From assembly GCA_028821475.1 (NCBI GenBank), contig JAPPGB010000106.1, forward strand, positions 37,946 to 82,572: a stretch of 44,627 nucleotides of DNA. Reading direction: 5' to 3'. Origin of the DNA: Spirochaetaceae bacterium (lineage in GTDB: Bacteria; Spirochaetota; Spirochaetia; SZUA-6; Bin103). Of this stretch, positions 1 to 44,627 are shown in pieces. Both the position numbers and the translations under genes were made by a program. Each line of letters opens with the position of its first letter. Position 1 is the first letter of the stretch. The notes below the pieces were generated by a model that was given only the letters and a program-made list of their open reading frames with translations, was not told the origin of the DNA and ran no database searches.

Positions 1-1239
1 ATCGGCCACCCCGGGACCCCGCGGCCCGCGGGCTTCCTGGTAACTGGTTGCGGGCGCGGGCGGGCGCCGGCCGTGCCGCTCCCCGGCATTCGCGCCGGGG
101 AGCGGCGCTGCCACTCGATGCAGCGGTTCCGGCGCACCGGCAAATCCGGTTCGTCCGGCCTCGGCGGATCGCCGTTCACCGGGGAGCCGGGTCGCCTGCT
201 GCAGCAGGGCGATGGGGCGGTGGGCGGCCAGATCGGCGCCGCTGGTCCCCGCCGGCGCCGCCGCCAGCAGCCGGCCTACCGACACCTTGGAGCGCCGCAC
301 GTTGACCAGCATGCCGCTCATCCAGTTGGCGTAGTCGGCGACCCGTTCCAGGTAGGTGACGAACAGCACGAACGCGCCGACCGTGAAGTCGGCGCCGCGC
401 GCCGAGAAGGCGAGGAACACCAGCAGGACCGCCGTGCACACCACCGCCGTGTTGTCGGCGATCGCCTCCAGCACCTGGGCCAGCACCTTCTCGCGCACCG
501 CGGTCCGGCGCCGCGTCTCGTTCAGTCGCTGCAGGTGGCGAGCCACGCCGGCGCGGCTCGCGGACAGCTTGAACGTGGCGAACGAGCCGAATACCTCGCC
601 GACGAACTCGGCCACGTCGGCCGCGGTCGAACGCGCGGCGGCGCGCAGCGCCATCACCCTGGTGCGAACCAGTTCCGCCGCCAGCGCCGACAGCAGAATC
701 GGCGCCACCACGACGGCGGTGATCAACCAGTCCACCGAGCCCATGATCACGATCGAGGCCAGCGCGAACGCGATTACGCCGAGCCCGTCCACCATCTCCT
801 CCACCACCAGGCAGGTGCCGTCGGCATCGTCCCGCACCCGGCTCACCGTCTCGCTGGAGCTGCGCGCCGCCGCCAGGGCGCCGGGCTTGGCGGCGATCAG
901 GCGCACCAGGTTGCCACGCACCAGCCCGGCCGCGCGCGTCGACAGATCGCCCCAGTACCAACTGCCGGCGAAGTTGGCGACCGCGCGCGTCACCCCGACC
1001 GATGCCAGCAGCACCAGGATCAGCCACGGCGTAATGACCAGCGGCGCGTCGCCGGCCAGGCCGTCGTAGTACACCTTGACCAAGTAGCCGGGCAGCAACG
1101 GCGCCACGGCCGACCAGGTCCAGGTGAGCACGTTGGCCAAGTACAGCCGCGGACGGTAGCTGAGCAGGCCGCGCACGAAGCGCACCATGCCGGTCTGGCC
1201 GGCGGGGGCCGAGTCTGCAGTGAGGGCGGGCTGTGGCAT
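1..1239 (-). CDS. ABC exporter, N-terminal membrane domain (partial, runs off left edge)
   Basis: This minus-strand reading frame is open from an ATG at 1239 to the window edge; an in-frame TAA lies just upstream of the ATG. It encodes the transmembrane half of a type IV ABC exporter: several hydrophobic helices (for example around LITAVVVAPILLSALAAEL), an ABC-membrane-type cytoplasmic stretch (SSSETVSRVRDDADGT) and a final helix pair near FTVGAFVLFVTYLERV. It then continues into a long Ala/Gly/Arg-rich linker. The nucleotide-binding domain must lie beyond position 1. No Shine-Dalgarno sequence is visible at 1239; Met18 (about 1188) is an alternative start. The substrate cannot be told. The minus-strand ORF at 176-1582 is in another frame and is a shadow of this gene. 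Confidence 0.8.
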   Translation of the reverse strand, partial: MPQPALTADSAPAGQTGMVRFVRGLLSYRPRLYLANVLTWTWSAVAPLLPGYLVKVYYDGLAGDAPLVITPWLILVLLASVGVTRAVANFAGSWYWGDLSTRAAGLVRGNLVRLIAAKPGALAAARSSSETVSRVRDDADGTCLVVEEMVDGLGVIAFALASIVIMGSVDWLITAVVVAPILLSALAAELVRTRVMALRAAARSTAADVAEFVGEVFGSFATFKLSASRAGVARHLQRLNETRRRTAVREKVLAQVLEAIADNTAVVCTAVLLVFLAFSARGADFTVGAFVLFVTYLERVADYANWMSGMLVNVRRSKVSVGRLLAAAPAGTSGADLAAHRPIALLQQATRLPGERRSAEAGRTGFAGAPEPLHRVAAPLPGANAGERHGRRPPAPATSYQEARGPRGPGVAD

Positions 1240-1349
1240 GGAAGCGGCAACTTACGCACGCCGGCACAAGGCGGCAACCGCCCGAGCTACCGCCGGGGGA
1301 CGCGATGGCGGATCGATCAGGGCATTCTCTTTGGGCCGAACCGTGACGG

Positions 1350-1748
1350 TCAACGGGGTGACACGACGTGCCAGTCGGCTGCCTTCGCCGCGTCCGCCAA
1401 CCTGCCGTCGTAACACACGAATCGGCGCAGGGAGCGACCGAACAAGGCGGCGGTGGCGAGGTGAATCGCATCGAGAGTGCGGAGATCCGGCGGGTCGAGG
1501 GCGGCCGCCCGGGTGAGCACGGCGCTGTTGATCCGCACGAGATCGACACGAGAGAGCACGTCCCCGGCCTTGCGGAGCGCACGCGTTCCCTGCGGCTTGA
1601 CCGCCCGTGCTACCTCCACGCGTGCGAGCGCGCTCGAAACGAGGGTGCGGCCCTGCAGATAACGCCGCAACGCGGCAGACTCCCGTTCACGTACCACGAG
1701 CTTGACGATTGCCGAGGAGTCGAGATAGCAGACGCGTTCAGCGTTCAT
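1350..1748 (-). CDS. vapC: VapC-like PIN-domain ribonuclease toxin
   Basis: A 132-residue PIN-domain protein, the usual length for VapC. The acidic residues expected in the metal site are present: Asp in YLDSSAIVKL near the N-terminus, Glu in ALARVEVARA, Asp in LRTLDAIHLATA and Asp in CYDGRLADAA. Members of this family cleave RNA (tRNA or rRNA) and are held inactive by a cognate antitoxin. The start chosen is the ATG at 1748, because residues upstream in that frame belong to the overlapping antitoxin gene. The two genes overlap by 11 bp, which suggests translational coupling. Confidence 0.9.
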   Translation of the reverse strand: MNAERVCYLDSSAIVKLVVRERESAALRRYLQGRTLVSSALARVEVARAVKPQGTRALRKAGDVLSRVDLVRINSAVLTRAAALDPPDLRTLDAIHLATAALFGRSLRRFVCYDGRLADAAKAADWHVVSPR

Positions 1749-2013
1749 CGCGGCGCAGGCGCGCAAGCCGGCCCGAGGGCGGCTCCGTGCCCGGTTCGGG
1801 ATCGACCGGCTCCGGCAGATCATCCGTCGTACCGGCCGCTTCCTCGAGGTCGCCCGCGGCACGCAGTTGATCAAGCGGCATCCGGTCAGGCAACGGGGTC
1901 AGGAGCGCCACCGGACGTCCGCGGTCGGTCACCTCGAACGTCTCTCCCGCCGCTACCCGCCGCAGGTAGACGCTCGCCCGCTGCCGCAACTCCCGGACTC
2001 CGATGGCATCCAT
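1738..2013 (-). CDS. vapB: Phd/YefM-type antitoxin partner of VapC
   Basis: A 91-residue protein whose first about 45 residues match the Phd/YefM fold (GVRELRQRASVYLRRVAAGE, then a strand FEVTDRGRPVALLTPL). This fold binds the operator DNA and dimerises. The Pro/Glu/Asp-rich C-terminal tail (DLPEPVDPEPG) is the expected disordered part that wraps the toxin. The ATG at 2013 is preferred over an upstream codon at 2046 because homologues begin near MDAIGVREL. It precedes and overlaps the toxin gene. Autoregulation of the pair is typical of the family, but no operator could be assigned. Confidence 0.87.
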   Translation of the reverse strand: MDAIGVRELRQRASVYLRRVAAGETFEVTDRGRPVALLTPLPDRMPLDQLRAAGDLEEAAGTTDDLPEPVDPEPGTEPPSGRLARLRRDER

Positions 2014-2039
2014 GGGTGCTACTTGTAGCACATCACAAC

Positions 2040-2075
2040 CTCCCACGTCAACACGTCAACACGTCAAGGTCGATG
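2040..2075. repeat. Short CACGTCAA direct repeats upstream of vapB
   Basis: Between vapB and the haloperoxidase-like gene, the motif ACACGTCA occurs in close tandem (about 9-bp period), followed by two GTCGAT-type steps. It lies where divergent promoters would be expected, so it could be a simple repeat or an operator array. Confidence 0.4.
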
Positions 2076-2124
2076 AGGTCGATATTGACAACTCGCCGAA
2101 AGCGTTGGAACCTTGTCATTTCCC

Positions 2125-4005
2125 ATGGACAGTGATACACGAACGGGCAATGGTCGGGGGCTGGGCACGTCGGCGTGGCTGCGGCGCCTGGCGGCCGCCG
2201 CCCTCTTCGCGGCGGTGGCGGTCGCCGCCGGTGCGGAGGCGGAACCGCACTCGGTGGCACGGCTGTGGAACGAGGTGATGCTGAAGGCGATCCGCAACGA
2301 CTTCGCCCGCCCGCCGCTGCACGCCCGCAACCTGTACCACGTGGCGGCGGCGATGTGGGACGCGTGGGCGGTGTACGACGATGTCGCCGAACCGATCTTC
2401 CTCAAGGAGCGCCACCACGCCGAAGACGTCGACGCCGCCCGCCACGAGGCGATCAGCTACGCCGCCTACCGCGTGCTGTACCGCCGCTACCAGATCTCCC
2501 CCGGCGCCTACGAGTCGCTGCCGAGCTTCGACGACCTGCTGATCGAGCTCGGCTACGACTACCGCATGACCGACCGCGAGGGCGACCACCCGGCCGCGAT
2601 CGGCAACCGCATCGCCAAGCTGATCCTGGACCACGGCTACGACGACGGCGCGGACGAGCTCGGCTCCTACGCGTTCGAGTTCGACTACCGCTCGGCCAAC
2701 CCGCCGATGGTGGTGGCGAACTCCGGCGTCGGCGAGTTGCTCGACCCCAACCGCTGGCAGCCGCTGTCGCTGCGCCTGTTCGTGGACCAGGCGGGGCGCG
2801 TGCAGCCGGGCCGGGTGCAGCGCTTCATCGGCTCGCACTGGGGCATGGTGGCGCCGTTCTCCCTGCCCCTGCCGGGCACCGAGACCATGTCCAGCGACGG
2901 CGTATTCCACGATCCGGGTCCGCCCCCCTACCTCGGCGGCGCCGGCAGCGACGAGTACCAGGACGGCTTCGCCGAGGTGCTGCGCTACGCCGCCACGCTC
3001 GATCCCGACGACGGCGTGATGATCGACATCTCGCCGCTTTCGTTCGGCAACAACAACCTGGGCGCCAACGACGGCACCGGCTACCCCGTGAACCCGGTCA
3101 CCGGCAAGCCGTACGCGCCCAACCTGGTGAAGCGCGGCGACTGGTCGCGGGTGATCGCCGAGTTCTGGGCCGACGGCCCCGACTCGGAGACGCCGCCGGG
3201 GCACTGGAACACCCTGGCCAACTACGTCACCGACCATCCGGCGACGGAGCGGCGCCTGCAGGGCAAGGGGCCAATACTCGATCCGCTGGAGTGGGACGTG
3301 AAGCTGTACCTGGCGCTGAACGGGGCGACGCACGATGCCGCCGTCTGCGCCTGGGGCCTGAAGGGCCACTACGACTACGTGCGCCCGATCACCGCCATCC
3401 GCTACATGGCGAGCCTGGGGCAATCCTCCGACCCCGGCCTGCCCTCCTACCACGAGCACGGCATGCCGCTGCAGCCGGGGCTAGCCGAGTTGATCACCGC
3501 GGACAGCGCCGCACCGGGCGAACGCCACGCCCACCTGGCCGAGCATGTCGGCGAGATCGCGGTGTATTCCTGGCTCGGCACGCCGGAGGAAGACACCGAG
3601 TATACCGGCGTGGACTGGATCCTGGGTGTCGACTGGGTGCCCTACCAGCGTGACACCTTCGTGACGCCGCCGTTCGCCGGCTACATCTCCGGGCACAGCA
3701 CCTTCAGCCGCGCGGCCGCCGAGGTGATGGCGCACTTCACCGGCAGCGAGTACTTCCCCGGCGGCCTCGGCGAGTTCGTGGCCGCGAAGAACGAGTTCCT
3801 GGTGTTCGAGGAGGGGCCGAGCGAAACCGTCGTCCTGCAGTGGGCCACCTACTACGACGCCTCCGACGAGGCCGGCATCTCGCGCCTGTACGGTGGCATC
3901 CACCCCCGCATGGACGACTTGCCCGGCCGCCGCATCGGCTCGCGCATCGGCAAGGACGCGTTCCGGCGCGCCCTCGCCTACTTCGACGGCAGCGCCGGCG
4001 GCTGA
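2125..4005 (+). CDS. Secreted vanadium-dependent haloperoxidase / PAP2-superfamily protein
   Basis: A protein of about 626 residues with an N-terminal signal sequence (twin Arg then a hydrophobic run LAAAALFAAVAVAAGAEA). The C-terminal third carries the full anion-pocket signature of vanadium haloperoxidases and acid phosphatases: Lys413-x6-Arg420-Pro (KGHYDYVRP), Ser522-Gly-His524 (SGHS) and Arg587-x5-His593 (SRLYGGIHP). In this superfamily these residues bind vanadate or phosphate, and the SGH histidine is the acid-base. The length is that of the bacterial haloperoxidase-like group rather than of small PAP2 phosphatases. The frame opens with a TTG at 2113, but the ATG at 2125 is taken as start; neither has an ideal ribosome binding site. 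Whether it halogenates or dephosphorylates cannot be decided from sequence. It stands alone, convergent with the epimerase gene. Confidence 0.82.
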   Translation: MDSDTRTGNGRGLGTSAWLRRLAAAALFAAVAVAAGAEAEPHSVARLWNEVMLKAIRNDFARPPLHARNLYHVAAAMWDAWAVYDDVAEPIFLKERHHAEDVDAARHEAISYAAYRVLYRRYQISPGAYESLPSFDDLLIELGYDYRMTDREGDHPAAIGNRIAKLILDHGYDDGADELGSYAFEFDYRSANPPMVVANSGVGELLDPNRWQPLSLRLFVDQAGRVQPGRVQRFIGSHWGMVAPFSLPLPGTETMSSDGVFHDPGPPPYLGGAGSDEYQDGFAEVLRYAATLDPDDGVMIDISPLSFGNNNLGANDGTGYPVNPVTGKPYAPNLVKRGDWSRVIAEFWADGPDSETPPGHWNTLANYVTDHPATERRLQGKGPILDPLEWDVKLYLALNGATHDAAVCAWGLKGHYDYVRPITAIRYMASLGQSSDPGLPSYHEHGMPLQPGLAELITADSAAPGERHAHLAEHVGEIAVYSWLGTPEEDTEYTGVDWILGVDWVPYQRDTFVTPPFAGYISGHSTFSRAAAEVMAHFTGSEYFPGGLGEFVAAKNEFLVFEEGPSETVVLQWATYYDASDEAGISRLYGGIHPRMDDLPGRRIGSRIGKDAFRRALAYFDGSAGG

Positions 4006-4030
4006 GCCGCCAACCGGCGGGCCCGCCACC

Positions 4031-4076
4031 GGGCCGGATTGGCCCGCGCAGGAGTCCGCGCGCAGCGCTGCGCGCC
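4031..4076. terminator. GC-rich hairpins between convergent genes
   Basis: The 96-bp gap between two convergent genes holds a small GGGCC/GGCCC stem-loop (4031-4045) and a perfect 18-bp palindrome centred on AGCGCT (4058-4075). There is no T-tract, so a role in termination is only suggested by position. Confidence 0.3.
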
Positions 4077-4101
4077 GGCCCCCGCGCCCGGCGTCCCGGG
4101 G

Positions 4102-4929
4102 CTACTCGGGGTGCACCTTGAACTCGGTGAAGTCGCGTTCGAGCTGCTGCGCGTCCGGGTCGAGCACCGGGCCGGCGTCATCCTGCGGCTGGTAGCCGAG
4201 CACCGCGCGCGCCTTGTCGAGCGAGAAGATCTTCCAGTAGTTGTCGGAGGTGGCGAACACCACCGTGAAGCCCACCTCGGGCGGGGCGTCGATGGCGCGC
4301 ACGTGGATCTGGGCGGTGTCGCGGTGACTGAGCCACAGCGACAGCGCCGAGCCGTCGAAGGTGGGCACGTTGTTGGACAACGTGAAGCCGATCCGGATGG
4401 CGATGGTGGAGATGCCATGGATATCGTAGTAGTAGTGGCCCATCGCCTCGCCGTACGCCTTGGACATGCCGTAGTAGCCGGAGGGCCGGATCGGCGCGGT
4501 CTCGTCGAGCAGCGGATAGGGACGCCGCACGCGCTCGAACTCGCCGGCGAAGATGTGGCAGTAGGGCGGATCGCGGTAGAAGCCGCCCACGGTGTGCTGC
4601 GAGCTGCCGAACACGATGCGCCGCACGCCGCATTGCCGCGCCGCCTCGTACACGTTGTAGAGGGCCGTGATGTTGTAGTCGACGGTGGACTCGAACGGCG
4701 CCTTCATGCTGCGGTCGGCGGCCAGGTGCACCACCACTTCCTGATCCCGGAACGCGGCTTTCAGCGCCTCCGGGTCGGTGATGTTGCCGCGCAGGTTGTG
4801 CGCGTCGTCCAGCCCGTCGGTGCCGTAGCGCGACAGCGACGACAGCTCGTAGCGGTCAGCGAGCTCGGCCTGCATCGCCTGCCCCACCACGCCGCTCAGT
4901 CCGGTTACCAGCACTCGCGTCTTGGCCAC
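4102..4929 (-). CDS. NAD-dependent epimerase/dehydratase (extended SDR)
   Basis: A 275-residue extended short-chain dehydrogenase/reductase. The nucleotide-binding glycine motif is at the N-terminus (TGLSGVVG, Gly10/Gly13/Gly16). The catalytic Tyr153-x3-Lys157 (YYGMSK) follows a Ser-rich strand (FGSSQHT), and VHLAAD is the usual post-beta4 motif. Such enzymes oxidise, epimerise or dehydrate nucleotide sugars or sugar acids; length and motifs resemble uronate-dehydrogenase-like members, but the substrate is not identifiable. The start is a GTG at 4929, supported by a strong AAGGAGG four bases upstream. It is monocistronic, and two 14-bp direct repeats lie in its upstream region. Confidence 0.85.
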   Translation of the reverse strand: MAKTRVLVTGLSGVVGQAMQAELADRYELSSLSRYGTDGLDDAHNLRGNITDPEALKAAFRDQEVVVHLAADRSMKAPFESTVDYNITALYNVYEAARQCGVRRIVFGSSQHTVGGFYRDPPYCHIFAGEFERVRRPYPLLDETAPIRPSGYYGMSKAYGEAMGHYYYDIHGISTIAIRIGFTLSNNVPTFDGSALSLWLSHRDTAQIHVRAIDAPPEVGFTVVFATSDNYWKIFSLDKARAVLGYQPQDDAGPVLDPDAQQLERDFTEFKVHPE

Positions 4930-4990
4930 TGTTCCTCCTTGCGCCGGTGCGCGGCCCGCGACCGGCCGGCGATGGCGCGCACCGCCCCGT

Positions 4991-5022
4991 TCATGTTGTC
5001 GTTATTTCTCATGTTGTCGTTA
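4991..5022. repeat. Two direct repeats TCATGTTGTCGTTA upstream of the epimerase gene
   Basis: The 14-bp sequence TCATGTTGTCGTTA occurs at 4991-5004 and again at 5009-5022 (18-bp period). It sits about 60-90 bp upstream of the GTG start of the minus-strand epimerase gene, a position suited to a regulator binding site. No inverted symmetry was found. The remaining gap to 5217 holds no recognisable gene. Confidence 0.4.
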
Positions 5023-5217
5023 CTCCGGATCGCGGGTCGACCGCGCTCCCGGCGGCAGTGTACCCGTGCAGCGCCGCCATGGGCACTCTCCCGGGCGCAT
5101 CCCGGCGCGGCACGATGACGGCGCTGCGCTCACCACGGTTCAGCACGCACGAAGCTCCTTCAGCACGCGCTCACGATCACGTTCCGGGCGTAGCGCTGCC
5201 GCCGACATGCGTGCTGC

Positions 5218-6021
5218 TCAGAGCTTGGCGGCCACTCCCCCGTCGACGTTGATGGTCTCGCCGGTGATGAAGCGCGACTCCTCGGAGGCCAGGAACAGAG
5301 TGAGATTGGCCACGTCTTCGGGATAGCCGGGCCCCTTCACGATCTGGGCGAAGTCGAACATGGCCTCGAACACGTGGTGGCCGCCGTCGGCATCGTTGAT
5401 GGTGCCGCGGGTTGCGCCGGGAGTCATGATCTGGCCGGGACGTATGCCGTTGACGCGGATGTTGTGCTTGCCGCCGACGCCGGCCATGAAGCGGGTGAGC
5501 GCATCGACGCCCGCTTTGGCCGCGTAGTACGAGGCTGACGCAACTCCGAATTCATCGAGCATCCGTGGGCTGAACCCGCGCTGGGCGGCGAGCGACGACA
5601 TGTTGATGACCGCGCCGCCGCCGGCCCTGATGAGGTGCGGCCACACCGCGCGGCTCATGTAGAAGGTGCCCATCAGGTTCAGGTGCACAATGCGTTTGAA
5701 CTGGTCGGTCGACTCGTCGGGGAACGTGCCGCCGCCGCCACCGCCGGCGTTGTTGACGAGTATGTCGACGGCGCCGTAGGTCTCTGCCGCCGCGGCTACG
5801 GCCGCCTCGACGGAGGCCACCGCGGACACGTCGCAGGCGATGAACGTGGCGCTGCCACCCTCCTCCTGAATGCGCGCCGCGACCGCGCGGCCCTGCTGTT
5901 CGCGACGGGCCATCAGGATGACCTTCGCGCCCTCGGCGGCAAACGTCCGCCCAATGCCCTCGCCGATGCCGCTGTTACCGCCGGTAATGATCGCGACCTT
6001 GCCGTTCAGTCTGTCTGCCAT
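5218..6021 (-). CDS. Short-chain dehydrogenase/reductase (classical SDR)
   Basis: A 267-residue classical SDR. It has the cofactor motif TGGNSGIG near residue 14, an NNAG motif extended into a run of glycines (NNAGGGGGG), a catalytic Ser in NMSSLAAQRG and the active-site YYAAKAG (Tyr about 165, Lys about 168). The C-terminus ends with FITGETINVDGG, the usual SDR finish. These enzymes carry out NAD(P)-dependent oxidation or reduction of alcohols or ketones; the substrate is unknown. The start is placed at the ATG of MADRLNGK (6021); an ATG nine bases upstream is equally possible, and the longer frame to 6153 lacks family support. It is divergent from the metal transporter operon. Confidence 0.86.
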   Translation of the reverse strand: MADRLNGKVAIITGGNSGIGEGIGRTFAAEGAKVILMARREQQGRAVAARIQEEGGSATFIACDVSAVASVEAAVAAAAETYGAVDILVNNAGGGGGGTFPDESTDQFKRIVHLNLMGTFYMSRAVWPHLIRAGGGAVINMSSLAAQRGFSPRMLDEFGVASASYYAAKAGVDALTRFMAGVGGKHNIRVNGIRPGQIMTPGATRGTINDADGGHHVFEAMFDFAQIVKGPGYPEDVANLTLFLASEESRFITGETINVDGGVAAKL

Positions 6022-6259
6022 CCACGGCATTGTGCCGCAAAGGGTCGCAAGCGGAAACCTCCCTCCTCGGTGCGGCCGCGGCTCCGCAGGATGCCGGTGT
6101 CGACGGTATGAACGGGTGGGTGCGAAAGCCATGGATGCCGTGGCAGTGGCCATCCTAGCCGTGAGTGTGGCAGTGGTGGCCGGTCAGGATGCACACGCGG
6201 CTGACCGCGCACGACGGGCTGGGTCAAGGCTACCGACTTCGGCGTTCGCACGCTCTATT

Positions 6260-6279
6260 GATAGTGCTCGATCATTATC
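6260..6279. promoter_or_regulatory. Candidate Fur/Zur-family operator upstream of znuA-like gene
   Basis: GATAGTG (6260-6266) and CATTATC (6273-6279) form an imperfect inverted repeat with a 6-bp centre. It resembles the Fur-box half-site GATAATG/CATTATC and lies in an AT-rich island 15 bp upstream of the ATG at 6295. The surroundings are about 70% GC, so the AT-rich patch stands out. The classical Fur box has a 5-bp centre, so the regulator could be Fur, Zur or Mur. Confidence 0.5.
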
Positions 6280-6294
6280 ATTATATTCTCGGCC

Positions 6295-7455
6295 ATGTAT
6301 CCGTCTCAGAAGTTGTCAATTGGTCGCGCCGCGGCCACTTCGATCTGCACCGTACTGTTCGCGCTGGCCGCGTTGCCTGGGTTGCTCGCCTCGCCGGCGG
6401 GAGAGCAGCCGGCCGGTGACCGGATCCTGGTGGTCGCGACCACCAACATCGTCGGCGACATCGTGGGCCGCGTCGGCGGCGAACTGATCTCGCTCTCCGT
6501 GCTCATGCCGCCGGGGGCGGATCCGCACACGTTTCAGCCGACGCCGCGGGATGCGCACCTGCTCGCCGACGCCGCGGTGTTGTTCACCAACGGCGCAGGT
6601 CTGGAGGCCGAATTCCTCGGCGACCTGATCAGCAGCGCGGAGCCCCGCATGGTGGTTGACCTGACCGCCCACTTGCCGCTCATGCGCCTGGACGAGGCAT
6701 ATGACGAGCACGAGGACGAACGCGACCACGACGAAGACGAACACCACGACGAGGACGAACACCACGACGAGGACGAAGACGAACACGAGGACGAAGACGA
6801 ACACCACGACGAGGACGAACACCACGACGAGGACGAAGACGAACACGAGGACGAAGACGAACACGAGGACGAGGACGAACACCACGACGAGGACGAGGAC
6901 GACGGGCACGCCCACCATCACGGCGAGTTCGACCCGCATGTGTGGATGGACCCGACCCTCGTTGCCCGCTGGGCGGACGAGATTGCCGAAGTGCTGGCCG
7001 AGATCGACCCCGCGCACGAGGCCGAATATGCCGCCCGGGCGGCTGAGCTTGCGGCAGAGTTGGACGAGCTCGACGAGTGGATCATGGACCAGGTAGAGGT
7101 CGTACCGCGCCACCGCCGGGTGATCGTCACCGACCACGACGTGTTGGGGTATTTGGCACAGCGCTACGGCTTCGAGCTGCTGGACTCGGTTGTGCCGGGT
7201 TTCAGTACTTTGGCCGAGCCGTCGGCCCGCCATCTCGCGGAGTTGCGCGAGGTGCTCGCAGAGCACGCGGTCCCGGCGATCTTCGTCGGCACCACGGTGA
7301 ACCCGCAGGTGGCGGAGTCGATTGCCGGCGACCTGGGAATCGTCGTCGTCCCGATCTACACCGGGTCGCTGAGCGAAGCCGGCGGACCGGCGGACACCTA
7401 CGACCGCTTTATGCGCACCAACGTGGAACGGATCGTGACCGCGCTCGGATCATAG
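6295..7455 (+). CDS. znuA: ZnuA-like metal-binding protein of an ABC transporter, with giant acidic/His loop
   Basis: A 386-residue cluster A-I substrate-binding protein for Zn2+ (or Mn2+). It has a signal-type hydrophobic segment (residues about 12-32) and mature strand ILVVATTNIVGDI. The three metal-site histidines expected in ZnuA are seen at His78 (GADPHTF), His215 (FDPHVWMDP) and His281 (TDHDVLGY), with an acidic residue near the C-terminus (DTYDRFMRTN). Residues about 133-209 form an insertion made almost only of Asp, Glu and His (motifs DEHHDEDE), much longer than the usual charged loop of ZnuA, thought to bind or chaperone zinc. The insertion is encoded by 60-bp tandem repeats. The ATP-binding and permease genes follow directly. 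The ATG at 6295 has no clear Shine-Dalgarno sequence. Confidence 0.92.
   Translation: MYPSQKLSIGRAAATSICTVLFALAALPGLLASPAGEQPAGDRILVVATTNIVGDIVGRVGGELISLSVLMPPGADPHTFQPTPRDAHLLADAAVLFTNGAGLEAEFLGDLISSAEPRMVVDLTAHLPLMRLDEAYDEHEDERDHDEDEHHDEDEHHDEDEDEHEDEDEHHDEDEHHDEDEDEHEDEDEHEDEDEHHDEDEDDGHAHHHGEFDPHVWMDPTLVARWADEIAEVLAEIDPAHEAEYAARAAELAAELDELDEWIMDQVEVVPRHRRVIVTDHDVLGYLAQRYGFELLDSVVPGFSTLAEPSARHLAELREVLAEHAVPAIFVGTTVNPQVAESIAGDLGIVVVPIYTGSLSEAGGPADTYDRFMRTNVERIVTALGS
6730..6900 (+). repeat. 60-bp in-frame tandem repeat encoding the His/Asp/Glu loop of ZnuA
   Basis: Bases 6741-6800 and 6801-6860 are identical (60 bp, 20 codons), and a diverging third copy continues to about 6900. Because the period is a multiple of three, copy number can change without breaking the gene. 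The unit encodes HHDEDEHHDEDEDEHEDEDE. Confidence 0.92.
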
Positions 7456-7474
7456 GCCAAGGCCGGCGTACGCC

Positions 7475-8308
7475 ATGCCCAGCTACGATTGTTGTGAGCC
7501 GCCCCGTGCCGACGCGAGTGCCATGCTCGACCTCCGCGGCGTATGGGCGCACTATGCCGGTCGCTGCGCCCTGGAGGACGTTTCGTTGCGCCTCGGCGCC
7601 GGCGAGCGCGTCGCCGTGGTCGGTCCCAACGGCGCCGGCAAGAGCACCATGTTCAAGGTCATTGCCGGTACGCATTCCCCATCCGCCGGTTCGGTGAGCT
7701 TCTACGGCAGCGATCCCGGCCGTCACGTGTGCATCGCCTACATTGAGCAGCGCGCCGACATCAACTGGCGCTTCCCGGTCACCGTGGAGGACGTGGTGGC
7801 GATGGGCCGTATCGCACGGGTCCGTTACTTCCGCTACCTGGGTCGCAAGGACCGCGTCATCGTCGCCGACGCCATGGAGCGGGTGGCGATCGCAAACCTG
7901 CGCAGCCGCCAGATAGGCGAACTCTCCGGCGGCCAGCAGCGGCGCATGTTCATCGCCCGCGCGCTGGCGCAGGAGGCGGAGATCATGCTGCTCGACGAGC
8001 CGTACGCCGGCCTCGATGCCGACGCCAGCCGCATGCTGTCCGACACGCTCGACACGATCGGGGACTCGATCGCCGTCATGGTGGCCACCCACGACCTGGG
8101 CATCGCCGAACACCTCGGCCGGGTGGTGCTGCTCAACCGGCGCCTCATCGCCGCCGGCACGCCCGACGAGGTGCTGGCGCCGGAACACCTGGCCGGCGCC
8201 TACGGTGGCAATCTGCGCCGCATTGATGGAGCAGGTTCCGGCTACGCGCTCCCGACAGCCCTTCCAATCACGAGATCCACGGTGGCGGCACCCCTGCGCG
8301 CCGGATGA
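7475..8308 (+). CDS. znuC: ZnuC-like ATP-binding protein of metal ABC transporter
   Basis: A 277-residue ABC ATPase with Walker A GPNGAGKST, Q-loop (YIEQRADINWRFPVTV, typical of the metal-type family), signature LSGGQQRR, Walker B IMLLDEP and switch histidine ATHD. It powers import of Zn2+ or Mn2+ through the permease encoded next. The start at 7475 gives about 16 extra residues compared with relatives; Met17 (7523, MLDLRGVWAHYAG) may be the true start, as neither has a strong ribosome binding site. The gene follows znuA after 19 bp, and its stop overlaps the permease start (ATGA). Confidence 0.92.
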   Translation: MPSYDCCEPPRADASAMLDLRGVWAHYAGRCALEDVSLRLGAGERVAVVGPNGAGKSTMFKVIAGTHSPSAGSVSFYGSDPGRHVCIAYIEQRADINWRFPVTVEDVVAMGRIARVRYFRYLGRKDRVIVADAMERVAIANLRSRQIGELSGGQQRRMFIARALAQEAEIMLLDEPYAGLDADASRMLSDTLDTIGDSIAVMVATHDLGIAEHLGRVVLLNRRLIAAGTPDEVLAPEHLAGAYGGNLRRIDGAGSGYALPTALPITRSTVAAPLRAG

Positions 8309-9165
8309 CCGACCTGGTACTCGCGCCGCTCGCGTACCCGTTCGTCGTGCGGGCGCTGCTGGCCGTCACCATGGTGGCGTCGGTGTGCGCCCTGGTCGGC
8401 ACCTTCGCTGTCCTGCGCGGCATGTCCTACATCGGCAGCGCCCTGGCCCACTCGCTGGTCCCCGGCATCGCGATCGGCTACCTGCTGGGCGGCGCCGATC
8501 GTGACCGCCTGTTCTGGTGGGCCACGGCGACCGCGATCCTCGCCTCCCTGGGCATGGCCACGCTGGTGCACCGCGCCCGCGTCGGCGAGGACGCCGCGGT
8601 GGGGGTGGTGTACGCCGGCATGTTCGCGCTCGGCATCGCGGTCATCTCCACCGCCCGCAGCTTCGCGGTCGACCTGATCCACTTTCTGTTCGGCAACGTG
8701 CTCGCAATCACCGGCGCCGACCTGATCCGCATAGCGGCGACATCGTTCCTCATCGCCATGGTCATCCTGCTGCTCTACAAGGAACTGGTCCTGGTGACCT
8801 TCGACCCGGTGTTCGCCGCCTCGCTGCGGCTGCGCCGCACCCTGCTCACCTACCTGCAGTACCTGCTGATCGCCCTCGCCATCGTGGTTGCCCTGCAGAC
8901 CATCGGCATCGCGCTGGTGGTGACCCTGATGGTGGCGCCGGCCGCCGCCGCGCTGCAGATCACGCGCCGATTTCGCCATACGGTGCTGGTTGCGGCAGCG
9001 ATCGGCATCGTCTCGGGCGTCGCCGGGCTGTATCTCTCCTACTATTTCAACATCGCGTCCGGCGCGGCCGTTGCCTTGGTGTGCGTGGCGCTGTTCCTGC
9101 TGGTGACCGCCTCGGCGCGGCTGGCGGGGAGAGTTCCGGCGGCGGCTGGCCCTGGTGCCGGATGA
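8305..9165 (+). CDS. znuB: ZnuB-like permease of metal ABC transporter
   Basis: A 286-residue integral membrane protein of the ABC-3 family, with about eight or nine hydrophobic segments. Family signatures include the early GTFAVLRGMSYIGSALAHSLVPGIAIGY and later LVVTLMVAPAAAALQ. It forms the channel for the metal captured by the upstream binding protein. Its ATG overlaps the znuC stop codon in an ATGA, so translation is probably coupled. It ends 73 bp before the convergent dehydratase gene; no T-tract terminator is seen between them. Confidence 0.92.
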   Translation: MTDLVLAPLAYPFVVRALLAVTMVASVCALVGTFAVLRGMSYIGSALAHSLVPGIAIGYLLGGADRDRLFWWATATAILASLGMATLVHRARVGEDAAVGVVYAGMFALGIAVISTARSFAVDLIHFLFGNVLAITGADLIRIAATSFLIAMVILLLYKELVLVTFDPVFAASLRLRRTLLTYLQYLLIALAIVVALQTIGIALVVTLMVAPAAAALQITRRFRHTVLVAAAIGIVSGVAGLYLSYYFNIASGAAVALVCVALFLLVTASARLAGRVPAAAGPGAG

Positions 9166-9238
9166 AACCTGTTCGCTACCCGACACGAGCCGCCCGCCGT
9201 GGGTCGCCTGCCAAGCCGAGGGGGCCGAGGTACCGAGG

Positions 9239-10453
9239 TCAGAAGGGCCGGCTGGTACCGTCGGCGAGGCGCGGCACCGGGCGCAGGCTCGCGGTGGCGT
9301 CGCAGGGGAAGCGGGCGGCGAGGCGCTCGTCCATCTCGATGCCCCAGCCCGGGCGCTCGTTGACGTCTACCGCTCCGGCGCGCACCGCGGGGATGCCGGG
9401 GAACAGGTCCTCCTCGGCGGGGGCGCGGAATGACCACTCCTGGATGCCGAAGTTGGGCACGTGCAGGTCCAGGTGCACGTTGGCGGCCATGCCGACCGGC
9501 GACACGTCGCGCGGGCCGTGCCAGGCGGTGCGCACCCCGAACGCGGCGCACAGGTTGGCGAGCCGGAGCGCCGCGGTGATGCCGCCGTAGGTGGACACGT
9601 GCACGCGCACGTAGTCGATCAGCCGCCCGGTGACCAGCGGCTCCACCTCCAGGGGATGCACGAACAGCTCGCTCATCGCCAGCGGCACCGCGCACTGGGC
9701 ACGCAGCATGCGGTAGTAGCCGAGGTCCTCCGGCGCCAGCGCGTCCTCCAGGAAGAACAGCCGGTAGGGTTCCAGCGCCTTGGCCAGCCGCGCCGCGTCG
9801 ACCGGCGCCAGCCGCTCGTGAATGTCGTACAGCAGTTCCGCCTCCGCCGGCAGCCCGCCGCGCACCGTCTCGAACAGCTCCGGCACCCGGCGCAGCTTCT
9901 CGCCGGGATCGAAGAAGATGGAGCCGGTCCCGCCGGCATCGGAGAAGGCCCCCGCTGCGCTGCTGGCCGACCCTGCGCCGACCCCGACGTAGCCGCCGAG
10001 CTGGCAGCGGATGTGGCGGAAGCCCTGCTCCCAGTAGCCGAGCGCCTGGTCCAGCACCTCGGCCGGCTCGTTGCCGTTGGCGTGCACGTAGACCGCCGCC
10101 GTGCCGCGGCTGCGCCCGCCCCAGAGCTGGTAGCAGGGCAGCCCGGCAGCCTTGCCCTTGATGTCCCAGAGCGCCATCTCCACGGCGCTCACGGCGTTGT
10201 TCAGCACCGGCCCGTTGCGCCAGTAGCCGTCGTGCATGGCGCTGTGCCAGAAATCGGTAATCGCTTCGGCGTCGCGCCCGATCGCGAACGGCTTCAGGTG
10301 CCGCTCGATCGCCGCCTCCACGGCCCGGAAGCGCTGCGTGAAGGTGCCGCAGCCCCACCCGTGCAGCCCCGGCTGATCGGTCACCACCTTGGCCACCACC
10401 AGCGGAACCCCGGCCGGCTGCACGGCGTAGGTAACCACGTCGGTAATCCTCAT
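9239..10453 (-). CDS. Enolase-superfamily acid-sugar dehydratase (ManD/RspA subgroup)
   Basis: A 404-residue mandelate racemase/muconate lactonising enzyme family member. Mg2+ ligands are Asp210 (LLYDIHER), Glu236 (FFLEDAL) and Glu262 (AMSELF). His212 in the DIHER motif, His312 (AWHGPRD) and Glu339 (FGIQEW) match the residues and spacing of the D-mannonate dehydratase subgroup. YWRNGPV and SAVEMALWDIKGKAA are typical of RspA/ManD proteins. It probably dehydrates a hexonate such as D-mannonate or D-gluconate, but some subgroup members have little activity. The start at 10453 is the ATG of MRITDVVTY; the frame continues to 11044, but that part is antisense to nothing real and overlaps the upstream gene. 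Only 5 bp separate it from the AAA/PD-(D/E)XK gene, so they may share a transcript. Confidence 0.88.
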   Translation of the reverse strand: MRITDVVTYAVQPAGVPLVVAKVVTDQPGLHGWGCGTFTQRFRAVEAAIERHLKPFAIGRDAEAITDFWHSAMHDGYWRNGPVLNNAVSAVEMALWDIKGKAAGLPCYQLWGGRSRGTAAVYVHANGNEPAEVLDQALGYWEQGFRHIRCQLGGYVGVGAGSASSAAGAFSDAGGTGSIFFDPGEKLRRVPELFETVRGGLPAEAELLYDIHERLAPVDAARLAKALEPYRLFFLEDALAPEDLGYYRMLRAQCAVPLAMSELFVHPLEVEPLVTGRLIDYVRVHVSTYGGITAALRLANLCAAFGVRTAWHGPRDVSPVGMAANVHLDLHVPNFGIQEWSFRAPAEEDLFPGIPAVRAGAVDVNERPGWGIEMDERLAARFPCDATASLRPVPRLADGTSRPF

Positions 10454-10458
10454 GCTGG

Positions 10459-12255
10459 TCAGTCTACCTGTGCGCCGCCACAGTCGGCGGCCGCCACCTC
10501 TTCGCCGAACACCCGCTCCCAGCCGCGGAACACCAGCGCCACGCCCTTGAATTCCACGTCCGGGTGCTGCCGCGCCAGCCGTTCGTCCGCCAAGTATCGG
10601 CGCAACTGCGACACCGCCTCGGCAGCCGTCGCCGCCACCCGGGCCTCGGTCTCGGGACCGCGGCCGAGGTACTTCAACTCGATCACGAAGCCGTGCCGCA
10701 TGCCGGGATAGCGCGCCTCCAGCGGCACCAGCACGATGTCCGCGTAGCCCTTCGCCAGCTCTTGCTCCGTGTAGAACACGAAGTACTCCGATGCGCTCAG
10801 GTAGGCCGCGAGGAATCCTTGCAGAACCTTTTCTCCCTGGATGTAGTCGCGGATGCCGGTGTGCTTCGCCACCGCCACGCACAGCCGCTCGACGGCCGGC
10901 CGCCAGTCCCCTTCCAGCGCCATCCCCCGCGTGAGCCGGTCGAACTCGACAAGGTCCAGCGAGAACACTCCCACGTCGCGGTAGGCGTCGCGCAGGTAGC
11001 CGTACGTGAGCCGCCGCACGGTCTGGTTGGGGATGCTCAGACACGGCACGCCGGCGACCACGTCGCGGATGCTCAGCAGGCCGAAGTAGTGCAGCAGAGA
11101 GACGAAATTCTCCCGATCCGTCAGCCGCGCCAGCGGGAAGCTCTCCACGATCTCACTGTGCGCCCGTCCTTCGGCGATCACGTGGCGCAGCAGATCGAAG
11201 TTGCCGTTCAACCGCCGTCCGGTCAGCAGCAGGTGGCGCAGCTTGCCGTAGTCGATGCGCACGTTGCTATCGATCAGGTTGTCGGGACCGCGTTTGTTGG
11301 GAACCGAGTGCTTCACGTAGTGGAGCACCATGTCCGTGTTGTAGACGATTCCCTGCGCGGTCTTCGCGAACCGGTAGCCATTGTACCACTCGCGCATGGT
11401 GGCCAGCGCCGTCTCGACGTCCTGGTCGAACACGCCCAGGTCCCGGTACGTCTCCACGATGCGCAGCACCTCGTCCTCGGTGAAGCCGAGCAGCTCGTTG
11501 AACTCGGGCCGCAGGCTCAGGTTGGCGCCGATGTTGAATCCGCTGGTCACGTCGTCCATGGTCACCGGCGAGACGCCGGTGACGAACAGCCGCTCCACGC
11601 TGCCGTTCTCGGTGCCCGCCTTGAGCGCCGCGAAGAAGCTGCGGTAGAAGCCGCCGCCGTGGTTGAACTCGTAGTACGCCTCCGCTCCCTCGCCGGCGAG
11701 GATGTTGTTGGCGAAATTGTCGTACTCGTCGATCAGCACGTACAGCGGAATCCCCTCCCGCCGGGCGTGCAGGAACAACTCGTCGAACTGGCCGTTGACG
11801 GTGGACTGTGCCTGGATGCGGCGGACCACCGCATCGGGAAACAGGTCGGGATTGTCCTCCACGGCATCGCGAACGTGCCGCCGGCAGTACTCGTCGAACT
11901 CGCGTTCCAGCTTCGCCGGGTCGCTGCCGAAGGTGGAGAAGTTGAACCGCACCACCACGTAGCGGGCGCGGTTCGGGGTCGGCTGGCGGTAGATGTCCAG
12001 GCCGCCGAACACCCGTTCGAATTCGTCCGCCTGGTTGCGGTCGTAGTAGCTCTCCAGCAGCGACAGCCAGCAGGTCTTGCCGAACCGCCGCGGGCGGATG
12101 AAGAACACGAACCGCTCCTGCTCGAGCGTATGCAGGAAGCGCGTCTTGTCGACATACAGGCAACCCTCCAGCCGGATGCCCTTGAAGTAGGCGCGCCCGT
12201 AGGGAATCGCAGGGAACGGCGGGAGCTGATAGGGCGTGCTCTCCGGCGAGGGCAT
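10459..12255 (-). CDS. AAA-ATPase-like protein with C-terminal PD-(D/E)XK nuclease domain
   Basis: A 598-residue protein of the family pairing an AAA-ATPase-like domain with a PDDEXK_9 (DUF1703) domain. Near the N-terminus YVDKTRFLHTLE leads to a P-loop RRFGKTCWLS (about residue 57). YVLIDEYDNF is the Walker B (about residue 171), followed by TGVSPVTMDDVTSGFN. The C-terminal nuclease-like core is GYADIVLVPLEA (Asp) and HGFVIELKYL (E-x-K). These proteins are abundant in spirochaetes and Bacteroidetes; a role in DNA transactions or defence has been suggested, but the function is not established. It starts at the ATG at 12255. Upstream lies an inverted repeat (12272-12298). Confidence 0.88.
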   Translation of the reverse strand: MPSPESTPYQLPPFPAIPYGRAYFKGIRLEGCLYVDKTRFLHTLEQERFVFFIRPRRFGKTCWLSLLESYYDRNQADEFERVFGGLDIYRQPTPNRARYVVVRFNFSTFGSDPAKLEREFDEYCRRHVRDAVEDNPDLFPDAVVRRIQAQSTVNGQFDELFLHARREGIPLYVLIDEYDNFANNILAGEGAEAYYEFNHGGGFYRSFFAALKAGTENGSVERLFVTGVSPVTMDDVTSGFNIGANLSLRPEFNELLGFTEDEVLRIVETYRDLGVFDQDVETALATMREWYNGYRFAKTAQGIVYNTDMVLHYVKHSVPNKRGPDNLIDSNVRIDYGKLRHLLLTGRRLNGNFDLLRHVIAEGRAHSEIVESFPLARLTDRENFVSLLHYFGLLSIRDVVAGVPCLSIPNQTVRRLTYGYLRDAYRDVGVFSLDLVEFDRLTRGMALEGDWRPAVERLCVAVAKHTGIRDYIQGEKVLQGFLAAYLSASEYFVFYTEQELAKGYADIVLVPLEARYPGMRHGFVIELKYLGRGPETEARVAATAAEAVSQLRRYLADERLARQHPDVEFKGVALVFRGWERVFGEEVAAADCGGAQVD

Positions 12256-12271
12256 ACGTGCATCCTATCAG

Positions 12272-12298
12272 ACGGTACGCCGATTCGTGGTGTACCGT
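12272..12298. promoter_or_regulatory. Inverted repeat upstream of the AAA/PD-(D/E)XK gene
   Basis: ACGGTAC (12272-12278) and GTACCGT (12292-12298) form a perfect 7-bp inverted repeat with a 13-bp centre, 17 bp upstream of the ATG at 12255. It could be an operator or a small hairpin. The rest of the 166-bp gap to 12421 shows no gene. Confidence 0.4.
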
Positions 12299-12421
12299 TT
12301 CAACGTGTTGGGTGATGCCCTGCGGGACCTGCTCGACCCGAGGCTCCCGGGGCGGGGGCGGTCGCCTCGCCGCCGGCGGCGCCACGACGGTGCAGGAAGC
12401 AGCGGTACGGGTCCGGCGGCG

Positions 12422-13009
12422 TCAGTGCTCCGCGGTCAGGGCGGCGAGTGTGCGCTCGCGGGTTCGCCGCGGGACTCCTGCGTTGCTCAGGGCGCGGGCG
12501 ACGAGACGCGTGTCGCAGCCGTGCGAGCGCAGGAAGGAGGCGAGCCGCTCGGAGCGGTCGCGGCGCCGGCGCAGGATCTCCGATGCCAGACGCAACTCCA
12601 GCCGGACCGCCGGCACGCGGTGTTCGCCGACCGGGACTTCCCGGAAGTGGCGCCACGGTCCGGCGCCGAGGGTCTCGGCCGTGTCGTGGGATACGTCGAC
12701 CTCCACCGTGCTGGCGCCCACCTCGACGCCCGCCACGTCGTAGTTGCAGTAGTACTGACGGTCTCCCGCGAGCCAGGCCGGCTCCTGCAACGCCGGGAAC
12801 CCGGCCATGGCGGCGGCGAACTGGTCGACCGCCTCGCGTTCCCGGCACAGGATGTCGATGTCGCGCACCGGCAGCGCCACCCCCTGCAGCAGTGCCGCCG
12901 CCGTCCCCACCAGCCGGTACGGAAACTTCGGCTCCCACACCGCCAAGATCTGGCTGAGGGTGTCTGACAGCCGCTTCCGCGTCACCACGGGCTTGTTCTC
13001 GGTGGTCAT
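12422..13009 (-). CDS. Nucleotidyltransferase-superfamily protein
   Basis: A 195-residue protein with a minimal nucleotidyltransferase fold: RLVGTAAALLQG followed by PVRDIDILC (the D-x-D metal pair) near residues 35-55, then WLAGDRQYYCNYDVAGVEVG and EVDVSHDTAE supplying a possible third acidic residue. The second half is Arg/Leu-rich helical (LASEILRRRRDRSERLASFL). It may be a substrate-specific nucleotidyltransferase or a MNT/AbiEii-type toxin-like protein; no HEPN or antitoxin partner is adjacent. The ATG at 13009 overlaps the stop of the upstream amidohydrolase remnant as ATGA, and AAGGAG is directly against the ATG. Translation is therefore probably coupled to that remnant. Confidence 0.68.
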   Translation of the reverse strand: MTTENKPVVTRKRLSDTLSQILAVWEPKFPYRLVGTAAALLQGVALPVRDIDILCREREAVDQFAAAMAGFPALQEPAWLAGDRQYYCNYDVAGVEVGASTVEVDVSHDTAETLGAGPWRHFREVPVGEHRVPAVRLELRLASEILRRRRDRSERLASFLRSHGCDTRLVARALSNAGVPRRTRERTLAALTAEH

Positions 13010-13179
13010 CTCCTTGTTACTCGTTGGCCGCGCGAGCCGTGCAGCGGCGGCTTGGATTGGGAGAAGGGACGCGACTCGCCGCGGTACCAGTGCTTCCACG
13101 GCAGCGGCAGGTATTTGCGCAGCTCCTCGGGGTCGCGCGGATAGACGTGCACGTCGCAGTCGATGATGGGATGTTCCAT
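13006..13179 (-). pseudogene. Amidohydrolase (amidohydrolase_2) 5' remnant
   Basis: Only the first 57 codons of an amidohydrolase-like gene remain. They start at the ATG at 13179 with IIDCDVHVYPRDPEEL, the N-terminal metal-binding DxH strand of the amidohydrolase_2 family, then LRKYLPLPWKHWYRG. After about residue 35 the sequence no longer resembles the family and stops at 13006. Full-length members have about 350-400 residues, so more than 300 codons are missing. The short frame is intact and ends in ATGA over the nucleotidyltransferase start, so it may now act as a translated leader for that gene. Confidence 0.7.
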
Positions 13180-13411
13180 GGGGTGAGTTCCACGCTTATC
13201 ATACCGTGCCGCCACCGCGTCGCTCGGGGCGGAGCAAGAGCGGAGAGGTGGCCTCATGGAGCGTAAAATGGTCGTTCTGCGCGCCGTCACCGGCGCAAAG
13301 CCGGCGGGCTGCCAGCGTGGTTCCGGGACATCGCGTTGACAAGCATGCTGCTCCCGCCAAGAATCGTTGATTGAAGCTGCCGTGAACGAAACTGACCTCC
13401 ATGAGCAGCCG

Positions 13412-14959
13412 ATGCGACCGAATATTCTGTTGATTGTGGCCGACGAACTGCGGGCCGATACGTTGTCGACGTACGGCAATCCCGTGTGTCAAACGCCCAA
13501 CCTGGACCGCATGGCGGCGACGGGGGTGCGGTTCGCCGACTGCGCCGTGACCCAGCCGACCTGTACGCCGAGCCGGGCGTCGATACTGACGGGGGCGTTT
13601 CCGTCCGTGCTGAAGACGCGCATGGTGGGCTGCCACACGCCGGACGATCCGCGCTTTCTCGGCCACGGCCTGCAGCGCGCCGGCTACCGGTGCGCGTCGG
13701 TCGGCAAGATCCACCTGGTGCCGCAGCGCGCCGAGCCGGAGGTGCTGCGCGCGGCCATGGCTCGTGAGGGGAGCGACGGCTACTACGGTTTCGCCGAGGT
13801 GGACCTGGTCAACGGCCACGGCGACGGCTGCTTCGGCCCCGACTACGAGGCGCATGCCGCGGCCATCGGCGTGGACCTGGATCAGGCGCGCGCTCAGCCG
13901 CGGGAGGGCGCACACCAACTGACGCCGGTGCTCGGACCGCACCGCTTCCGCCTGCCGGCGGAGCTGCACTCGTCGCACTACGTGGCGGACCGCACCATCG
14001 AGTTGCTCGAGTCCGTGCGCGCCGACGGGCGTCCGCTGTTCGCCCAGGTCAGCTTTCCCGACCCGCACCATCCGTTCACGGTTCCCGAGCCGTGGGCATC
14101 GGCGTACGACGCCGCCGCGGTGCCGGCGCCCGTTCCGCACGGCGGGCGGCACATGCCGTCGTGGTACGACTCGATTTTTCGCGGCGAAGCGTTGGACGTC
14201 GCCGAGTGGGAGGAACGTCCGCAGGGGCCGGGTATCGACCGCATCATCGGTACTCCGCCGCTGGACTACTCGCGGGTGGGCGAGGCGACCTGGCGTGCCG
14301 TGCGCGCCTCCTACTACGGCATGACCGCCTGCCTCGACCACCACGTCGGGCGTATTCTCGACCATCTCGAGGCCACCGGCATGGCCGACTCCACCGTCGT
14401 GGTGTTAGTCGCCGACCACGGCGACTACCTCGGCGACCACGGCTTCGTCGGCAAGGGCATGCACTTCGACTCCGCCCTGCGCGTGCCCCTGCTGGTGCAG
14501 GGTCCGGGCATCCTCGCCGGGCAGACCATCGAGCAGCCCGCCTCCACGCTCGACATCGCCGCTACGCTGTGGGACCTCGCCGGCGTGCCGGAACCGGCGG
14601 GAGTACAAGGCATCTCGTTCGCACCGGCGCTGCGCGGCACCGGTCGCTACCGGCGCACGGCCGCCCTGACCGAGAACGACGACGACATGATGCCGGCACG
14701 CATGCGCACGCTCACCACCGCCAGGTGGCGCCTGACCAAGTACACCGGCGGCGTGCACGGCGAGCTGTACGACCGCATCGAAGATCCCGCCGAAACGCAC
14801 AACCGCTACACCGACCGCGACTACGCCGGCACCCGGCGCGAACTGGAAGCAATGCTGTTCGAGGAAGTGCTGTGCGCCTGCGACTACGCCAATGCCCGCC
14901 GCCAACAGCCGGCACCGCCGCCCCGCCACTGGGTCGCCTCCCACCATCGAATCGCCTGA
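13412..14959 (+). CDS. Sulfatase (type I, formylglycine-dependent)
   Basis: A 515-residue arylsulfatase-superfamily enzyme. The N-terminal strand RPNILLIVADELRADTLSTYG gives the first metal-binding Asp. The activation motif C-T-P-S-R (TCTPSRASILTG, Cys about 51) is the site that is converted to formylglycine. The second metal site is VLVADHGDYLGDHG, and KGMHFDSALRVPLLVQGPG follows as usual. It hydrolyses sulfate esters, probably on a sulfated sugar. No signal peptide is visible, so it seems cytoplasmic. The frame opens at a TTG at 13367, but the ATG of MRPNILL (13412) is the natural family start. It is monocistronic; no anaerobic or FGE maturase is nearby. Decayed sequence follows it. Confidence 0.9.
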   Translation: MRPNILLIVADELRADTLSTYGNPVCQTPNLDRMAATGVRFADCAVTQPTCTPSRASILTGAFPSVLKTRMVGCHTPDDPRFLGHGLQRAGYRCASVGKIHLVPQRAEPEVLRAAMAREGSDGYYGFAEVDLVNGHGDGCFGPDYEAHAAAIGVDLDQARAQPREGAHQLTPVLGPHRFRLPAELHSSHYVADRTIELLESVRADGRPLFAQVSFPDPHHPFTVPEPWASAYDAAAVPAPVPHGGRHMPSWYDSIFRGEALDVAEWEERPQGPGIDRIIGTPPLDYSRVGEATWRAVRASYYGMTACLDHHVGRILDHLEATGMADSTVVVLVADHGDYLGDHGFVGKGMHFDSALRVPLLVQGPGILAGQTIEQPASTLDIAATLWDLAGVPEPAGVQGISFAPALRGTGRYRRTAALTENDDDMMPARMRTLTTARWRLTKYTGGVHGELYDRIEDPAETHNRYTDRDYAGTRRELEAMLFEEVLCACDYANARRQQPAPPPRHWVASHHRIA

Positions 14960-14992
14960 CTTTGCGCGGCTGCCGAGGGTGCGCACGCGGAC

Positions 14993-15303
14993 TCAGTAAC
15001 CGGCGGCGCGAATGAGCGCCGACGTCGCCTGAGCCAAGCGCGGTGCCTCGGTTCGCAAGTCGACGCTCAGCCGGCCAGGTGGGTACGGTCGGTCATCACC
15101 TCGGCTACTTGGCGCAAGTGCGCCGTGACCCGATCCGCTACGGCGAATCTCCACACATGATCGACACGGCCGGCAGCGTAACGACCTACCGGCCGAGCAG
15201 CGACGACCCGTATGGGTGTTGCCCGCCACCTGAGAACCCCTGGTTTGGTACAATCTCGCCAGGGAGCATAGGACAGTTGAGTCAAGTTATGCGGCCAGTT
15301 CAT
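14993..15303 (-). pseudogene. Unrecognised decayed coding remnant
   Basis: Two overlapping minus-strand frames (15303-15067 and 15253-14993) read as one broken protein end if a frameshift is allowed near 15070. VDHVWRFAVADRVTAHLRQVAEV in the first frame continues with LSVDLRTEAPRLAQATSALIRAAGY in the second. The helical, Ala/Arg/Leu-rich composition looks like real protein. I do not recognise the family, and no start is evident. Confidence 0.3.
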
Positions 15304-15308
15304 GGCCT

Positions 15309-15905
15309 TCAGAGCCGATCAATCTCGCGATCGAACGCCTCCACTTTGCGTGCAGGCGGTTGCTGCGCGGTGGATCGCCGTCGAACATCGCAGCCAGCAG
15401 GACGCAGCACGCACGCGTAGGGACGCTGGTAGCACAGCGCCACGCGGATGCCGCGCGCGGTGACCCGGTAGCGCGGGATGCGTTCGATCAGCCCGTGCAG
15501 CCGCAACCGCCGCAGGTCGTGGGCCATGCGGCCCGGCGACCAGTGCTCCGCAGAGACGCAAAGCAGCGGTGCCATCTGTACGCGCAACTGGCGATTCCCG
15601 AATCTCCGCGTAGCAGCCGGAACGTCAGCAACGCGCATAGCTACGCTTTCACCCGAGCACAGCCGAAGCGCGACGCGGCGCAACGCTGGCCGCCTTCGGG
15701 CGCCACCAGCGGCTGCTGCAGGTCATCGAACACCGCGCCTCCGATCTGGCAGTTGTGGCTGATACGTTGGACGCGCAACAGGCTTCGATTGTCGGAGAAC
15801 CCAGCTCTTTGAGCTGATCACGCAAGACAACGACAGCCGGCAACGCTGCCACACCGCCGGACGCGGCCGACGGCAAGGACCCGTGCACATGCCGGTTCAG
15901 CCTAT
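15309..15905 (-). pseudogene. Decayed winged-helix DNA-binding protein gene
   Basis: The C-terminal part reads well from 15683 to 15309: GNRQLRVQMAPLL, then SPGRMAHDLRRLRLHGLIERI and YRVTARGIRVALCYQRPYA. This is a winged-helix (MarR-like) DNA-binding segment. Upstream the homologous message moves between frames. In one frame it reads GGAVFDDLQQPLVAPEGGQR, then RVKA followed by an in-frame TAG and LCALLTFRLL. In another it reads LPAVVVLRDQLKELGSPTIEA. At least two frameshifts and one stop break the gene. It ends against the Nudix regulator gene and is probably not functional. Confidence 0.55.
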
Positions 15906-16726
15906 TGGGTCTGCTCGTCCTTCGTCGGCCGCGAACCGTCGTCGCTCTCGGACGGGTCATCGGGCGGCGCGGTCGGGTGCCTTCGTCTGGCGAGTGCTCG
16001 ATGCAACGGGACACCGGTGTGGTGGTCGCCGGCAACCGGCCCACGGACGGACCAGACTGCCGCGCGCCGTCCGCGCCGGGACCGGAATTGGGCAGCCGGC
16101 ATTCCCCGTTTCTCGAATGCGCCGCTCTCTTGGACGCTGCGCTGGAAGTTGCCCGGATCGAGACGCGTGTTCCACGCCGCCTCGTAGACGCGGCGCAGTT
16201 CGGCGATCGTGAATTCCGGTGGGCAGAACTTCGCCGCGAGGGCCGTGTACTCGAGCTTGGACCGCGTCCGCTCGACGGCGTCCCTCACAATGCGTTCGTG
16301 ATCGAACGCCAAGCGAACGCTACCTGACTCGATCTTCTCGAGCGGCACCAGGGTCGCGGCCACAGCATCCCCGCCGGCACGCGGCTCCGGCAGATCAGCG
16401 CAAATCGCCCAATAGGCGACCGTGACCACCCGCATGCGCGGGTCTCGGTCGGGAGCTCCGTAGCTCCCGAGTTGCTCCAGGTGCCAGGAACCTTCCCGCA
16501 GACCAGTCTCCTCGGCCAGCTCCCGCGCCGCAGCCTGACTCAGATCCTCGTCCGGCTTCACGAACCCACCCGGGAGGGCAAAGTCTCCCTTGAACGGGTC
16601 TTCCGCCCGCTTGACCAGCAACAACTGGAGGATCTCGGCCCGGATGGTGAACACCGCCACGTCGACGGTGACGGCAAACGGAGGAAAACCGCGAGAATCG
16701 TAGCCGGATGAGGTGCCAGGAGCCAT
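15902..16726 (-). CDS. NrtR-type Nudix-domain transcriptional regulator
   Basis: A 274-residue protein. Residues about 18-145 are a Nudix domain with a complete Nudix box at 54-76 (G-x5-E-x7-REL-x-EE-x-GL, containing GGFVKPDEDLSQAAAREL). The second half (LEYTALAAKFCPPEFTIAELRRVYEAAW) is the winged-helix module of the NrtR/COG4111 group, with RLDPGNFQRSVQESGAFEKRG ending the domain. NrtR proteins repress NAD-metabolism genes and sense ADP-ribose or related ligands. The last about 60 residues are an Arg/Pro-rich extension. It is divergent from the ARPP-1 gene across a region with two identical-arm palindromes, a strong sign that it regulates that promoter and its own. The intact Nudix box leaves catalysis possible. 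Confidence 0.85.
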   Translation of the reverse strand: MAPGTSSGYDSRGFPPFAVTVDVAVFTIRAEILQLLLVKRAEDPFKGDFALPGGFVKPDEDLSQAAARELAEETGLREGSWHLEQLGSYGAPDRDPRMRVVTVAYWAICADLPEPRAGGDAVAATLVPLEKIESGSVRLAFDHERIVRDAVERTRSKLEYTALAAKFCPPEFTIAELRRVYEAAWNTRLDPGNFQRSVQESGAFEKRGMPAAQFRSRRGRRAAVWSVRGPVAGDHHTGVPLHRALARRRHPTAPPDDPSESDDGSRPTKDEQTQ

Positions 16727-16738
16727 GAAGAAAAATAT

Positions 16739-16755
16739 ATTGTCGAGTTGACAAT
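16739..16755. promoter_or_regulatory. Operator palindrome 1 (ATTGTC-N5-GACAAT)
   Basis: A perfect 6-bp inverted repeat with a 5-bp centre, lying 12 bp upstream of the Nudix-regulator start codon and overlapping the -35 element of the divergent promoter. The same arms and spacing recur 36 bp away, which marks this as a regulator site. NrtR-type regulators bind palindromes of this size. Confidence 0.75.
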
Positions 16756-16776
16756 TTCAAGCAGCAGCCGTAATAT
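16748..16776 (+). promoter_or_regulatory. Sigma70-type promoter of the ARPP-1 gene
   Basis: TTGACA (16748-16753) and TAATAT (16771-16776) are separated by exactly 17 bp, a near-consensus housekeeping promoter. Transcription would start near 16783, inside operator 2. The -35 overlaps operator 1 and the -10 overlaps operator 2, so a bound repressor would block RNA polymerase. Confidence 0.7.
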
Positions 16777-16792
16777 TGTCCATTCGACAATA
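16774..16792. promoter_or_regulatory. Operator palindrome 2 (TATTGTC-N5-GACAATA)
   Basis: A perfect 7-bp inverted repeat with a 5-bp centre, sharing the ATTGTC/GACAAT arms of operator 1. It covers the -10 element and predicted start site of the ARPP-1 promoter. The centre-to-centre distance to operator 1 is 36 bp. Confidence 0.75.
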
Positions 16793-16811
16793 ATTTCCTG
16801 ATGGAGGTGCC

Positions 16812-17747
16812 ATGACAGTTCGCATGCTCGACACCGTCGCCGTGGGTTCGCCGATTACCCGCCTGGGGGTGTCCTTGTTCCCCCTCTACCTTGCGGCCAA
16901 CGAACTGCCGGAGATCGCCACCGGAGAATCCTCCGGCCTTGTCGTCGACGAACTCGACGAGGCGTCGGTAGGCGCCCTGCGCGTGCGCAACCCGGGCGAC
17001 CGGCCGGTGCTCGTCGTCGAGGGCGAACATTTCCTCGGCGGCAAGCAGAACCGGGCACTGAATTCGACCGTCCTGGTGCCGGCCCGAGCCGAACTGGACA
17101 TCCCGGTGTCGTGCCTGGAACGCGGCCGCTGGGGTGAGCGCCGGGAATACCGGCGCGACGACGCGTACGCCGCGGCCACGGTACGCGCCGCGCAGCATGC
17201 CGGGGTGAGCAGGTCGATGGGGCGGAGAGGCTCCCGCGACGGAGATCAGGCGGCAGTCTGGCACGCAGTCGACCGGATGCTGGAACGAACCGAGGTGGAG
17301 TCGCCCACGGCGGCCGCTGCCGACGCGCGTTCGCAGGCGCGGCGGCGCGAGGCTCCCCGCGCCGCCACGGTCGAGAAGCTCGCCGCCTGCGGGCCGCTAC
17401 CCGCCCAGTGCGGCATCGTCGTCACCCACGGGAGCTGGGTGCAGGCCATGGACCTGTTCGGCGCCCCGGACCTCCTCGCCGTGCACTGGCCCGCGCTGGT
17501 CCGTTCCTACTTGCTCGAGTCTCCTGTCCCGAAGGGCCGCCCATCCGCCACGCGCGTGCTGGACCTCACGCGGCGCTTCGCTGCGGCGCGGGGGCAGCAA
17601 GCGCCTGGTGTGGGGCTCGGCATCGAGCACCGCATGGCCGACAAGCGGCTGGTAGGCCAAGCACTGATCCTGGACGGTGCGATCGTGCACGCGGCGTTCT
17701 TCGCCGCGGACTCGCGGGTGGTCGAACGCGTCCGCACCGGGCGGTAG
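16812..17747 (+). CDS. ARPP-1 family (DUF6569) protein
   Basis: A 311-residue soluble protein of the ARPP-1 family (named for association with ADP-ribosylglycohydrolases). Recognisable segments are VGALRVRNPGDRPVLVVEGEHFLGGKQNR at about 53-81, STVLVPARAELDIPVSCLERGRW at about 85-107 and, near the C-terminus, ATRVLDLTRRFAAA and KRLVGQALILDG. Members occur in operons with NAD- or ADP-ribose-handling enzymes; the biochemical activity is not known. GGAGG six bases upstream supports the ATG at 16812. It is divergent from the NrtR-type regulator with shared operators, so it is probably induced when that regulator senses an NAD-derived ligand. It has a central Arg/Ala-rich low-complexity stretch. 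Confidence 0.8.
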   Translation: MTVRMLDTVAVGSPITRLGVSLFPLYLAANELPEIATGESSGLVVDELDEASVGALRVRNPGDRPVLVVEGEHFLGGKQNRALNSTVLVPARAELDIPVSCLERGRWGERREYRRDDAYAAATVRAAQHAGVSRSMGRRGSRDGDQAAVWHAVDRMLERTEVESPTAAAADARSQARRREAPRAATVEKLAACGPLPAQCGIVVTHGSWVQAMDLFGAPDLLAVHWPALVRSYLLESPVPKGRPSATRVLDLTRRFAAARGQQAPGVGLGIEHRMADKRLVGQALILDGAIVHAAFFAADSRVVERVRTGR

Positions 17748-17768
17748 CCTCGGTTCTTGCGAGGGGAC

Positions 17769-18143
17769 ATGTTACCACTCCGAGCACGGAGCACGAGCCA
17801 TGGCGATTCGCCTGGAATCATCGAGTTGATTCTCCGCGCCCCTTGGCACGAGGCGGTCACCTACCGGCATATCTGGCCCCATGAATACGTGATGGCCAAG
17901 CGCGACCGACAGGAGGCACTGCTGGCAGCGTTCTGCGAGCGCATCGCGCGGGGCGAGGGTATAGAGTGCCAGTTTTTCCACCAGAAACGGAGTTATCTGT
18001 TTCTTGGCAAACACAAGTATTGGACAATGACGGACTGCCCGGACATCGACCTGGACGCGGACGACTACGTGCTCAATCGTGCGCTGCTGTACCGTGACCG
18101 GCGCGACTTCGTGATCAAGCACGGAGACATCGGCAGAAGATAG
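17769..18143 (+). CDS. Small conserved hypothetical protein upstream of DUF4268 gene
   Basis: A 124-residue protein with no signal peptide or membrane helix. It contains EAVTYRHIWPHEYV, an aromatic core (CQFFHQKRSYLFLGKHKYWTM), then DIDLDADDYVLNRALLYRDRRDFVI. The frame extends to a TTG at 17757, but the ATG at 17769 follows GAGGGG closely. It ends 9 bp before the DUF4268 gene, so the two are probably cotranscribed. I recognise the pattern as a recurring small protein but know no function. Confidence 0.65.
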   Translation: MLPLRARSTSHGDSPGIIELILRAPWHEAVTYRHIWPHEYVMAKRDRQEALLAAFCERIARGEGIECQFFHQKRSYLFLGKHKYWTMTDCPDIDLDADDYVLNRALLYRDRRDFVIKHGDIGRR

Positions 18144-18152
18144 GAGAAGCAA

Positions 18153-19136
18153 ATGCAAGCGCAAGAACAAGAAATCGTCTACCTCGACGTCAGAAAGGAG
18201 TGGAAGCACGAGGCACTGAATTTCACACCATGGCTCGCCAGAAACCTGGGTGCGTTGGGCAAGATTTTGGGGATGGAGCTAAAGTGTGACCAGACGGAGG
18301 CGCAAGTAGGGCAATTCTCCTGCGACATTCTGGCCACCGAGGTCGACTCCGGCGCGAAGGTCACCATCGAAAACCAACTGGAGTTGAGCGACCACGGCCA
18401 CTTAGGCCAACTGCTTACGTACGCGGCCGATCTCGGTGCGCTCATCGCCGTCTGGGTCGCACCGGAGTTTTGCTACGAACACGCCCAGGCTCTGGACAAC
18501 CTAAACAAGTGGACACACAACAATGTCCGTTTCTATGGCATCAGAGTGACGCTCCGGAGGATCGGTAAAACGCCGGCAAAACCTCACTTCGAAACAGTGG
18601 TTACACCGACTCACTGGAACAAGACAATTACACAGAAAAAGGGCGATACGCCGCCACTAAAGAAGCAATACGGTGACTTCTTCGAACCACTTGTGACACG
18701 GCTGAACGGTTCCGGCTTTGCCGAAAAAGCATTGTTCCATTATGGTCCCAGCGGCCGTGTTTTCCCGTCACGTATTGATCCAGGAATCGGGTATGCAGCA
18801 ACGCTTGAAGAACGCGAGCATGCCTGGGTTGGTCTGCACATCCAGACACACGACAACAACCTGAACAAGCAGGTGTTCGACATGCTGGCACAGGACCAAG
18901 AAAGAATCGAGTCCAGCATCGATCTCCGGCCCGGCGAGGAATGGTGCTGGTACAGGCACAGCCCATTCACTTACTCCAGCATCAACCTGCGGAGTGCAGG
19001 CGCATTACATGATCAGCCGGAGAAGCTGATGGAAACCAGAACCTGGATGCACGACATGCTTCGGAAGCTCAAGAGAGTACTCGAGCCGCGCTTGGAAGTC
19101 ATCCTTGAGGGACTACAGGTCTCGGGCGGTGGTTGA
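18153..19136 (+). CDS. DUF4268 protein with PD-(D/E)XK nuclease-like N-terminus
   Basis: A 327-residue protein. The N-terminal about 150 residues look like a restriction-endonuclease fold: FSCDILATEVDSG supplies the Asp, VTIENQLELSDHGHLGQLL the E-x-Q (in place of E-x-K), then LLTYAADLGA. The C-terminal half matches DUF4268 (LKKQYGDFFEPLV, HAWVGLHIQTHDNNLN, WCWYRHSPFTYSS). Such proteins are found in accessory and defence-type regions, but their activity is untested. The ribosome binding site AGGAG lies eight bases upstream of the ATG. GC content is visibly lower than in flanking genes (Lys/Asn/Thr-rich), suggesting recent acquisition. Confidence 0.78.
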   Translation: MQAQEQEIVYLDVRKEWKHEALNFTPWLARNLGALGKILGMELKCDQTEAQVGQFSCDILATEVDSGAKVTIENQLELSDHGHLGQLLTYAADLGALIAVWVAPEFCYEHAQALDNLNKWTHNNVRFYGIRVTLRRIGKTPAKPHFETVVTPTHWNKTITQKKGDTPPLKKQYGDFFEPLVTRLNGSGFAEKALFHYGPSGRVFPSRIDPGIGYAATLEEREHAWVGLHIQTHDNNLNKQVFDMLAQDQERIESSIDLRPGEEWCWYRHSPFTYSSINLRSAGALHDQPEKLMETRTWMHDMLRKLKRVLEPRLEVILEGLQVSGGG

Positions 19137-19265
19137 CCCCAGGTTTTTAGAGTCCGCACTCTGCTCACGTAGTCAGGAGTACCGGGAACGGGCCACTACG
19201 CCATGATCCGGTTCCTCGCACGTCATTGACCGCATTGACAGGCACGCCGCCCGGGCCAAGAATCG

Positions 19266-19500
19266 TTGTCCGTGGCTGACTCAACCGAATCAGACCTGCT
19301 GTGGAGGGTCTGCGTCGATCCTCGGATCTTCGGGGGGCCAACCGATCATTCGCGGCCGCCGCCTAGCCGTCGAGCACGCGTCTTGGGTATGCTGGCGGCT
19401 GACGATAATCACGATACCTGCTCCAAGGTTACCCGTGGCTGGAACACGAGGACATTCTCGCCTGCATCCTTTACGTGCGTATGGGCTACTTGAGCTACGG
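19266..19500 (+). pseudogene. Frameshifted DUF433 antitoxin-like gene
   Basis: Pieces of a DUF433 domain are spread over three frames. LLWRVCVDPRIFGG is followed, after one extra G in a six-G run near 19331, by QPIIRGRRLAVEH. After a shift near 19372 the reading is VLGMLAADDNHDT, and after a missing base near 19416 it is LLQGYPWLEHEDILACILYVRMG. The order and content are those of an intact DUF433 domain of about 75 residues. At least three indels make it a dead gene. No toxin partner lies next to it. The rest of 19137-19562 holds nothing recognisable. Confidence 0.72.
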
Positions 19501-19562
19501 GAGGACATCAGCCCTGGAACATAGCACAGCGGTGCGCTGTCGTCAGGTCGCCGTAGGCCATG

Positions 19563-20084
19563 CTAATCTGGACGAGGCGGGAACGGACTATCTGTAGAGA
19601 GCGACGACGTTGTTATGTGCAACGGTCTCTTGCCACTAAGCACGTCTGACAGAAGACCCAGGTTGCGCCGTTGAACGGATTCGATGTCATCCCAAGCTTG
19701 CGGGGAATAGGAAAATCGATCGAGATCCCGTCGATCGAACCTGTACCGTAGATCGGCCGCAATTGCGGAAATCAGTTGAAGAAAACGGTCTTGTCGTTGC
19801 TCAAAGAATGCCTCTTGTTCAGGAACAGGGGGCAGCGGCAGGCTCAAGTGATTGATGTACTGGCTATATGCTTCTGTGATTCTCTTGCGATTGTGGAACT
19901 CAAGCTGGATCATGTTGAGAGCTCCTACGTGTTCGGCGGACAACCGAGACGCACGGGTACGCATCAGTGATACGAGTATGTCGTACTTTCTTCGTCGAAG
20001 CTCGTTCCTCCAGTCGAGATGGCGCGTGATCAGCACGGCCGAAACCGGCCCCACAACTATTGCAACGATCGCCAGTACCTCCAT
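19563..20084 (-). CDS. DUF6680 membrane-anchored protein
   Basis: A 173-residue protein with an N-terminal membrane segment (VLAIVAIVVGPVSAVLI), then a cytoplasmic helical domain. The motif KYDILVSLMRTRASRLSAEHVGALNMIQLEF is typical of DUF6680 proteins. The family's function is unknown; it often occurs in accessory regions. The gene lies 9 bp downstream of the 128-aa gene at 20094-20480 and is probably in one operon with it. Its codon use is less GC-rich than that of the flanking metabolic genes. Confidence 0.72.
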   Translation of the reverse strand: MEVLAIVAIVVGPVSAVLITRHLDWRNELRRRKYDILVSLMRTRASRLSAEHVGALNMIQLEFHNRKRITEAYSQYINHLSLPLPPVPEQEAFFEQRQDRFLQLISAIAADLRYRFDRRDLDRFSYSPQAWDDIESVQRRNLGLLSDVLSGKRPLHITTSSLSTDSPFPPRPD

Positions 20085-20093
20085 AGTTACGGG

Positions 20094-20480
20094 CTACACG
20101 TCCCTCAGTTTCTTGAAACGCACATTGACCGGTCCCATTCCCGTCTCTATACGATAGAATGACGCTGCGTCCAATGGAAGCGGAAGATCGAACGGTACTG
20201 AATACGTCACTGGTCGTTCAGCCGACGTGACCCCAGTGATGGTCGAAAGTCCGGCAGGTAGTGTGATCCTTAGCGTACCGACCACGTGCCCGCTGTCGGC
20301 TGCAGTACGATAGTCTCCGTCGTATATCCCTTCGCCGACGTCTACACCGGTAATGACACCTCTGCGGAACAGTAGAGAGGCGATAGTGACACCAGTCTCG
20401 CCCGTAAGGTATGCGGCGTAAAGAGCGTCGGCGAGCGAGTCTCCATTCTGACGGTCCGTCTTCATTCTGCTCGTCCCCAT
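20094..20480 (-). CDS. Hypothetical protein, beta-rich
   Basis: A 128-residue protein. After a short helix (LADALYAAYLTGETGVTIAS) it is mostly predicted strands: FRRGVITGVDVGEGIYDGDYR, HVVGTLRITLPAGLS and PVTYSVPFDLPLPLD. The pattern of a glycine-rich turn followed by GDYR is loosely like small GrlR-type beta-barrel proteins, but this is weak. It is the first gene of a two-gene unit with the DUF6680 gene. The start at 20480 and Met6 (20465) are both possible. Confidence 0.55.
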   Translation of the reverse strand: MGTSRMKTDRQNGDSLADALYAAYLTGETGVTIASLLFRRGVITGVDVGEGIYDGDYRTAADSGHVVGTLRITLPAGLSTITGVTSAERPVTYSVPFDLPLPLDAASFYRIETGMGPVNVRFKKLRDV

Positions 20481-20803
20481 TCTCCCATTATCGTCGGACT
20501 AATAGCCGCGATTGTCAACACCACGAATGCGGTTCTGGCTTCGCAACCAGCGCCGGCGCCGGGCTCGCGGTGTCGGGGCCGGTGTCGACGATCACCCGTG
20601 TCGGCTCCCTGCTCCGCCCGCCGTCGAGGCTACGCCGCATCACCAAGTCGATATCTCCTGAGGCGCGACCGAGTTCTCGACAAGCGGCGTTGCGCTGATG
20701 CATCACCGAGCAGCCCTGCAACAGAGCACGCCGCCGGCCAGCTGCCGCGGGCTCGGCACACCGGGGCGGGTTGTGGGACACTGTGCAGCGTAGGAGACAA
20801 CCG
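20481..20803. other. Intergenic stretch without a recognisable gene
   Basis: About 320 bp between divergent genes. No frame shows a family I recognise. A minus-strand frame through 20515-20700 has short protein-like runs (ACRELGRASGDIDLVMRR) but no start, domain or conserved motif. The promoter of the dioxygenase-HEAT gene should lie near its right end. Confidence 0.4.
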
Positions 20804-22504
20804 ATGCGGGGAGAGGGGTACCTGCTCAGTGACGAGCAGGTCAGGGCATTCATTGTCGATGGGTACGTGCAGGTGCAGACCGAGCTGGACGAGTCGGTGC
20901 ACGGTACGATCTTCGAGAAGACCGACCGGATACTGAGGTCGGGCGACGGCCGGGACGGCGGCGGTGCCAATCCGCAGAACAACATCCTGCCGGTGGTCGG
21001 CGAGCTGACGGAGGTGCTGGAGGCGCCGGAGGTGGTTAGCGCGCTGACCAGCATTCTCGGCCACGATTACGTGATGCTGCCGCACCGCCACTGCCACCTC
21101 AACGCGCCGGTGGCGCCGCTGCCGGACGGCCGCCGCGGCATCACGATGGTGCCGCACCGCGACGGGCAGGCCGGCTGCCACAAGCCGCGCCACCGGGTAC
21201 CGCAATGGGCACTGCTGTTCTACTACCCGCAGGAGTGCCCGGACCGCCAGGGACCCACCGCCCTGATCCCCGGCACCCACCTGCTGCCGCGCCTGACCAC
21301 CGAGCTGAACCTGGAGATGCCACTGGCCGTGGACCGGGGCGCGGACGGCGGCTACCGGCTGCCGGCCAACTACGTGCAGCGCGAGGTGACCTCGCTGGCT
21401 TGCGGCCTCGGCGCGGTGTCGATCATGCACTTCGACCTGGGCCACTCGGTGCTCACCAACATCGCCGAACAGATGCGCTACGGGCACAAGTTCGTGTTCA
21501 TGCGTACCGAACAGCCGGTTCGTCCGAGCTGGGCCAACGACGCCCCCTGCTGGCGCCGGGAGTCCGCCACCGACCGCGGCGCCGACAATGAAATCGCCTG
21601 GACCTACGTCTGGAACTGGATGTCCGGCGCCGGTGACCTGTTTCGGCGCGCGCCGGGCGCCGCCGCGGCGGGCCGTCCGGAGCCGATCGCCGATCTGGTG
21701 CGCCGGCTGCGGTCCGGTGGAGATGACGACCGCCTGCAGGCCGCCAATGCGCTGGGGTTTGCGCGGGCCGGCGCGGCGCCGGCGGTGGCGGACCTGGTCG
21801 CCGCCCTGGAGGACGACTCGCCGTACGTGCAGCTCAACGCGTGCTACGCTCTGGGCGCCGTCGGCGGCGCAGCGGTCGATCCGCTGATCGCGGTGCTGGA
21901 CAGCTACGAGGAGCTGTACCGCGCCTACCCGCCCTACGGCATCGGCCACGCCGCCCACGCCCTCGGCGCCATCGGCGCACCGGCGGTGCCCGCCCTGACG
22001 CGCGCGTTGCGCAGGCCGCATCCGCACGTGCGCGCCAATGCGGCCTACGCATTGGGCGAGATGGGACAGCGGGCGGCGGGCGCGCTGGAGGCACTGGCGG
22101 AGGCACTGGGCGACTCGGACGAGGAGGTGCGCCGCCACCTGCTGTCCGCGGTCAGCCTAGTCGGCCACCCGCGGGAACGGGCGCTGGCGGTGCTAGCCGG
22201 CGCGCTGCAGCGCGAGTCCAACAGCCAGCTCCGGCAGCTCGCCATCCAGGGCATGGCGCGGCTGGGCGGCCCGCAGGACGCGGCGGTACCGGCACTGGCG
22301 GCAGCGCTGAACGACCTCGATCCGTACGTGGCCGCGTACGCCAGCGAGCAACTGTGCCGCATCGGGACGCCGGCGGCGTTGACCGCCGCGGTCGGCCACC
22401 TGCGCCGCCAGCGCTGGTTTGCCGACGCCCCGCGCCTGGAACCGGAACAGGCGCAGGCCCGACGGCGCACCCTGGACCTGAGCAGGGTGGTCGGACGCCG
22501 CTGA
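20804..22504 (+). CDS. Phytanoyl-CoA-type dioxygenase fused to HEAT repeats
   Basis: A 566-residue two-domain protein. Residues 1 to about 280 are a PhyH-like Fe(II)/2-oxoglutarate oxygenase: H-R-D at 118-120 (MVPHRDGQAG), distal His214 (DLGHSVLTN) and Arg225 (QMRYGH), with the usual PGTH segment. Residues about 290-535 are six or seven HEAT/PBS-lyase-type repeats (for example DSPYVQLNACYALGAVGGAA, HPHVRANAAYALGEMGQRAA), a protein-interaction solenoid. AGGAG seven bases upstream supports the ATG at 20804; a TTG at 20771 opens the same frame. The oxygenase probably hydroxylates a small molecule or a protein side chain, and the repeats may bring the target. It is the first gene of a rightward group with the ADP-ribosylglycohydrolase. 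Confidence 0.85.
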   Translation: MRGEGYLLSDEQVRAFIVDGYVQVQTELDESVHGTIFEKTDRILRSGDGRDGGGANPQNNILPVVGELTEVLEAPEVVSALTSILGHDYVMLPHRHCHLNAPVAPLPDGRRGITMVPHRDGQAGCHKPRHRVPQWALLFYYPQECPDRQGPTALIPGTHLLPRLTTELNLEMPLAVDRGADGGYRLPANYVQREVTSLACGLGAVSIMHFDLGHSVLTNIAEQMRYGHKFVFMRTEQPVRPSWANDAPCWRRESATDRGADNEIAWTYVWNWMSGAGDLFRRAPGAAAAGRPEPIADLVRRLRSGGDDDRLQAANALGFARAGAAPAVADLVAALEDDSPYVQLNACYALGAVGGAAVDPLIAVLDSYEELYRAYPPYGIGHAAHALGAIGAPAVPALTRALRRPHPHVRANAAYALGEMGQRAAGALEALAEALGDSDEEVRRHLLSAVSLVGHPRERALAVLAGALQRESNSQLRQLAIQGMARLGGPQDAAVPALAAALNDLDPYVAAYASEQLCRIGTPAALTAAVGHLRRQRWFADAPRLEPEQAQARRRTLDLSRVVGRR

Positions 22505-22531
22505 CGCCGCTGACGCCGCTGACGCCGCTGA
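22501..22531 (+). repeat. 9-bp tandem repeat CTGACGCCG over the dioxygenase stop codon
   Basis: Three perfect copies of CTGACGCCG plus a partial fourth (CTGAC). The stop codon of the dioxygenase-HEAT gene (TGA, 22502-22504) lies in the first copy, so slippage here would not extend the protein. The following 240 bp up to the next gene show no other feature apart from the ribosome binding site GGAGG near 22763. Confidence 0.8.
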
Positions 22532-22771
22532 CCCGCCCGCGCGCCACGCGTGCTAAGCTGGCTGGCAGTCCGTGGCGGCACGAGGCGGCGCACCGAGAGC
22601 GGTGTGGCGCCCGGCCGGCAAGGCCGGGCGAACGAGTTACCGGCCGGAGGTGTGCGAGGAGCAACACTGCCGGCCGCGATGCATCGCCACATGCAATGCA
22701 ACCGGTGTTTCGCCGCGGACTGCTAGCCCGCATCGGAGCGGGCGGCCAACCGACGCCGGCGGGAGGAAACG

Positions 22772-23794
22772 ATGGCAGAGATTGAAGGAAGTCTTCTCTA
22801 TGACAAGTGCCTGGGGGCGCTGGTCGGCGGCGTGATCGGTGACGCGCTCGGGGCGCCGTCGGAGGGAAAGAGCGCGGACGAGATCGACGCGCAACTCGGC
22901 TGGCTCGACGACTTCGAGTCGGGCGGCACCGACGACACCGTTCTGCGCGACATCCTGGCCCGGACGCTGATCCGCACCTCCGGGTATGCCACCATCGACG
23001 ACTGGGCGGACGACTGGATGGCGGCGTGGGACGATATCTTCGGTCCCAAGCAGCAGAAGTTCTTCCTCTCCGTGCTGCACACGGCGCGCCGGCTGCGCGT
23101 GCAGGGCGCACCGAGAATGGCGGCGCTGGGCAACATCCCCTGCTCCAGCTCCGCCATGTGCATGGCGCCGGCGGGGCTGGTGAACGCCTGCAACCCGGCA
23201 CAGGCGGCGGCGCAGGCCACCCACCTCGCCTCGCTGATCAACGTCCAGGACGCCGGCTTCTGCCAGGACGGGGCGGCCATCGTTGCCGCGGCGGTGGCGG
23301 CCGCCTGCCGCGCGGACGCCAGCGTGGAGTCGATCCTGCAGGAGGCGGTGGCGAACGTCCCCGCCACCAGCGGCGCCCGCATGCTGGCCGGCGTGCAGCA
23401 GGCGCTCGACGCCGCCCGCGACCGCGACTACGCCGCCTTCCGGGCCCACGTGCACGAGCACAAGGAGCGTTTCTTCCAGCCGCGCAAGGCCAACTCCCTG
23501 GAGACCGTGCCGCTGACCCTCGCGCTGTTCTCGCTGTCCGGCGGCGACGTGGAACGCAGCGTGACCTTCGCCGCCAACCTCGGCGGCGACACCGACACCA
23601 TGGCCGCCATGGGCGGCGCGATCGCCGGCGCCTTCGGCGGCGTGGGCGCCATCAGGCCGGACTGGGTCGACAAGGTGAAGCGCAACGCGGACCAGGACCA
23701 GGAGGAGCTCGCCCGCGGCCTGGCGCACGCGGCCGCCGCCAAGATGGAGCGCGAACGCGCCGCCGGCGCTGCCCTGAGCGCCCTGCTGCCATGA
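22772..23794 (+). CDS. ADP-ribosylglycohydrolase family protein
   Basis: A 340-residue ARH/DraG-family protein. The N-terminal LGALVGGVIGDALGAPSEGK, the metal-binding SGGTDDT (about residues 50-56) and the late ANLGGDTDTMAAMGGAIAGA (D-x-D-T) are all intact; these residues bind two Mg2+ in the family. It removes ADP-ribose from protein, DNA or small molecules, or processes a related glycoside. It is a paralogue of the gene at 43460-44503 (shared ATIDDWA, WDDIFG, PRMAALGN, NACNP), suggesting a specialised subfamily. GGAGGAAAC precedes the ATG. It follows the dioxygenase-HEAT gene on the same strand. Confidence 0.9.
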   Translation: MAEIEGSLLYDKCLGALVGGVIGDALGAPSEGKSADEIDAQLGWLDDFESGGTDDTVLRDILARTLIRTSGYATIDDWADDWMAAWDDIFGPKQQKFFLSVLHTARRLRVQGAPRMAALGNIPCSSSAMCMAPAGLVNACNPAQAAAQATHLASLINVQDAGFCQDGAAIVAAAVAAACRADASVESILQEAVANVPATSGARMLAGVQQALDAARDRDYAAFRAHVHEHKERFFQPRKANSLETVPLTLALFSLSGGDVERSVTFAANLGGDTDTMAAMGGAIAGAFGGVGAIRPDWVDKVKRNADQDQEELARGLAHAAAAKMERERAAGAALSALLP

Positions 23795-23904
23795 ACGACG
23801 CAAGGATCCCTGTTGGAGATCTACCAGAAGGTGTACGACCGCCACCTGAGCGACTAGAGGAGAACCTGGCAGTGGGCTGCCCGGCGGACCGTTGCGAGGC
23901 GTAG
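23791..23904 (+). CDS. Possible 37-aa small ORF coupled to the ADP-ribosylglycohydrolase gene
   Basis: An ATG at 23791 overlaps the upstream stop codon as ATGA and opens a 37-codon frame (MNDARIPVGDLPEGVRPPPE and onward) ending at a TAG at 23902-23904. Only the ATGA coupling supports it. It overlaps the start of the next gene in another frame, and no similarity is recognised. Confidence 0.2.
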   Translation: MNDARIPVGDLPEGVRPPPERLEENLAVGCPADRCEA

Positions 23905-24746
23905 TGCTCGTCGGTCCGCTCCTGTTGCTCGGCACGTTGCCGGTTGCCGCGCAGGTACTTTCTTGTGCGCAGCAAGAGGAAGGTGACGTGTTGGTAGTCA
24001 ATCGCTTTATTTCGTTGCTGCGCGATGGAGACCGGCATCGATTGGCGGACCTGATCCGTTTTCCGTTGCCACGGAGGTACCCGCTTCCAAGCATCTCCCG
24101 AGGCGAGTTCATCGACCGCTACGACGAGGTCTTCGATGACGAGTTTGTGCGGATCATCGCCTCGTCGGGCAACGGTGAGTGTGGCCGGATGGGATGGCGT
24201 GGTCTTCAGTTGCACAATGGACTTGTCTGGTTCTACGACGATGGTACGATCAGACGTGTCAACTACGAGTCGGCAGTCGAAGAGCGCGAGCGCTACCGGT
24301 TGATTGACCTGGAACGACTTGGGTTGCACGAGAGCCTGCGGGACTACCAGTTGCCGATCCTGGAATGGGAGACGTGCAGCTATCGGGTACGGGTAGATCG
24401 CGTCGACGGCGGTTATCGCTACGCGGCATGGAACGTCGCCAGGTTCCACGACAGCGAGCCGGACATGGTCATCGACAAGGGCACCTACAACATGGAGGGC
24501 ACACTCGGAGATCACGGGTACTATTTCTCGAATGGGGAGTACAAGTACATCCTGTTCGTGGATACGACCAGCACCGTCTCGGCGGGCGACCTGGAAGTCT
24601 ACCGGACCCCTCTGAACGGTTACCACGACGTGAGACACGAGTCCAAGGACCATGAGCTGCTGTTGGCCGAACAGATTGTGAACACCGGAACCGAGAGCCG
24701 CAACGAGGCTCTTCTGAATCGACTGCGAGCGTGTACGAGCACCTAG
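23892..24746 (+). CDS. Secreted hypothetical protein
   Basis: A protein of about 284 residues with an N-terminal signal sequence (VVLVGPLLLLGTLPVAAQ, likely cleaved after AQ) and a mature domain rich in aromatic and acidic residues. FISLLRDGDRHRLADLIRFPL and GEFIDRYDEVFDDEFVRII resemble the NTF2-like or DUF4440-type opening of secreted small domains. The second half (RYAAWNVARFHDSEPDMVIDKG, YYFSNGEYKYILFVDTT) is beta-rich. I do not recognise a named family. The start codon is TTG at 23892 or GTG at 23904. GC content is lower than that of neighbours. It lies between the ADP-ribosylglycohydrolase and a PhyH-type dioxygenase. Confidence 0.6.
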   Translation: MRGVVLVGPLLLLGTLPVAAQVLSCAQQEEGDVLVVNRFISLLRDGDRHRLADLIRFPLPRRYPLPSISRGEFIDRYDEVFDDEFVRIIASSGNGECGRMGWRGLQLHNGLVWFYDDGTIRRVNYESAVEERERYRLIDLERLGLHESLRDYQLPILEWETCSYRVRVDRVDGGYRYAAWNVARFHDSEPDMVIDKGTYNMEGTLGDHGYYFSNGEYKYILFVDTTSTVSAGDLEVYRTPLNGYHDVRHESKDHELLLAEQIVNTGTESRNEALLNRLRACTST

Positions 24747-24763
24747 CTAGGAGGGAACCGAAG

Positions 24764-25558
24764 TTGGATCGCCACCCGTTACACTTGACCGACACCGATG
24801 TCGGGTTCTTTGCCGAGCATGGCTACCTGGTCTACCATCACCAGCTCTTCCCTGAACAGAGATTCCGCCGCCTGCAGAGCTTCTTCGACGGCATGCTCGA
24901 GCAGTTGCCGGCGGACGCGCGCCCGGAGGGGATGGACGTCCCGCATTTCGCGTTTCCCGAGCTGTTCGAGTGGCTGGCCGCGGACGAGGTGCTCGATTTC
25001 GTGGAGCGCCTGATCGGACCCAACATCGCCCTGTGGGCGAGCCACTTCCTGTGCAAGCTGCCGAAGCGGGGGCTGGCGGTGCCGTGGCACGAGGACTCCG
25101 CCTACTGGAACGTATCGCTGAGCAAGTACCAGGTGGTCACCGTGTGGCTGGCGATCGACGACTCGCAGCCCGACAACGGCTGCATGCGGGTGATTCCCGG
25201 CACCCACCACGACGGCTTCTCGGAGTACGAGGAGGTGGACCACTCGCAGCACGTGTTCCGCACCCGCATCCGCCCCGACCAGATCGACGAGAGCAAGGCG
25301 GTGGACCTGGCGATCCGCGCGGGCGAGTGTCACGTGCACCACGCCAAGCTGATGCACAGCTCCAGCCCCAACACCAGCGGCCGCCGCCGTTGCGGCTACA
25401 CCATGCGCTACATGACCACCGACGTGAAGTTCAACCCGGAGCGGCAGAAGGGCCGGCACACCGTGTACCTGCTGCGCGGCAAGGACCTGGCCGGCAACGA
25501 CTACGGCGAGCCGGGGCGCGTGTTCGAGCCCGGCAAGCTGCGCTGGATGGGCCGCTGA
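24764..25558 (+). CDS. Phytanoyl-CoA dioxygenase family protein (PhyH)
   Basis: A 264-residue Fe(II)/2-oxoglutarate oxygenase. The iron triad is His109-x-Asp111 (VPWHEDSAYW) and distal His198 in LMHSSSPN; the co-substrate Arg lies in GRRRCGYTMRY. VIPGTHHDG is the usual middle motif. The TTG at 24764 is preferred because AGGAGG sits nine bases upstream (24749-24754); the GTG at 24731 would place that site inside the gene. It hydroxylates a small organic substrate not identifiable here. It is single-domain, unlike the HEAT-fused relative 4 kb upstream. It is immediately followed by a permease remnant, suggesting that it once headed or ended a transport operon. Confidence 0.88.
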   Translation: MDRHPLHLTDTDVGFFAEHGYLVYHHQLFPEQRFRRLQSFFDGMLEQLPADARPEGMDVPHFAFPELFEWLAADEVLDFVERLIGPNIALWASHFLCKLPKRGLAVPWHEDSAYWNVSLSKYQVVTVWLAIDDSQPDNGCMRVIPGTHHDGFSEYEEVDHSQHVFRTRIRPDQIDESKAVDLAIRAGECHVHHAKLMHSSSPNTSGRRRCGYTMRYMTTDVKFNPERQKGRHTVYLLRGKDLAGNDYGEPGRVFEPGKLRWMGR

Positions 25559-25728
25559 CGGGCGCGACTCCGCAGGCCGGCGGGGCCGCGCGCGGCGACC
25601 TTCGCCTCGCACCGGCCAGCCGTTTCACCAGACTCGCCAAGGCACTCCGGCGCGAGCACCAGTTGTGGCTCCTGGCGGCGCCCGCCGTCGCCTACTTCAT
25701 CCTGTTCCACTCATGGTCGGCTCCCTGA
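25555..25728 (+). pseudogene. LplB-type sugar ABC permease, N-terminal remnant
   Basis: A short frame overlapping the dioxygenase stop codon encodes a polar N-terminus then LRREHQLWLLAAPAVAYFILF, the first membrane helix of LplB/UgpA-like permeases. It breaks off into SWSAP and a stop at 25726-25728. A full permease has about 300 residues, so more than 80% is gone. No ATG is in frame before the helix. The convergent NHLP transporter gene begins 20 bp further on. Confidence 0.6.
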
Positions 25729-25748
25729 AGGGCTGACCGGCGGCGGCG

Positions 25749-28685
25749 TCACGACATCTGCCGGCGGACCAGGTCGCGAAACGGTCCGTCGGTGCCCGCA
25801 AGTTCGTCGAACCGGCCGACCTGCACGACCCTCCCGGCTTCGAGCACGTAGATGCGGTGTGCTGCGCGGATCGTCGACATGCGGTGGGCGATGACGACGC
25901 GCGTGGCGGTGGACGTGCGGATTCCCTCCATCACCGCCGCCTGGTTGGTGCGATCCAGCCAGTTGGTGGCCTCGTCGAGAAACACGATGCGCGGGTTGCT
26001 CACCAGCGCGGCGGCGATGCGGATGCGCTGGCTCTGCCCGCCGGACACGACGGCCGCGCGCTCGCCCATGCCCGTATGCATCTGCATCGGCATCGCGGCG
26101 ATGTCCCGGTCCACCGCCGCCAGGCGTGCGGCGCGCCAGGCATCGTCCACGTTCAGGGTCTGGTCCAGCCCGATGATGTTGTCGAGGACCGTGCCGCTGT
26201 GACTGCCGCCATCCTGGAGGACTACCCCGACCTGCCGGCGCACCGAGGCCCGGTCGAGATGAGCAAGGTCGCGATCGTCGTAGTACACGGCGCCGCCGGT
26301 CGGCGTTTCGAGCCCGAGCGCGACGCGGACCAGCGTGCTCTTGCCGGCTCCGGACTCGCCGACGATGGCGACGAACTCGCCCGGCTCGGCGTACCAGGTG
26401 ACGCGATCCAAAACCGGTGGGCCGGCGCCGCCATAGCGAAAGCTGACCGAGTCGAAGCGCAGTCCGCCCCCGAGCTCGACCGGCGCACCCTGCCCGCTTC
26501 CGCCCTCGGGGGTGGCGGCGAGAACGGGCAGAATCTGCTCGCAGGCGGGAACGACCGACGCAACCGCTTCGAACGCGCCGCCGAGCGCGATGATGGCGGC
26601 GTAGAAGATCATCGAACCGACGTATACGACCAGAAATTCGCCGACCCCCAGGGCGCCGTCCGGCCGCGCCGCGGACACCGCGAACAGGGCCGCGGCCGCG
26701 ACCAGGGGCACCGCGGCGCTGAACGCCCTCAGGTGCTCGTCCAGCACGCCGACGCGCATCTCCGCCAGTTTCTGTTCGCGGTAGCGCCGCGCCCATGACG
26801 CGCGCGCCGATTGCTCGGCGCCGGCGGCCTGCAGCTTGCGGATGCAGTCGATGAACTGCGACATGCGGCCGGCGAGCAAGCGTTCCTCGCGAAATCGCCG
26901 GCGCTGGGGCGCGAGCTGCGCCGCCCCGAGGGCGACGGTCACGGCCAGGGCGACGATCCCGATGCCCAGGCTCACCGAGCCGAGCACCGCGTCGTACACG
27001 AGTACGAGACAGATCGACGGCACCAGAAACAGGGCGGACAGCAGCGCGGCCCCCGCCGCTCCGGACAGCCGGTCGCGCACGGTCTGGAACGCCAGGGCCC
27101 GCGTCGACAGCTCGCCCGAACTGTACTGACGGTGAAACCGGATCGGCAGCCGCAACAGGCGATCCCAGAGCGCTGCGCTGGCGCGGGCGGCGAACCGGGC
27201 CTCGATACGCATGACCGCCGTGCCGCGCAGCACGTGCGCCAGCGCCCCGGCCGCCGCGAGCAGCACCAGCAACGCCGCAAGCTGCAGCAGGGCGCGGTGG
27301 TCGCTTGACGGGATGACGCGGTCCACCAGCACGCCGATGCCGGCGGCCGGCGCCAGCGCCAGCACGGCGGCCATGCACGCGGCCGCGACCACGCGGGCGA
27401 GGTCGGCCCCGCACTTGCCGGCGGCGGTCGCCAACAGCGTGCGCAGGCCGACGGGTACGCTATCGGGCAGCCGCGGGTACAGGACGTAGCCGTGGTCTGC
27501 CAGCTCGGAGGCGTCCGACCGCCGGATCGGCGAGGAGCCGCCGGCCCGCGGATCGTACAGCCGATAGCGCCCGGTCGCCCCCGGCAGCAGGGCGACGGGC
27601 GCGCCGCCCTCACGCCGAAAGGCCACGATCGCGCCGCTGTCGCCGCGCCACCATTGCTCCCCCGGGGAGAGGCGCACCCGCCTGGCCCGCACTCCCGACG
27701 CGCGCAGGACGGCGGCGAGCGTCGGCGGCTCCCCGGAGAGCCCGGCCGGCTCCCGGATGGCGATGCGCTCATGACGTCCGACCGCGCGCAGCGCCGCCAT
27801 CAGTGCCGCGCCGCTCGATGCGGCCGGCGCGGCCGGAGCCAGGAGGCGGTACAGCCGTCCGCGCGCCTCGTCCTCGTCGCGGCGGCGCCACGCCGAGCGC
27901 GCGACCTGCAGGTTGGCCTGGTCGACCAGTGCCAACTGCCGGTTGAACAGCTCCGCGGCGAACGCCAGGCGGTGGAACCCCGGCAGGGCGCGGGACAACA
28001 GCGTCTCGCTGCCGAGTGCGTGTGAAGGGCGAACCGCGATCCGGGCCGGTTCATGAAGCGTGGCCCAGCCGCCCGGCGCCAGCGGCACGAGTTCCCCCTC
28101 CCGTGGATCCTCGGTGCCGAACAGCAGCGCCGCTCCGCCCTGCACCCACACTACGCCTGCGGCGCTCGCCACCACGCCGCTGACCCCGCTCCTGACGCCT
28201 TCGGCGAGCAGTACCTCCGGGCGCGGTCGAGGCTCTACCTGGGCGGCGATCGCGGACACGAAACCGCTGATCCAGTGGTCGGCGTGCGCGGCGAGCGCAC
28301 GGCGCATCGTATCGGCGCCGTCGCCCGGGCCGCGGGTGAGGTCGGCGGCGGACATGCGGCGCAGGATGGTGCCCGGCAACCCCTTGGCCACCACCCTCAA
28401 CCCCTCAGTGCCGGCGGCGCCGAACGCCAGCCGGCCCGTCTCCAGCCGCAGCACATGGTGAAACGGCGCCTCCGCCGTGCCGTCGCGGACGCGGACCAGG
28501 AAGACGTCGAGTGCGCCGCGCTCGACCAGCCACACGCGCGCGGGGTCATCGAGCCTCACCGGGCGGTTCGCCGCGCTCACCACGCGCTCACCCCGGACAC
28601 CGGTGATCACGGCGAGACGCCCGGGCCGTTGGTCGGCGGCCCCTGAACCGTGCTCTTCGAGAGTGCCTCCGTGCTCAGGATGCAT
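25749..28685 (-). CDS. NHLP-type bacteriocin export ABC transporter, permease/ATPase subunit
   Basis: A 978-residue ABC protein of the NHLM/NHLP export type that lacks a C39 peptidase. The first about 400 residues are a non-catalytic N-terminal region (RLAVITGVRGERVVSAAN and onward). The exporter membrane domain follows (LARVVAAACMAAVLALAPAAG and onward), then an ATPase with Walker A GESGAGKST (about residue 777), signature VSGGQSQR, Walker B RIVFLDEA and switch AHRMST. In these systems this subunit works with a peptidase-containing partner, which is encoded just upstream and overlaps it by 11 bp. The ATG at 28685 (MHPEHGG) is chosen because of that overlap; the frame itself extends to 28784. 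Last gene of the leftward RiPP operon. Confidence 0.88.
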   Translation of the reverse strand: MHPEHGGTLEEHGSGAADQRPGRLAVITGVRGERVVSAANRPVRLDDPARVWLVERGALDVFLVRVRDGTAEAPFHHVLRLETGRLAFGAAGTEGLRVVAKGLPGTILRRMSAADLTRGPGDGADTMRRALAAHADHWISGFVSAIAAQVEPRPRPEVLLAEGVRSGVSGVVASAAGVVWVQGGAALLFGTEDPREGELVPLAPGGWATLHEPARIAVRPSHALGSETLLSRALPGFHRLAFAAELFNRQLALVDQANLQVARSAWRRRDEDEARGRLYRLLAPAAPAASSGAALMAALRAVGRHERIAIREPAGLSGEPPTLAAVLRASGVRARRVRLSPGEQWWRGDSGAIVAFRREGGAPVALLPGATGRYRLYDPRAGGSSPIRRSDASELADHGYVLYPRLPDSVPVGLRTLLATAAGKCGADLARVVAAACMAAVLALAPAAGIGVLVDRVIPSSDHRALLQLAALLVLLAAAGALAHVLRGTAVMRIEARFAARASAALWDRLLRLPIRFHRQYSSGELSTRALAFQTVRDRLSGAAGAALLSALFLVPSICLVLVYDAVLGSVSLGIGIVALAVTVALGAAQLAPQRRRFREERLLAGRMSQFIDCIRKLQAAGAEQSARASWARRYREQKLAEMRVGVLDEHLRAFSAAVPLVAAAALFAVSAARPDGALGVGEFLVVYVGSMIFYAAIIALGGAFEAVASVVPACEQILPVLAATPEGGSGQGAPVELGGGLRFDSVSFRYGGAGPPVLDRVTWYAEPGEFVAIVGESGAGKSTLVRVALGLETPTGGAVYYDDRDLAHLDRASVRRQVGVVLQDGGSHSGTVLDNIIGLDQTLNVDDAWRAARLAAVDRDIAAMPMQMHTGMGERAAVVSGGQSQRIRIAAALVSNPRIVFLDEATNWLDRTNQAAVMEGIRTSTATRVVIAHRMSTIRAAHRIYVLEAGRVVQVGRFDELAGTDGPFRDLVRRQMS

Positions 28686-30888
28686 GGACGAGTTCCCGGT
28701 AGAGACCGCCCTCGGCGGCGATAAGATCGTCATGGACGCCTTCCTGCACCGCCCGCCCGCCGTCGAGCACGATGATGCGGTCACAGTCGCGGATTGTGCT
28801 CAGGCGGTGGGCGACGATCAGGCACGAGCAGCCGCGGCGGCGCAGTGCGTCGTCGATCCGCATCTCGGTGACCGCGTCGAGCGCCGCCGTGGCCTCGTCG
28901 AGAATCAGCAGCGAGGGGCCGGTGACCAGCGCGCGGGCGATCTCCAGCCGCTGGCGCTGGCCGCCGCTGAAGTTGCGTCCGCGTTCCTCGACCTCGGCGT
29001 CGTAGCCACCGGATCGGGCGATGATCTCGTCATGGATCGCCGCATCGCGGGCCGCGCCGATCACCTGCGGGTCAGGAACGTTCGGGTCCCACAGCGTGAG
29101 ATTGTCGCGCACCGAGCCCGCGATCAGCGCCGTGTCCTGGGTCACGACCGCGATCGAGTCGTTGAGCACCGCGCGCGGGATCTCGGCGCGGCTCATGCCG
29201 TCGAACAGTATCTCACCCGACCAGGGCCGGTAGATCCCCGCCGCCAGCAGCGACAGGGTCGACTTGCCCGATCCGCTGGGTCCGACGATGGCGACGCACT
29301 GGCCGGGCTCGATCGTGAGGTTGAATCGGTCGATCAGCGGTGGCCGATAGCGCTGAAACCCGAACGTAACGTCGCGCATCTCGACCCGGCCGCGCAGCCG
29401 GAGCCGCCCGCCGACGCTCGCGACACCCGGCGCGGCGGGCGGTTCGGCCTCGCTCCCCGCGTCCGGCGGGGCGCTCCGCGCGTCCGGGGCGACGAAGTCC
29501 GCGTTGCGCGGGTCGAGCACCTCCTCCAGCCGTGCCAACTCCGCGTCCAGCGTGCGGACCAGCTCGGCAAACTGCACGAACCGCCCGACCGGCTGCAGGA
29601 AGTTCCAGGCCAGCACGTAGAACGCGATCAAGCTGCCGAGCGGCATCGCCGACGACGACGCGTACCATCCGCCGATCGCCAGCACCGCGGCCCCGCCGAG
29701 TGCGGTAAACAGGACCGGCACCGCCTCGGTGACGTGACCGAGCTCCTCGAATCGCTGGCGGGCGTTCAGCTCGCGCGCCTGGTGTCCGCCCCAGCGGGCG
29801 TAGAAGCCATCCTCGGACGCGGTCGCCCGAATGGTCTCGATGATGCGCAATCCGCCGAGACCGACGCCCGTCCACAGGCCATGCTCGCGGCGCAAGGCAT
29901 GGCTGTCGTCGGTCCGCCAGCGGCTTGCGAGCCGTGCGGCAATCGCGCACGACACCGCGATCAGCACCACCACGGCCGCGAGGGTCGCATCGTACACGAA
30001 CATCAGCGACAGGAACGCCAGGCTCATCGCCAGCTCGACGGTCACGCCCACCGACTGCCGCACGCCGACGGTGACGACCCGCTCGATGGAGTGCATCCGC
30101 GACAGCAGGTCTCCGGCCATGCGGCGCGCGAAGAAGCGCGCCGACCGGCCCAGCAGACGGCCCACGAAGCGATCCGCCTGCCGAACCGCGACCGCGACCG
30201 ACAGCCGCCGCAGCGCCCGCACGCGCAGCCACGTGAGCAGGTAGGCGACCGCGGCGGCGGCGGCCATGGCACCCACCAGGACACCGCTCCAGCCGCTCTG
30301 TGCACCCGCGAGAACGTCGTCGACGAACAGGCCCAGCAGGATCGGTGCCGCCACCCCCGGCGCGGCGAGCAGCAGCCCGGCAAGGATCGCGAACAGGAGC
30401 GACCGCCGGAATCCGCTCACCCAGGGCCACAGTCGGCGCAGTACGCCCGGCGGCCTCCCGGTGCGGTGGAACGACTCGCCCGGCCCCAGTTCCAGGGCCA
30501 CCCCGGTGAACGCGCGGTCGAACCCGTCCCGGTCCACCACGCGCCGGCCGCGGCTCGGATCGTTGAGATGGTAGCCTCGCTTCCCGATCCCCTCCAGCAC
30601 GACGAAGTGCCGGAACTCCCAGAACAGGATGGCCGGCAGCGACAGCCCGGGAAGATCCTCCATGTCCTGCCTCCAGCCGGTCGCCTGCAGCCCATACTGG
30701 CGCGCCGCGCGTACGATGTCGGCGGCTGAGCAGCCGTCGCGGCCCACGTCGCACGCCTCGCGCATCTCCTCGAGCGACACCCAGTGTCCAAAGTGGCGGA
30801 GCACGGCGGCCAGGCACGCGGCGCCGCACTCGGTCGCCTCCATCTGAAACATGAGCGGCGTGCGTGCGCGGCGGGTAAACGTCGGCAT
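28675..30888 (-). CDS. NHLP-type peptidase-containing ABC transporter (C39, PCAT)
   Basis: A 737-residue protein. Residues 1 to about 135 are a C39 cysteine peptidase with Gln15, Cys21 (MEATECGAAC), His94 (FRHFVVLEG) and Asp110 (HLNDPSRG), the complete catalytic set. A six-helix exporter domain follows, then an ATPase with Walker A GPSGSGKST (about 534-542), signature FSGGQRQR and Walker B LLILDEAT. C39 domains remove leader peptides after a Gly-Gly, Gly-Ala or Ala-Gly pair during export. The NHLP precursor at 32824-33096 has such a site. The gene lies 6 bp downstream of the HlyD-like gene and overlaps the second ABC gene, so the export genes form one coupled unit. Confidence 0.95.
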   Translation of the reverse strand: MPTFTRRARTPLMFQMEATECGAACLAAVLRHFGHWVSLEEMREACDVGRDGCSAADIVRAARQYGLQATGWRQDMEDLPGLSLPAILFWEFRHFVVLEGIGKRGYHLNDPSRGRRVVDRDGFDRAFTGVALELGPGESFHRTGRPPGVLRRLWPWVSGFRRSLLFAILAGLLLAAPGVAAPILLGLFVDDVLAGAQSGWSGVLVGAMAAAAAVAYLLTWLRVRALRRLSVAVAVRQADRFVGRLLGRSARFFARRMAGDLLSRMHSIERVVTVGVRQSVGVTVELAMSLAFLSLMFVYDATLAAVVVLIAVSCAIAARLASRWRTDDSHALRREHGLWTGVGLGGLRIIETIRATASEDGFYARWGGHQARELNARQRFEELGHVTEAVPVLFTALGGAAVLAIGGWYASSSAMPLGSLIAFYVLAWNFLQPVGRFVQFAELVRTLDAELARLEEVLDPRNADFVAPDARSAPPDAGSEAEPPAAPGVASVGGRLRLRGRVEMRDVTFGFQRYRPPLIDRFNLTIEPGQCVAIVGPSGSGKSTLSLLAAGIYRPWSGEILFDGMSRAEIPRAVLNDSIAVVTQDTALIAGSVRDNLTLWDPNVPDPQVIGAARDAAIHDEIIARSGGYDAEVEERGRNFSGGQRQRLEIARALVTGPSLLILDEATAALDAVTEMRIDDALRRRGCSCLIVAHRLSTIRDCDRIIVLDGGRAVQEGVHDDLIAAEGGLYRELVHAS

Positions 30889-30894
30889 CGTCCC

Positions 30895-31692
30895 CTACCT
30901 GCGGATCAGGAGACGGAACGGAGACGTGCGTTCGACCACGACCTCGATCCGGCACGGCGTGCCGTCGTCGAGGCGTCGCAGCGCACCGTCCGGGGGCACG
31001 GACCCCGGCGTGTTCGCAATCGCGATCCGGAGGAGATGACCCCGTCCCGGCATGGGGGCGTCCGGAAGCACTCGCGTCAGCCAGCCCGGAGGACTCGCGG
31101 CGCGCGGCGCGATCGTGGTGAGCCTTGCCTGCAGCACGCGGACCCCCTCGGGCGACTCGACCGCCACCCGCGCGCTCATGCCGGCGGCGAGCAGCCACGC
31201 GTCCCTCGGCGGGACGAACGCCACCGCGTCCATCCGGCGGGCGCCTCCATATACGACGTCGGCGACCGGTCCGCCGGCGGGAATCGTCTGGCCGCGTGTC
31301 ACGAGCACGGCGGCTACCACGCCGCTACCGGGACTGACGATGGTCGCTTCTGCCGGCGCCGCCCCGCGTTGGGCAACGGCGATCCGGACAATCACCTCGC
31401 CACGGGCCACCCGCCGTCCCGCCGGCGTCAGAATGTCGGTCACCGCTCCCGCGGCGCCCGACAGGAGCGTGCGCCGGTCGCCGGACAGGACCAGCACGCC
31501 ATCCGCGAGCAGCGTGCGTTCCACGCTGCCGAAGACGCCCCAGGCGACGAGCGCGGCAAGGGCCAGCCCCAGGCACGCAAGCACCACCCATTCGCGAGGC
31601 GCGGTCACCTGAGCGCGGTCGTCCAGCGGCTCCGCCTGTGCATTGCGGACAATGGCGCGCTCTCGAAACTGACTGCCGCCGAGGCCGGTCAC
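30895..31692 (-). CDS. HlyD-like membrane-fusion subunit of NHLP export system
   Basis: A 265-residue protein. It has a cytoplasmic N-terminus of about 34 residues, one membrane helix (VVLACLGLALAALVAWGVFGS), then a periplasmic beta-barrel/lipoyl-type domain: GDRRTLLSGAAGAVTDILTPAG, the hairpin-like VSPGSGVVAAVLVTRGQTIPAG, and the barrel AGMSARVAVESPEGVR. This matches the short HlyD proteins of NHLP bacteriocin secretion. It should connect the ABC exporter to the outside. The gene follows the unknown-family gene by 15 bp and precedes the C39 transporter by 6 bp. Confidence 0.85.
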   Translation of the reverse strand: MTGLGGSQFRERAIVRNAQAEPLDDRAQVTAPREWVVLACLGLALAALVAWGVFGSVERTLLADGVLVLSGDRRTLLSGAAGAVTDILTPAGRRVARGEVIVRIAVAQRGAAPAEATIVSPGSGVVAAVLVTRGQTIPAGGPVADVVYGGARRMDAVAFVPPRDAWLLAAGMSARVAVESPEGVRVLQARLTTIAPRAASPPGWLTRVLPDAPMPGRGHLLRIAIANTPGSVPPDGALRRLDDGTPCRIEVVVERTSPFRLLIRR

Positions 31693-31707
31693 GAGACGCC
31701 TCCCCGA

Positions 31708-32775
31708 TCACGACAGCGGGCGAAGCACGCAGGCGACATAGCCCTTCGCTCCCGCCGCACCGCCACCGGAAGTACCGCCGCGTCCGTCACCCGCGACGGC
31801 CAGCTTGACGTGGTGCAGCCCGCAATGCAGTTCGGAGACGCCGGAGGGTGAGAAGAACCGCTCGCTGCGGGTGGCGAGCCCGAGTGCGTTCGCTCTCTCG
31901 GGCAGGCACCACCGCTTGCGCGCCATCAACGCGAGCGCCTGCCGCCAACTCGCGCCAGTGCGCCCCCGTCGGGACAGTTCGAGGCCGAGCCGCGGCGCAA
32001 CGCGTCCCGCCGCCACGTCGAGGGCGAGCACGCAGTTGTCCACTCCGACGGCGCGCATCCGAGCCGGTATCCTGCCGACGGCCGCGGTATCGCCGGTCCA
32101 ACCGATCCGGGCAAGGAACGCCGCCGCACGGTCACCCAAGGCGCGAATCAGCAGCCGCACGGCGCGCTCCTTGCGATCCGGAAACGCCCCCGCCCAGCGT
32201 ACCGCGGCGCCGGGCGGTAGCGCGGCGAGCACGCGAGCGACCGCGTCCTGTTCACACGGTTCCTCGTTCCAACCCGCGCCCAGGGCGATCGCGGCGGTCA
32301 GCAAGCGCGCGTCGGCGTACCCGCTCGTCACCGCGCTGCGCAAGAAAACGCCCGGCACCGGAGCGTCTTCCACGCCGACGACATCATATTCGAGCGCCAC
32401 AAGGTCCACGACCGCCGCCAACGGCGACCGCGGCCGCCGCAGTTCGGACAGCAAACGCGCGAGCGATGCCGATCCGGGGCCGGCCGCGGCGCGGTCCCGG
32501 ATAAGGGCCGCGGCGAAGCGCCCGGCGGGCGGGACCGACAGCAGCAGATCGGCCGCGGCTGCGCGCCGGTCGAGCCGGCACTCGAACCCGAACATGGCGT
32601 CGGCGGCCGCCGCGGGCAGCTCTCCGGCGCGTACCGCCAACGACTCCCAACCACGACCGTCGACCAGGGCCGCGGGCAGCGTGGAACTCGCCAGGCGCAG
32701 GACGGAGCCGAAACTGCCCGCATCCACGCCCTGTGGCGACTCGCTCCAGGCGGCAGTGAGCCGGGTTCGAGTCAC
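31708..32775 (-). CDS. RiPP-cluster protein of unknown function, paralogue A
   Basis: A soluble protein of about 355 residues homologous to the protein at 33315-34397. Shared segments are VAPRLGLELSR against VAPRVGLELFQ, then a Trp-rich stretch and (R/G)LCLPE/DK, and near the C-terminus GLHHVKLAV against GLHHVKVSF. Both start with a region LPAALVDGRGWESLAVR against VSPVLIDRAGWLCLREAV. No catalytic motif of a known family is evident. The position between precursor and exporter suggests a modification enzyme, a leader-binding partner or an immunity factor. The start is a GTG at 32775 without a strong ribosome binding site, so a few residues may be missing. Confidence 0.75.
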   Translation of the reverse strand: MTRTRLTAAWSESPQGVDAGSFGSVLRLASSTLPAALVDGRGWESLAVRAGELPAAAADAMFGFECRLDRRAAAADLLLSVPPAGRFAAALIRDRAAAGPGSASLARLLSELRRPRSPLAAVVDLVALEYDVVGVEDAPVPGVFLRSAVTSGYADARLLTAAIALGAGWNEEPCEQDAVARVLAALPPGAAVRWAGAFPDRKERAVRLLIRALGDRAAAFLARIGWTGDTAAVGRIPARMRAVGVDNCVLALDVAAGRVAPRLGLELSRRGRTGASWRQALALMARKRWCLPERANALGLATRSERFFSPSGVSELHCGLHHVKLAVAGDGRGGTSGGGAAGAKGYVACVLRPLS

Positions 32776-32823
32776 TTCAGAAACAGGGATCCGGGCACCA
32801 CCCGACGCGTCTCGATAGCGCGA

Positions 32824-33096
32824 TCAGTAGTACCCACTACCGGCGGTGGACGCGAGTTCCTCCTCGGTGAGCTTCTTCGAACGCGGCAGCACCAAGTGAG
32901 CGGTCGTCGCGTCTTCCTCGTGGACGTGGAGCGTCAGGTTCTCCGGCAGGACAATGCCGTAGTCGTCATGGAGGAGTGACCTCGGATCCGCCAGCAACCG
33001 CGAGCGGAACTCGTCGTCATCGGCCGCCTTCGCGAACAGTTGGTCGCGGAGCTCGGTTGCGGTCATCGCGCCGCTGGTCGTTTCGACTGTACTCAT
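32824..33096 (-). CDS. NHLP-type RiPP precursor peptide with apparent four-residue core
   Basis: A 90-residue peptide. AAGGAG six bases upstream sets the ATG at 33096. Residues 12-80 are a nitrile-hydratase-alpha-like leader: LRDQLFAKAADDDEFRSRLL, ADPRSLL, YGIVLPENLTLHVHEED, AHLVLP and KLTEEELAS. The leader ends in an AG pair at residues 85-86, the type of site cut by C39 peptidases. Only Ser87-Gly88-Tyr89-Tyr90 remain before the stop, so the predicted core is SGYY. Most NHLP precursors have longer cores. It is the first gene of the leftward operon, behind a good promoter and followed by paralogue A. It is not a nitrile hydratase subunit: the metal site and beta subunit are absent. Confidence 0.88.
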   Translation of the reverse strand: MSTVETTSGAMTATELRDQLFAKAADDDEFRSRLLADPRSLLHDDYGIVLPENLTLHVHEEDATTAHLVLPRSKKLTEEELASTAGSGYY

Positions 33097-33187
33097 CGAA
33101 ATCTCCTTGCCGTTGTCACGACGTGTTTGATTCCCGGCGATGGGGTCGCACTTGAACCTTCGGACCACGGACAACTGGAGTCATAGT

Positions 33188-33215
33188 ATCATAACACAAC
33201 GTGTGCAAGTGTAAA
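33188..33215 (-). promoter_or_regulatory. Promoter of the RiPP precursor operon
   Basis: On the minus strand TTTACA (complement of 33210-33215) and TATGAT (complement of 33188-33193) are 16 bp apart, a good sigma70-type promoter in otherwise GC-rich DNA. It leaves a leader of about 85 nt before the ATG at 33096. The spacer holds CACA-ACG-TGTG (33195-33205), a small inverted repeat that could be an operator. The rightward half of the cluster starts 100 bp away, so the region may control both directions. Confidence 0.6.
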
Positions 33216-33314
33216 GTTTCGGGGATCATGGGGGATTTTTCGTGATCTTCGCCGCGGACCTCCGGTGGACGGCGGTTGACACGCTGCGCTCTTGAGCGGG
33301 ACGGTGGCGCGGAG

Positions 33315-34397
33315 ATGGTGCTGTCGTCCGAAGATGCCGCTGCCGCGTTCGGCGCGATCCTCGACGCCCTCTCGCGGGTCGTTTCTCCGGTGCTGATCGA
33401 CCGCGCCGGCTGGCTCTGCCTGCGCGAGGCGGTCCGTGGGCTGCCGGTCGACCCGGGCACCGGCTTCGGCTTCGAGTTGCGGCTCGGCGACCGCGCTGCC
33501 GGGACGGACCTCTACGTGGCAGTGCGGCGCGGGAGCCGGCTCGCAGCGCACTACGTGCGGCGGGGGGAGCAGGAGGCGCCCGGTTCGGCCGCGGCAGGAT
33601 TCGGCGATCACCTTGCCGCGATCGACGAGAGCGCGCCGTGGGCCGAAGACATGGGCGTCGAGATCGACGTCACTTCCGGCTCGCCCGGGGGTCCTCCCGG
33701 ACGGTTCGTGCGAATACGATCCGACGCGGCGGACCCCGGCGCTGCCGGATTTCCCGCGGGGCAGACCGTGGGGGAGTGGATCGCGGGCGCCGCCGGCTGG
33801 CGCTTGACCGGCGGGGAGCGTGGAGCGCTGGAGCGGACGTTCGACGCGCTGGCGGCTGGCGGCGGCATGGTCGATTGCGTCGGGATCATGCCGGGGCGCG
33901 TGCGCCGGGCGTTCAAGGTCGTCAGCCGGACCCTGGAACCCGCGTATGCGCTGCCGCTGCTGGAACGGCTGCGATGGAGCGGACCGGCCGGCGAGATCGC
34001 GGCTTTCCTGACCGCGTTCGAGGGATCGTTCCGCACGCTCCGGCTCGCGGTCGGCGTGACCGCGGCCGGCGTCGCGCCGCGCGTCGGACTCGAACTGTTC
34101 CAGGACGAGCCGGGCAGGCTGCATCATGCCGGCGTCGCCGGCTGGCGTCCCTTCCTCGCCCGGCTCTGTGAAGCGGGACTGTGCCTGCCGGACAAGATGG
34201 ACGCGCTGGCTGCCTGGCCCGGGCGGGAACTCGTGTTCCGAGGGCGGGACGCGTTCGGGGTATTCACCGGCCTCCATCACGTCAAGGTTTCGTTCGACGC
34301 GGGCCACCGGGGAGCCGGGGCCGGGGTTGAAGCCAAGGCGTACCCGGCCGCCGGCTATCGCACGTTCGAGACCATCAGGTCGTGGTTCGGCAGGTAG
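33315..34397 (+). CDS. RiPP-cluster protein of unknown function, paralogue B
   Basis: A soluble protein of about 360 residues. It is homologous over its whole length to the protein at 31708-32775; the best-conserved parts are VAPRVGLELFQ, the adjacent GWRPFLARLCEAGLCLP and the C-terminal FTGLHHVKVSF. It differs by ending in VEAKAYPAAGYRTFETI. There is no signal peptide, membrane helix or metal motif that I recognise. It opens the rightward operon, with the P450 genes following. The frame begins at a TTG at 33276, but the ATG at 33315 (MVLSSEDAAAAFG) fits better. Similar proteins recur near NHLP-type clusters as far as I recall, always without assigned function. Confidence 0.75.
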   Translation: MVLSSEDAAAAFGAILDALSRVVSPVLIDRAGWLCLREAVRGLPVDPGTGFGFELRLGDRAAGTDLYVAVRRGSRLAAHYVRRGEQEAPGSAAAGFGDHLAAIDESAPWAEDMGVEIDVTSGSPGGPPGRFVRIRSDAADPGAAGFPAGQTVGEWIAGAAGWRLTGGERGALERTFDALAAGGGMVDCVGIMPGRVRRAFKVVSRTLEPAYALPLLERLRWSGPAGEIAAFLTAFEGSFRTLRLAVGVTAAGVAPRVGLELFQDEPGRLHHAGVAGWRPFLARLCEAGLCLPDKMDALAAWPGRELVFRGRDAFGVFTGLHHVKVSFDAGHRGAGAGVEAKAYPAAGYRTFETIRSWFGR

Positions 34398-34540
34398 CCC
34401 ATGCCGCCGGTCGCACGCGGCGTGGGAAGCGGTGGGAATCGCTGGCGGGCGGCGGTGCCCGGGGAGGCCGGGGTGGACGCGGTTGATGCGCAGCGTTCCC
34501 GGTGCTACGTTGCGCGGCGAACGTTCAGCGGAGGAACGCA

Positions 34541-35839
34541 GTGACGGCACGCGGCGAAACGTGGTTCGAGGAGTTGATCGCGGCCCATGCCACGCGGATG
34601 CGCGATTCGCCGCTGGCCGGCTACTTTGCCGACCCGTTCCGGTTCTTCGCATGGGCCAGGGCAGAGGCGCCGGTGCTGCACCTTCCGGAAGTCGACTGGT
34701 GGGCGGTGGCCCGTTACCACGACATCCGCTCGGTGTTCAGGGATCCGGTAACCTTTTCGTCATCCATTGTCCGCGAGCCCATCACCCCGCTGTGCCCGCG
34801 GGCGACGGAGATCCGCGAGTCGGCCGGCGTGCGGCTGGAGCCCACGCTCGCGGACGAGGAGCCGGCGACGCACCGGCGCCACCGGCGCTTGTTCGGCGAG
34901 GGGCTGTCCGCACGCCGCGTGGCCCGGCTCGAGCCGATGATCCGCGCCATCGTCAACAGCCAGATCGACCGCTTCGTCGATGACGGGCGCGCGGACCTGC
35001 TCGCCGGGCTCCTGCAGCCCGCCGCGAGCCGGATCACGTTCCACCTGCTCGGCGGGGAAGACGACCACTTCGACCTTGCCGACTGGCCCGGCGGGATGCG
35101 CCGCGTTGAAACCTGGGGGACACCGACGGAGGCGGCGCAGGTCTCCCACATGCACATGGTGGCCCGGTTGTGGTCCGTCAGCGGCAGGCTGGTGAGACGT
35201 GCGATCTCGCACCCCGGCGACAGCTACCTCGGCGACGCGGTGCGCGCCCGGCGTGCACAGCCGGCGCTGTTCACGGACAATTATCTCCACAACGTCGCGT
35301 TCCTGCTGCAGACCGCCGGCGCCGACAATCAGAGCCATGCGCTTGCCAACGGCATCAGGACCATGCTCGACGACCGGACGCCCTGGCAACGCCTGTGCGC
35401 CGACCCCGGGCTCATCCCCGGCGCGGTCGAAGAGATCCTGCGCTTCGGCACGCCGCTGCTGGCGTTCCCGCGCCTGGCGACCCGCGACACGGAGGTGGGT
35501 GGGCGGCACCTTCCCGCCGGAGCGAGAATCCTGCTGCTGCTTGCTTCGGGCAATCGCGACGAAACCGTGTTTCCGGACGGCGAACGGCTGGACATCGACC
35601 GCGACAACGCCCGCGATCATCTTTCGTTCGGGCACGGTGCGCACTTCTGCCTCGGAGCGCCGCTGGCCCGGCTGGAGATGAAGATCATCCTGGAGGAGCT
35701 GACCCGCCGCCTGCCCCGCCTGCGGTTGGCGGACGGCGGTGCTCCCGAGGTCTTCCGGACGTTCACGTTCCGCGGGCTGAAGCACCTCACGGTGGAGTGG
35801 ACCCGCAGCTCCGGCGGCAACGGGACCGCTCACCGGTAG
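34541..35839 (+). CDS. Cytochrome P450 (RiPP cluster, first copy)
   Basis: A 432-residue bacterial class I P450. The heme-binding loop is FGHGAHFCLG with Cys370, the ExxR pair is Glu298-Arg301 (VEEILR), and TRDTEVGGRHLPAGARILL follows as usual. In the I helix, the oxygen-activation motif reads AGADNQS: the acid (Asp262) is present, but the usual Thr is Asn263. The start is a GTG at 34541, preceded by GGAGGA at good spacing. Three base pairs separate its stop from the second P450. In RiPP systems such as biarylitides and cittilins P450s cross-link Tyr side chains, so this enzyme may act on the precursor's Tyr-Tyr. No ferredoxin gene is nearby. Confidence 0.93.
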   Translation: MTARGETWFEELIAAHATRMRDSPLAGYFADPFRFFAWARAEAPVLHLPEVDWWAVARYHDIRSVFRDPVTFSSSIVREPITPLCPRATEIRESAGVRLEPTLADEEPATHRRHRRLFGEGLSARRVARLEPMIRAIVNSQIDRFVDDGRADLLAGLLQPAASRITFHLLGGEDDHFDLADWPGGMRRVETWGTPTEAAQVSHMHMVARLWSVSGRLVRRAISHPGDSYLGDAVRARRAQPALFTDNYLHNVAFLLQTAGADNQSHALANGIRTMLDDRTPWQRLCADPGLIPGAVEEILRFGTPLLAFPRLATRDTEVGGRHLPAGARILLLLASGNRDETVFPDGERLDIDRDNARDHLSFGHGAHFCLGAPLARLEMKIILEELTRRLPRLRLADGGAPEVFRTFTFRGLKHLTVEWTRSSGGNGTAHR

Positions 35840-35842
35840 CGG

Positions 35843-37114
35843 ATGTCGGAGCACGGAACGACGCGGTTCGAGCAGATGGTCGCCGGTCATGCCGGGTACC
35901 TGCGCGGATCGCCGCTGGCCGGCTACCTTGCCGACCCCTACCGATTCTTCGCGTGGGCGAGGGCCGAGGCGCCGGTACTGCACGTAGCGGAAGTCGACTG
36001 GTGGGCGGTTGCCCGTTACCGCGACATCCGTGCGGTGTTCACCGACCCGGCAACCTTCTCGTCCGCCAACGTGCGCGGTCCCATGACCACGGCGTCGCTG
36101 TGCCCGCAGGCGAGGGAGACGTGCGAATCGGCGGGAGTGCGGCTGGAGCCCGCGCTGGTCGACGAGGATCCGCCGACGCACCGCGGCCACCGGCGTTTCT
36201 TCGGCGAGGGCCTGTCCGCGCGCCGCGTGGCCCCGCTGGAGCCGGCGATCCGCGCGCTCGTGACCCGCGAGATCGACCGTTTCGCCGGTGACGGGCGCGC
36301 GGACCTGCTCGCCGGGCTTCTGCAGCCGGCCGCAAACAGGGTGATGCTGCGCCTGCTCGGCGGCGGCGACGACGACTACGACCCGGCCGACTTCCCGGGC
36401 GGACTGCGCCGCCTCGAAACCTGGGGGGCGTGGACCGAGGCCGCGCAGGTTGCACTGATGAACTCGGTGGTCCGGTTGTGGTCGTTGAGCGGCAGGCTGG
36501 CGCGGAGGGCAATCGAGCGTCCCGGCGACAACTACCTCGGCCATGCGGTCCGCGCCCGGCGCGCGGACCCTTCCCTGTTCACGGACAACTACCTCCACAA
36601 CGTCGCGTTCCTGCTGCAGAGTTCCGCCGCGGACAACCTGAGCCACGCGCTGGCCAACGGCATCCGTGCGCTGCTCGACGAGCGGCCGGCGTGGGAACGG
36701 TTGTGCGCCGACCCGGGGCTGATCCCCAACGCCGTCGAGGAGATCCTGCGTCTCGGCGCTTCCGCCCTGGTGTCTCCGCGTCTCGTGACCCGCGACGCCG
36801 AGATTGCCGGACGGCACATCCCCGCCGGAGCGAGGGTCATGCTGCTGCGCGCCTCCGGCAACCGCGACGAGACCGTGTTCCCGCGCGGCGAACGACTGGA
36901 CATCGACCGCGGCAATGTCCGCGACCATCTCTCGTTCGGGCACGGCCCGCACTTCTGCCTCGGGGCGCCGCTCTCCCGGATCGCCATGAAGGTGGTCCTG
37001 GAGGAGCTGACCGGGCGCCTGCCGCACCTGCAGTTGGCGGACGGCGGCGTACCGGATGTCGTCCGCGCGTTCACGTTCCGCGGACTGAGGCGCCTCGCCG
37101 TCGAATGGGGTTGA
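35843..37114 (+). CDS. Cytochrome P450 (RiPP cluster, second copy)
   Basis: A 423-residue paralogue of the preceding P450, arisen by tandem duplication: long segments are nearly identical (SPLAGYLADPYRFFAWARAE, DNYLHNVAFLLQ, FGHGPHFCLGAPL). The heme ligand is Cys372. The I-helix motif is SAADNLS with Asp264 and Asn265, again without the usual Thr, so this feature predates the duplication. Differences gather around residues 85-100 and near the end of the I helix, where substrate is contacted, suggesting two successive oxidations of one substrate. Its ATG begins three bases after the stop of the first copy, and its stop overlaps the next gene. Confidence 0.93.
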   Translation: MSEHGTTRFEQMVAGHAGYLRGSPLAGYLADPYRFFAWARAEAPVLHVAEVDWWAVARYRDIRAVFTDPATFSSANVRGPMTTASLCPQARETCESAGVRLEPALVDEDPPTHRGHRRFFGEGLSARRVAPLEPAIRALVTREIDRFAGDGRADLLAGLLQPAANRVMLRLLGGGDDDYDPADFPGGLRRLETWGAWTEAAQVALMNSVVRLWSLSGRLARRAIERPGDNYLGHAVRARRADPSLFTDNYLHNVAFLLQSSAADNLSHALANGIRALLDERPAWERLCADPGLIPNAVEEILRLGASALVSPRLVTRDAEIAGRHIPAGARVMLLRASGNRDETVFPRGERLDIDRGNVRDHLSFGHGPHFCLGAPLSRIAMKVVLEELTGRLPHLQLADGGVPDVVRAFTFRGLRRLAVEWG

Positions 37115-38094
37115 ACGTGCGCCGCCGCGACGCGGGGGATCCGTACAAGGGCGCGGGAGAGCCCGTGGCGGCGGGGCCGCGTGAGGCGATTGCCCGCGGT
37201 CTGCGCTTCCTGGAGAACGCGGTGGATGCGAACGGCGGCTGGCCGGTGCGGCGGTGCGGGAACCGCACGCTGACTGGTCCGGGGTCCGCCGAGCATCCGC
37301 CGTTCGTCGCGGGACTTGGACTGCTGGCGCTCCGGGGCTGTGACCACCCGGTAGCCGAACGGCTGCGGCGGCGTACCCGGACGTTCCTGCACGCCTGCAT
37401 CGGATACCCCGGCGTGTGGCGTTACTGGCCCCGGCTCCCGCCCGACCTCGACGACACCGCGATCTGTTCGCTGGCGGCCGGACCCCACCTCTGGCTCCTG
37501 CTGGCACGCAACGTTGCGCTCCTGCTGTCGTTCCGCGACCGCGCGGGCCGGTTCCGAACCTGGATGGCCGGGCCGCAGCGGGTAAGCCACGCCCTGAATC
37601 CGGTCGACTCCGTGGTAAATGCCAACGTCGTGGCGTATCTCGGCGACCGCCCGGAGACCCGCGCTGCGCAGCATTGGCTGAAGACGCTGGTCGTGGACGG
37701 CAGCCAACAGGACCTCTCGCTGCACTACTACCCCGCCGCCATCGATCTGTACGTGGCGCTGGCCCGTGCGCGCAGCCTTGCTCCGCCGGTGTTCGCGGGG
37801 CTGCGGCCGGTGCTGGCAACCCGGATCCTGTCCTGCCGGCGGCCGGACCGAGGGTTCGGGGACACCATGCGCACGGCGCAGGCGCTGACGGCGTTGCACC
37901 GCCTGTGCGCCGATGCTCAGGTGGAGGTGGTGCGCACGGCGATCGGCCAGCTCCTGGACGCGCAGCGCGCCGACGGCGGCTGGCCGGAGTGCCTCGCCTG
38001 GCTCGGTCAGCCCGGTACGGAACTCGGATTCGGTTCCGAAGCCTTCACCACGGCGTGCTGCGTGGAAGCCTTGGCGTGCGTCGCGTCGGCATGA
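37105..38094 (+). CDS. Small alpha/alpha-barrel protein with class II terpene-cyclase-like DxDDTA motif
   Basis: A 329-residue protein resembling the prenyltransferase/squalene-oxidase repeat fold. Repeat-type segments are GLRFLENAVDANGGWPV near the start and QLLDAQRADGGWPECL near the end, with HYYPAAIDLYVALARA between. D114-L-D-D-T-A119 (PPDLDDTAIC) matches the DxDD(T/S)A acid motif of class II terpene cyclases, followed by VDSVVNANVVAYLGDRPETR. At 329 residues it is one barrel, about half of a squalene-hopene cyclase. It may modify a peptide or lipid in the cluster; a protonation chemistry is only suggested by the motif. Its ATG overlaps the end of the second P450 gene by 10 bp, so it is coupled to it and belongs to the cluster. 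Confidence 0.8.
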   Translation: MGLNVRRRDAGDPYKGAGEPVAAGPREAIARGLRFLENAVDANGGWPVRRCGNRTLTGPGSAEHPPFVAGLGLLALRGCDHPVAERLRRRTRTFLHACIGYPGVWRYWPRLPPDLDDTAICSLAAGPHLWLLLARNVALLLSFRDRAGRFRTWMAGPQRVSHALNPVDSVVNANVVAYLGDRPETRAAQHWLKTLVVDGSQQDLSLHYYPAAIDLYVALARARSLAPPVFAGLRPVLATRILSCRRPDRGFGDTMRTAQALTALHRLCADAQVEVVRTAIGQLLDAQRADGGWPECLAWLGQPGTELGFGSEAFTTACCVEALACVASA

Positions 38095-38131
38095 CGGGTA
38101 CGCTGATCGCCCGATGCGGCAAGGAGGGAGC

Positions 38132-38339
38132 ATGTTGAACGGGGGAGTGATTGGCGCGGGGACCATCGCGCGCGTGTTCTGCAACGGGATGCGGTTCTCG
38201 CGTACCGGGCGGATTGCGGCGGTGGCGAGCCGGCACGCGCCTGCCCGGTGAGACGCGCGACTGCCTGCGCGCGCTCGACGTCGTGTTGACCGAGGAGGAG
38301 CTCCGCTGGCTGGATCTCGGGGAGGAGCGGCCATGCTGA
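38132..38339 (+). pseudogene. Chimeric remnant: Gfo/Idh/MocA start joined to aldo/keto reductase end
   Basis: AAGGAGG and an ATG at 38132 open a 39-codon frame that begins like a Gfo/Idh/MocA oxidoreductase (NGGVIGAGTIARVFCNGMRF, then GRIAAVASR). It stops at 38249-38251. In another frame the sequence continues as RALDVVLTEEELRWLDLG with a stop at 38337-38339, the C-terminal end of an aldo/keto reductase. About 300 residues of each parent are missing, so an internal deletion joined two neighbouring genes. The intact ribosome binding site means the short peptide may still be translated. Confidence 0.68.
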
Positions 38340-38440
38340 CCGCATCGGCGGCGCCGTGCCGGTGCCGGTGGCCGTCTGGACTGCGGCTGCCGAGTCGTTG
38401 CTCGCCTGCGCGGGCGACCGTATCGCGCTAGCGCCGGCTG

Positions 38441-39232
38441 GTGGCGGAGACCAACCCCGGACGCTCGTGGCCCTGGCGCCGCGACCGCCAGAGGCGCGGA
38501 GCGGTGTCGGCGGAGCAGTGGCGCTGGGTGCGCGAGCAGCACCCGATCCTGGCCCGCCTCAGCACGGACGAAGATGCCCGGCTGAAGGAACTGGTGGAGC
38601 AGTTTCTGCGCCGCAAGCGGTTCGAGGTACGCGGACTGGAGGAGGACGACGCGCTCTACCGGCTGGTCGTGGCGGCGCAGGCGTGCCTGCCGATCCTGGG
38701 GCTCGGCTTCGAATGGTATCGCGGCTGGCGCACCGTGGTGCTGCTGCCGCAAGCGTTTGCCGCGGAGATGGAAGAGACCGACGACAGCGGCGTGGTGCGC
38801 GAGTGGGAGGAGGAGCTGGCCGGCGAAGCGTGGGACGAGGGCCCGGTCGTGCTGTCCTGGGAGGATGTCGAGGAATCCGGCTGGGGGCACGGCTGCAACG
38901 TGGTGATTCACGAGGCGGCCCACAAGCTCGACCTGCTCGACGGCGCCATGAACGGCCGCCCGGCCCTGCACCGCGACATGGATCCGGATGCGTGGCACCG
39001 CGACCTCGGCAGCGCCTACGAGCGGATCTGCGCCGATGAGCGCGCCGGGCGCGAAGGCGCGGTCGACCTGTATGCCGCCGAGAATCCGGCAGAGTTCTTC
39101 GCCGTCACCAGCGAACTGTTCTTCGAGCAGCCGGACGCACTGCACGGCCAGTATCCCGGCGTGTACCGGCAACTCGCCGCGTTCTACCGCCAGGACCCGC
39201 TGCAGCGCGGCCGGCGCTCCGCGGCACACTGA
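38441..39232 (+). CDS. mtfA: MtfA-family zinc metallopeptidase (M90)
   Basis: A 263-residue protein of the MtfA (Mlc titration factor A) family. The zinc motif is H-E-A-A-H at about residues 157-161 (NVVIHEAAHKLDLLDG), with the second zinc-site acid in NPAEFFAVTSELFFEQP, the family signature. GFEWYRGWRTVVLLPQAF lies before it, as expected. In E. coli MtfA is an aminopeptidase that binds the glucose repressor Mlc; here the partner is unknown. The start is a GTG at 38441 without a clear ribosome binding site. It has the length of known family members and stands alone between remnants and the sugar-uptake operon. Confidence 0.9.
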   Translation: MAETNPGRSWPWRRDRQRRGAVSAEQWRWVREQHPILARLSTDEDARLKELVEQFLRRKRFEVRGLEEDDALYRLVVAAQACLPILGLGFEWYRGWRTVVLLPQAFAAEMEETDDSGVVREWEEELAGEAWDEGPVVLSWEDVEESGWGHGCNVVIHEAAHKLDLLDGAMNGRPALHRDMDPDAWHRDLGSAYERICADERAGREGAVDLYAAENPAEFFAVTSELFFEQPDALHGQYPGVYRQLAAFYRQDPLQRGRRSAAH

Positions 39233-39416
39233 CAACCGCACGCGCGACGCAGGCCGCTGGCGGCGCAGTTGGGGAGAAACCCGGCTGCTGATGGCCGGGG
39301 TCAACCGGGACGGCCAGACCGACATTCCGTTCGGGCGCTGGACCGGAGGCCACCCCGACTGGGCCTGATCCGAGGCACCCGGCGCGTAGTCACTCCCGAT
39401 TGTGGCGTCAGGCACG

Positions 39417-39453
39417 AAAAAGGCCGGGACGCGCGCGTCGGCGTGTCCCGGCC
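39417..39453 (-). terminator. Intrinsic terminator of the sugar ABC transporter operon
   Basis: GGCCGGGAC (39422-39430) and GTCCCGGCC (39445-39453) form a 9-bp perfect GC stem. On the minus strand the stem is followed by five T (complement of 39417-39421). It lies 35 bp beyond the stop codon of the binding-protein gene. This is the clearest terminator in the window. The other 180 bp between the mtfA stop and this hairpin contain nothing recognisable. Confidence 0.82.
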
Positions 39454-39487
39454 GTCAGCGCCTGCGAGCCAAACGCCTGTCGGCGCA

Positions 39488-41194
39488 CTACATGTTGGCC
39501 AGCAAGGTCTCCTGCCAGATCTCTTCGTAGCGCTTGGCGCCGGCGCGCTCCAGCTCCGCTACGTAGTTGTTCCAGTCGGCGTCGGAGTGAATGTCCAGCT
39601 CGCCGAGCACGAACTGGGTGGAGCGCTGCATGACCAGGCCGGTAGCGCTGGTGATCAGCTCCTGCAGGTCGACCAGCTCATCCTCGACCGCGCCCTCGAA
39701 CACCAGGTCCGGAGTCATGTGCTTCTCGACGCGGTAGGGCTGCATCAGGTCGCGGGTCCACACCATCAGGTGGTACTCCTGCTTCGACGGGTCGTCCGCC
39801 CACTCGGGATCGAGCGCCGAGTAGGCGTAGCGGGACCAGCGCCCCGGGGCGGTGCGCGGCCAACCGGTTTCATGCAGCTCCGTACCGAACGGCAGCGCCT
39901 TCAGGTTCTTCATGGTGGCGGGAGTGCCGTCGCGTCCGACCAGCCCCATCTGCAACTCCTCCGGGGTGAGGTAGCGCCATTCGATGCCCTCGCGGCGCCC
40001 GCCGACGATCTGCTGAACCTCCGGATCGGACTGGTGGAAGTAGTCGAGATACTGGGCGATCACCTGCGGATGGCGGGCCTGGTTGGTGATCTCCGCCTGG
40101 TAGCGCATGGAGAACGGAAAGAACGACGCCTGCTTGGTGCCGTCCGGGCCGGTCAGCGGCGCCACCGCCTTGAAACCGGCAAAGCGGCCGGTGCCGGCTC
40201 CGTTGATGGTCAACACGCCAAACCAGCCGGAGGGATACGCGCCCACCATCTCGGCGTCGGGATTCTCCACCAACTGGCGGGTCTCCTCGCGCCGCCACAC
40301 GAACGTCTCCTCGGCGAGCAGCCCCTCGGACGCCAGGCGGTGCATGTACTTCAAGCCCTCGCGCCACTCCGGCGTGTCGGCCACGAAGCGCACCTTGTCA
40401 CCGTCGCGCTCCAGGAACGAGCCGTAGTTGTTCAGGTGCTGCGGCATCACCGTGTAGACGAACGAGTTCATCAGGAAGCCGAACGGATCGGTCCGCCAGC
40501 TCGTGGTGGCGCCGATCAGCGGCACCTCGTCCGCCTTGCCGTTGCCGTTGGGATCCTGCTCCTTGAACGCCTTGAGCACGTTGTAGAAGTCCTCGGTGGT
40601 TTCCGGCCAGTCCAGGCCGAGCTTGTCCACCCATGGCTTGTACAGCCACATCTTCACCGAGTACTGGCAGTGGAAGCAGTTGGCTTCGAGGTCGACGGTG
40701 GAGTAGATGTTGCCGTCCGGCATGGTGAGGCGGTCGGCGACTTCCGGCTCTTCCTCCAGCCGCTGCTTGTACTCCGGCATGCGCGCGTCGATCAGGTCGT
40801 TGAGCGCCAGGAAGGTGCCGTTGCGGCCATGCGTGAACACCTGCTGCGCGGTGAGCGTGCCGTGCGGAATGAGCAGCTCGGGCAGATCGCCGGAGGCGAG
40901 GATCAGGTTGAACCGCTCCTGCGCGTTGTTGGCCTCGATCATCTCGAGGAAGTCCACGCGGATGCCCGTAAGGTCGGCGATGTAGTCGGCGAACCACACG
41001 TCGTCCGGGTTGCCGGTCGAGGTGCTGGAGCTGTAGTAGGCCACCGCGGTGAACGAGTAGGGCTCGTTCACGACCGGATAGGTGCCGGGCGGATTGAGCG
41101 CCGGACCCTCCCCGGCCGCGCCTTCGCCGTCGCCGCCCGCAAAGGCGAATACCGCCAGCGCCGCCAGCGCCAACACGAGAATGACTCTCTTCAT
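39488..41194 (-). CDS. Extracellular solute-binding protein of Lpl-type sugar ABC transporter
   Basis: A 568-residue family 1 binding protein (LplA-like). The signal peptide is KRVILVLALAALAVFAFA, with cleavage before GGDGEG; no lipobox Cys is present, a feature often seen in spirochaete binding proteins. Mature features are LTGIRVDFLEM, NLILASGDLPELLIPHG and an EF-hand-like loop DPNGNGKADEVPL. It should capture an oligo- or uronic-acid-type saccharide for the permeases encoded upstream. AAGGAG ten bases before the ATG at 41194 fixes the start, so the frame beyond it to 41323 is not coding. It is the last gene of the operon, 296 bp after the permease and behind the 92-bp repeats. Confidence 0.92.
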   Translation of the reverse strand: MKRVILVLALAALAVFAFAGGDGEGAAGEGPALNPPGTYPVVNEPYSFTAVAYYSSSTSTGNPDDVWFADYIADLTGIRVDFLEMIEANNAQERFNLILASGDLPELLIPHGTLTAQQVFTHGRNGTFLALNDLIDARMPEYKQRLEEEPEVADRLTMPDGNIYSTVDLEANCFHCQYSVKMWLYKPWVDKLGLDWPETTEDFYNVLKAFKEQDPNGNGKADEVPLIGATTSWRTDPFGFLMNSFVYTVMPQHLNNYGSFLERDGDKVRFVADTPEWREGLKYMHRLASEGLLAEETFVWRREETRQLVENPDAEMVGAYPSGWFGVLTINGAGTGRFAGFKAVAPLTGPDGTKQASFFPFSMRYQAEITNQARHPQVIAQYLDYFHQSDPEVQQIVGGRREGIEWRYLTPEELQMGLVGRDGTPATMKNLKALPFGTELHETGWPRTAPGRWSRYAYSALDPEWADDPSKQEYHLMVWTRDLMQPYRVEKHMTPDLVFEGAVEDELVDLQELITSATGLVMQRSTQFVLGELDIHSDADWNNYVAELERAGAKRYEEIWQETLLANM

Positions 41195-41310
41195 GCAAAG
41201 TCTCCTTTGGGTGCCGTGAGCACCGGTTGTAAATATGTTCGGCCCCCAATGTCGGCTGCCGGGCACCCGCGTGTCAATGCGGCCGGCGCCGTCGCGCCAA
41301 TCGCGCCTGG

Positions 41311-41554
41311 CCCTTGATGGCACCGATCATCACCCCGCGCACGAAGTGCTTCTGAACGAACGGATAGGCGCGCCGCCGGGCATAGCACGATTCGACTCCT
41401 ATCCCTTGATGGCACCGATCATCACCCCGCGTACGAAGTGCTTCTGAACGAACGGATAGGCGCGCCGCCGGGCGCAGCACGATTCGACTCCTATCCCTTG
41501 ATAGCGCCGATCATCACCCCGCGTACGAAGTGCTTCTGAACGAACGGATAGGCG
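41311..41554. repeat. 92-bp tandem duplication of the 3' end of the permease gene
   Basis: A unit that starts with CCCTTGATGGCACCGATCAT recurs at 41311, 41403 and 41495 (period 92 bp). The third copy is the genuine 3' end of the permease gene and departs from the repeat after 41554. Each unit holds the last about 19 codons of the permease (AYPFVQKHFVRGVMIGAIKG plus stop) followed by about 33 bp of downstream sequence. Copies differ at a few bases (for example GCGCACGAA against GCGTACGAA). Since 92 is not a multiple of three, the copies cannot form one longer protein. Confidence 0.92.
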
Positions 41555-42423
41555 GCAAGGACCGGCGCCGTGGCGATGATGATCAGGGCAAACTGAATCA
41601 GGCTCTGCAGAAACGCGCGCTGCTGCAGCGCCTCCAGCTCCTCGGGGGTGGCCGACGCCATCAGATCGCTCAGCGCGGCCGGCGAGTTGAGCACCAGGAT
41701 GTCGCGCAGCACCAGTTGCAGCGGCTTGAGCTCGCTGCGCCGCAGGTAGATCAGCGCGTTGAAGAACTGGTTCCAGTGCCCGACCGCGTAGAACAGCGAG
41801 ATGACGGCGATGATCGGCCCCGACAGCGGCAGCACGATCATCATCAGCATGCGGATGTTGGACGCGCCGTCCACGCGCGCCGCCTCGTACAGCTCCGTGG
41901 GGATGGAGGACTGCAGGAAGGTGCGCGTGATGATGACGTTGTAGACCGCGATCGCCCACGGGATGATCATCACCGCGCGCGTGTCGATCAGGCCCAGGCT
42001 GCGGATCAGCAGGTAGGTAGGGATGAGGCCGCCGTGGAAGAACAGCGTGAAGGTAAAGGCGAACATGATCAGGTTGCGGCCCACGAAGTCGCGGCGCGAC
42101 AGCGGATAGGCGATGATCATCGTCATGAATACGTTCAGCGCCGTTCCGAACACCGTGTAAATGATCGTGTTGTAGTAGCCGACCCACACTTCGCCGAACT
42201 CGAACACCGCCATGTACCCTTCCAGCGAGGGATTGATCGGCCACAGGATCACGCGGCCCGCCATGACCGCGAGCTTGTCCGAGAAGCTCGAGCTCAGGAT
42301 GTAGATGAGCGGATAGATGACCAGCACGAACACGATGGTGAGCACGATGAAGTCGAGCACGTAGAACAGCCGGTCTTCCTTCGAGTAGCGGATGCCGCCC
42401 GCACCGGTGAGTGCCTTCAGCAC
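41491..42423 (-). CDS. LplC-type sugar ABC transporter permease
   Basis: A 310-residue binding-protein-dependent permease with six hydrophobic segments (FIVLTIVFVLVIYPLIYILS is the first). It carries the ATPase-coupling EAA loop EAARVDGASNIRMLMMIVLP at about residues 200-220 and ends with AYPFVQKHFVRGVMIGAIKG, the standard LplC ending. It pairs with the upstream LplB-type permease. No ATP-binding subunit is encoded in the window; such operons often share one located elsewhere. It starts at a GTG at 42423, 7 bp after the LplB gene. Its 3' end has been copied twice downstream in the 92-bp repeats. Confidence 0.93.
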   Translation of the reverse strand: MLKALTGAGGIRYSKEDRLFYVLDFIVLTIVFVLVIYPLIYILSSSFSDKLAVMAGRVILWPINPSLEGYMAVFEFGEVWVGYYNTIIYTVFGTALNVFMTMIIAYPLSRRDFVGRNLIMFAFTFTLFFHGGLIPTYLLIRSLGLIDTRAVMIIPWAIAVYNVIITRTFLQSSIPTELYEAARVDGASNIRMLMMIVLPLSGPIIAVISLFYAVGHWNQFFNALIYLRRSELKPLQLVLRDILVLNSPAALSDLMASATPEELEALQQRAFLQSLIQFALIIIATAPVLAAYPFVQKHFVRGVMIGAIKG

Positions 42424-42430
42424 GTGCAGC

Positions 42431-43396
42431 CTACCAGAGCGAGGTATCGGACACCCGCCGGGCGATCCGGTTCACCGCGATCAGCATCAGGAACATCACC
42501 ACGTTCTGGAACAGCCCGATCGCCGTGGCGTAGTGGAAGTTCGGGTTGCGGCTGGCGATTCCGATCTTGTAGACGTATGTCTGGATCACCTCCGACGCCT
42601 CGATGTTGAGGTTGTTCTGCAGCAGGAACACCTTCTCGAAGCCGACCTGCAGGATCATGCCGGCGCGCAGGATCAGCAGGATGATCACCGTGGGCAGGAT
42701 GCCGGGTATGTCGATATGGCGCATCCGCTGCCAGATGGAGGCGCCGTCCACGGTGGCCGACTCGTGCAACTCGGGATCGACCGCCGACAGCGCCGCCAGG
42801 TAGATGATGGTGCCCCAGCCCATCTGCTGCCACACGTTGGTCCACACGAACACGTGGCCGAACAACTGCGAGCTGCCCAGGAAGTTGACCTCCGGCAGGC
42901 CCAGCCCCGCGAGCAAGACGTTGACCAGCCCGATGCGCTGCGAGCCGAGCTTGAAGATGATGCCCACCATCACCACCGTCGAGATGAAGTGCGGCGCATA
43001 GGTGACCATCTGTACGGTCTTCTTGTAGCGCGCGATCGGCATGTAGTGGAGCACCAGGGCGAGCGCGATCGGGATCGGGAAGCCGACCAGCAGGTCGTAG
43101 AAGCTCAGGTAGAAGGTGTTCCACAGCACCTGGAAGAAGCGGTAGGACTTGAAGAAGCGGATGAAGTTGTCGAAGCCGACCCAGGGGCTGCCGAGCACGC
43201 CGAGGGTCGGGACGTAGCGCTTGAAGGCGATCAGGTTCCCGTACATCGGAATGTACATGAAGATGATCAGCCAGGCGATCGGCAGGACGCACAGAAGGTA
43301 GAGCTGCCAGTTGACGGTGATCTTGCGCCACTTGGCGTTCAGCGGCGGTGCGCTCGTGACCGCGGGCCTGGTTGCGGTCGACTGGTTGTTTGCCAT
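42431..43396 (-). CDS. LplB-type sugar ABC transporter permease
   Basis: A 321-residue permease. The first helix (LYLLCVLPIAWLIIFMYIPM) is followed by YGNLIAFKRYVP, typical of LplB. The EAA loop reads ESATVDGASIWQRMRHIDIP, close to the C-terminal third. It forms the membrane channel with the LplC-type protein and takes substrate from the binding protein encoded last. GGGAGGATT directly before the ATG at 43396 marks the start, so the codons up to 43441 are not part of the protein. It lies 63 bp downstream of the ADP-ribosylglycohydrolase gene on the same strand. Confidence 0.92.
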   Translation of the reverse strand: MANNQSTATRPAVTSAPPLNAKWRKITVNWQLYLLCVLPIAWLIIFMYIPMYGNLIAFKRYVPTLGVLGSPWVGFDNFIRFFKSYRFFQVLWNTFYLSFYDLLVGFPIPIALALVLHYMPIARYKKTVQMVTYAPHFISTVVMVGIIFKLGSQRIGLVNVLLAGLGLPEVNFLGSSQLFGHVFVWTNVWQQMGWGTIIYLAALSAVDPELHESATVDGASIWQRMRHIDIPGILPTVIILLILRAGMILQVGFEKVFLLQNNLNIEASEVIQTYVYKIGIASRNPNFHYATAIGLFQNVVMFLMLIAVNRIARRVSDTSLW

Positions 43397-43459
43397 AATC
43401 CTCCCGATGTGCCGCGGCGCCGCTTGGGCGGCGCGCGGCATCAGACCGGATCCCCCTCG

Positions 43460-44503
43460 TCAGGCGATCTTGCCGAACTCGGAGATGGCCGCCTTGCGGT
43501 CGCGGATCTTGGCCACCGCGGTGCGCACCAGGTCGTGGGCCAGCTCCTGCTGGTCGGTGGCGGTGAGGCGCTGCGCCTTCTCCACCCAGTCGGCGCGGAT
43601 GCCGTCGACCCCGTTCAGGGCGCCGCCGAGGGCGCCGCACATGGTGGCGATGGTGTCGGCGTCGCGCCCGAAGTTGGCGCCGTAGGTCACGCACTTCTCC
43701 ACGTCGCCGCCGGCCAGCTCGAACAGCGCCACGGTCACCGGCACCGTCTCGCGGGAGTCGCAGCCGATGCGCCGGAACAGGGTGTCCGAGTTGGCGTAGG
43801 CGCGTTCGCGGAAGCCCTCGTAGTCGCCGTCCTCGCGCGCGAGCTCCAGGAAGCGGCCGATCAGGTCGAGCATCTCGGCGCCGCTGTCCTGGACGATGTA
43901 GTCCTGGGTGGCGGCCACGACGGATGCGACGCTGGCGCCGGCCCGGAACGCCTCGGCCACGCCGGCGGCCATCGCCACGGCGGCGTCCTGGCAGAAGCCG
44001 ACGTCGTGGCCGTGGATCAGCGCCGCCAGGTTGTAGCCCTGCAGCGCCGCGGAGCGCGGGTTGCAGGCGTTGACGATGCCCACCGGCGAAAAGCACATGG
44101 CGGTGCTGGAACTCGGCATGTTGCCCAGGGCCGCCATGCGCGGCACCGAGTGGCGGCGCAGCTTTTGCGCGGTGTGGGTCACCGACGGGAAGAACTTGTT
44201 CAGCTTGGCACCGAAGATGTCGTCCCAGCGGTCCAGCCAGACGGCCGCCCAGTCGTCGATGGTGGCGTGCCCGCCGGTGCGGATCAGCGCGTCGGCGAGC
44301 AGATGCTTCATGATCGTGTCGTCGGTGCCGTCGTCGTCGAAGTCGTCGATCCAGCCGTGTGCCTTCAGCACTTCGTACGGCTTGCCCTCCGCGGGCGTGC
44401 CGATGGCGTCGCCGATCAGGCCGCCGAGCAGGCAGCCGAGGGTCTTGTTGAACAGGGTGGTGGTCGCCGCCGAGGTGGCCGGCGCCGCGATTGCAGTTGC
44501 CAT
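43460..44503 (-). CDS. ADP-ribosylglycohydrolase family protein (in sugar-uptake operon)
   Basis: A 347-residue ARH/DraG-family protein paralogous to the one at 22772-23794. Motifs are LGCLLGGLIGDAIGTPAEGK, the metal site DDGTDDTIM and the late FGRDADTIATMCGALGG, where Arg replaces the usual second Gly before D-x-D-T. The catalytic acids are kept. It is the first complete gene of an operon with two sugar permeases and a binding protein. That context suggests it acts on an imported N-glycoside or ribosyl compound rather than on ADP-ribosylated protein. AAGGAG sits eight bases upstream of the ATG. Very Ala/Thr-rich N-terminal residues 1-15 precede the domain. Confidence 0.9.
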   Translation of the reverse strand: MATAIAAPATSAATTTLFNKTLGCLLGGLIGDAIGTPAEGKPYEVLKAHGWIDDFDDDGTDDTIMKHLLADALIRTGGHATIDDWAAVWLDRWDDIFGAKLNKFFPSVTHTAQKLRRHSVPRMAALGNMPSSSTAMCFSPVGIVNACNPRSAALQGYNLAALIHGHDVGFCQDAAVAMAAGVAEAFRAGASVASVVAATQDYIVQDSGAEMLDLIGRFLELAREDGDYEGFRERAYANSDTLFRRIGCDSRETVPVTVALFELAGGDVEKCVTYGANFGRDADTIATMCGALGGALNGVDGIRADWVEKAQRLTATDQQELAHDLVRTAVAKIRDRKAAISEFGKIA

Positions 44504-44600
44504 TCGTTACTCTCCTTGAGTTGTTACCATTATCGCCAGATTCGAGCGCCTGTTCCAGGCAGCCCCACCTGCAGGGTGCATTCCGCCAGTGTGGTAGCGG

Positions 44601-44627
44601 TCAGGCGGCCTCGAGCTGGGTCTGGTC
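44601..44627 (-). CDS. C-terminal end of an upstream gene (partial)
   Basis: The last 27 bases on the minus strand read DQTQLEAA followed by TGA, a plausible end of another leftward gene that starts outside the window. It would sit about 100 bp upstream of the ADP-ribosylglycohydrolase gene, so it may be part of the same operon. Eight codons are too few to say more. Confidence 0.25.
   Translation of the reverse strand, partial: DQTQLEAA

Follow-up and report, generated by a model that had tools for sequence, protein, structure and literature searches.

What is made by a gene cluster in which a ribosomal precursor with almost no core lies among exporters, cytochromes P450 and proteins of no named family? 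We have studied this question in a stretch of DNA of 44,627 nucleotides from a Spirochaetaceae bacterium (contig JAPPGB010000106.1), here called the window. An earlier note on this DNA had named a precursor with an NHLP leader, a C39 transporter, a second ABC exporter, an HlyD protein, two P450s, a barrel protein with the motif DxDDTA and two unknown proteins. Every one of these genes was found in its place, in two divergent arms.

Organization of the Cluster

Read outward from the control region, the minus arm comprises the precursor (32824-33096, 90 aa), unknown protein A (31708-32775), an HlyD-type exporter adaptor (30895-31692; HlyD_3, E = 4.3e-8), an NHLM ABC1-like exporter with a C39 leader peptidase (28675-30888) and an NHLM ABC2-like exporter of the permease/ATPase kind (25749-28784, with an alternative start possibly at 28610), all on the minus strand. 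The plus arm contains, on the plus strand, unknown protein B (33315-34397, with a longer frame from 33276), P450 a (34541-35839), P450 b (35843-37114) and the barrel protein (37105-38094). These coordinates agree with the earlier description of genes that overlap or nearly touch within each arm. The shared control region (33097-33314), put previously at ~220 bp, measures ~218 bp from the precursor ATG to protein B. It contains a promoter-like site, TTTACA-16-TATGAT with TG in front, at 33215-33188 on the minus strand, which is a consensus match only (one found, 0.0 expected in shuffles).

The NHLM families are the best matches of the transporter genes, all below the equivalog cut-offs. The C39 ABC protein scores 848.1 bits against TIGR03796, just under its cut-off of 853.3; the second ABC protein scores 676.7 bits against TIGR03797 (cut-off 709.4) and the HlyD protein 79.1 bits against TIGR03794 (cut-off 156.2). 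The transporters of the window are thus divergent. The precursor is linked to the exporter with the peptidase domain (Peptidase_C39, E = 1.4e-32).

P450 a (PF00067, E = 6.2e-20) contains the motifs EEILR and FGHGAHFCLG, and is 72% identical to P450 b (PF00067, E = 8.4e-16), for which the nearest solved chain is 6ldl (1.8e-75). Among the 20 window proteins scanned there was no LanM, YcaO, radical SAM or LanB/C enzyme, as the earlier note had held, and no match to a Trp halogenase family. The product of a PhyH gene at 24731-25558 might have been a tailoring enzyme; we left this gene out of the cluster, because it and the exporter gene are arranged tail to tail and genome G003 has many PhyH-like genes.

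A Precursor with a Probable Core of Three Residues

The leader matches the NHLP family TIGR03793 with 60.9 bits (E = 7.6e-17), above the curated cut-off of 50.9. The precursor starts with ATG, with GGAG upstream; a longer frame from a TTG, reaching 33174, is unlikely to provide the start. When aligned with 11 relatives, the precursor, which ends ..ELASTAGSGYY, has almost no core past the leader (..STAGS/GYY). The putative cleavage site reads AGS where AGG is expected, and the core behind it is probably the three residues GYY.

Comparison of precursor C termini, which had been proposed earlier, was made over 50 cores, being those from genomes or records that also carry the family of A and B (a prenyltransferase family; see below). 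Trp is the C-terminal residue of 41 of the 50, and is present somewhere in 48. The GYY core has no Trp, and belongs to the one precursor of the window, compared with several to 13 in relatives. In the relatives G453 and G454 the cores LCCCW and LCCC, the latter (G454) without Trp, lie beside the prenyltransferase. A Nostoc prenyltransferase relative adjoins precursors with cores that do not end in Trp, and one from Pseudanabaena belongs to a LanM-Nif11 cluster whose precursor has KW at its end. The short Trp-less cores GYY and LCCC both precede TGA, and recoding of this codon as Trp was considered. It was rejected because there is no stop directly after the TGA, as would be expected behind a terminal Trp codon.

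A Predicted ABBA Fold in the Family of Proteins A and B

Proteins A and B are 31% identical (E = 3e-25), so that the relationship proposed for them is confirmed. Neither has a Pfam or NCBIfam family, and 10 members of their family, characterized by GLHHVK, matched no named prenyltransferase family in these collections even at E = 10. We have therefore assigned A and B to no named subfamily. Searches of the family against PDB sequences using phmmer and hmmsearch gave nothing credible, and an AlphaFold prediction of B from its single sequence (pLDDT 39) was discarded.

Using four family members as input, AlphaFold (AF2) gave a model of the relative L051, 36-37% identical to A and B, with pLDDT 74 and pTM 0.77. 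All 25 of the PDB matches listed below 1e-3 by Foldseek are ABBA aromatic prenyltransferases. VIA-align placed ~300 residues of the model on MpnD (Z 17.4), CymD with L-Trp (16.2) and PriB with L-Trp (15.6). The conclusion that emerges is that A and B belong to a family that has, as modelled in this relative, the ABBA prenyltransferase fold, in which alpha-beta-beta-alpha repeats build a barrel of antiparallel strands, and we shall call them prenyltransferases A and B. The indole/Trp prenyltransferases MpnD, CymD, PriB and IptA match the fold of the model over nearly the full length (Z 15-17), but are ~10% identical to the A/B family, share no Pfam or NCBIfam family with it, and have free Trp or small molecules as their substrates. 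PalQ, a prenyltransferase of C-terminal Trp (PMC10853753), was considered as a precedent, but is not a relative because its fold is of the isoprenoid-synthase type.

Twelve positions are the same in all 16 family members compared, including E67, D78, D131, R208, H335, K337, K354 and Y356, and both A and B keep all 12. Prenyltransferase B has Gly at position 260, where Asp is found in 14 of the 16. As the invariant residues are acidic as well as basic, diphosphate may be bound otherwise than in the DMATS enzymes.

A Homologue of Class II Terpene Cyclases

The profile of the barrel family was compared with the PDB. It matched SHC (7.7e-9, arising from repeats), AstC (2.8e-6, profile 98-321) and drimenol synthase (6.6e-6, profile 106-319). 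The window protein itself scored 18.6 bits against SQHop_cyclase_C (E = 0.001; cut-off 26.1) and 13.7 bits against hopene_cyclase (cut-off 431.1). On the strength of the profile comparison, we identify the barrel as a single-domain homologue of the class II terpene cyclases.

The window copy has the full class II motif in DLDDTA, in accord with DxDD. The motif of the family is DLD[D/S], and most relatives have DLDS, not DLDD, so that DxDD is not present in every one. The DLD motif aligns with DLNTTS in the deposited AstC chain, and the fourth position could therefore vary without loss in principle. AstC and the bacterial drimenol synthase have a homologous barrel with a DxD-type motif like that of the window. 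In those enzymes the cyclase is joined to a HAD phosphatase and the substrate is farnesyl diphosphate, as their PDB titles also indicate, whereas the window barrel stands alone beside the putative peptide prenyltransferases. A partner protein of 575-598 aa in the Azospirillum and Pseudanabaena clusters was considered as a second barrel. We do not claim homology, because its hhalign probability against the window barrel is 20% and it has no PDB sequence match.

The Genes Recur Together in Other Genomes

Do these genes act together, as the earlier note had argued? The barrel was used as query in a genome-wide pattern scan of 84,980 genomes, since the alignments of the A/B family (A1 and A4) were too diverse. 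Six loci were found. The prenyltransferase and NHLP precursors are present in all five host genomes, as they are in that of the window. The search for the same gene set that had been suggested thus finds precursor, GLHHVK-type protein and barrel side by side in the gene content of five further genomes, which belong to Spirochaetia, Alphaproteobacteria, Gammaproteobacteria and Nitrospirales, with no P450 in the related clusters examined. Prenyltransferase and barrel are separate genes in the window and in all relatives seen, adjacent in L033 and L073, and in two genomes (L050 and G453:C8) the barrel carries a fused NHLP leader. In a sample of 393 genomes of the phylum, NHLP was found in two, both with the prenyltransferase, which is present in six (hypergeometric 1.9e-4). 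Scans of viral contigs gave no matches, and the cluster is missing from two congeneric genomes.

The genomic linkage of precursor, prenyltransferase and barrel extends over four major groups of bacteria. P450 genes were found in none of the related clusters examined, and the pair in the window therefore looks like a local addition, outside the conserved unit. Joint action is in this way supported for the precursor, the A/B family and the barrel, by their recurrence and by the two leader-barrel fusions, but not for the P450s.

Discussion

We consider it reasonably likely that the cluster serves the biosynthesis and export of an isoprenoid-modified RiPP, i.e., a peptide-terpene hybrid. Prenylation and cyclization of the peptide are suggested by the ABBA fold, the homology of the barrel, the linkage, the Trp-ended cores, the leader-barrel fusions and the precedent of NctPC and MppC. 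From the computed fold and linkage we infer the following chemistry. With the leader as docking element, the precursor would bind to prenyltransferases A and B, and these would add an isoprenyl chain to the aromatic C-terminal residue or residues, Trp in most relatives and Tyr-Tyr here. The barrel would then protonate and cyclize the chain while it is bound to the peptide, with an Asp of the DLDD motif as acid, and one or both P450s might oxidize the product, at the terpene or Tyr. Finally the C39 domain would cleave behind AGS, the site that resembles a double glycine, and a very small product, probably Gly-Tyr-Tyr in modified form, would be exported by the ABC pair and HlyD. Points against this pathway are that the protein modelled is a relative, that B is without the conserved Asp and that most barrels have DLDS, together with the window core lacking Trp, the Nostoc cores not ending in Trp and the LCCC core of G454.

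How does this compare with known systems? As described in PMC13290415 (citing Hubrich et al. 2024), NctPC joins an ABBA prenyltransferase and a terpene cyclase in one fusion that modifies a RiPP at Trp, and its single-domain class II cyclase is compared with MstE. By description, the window resembles NctPC in that these two kinds of protein would act on an aromatic residue in a ribosomally made peptide; it differs in its separate genes, duplicated prenyltransferase, NHLP leader, GYY core without Trp and two added P450s. According to PMC12715784, MppC of Moorena producens is an ABBA enzyme that depends on the leader to prenylate a Nif11 lanthipeptide, and gave no prenylation of Tyr replacing Trp82. 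MppC shares with the window family an ABBA prenyltransferase and a precursor with a long structured leader; its acceptor is Trp and its leader Nif11, and the Pseudanabaena LanM-Nif11 cluster is just this kind of setting. The window has no LanM, unlike mpp, for which the text consulted in PMC12715784 reports no terpene cyclase or P450. The srp sponge proteusins, where SrpE has the core LCCCW and SrpI is a brominase (PMC10858898), resemble the relatives in their NHLP precursor, short core (compare G453 and G454) and C-terminal Trp, modified in srp. The window differs from srp in its GYY core, and in that YcaO and halogenase were not found among the 20 proteins scanned. To call this a new class of RiPP pathway, as the earlier note did, is too strong, because maturation by prenyltransferase and terpene cyclase (NctPC; PMC13290415) and ABBA prenylation of RiPPs (MppC; PMC12715784) have already been reported. 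What is new here is the separate genes, the NHLP leaders, the Tyr core and the P450s.

Might the barrel not be a cyclase in the present cluster? The prenyltransferases could act on the peptide and the barrel, as a toroid that is non-catalytic or acts differently, could bind the leader or the prenylated core and aid presentation or export. The DLDS of most relatives and scores that fall short of the cyclase thresholds of Pfam and NCBIfam are in keeping with this, and the two leader fusions would suit a binding role. We think it rather unlikely, given the full motif in the window copy, the tolerance in principle of the fourth position seen in AstC, and the pairing of the same two activities in NctPC (PMC13290415).

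In the biarylitide, cittilin and mycocyclosin pathways, P450s cross-link or oxidize in a manner that can be likened to reaction at a Tyr-Tyr core. The main chemistry here could be of this kind, with prenylation secondary or absent; the GYY core has two neighbouring Tyr residues, the two P450s are in tandem, and TIGR04538 (P450s associated with cyclodipeptide synthases) is among the sub-threshold matches. This is improbable, as it is the prenyltransferase and barrel that are conserved in related clusters, where no P450 was found, and the nearest solved P450s are, judged by name, not cross-linking enzymes. We give equally little credence to the window cluster being a decaying relic that has lost its Trp core and makes nothing, for all that it has a single precursor with three core residues, a prenyltransferase B without the conserved Asp, and two congeneric genomes without the cluster. 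None of the nine genes is interrupted and they are closely packed, the precursor retains its leader, start signal and promoter-like site, the 12 invariant positions are unchanged in the two prenyltransferases, and the P450 pair is a gain, not a loss.

Returning to the peptide-terpene pathway, a specific form of it is possible but doubtful: Gly-Tyr-Tyr on an 87-residue folded leader would become an oxidized polycyclic Tyr-meroterpenoid through two prenyltransferases, a stand-alone cyclase and two P450s, with Tyr replacing Trp as acceptor. If this is true, the cluster is a genetically encoded route to a terpene-peptide of small-molecule size, and its core of three residues would rank with the smallest ribosomal precursors known for a product of this kind. 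More generally, an unannotated protein family gains a likely function, and is tied to RiPP precursors of the Spirochaetia, Alphaproteobacteria (Azospirillum among them), Gammaproteobacteria, Nitrospirales and cyanobacteria. With Trp recurring at the C terminus, and Tyr there in the window, a candidate acceptor can be named and tested, and the fusions of leader and cyclase that occur in nature suggest the way in which the two come together. If the reading is correct, terpene-modified peptides would be more widespread than the few examples described.

Gene content of the cluster

All of the genes that the earlier note had assigned to the cluster are present where it had placed them. The minus arm comprises the NHLP precursor gene (32824-33096), protein A (31708-32775) and three transport genes (25749-31692), and the plus arm carries protein B (33315-34397) followed by two P450s (34541-35839 and 35843-37114) and a barrel protein (37105-38094). 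The best matches of the transport genes are NHLM export families, all below the equivalog cut-offs (NCBIfam), and a C39 peptidase domain is clear (Pfam, 1.4e-32). The divergent control region (33097-33314), previously put at 220 bp, measures about 218 bp. It contains one promoter-like site directed towards the precursor, agreeing with the consensus at 10 of 12 positions with an extended -10; none was expected from shuffled sequences. As the earlier note had stated, no LanM, YcaO, radical SAM or LanB/C protein was found among the other window proteins scanned. Elsewhere in the window lie a 626-aa protein (2125-4005) that carries DUF6851 and weakly matches VCPO_2nd, the vanadium chloroperoxidase helical-bundle domain, and two ADP-ribosylglycohydrolase-family genes (22772-23794 and 43460-44503).

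Proteins A and B are probable ABBA prenyltransferases

A and B are paralogues with 31% identity, and neither matched any family in Pfam or NCBIfam. The family sequence has beta strands in five pairs with helices between them, and for this reason an ABBA prenyltransferase barrel was suspected. A single-sequence AlphaFold model was discarded (pLDDT 39); modelling of a relative (36-37% identical to the window copies) from four family members gave pLDDT 74 and pTM 0.77. When this family model was compared with the PDB using Foldseek, all 25 matches below 1e-3 were ABBA aromatic prenyltransferases. VIA-align gave Z = 17.4 for MpnD (298 residues aligned, 4.4 Å), 16.2 for CymD with L-Trp and 15.6 for PriB with L-Trp, all far higher than the 7 to 8 that is typical of this tool for models without a clear match. 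On the strength of the model, we consider it very probable that the family adopts the ABBA fold.

Twelve positions are invariant in all 16 family members, including E67, D78, D131, R208, H335, K337, K354 and Y356 (numbered in the 373-aa B frame), and all 12 are kept in both window copies. Position 260 is Gly in B and Asp in 14 of the 16 members. A and B form no supported pair in the family tree, which makes a recent copy less likely than an old duplication or separate arrival.

The barrel protein is related to terpene cyclases

The barrel is a single domain of about 310-330 residues. Its family profile matches repeats of squalene-hopene cyclase (7.7e-9). Further matches, to AstC (2.8e-6) and to a drimenol synthase from bacteria (6.6e-6), span the C-terminal two thirds. 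The window motif is DLDDTA, and relatives have DLDDTA, DLDSTS, DLDSTA, DLDSTG or DLDSLS; both Asp residues of DLD are constant throughout, and it is the fourth position that varies. The aligned AstC chain reads DLNTTS.

An NHLP leader and barrel form one 435-aa frame in a Gammaproteobacteria genome (L050:9647-10954), and a second such frame occurs in the Nitrospirales genome G453 (L116:1042-2778). These fusions, from different phyla, are coreless and have a similar Pro-rich linker (..AEREEAKT..DPAPP.RPP..). They argue for leader and cyclase being in direct contact. A barrel related to that of the window (25.8%, DLDDT) is found in a 1218-aa "TPR"-annotated protein of Nostoc sp. C052 (L123:7078-10734), away from any annotated RiPP gene.

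Distribution of the gene set

The earlier note had proposed searching other genomes for the same gene set. Precursor, A/B family and barrel do occur together elsewhere, whereas the related loci that were compared yielded no P450 resembling the window pair. The two P450s are 72% identical to each other, and look like local tailoring enzymes.

When 84,980 genomes were scanned for the barrel, six loci were recovered, three of them in Alphaproteobacteria records and the others in Nitrospirales, Gammaproteobacteria and Spirochaetia; all five host genomes contain the A/B family and NHLP precursors. At two loci (L033 and L073) an A/B-family gene directly adjoins the barrel gene, and in Alphaproteobacteria an A/B-family gene, barrel and NHLM exporter share a single cluster with at least ten tandem precursors. 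Among 393 genomes sampled from the phylum, NHLP leaders occur in two and the A/B family in six, including both of the former (hypergeometric 1.9e-4). The same-family Spirochaetia genome G003 has four A/B-family genes, each adjoined by an NHLP precursor; in all, its precursors number 11 intact and one broken. The broken-looking one (L039:9290-9715) has leader matches in two frames and a long tail. Two genomes searched from the genus of the window's source contain neither the A/B family nor NHLP genes, and thus the cluster is accessory.

The Azospirillum B510 plasmid (L048:4005-16431) carries a prenyltransferase-like gene and eight NHLP precursors with mostly long, hydrophobic cores, seven of them ending in Trp, together with YcaO-like and TfuA-like genes (assigned by reading the sequence) and a protein (575 aa, family unknown) that Pseudanabaena also has. 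On cyanobacterial plasmids, A/B relatives are accompanied by Nif11 precursors together with LanM or radical SAM. Pseudanabaena galeata has a LanM-Nif11 cluster in which a prenyltransferase-like domain is fused to a 2OG-Fe(II) oxygenase (L047:11983-13776; WP_281009877.1, annotated as oxygenase only). In three low-GC spirochaetes (L042, L043 and L044, in G386, G035 and G078) a prenyltransferase-like domain is fused to a C-terminal cysteine-rich SPASM-like domain, adjoining an outer-membrane efflux gene.

Precursor cores commonly end in tryptophan

ABBA enzymes are known to use Trp and Tyr as acceptors. In genomes or records with the A/B family, 41 of 50 cores end in Trp and 48 contain it (37 of 46 distinct cores end in Trp). 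Tandem copies and sister genomes enter these counts, which are therefore not independent. Given those acceptors, the A/B family and its substrate fit each other. The rule holds across groups, including a Pseudanabaena Nif11 precursor (..PPIKW). Exceptions are the window core, GYY, LCCC (genome G454), Nostoc UHCC 0926, single cores from Nitrospirales and Azospirillum, and five cores of G003 in which Trp lies close to the end.

Besides the window precursor, no NHLP gene was found in the assembly of 5.7 Mb. The precursor's leader scores 60.9 bits against a curated cut-off of 50.9, and its C-terminus is ..EEELASTAGSGYY. In alignment with relatives, their VAGG site corresponds to AGS, leaving GYY; judged by this alignment, the precursor is nearly coreless.

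The srp proteusins of sponges have an LCCCW core with a brominated terminal Trp (PMC10858898); the same core occurs in G453, there beside a prenyltransferase. Such LCCCW and LCCC cores lie beside an ABBA-type prenyltransferase at L074:2-2556 and L076:8783-10301, with a Rieske oxygenase-like protein at L074 and a YcaO-like protein at L076. This suggests that srp-type proteusins may be prenylated too.

A proposed pathway and its precedents

The earlier note's suggestion of a new class of RiPP pathway goes too far. PMC13290415, citing Hubrich et al., describes NctPC, in which one protein joins an ABBA prenyltransferase to an MstE-like cyclase; it geranylgeranylates Trp and cyclises the chain. In PMC12715784, the ABBA enzyme MppC prenylates a Nif11 lanthipeptide in a leader-dependent manner, and Tyr did not serve as a substitute for Trp82. 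With these precedents, the chemistry of the window does not amount to a new class. What sets the window apart is that its prenyltransferase genes are separate and duplicated, that the leader is NHLP, that the three-residue core ends in Tyr and that a P450 pair is present; A and B are likened to NctPC and MppC by the published descriptions of those two enzymes.

The leader, the A/B family fold, the cyclase homology and the linkage are established by computation. In the pathway that we propose, A and B would prenylate one or more C-terminal aromatic residues under guidance of the leader, the barrel would cyclise the prenyl chain in an acid-started reaction, the product would be oxidised, and C39 cleavage and export would complete the pathway. 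The acceptor residue, donor length, cyclisation, step order and product are what we infer. Peptide prenylation is probable, and cyclisation by the barrel is somewhat favoured. The chances that the P450s oxidise the product are evenly balanced; possible reactions are oxidation of the terpene or Tyr, or cross-linking of both Tyr residues. Doubts about an isoprenoid RiPP come chiefly from a core that lacks Trp and from the changed motif of many barrels. The cluster itself is real and coherent, and its sequences and the family model predict a role in isoprenoid RiPP biosynthesis.
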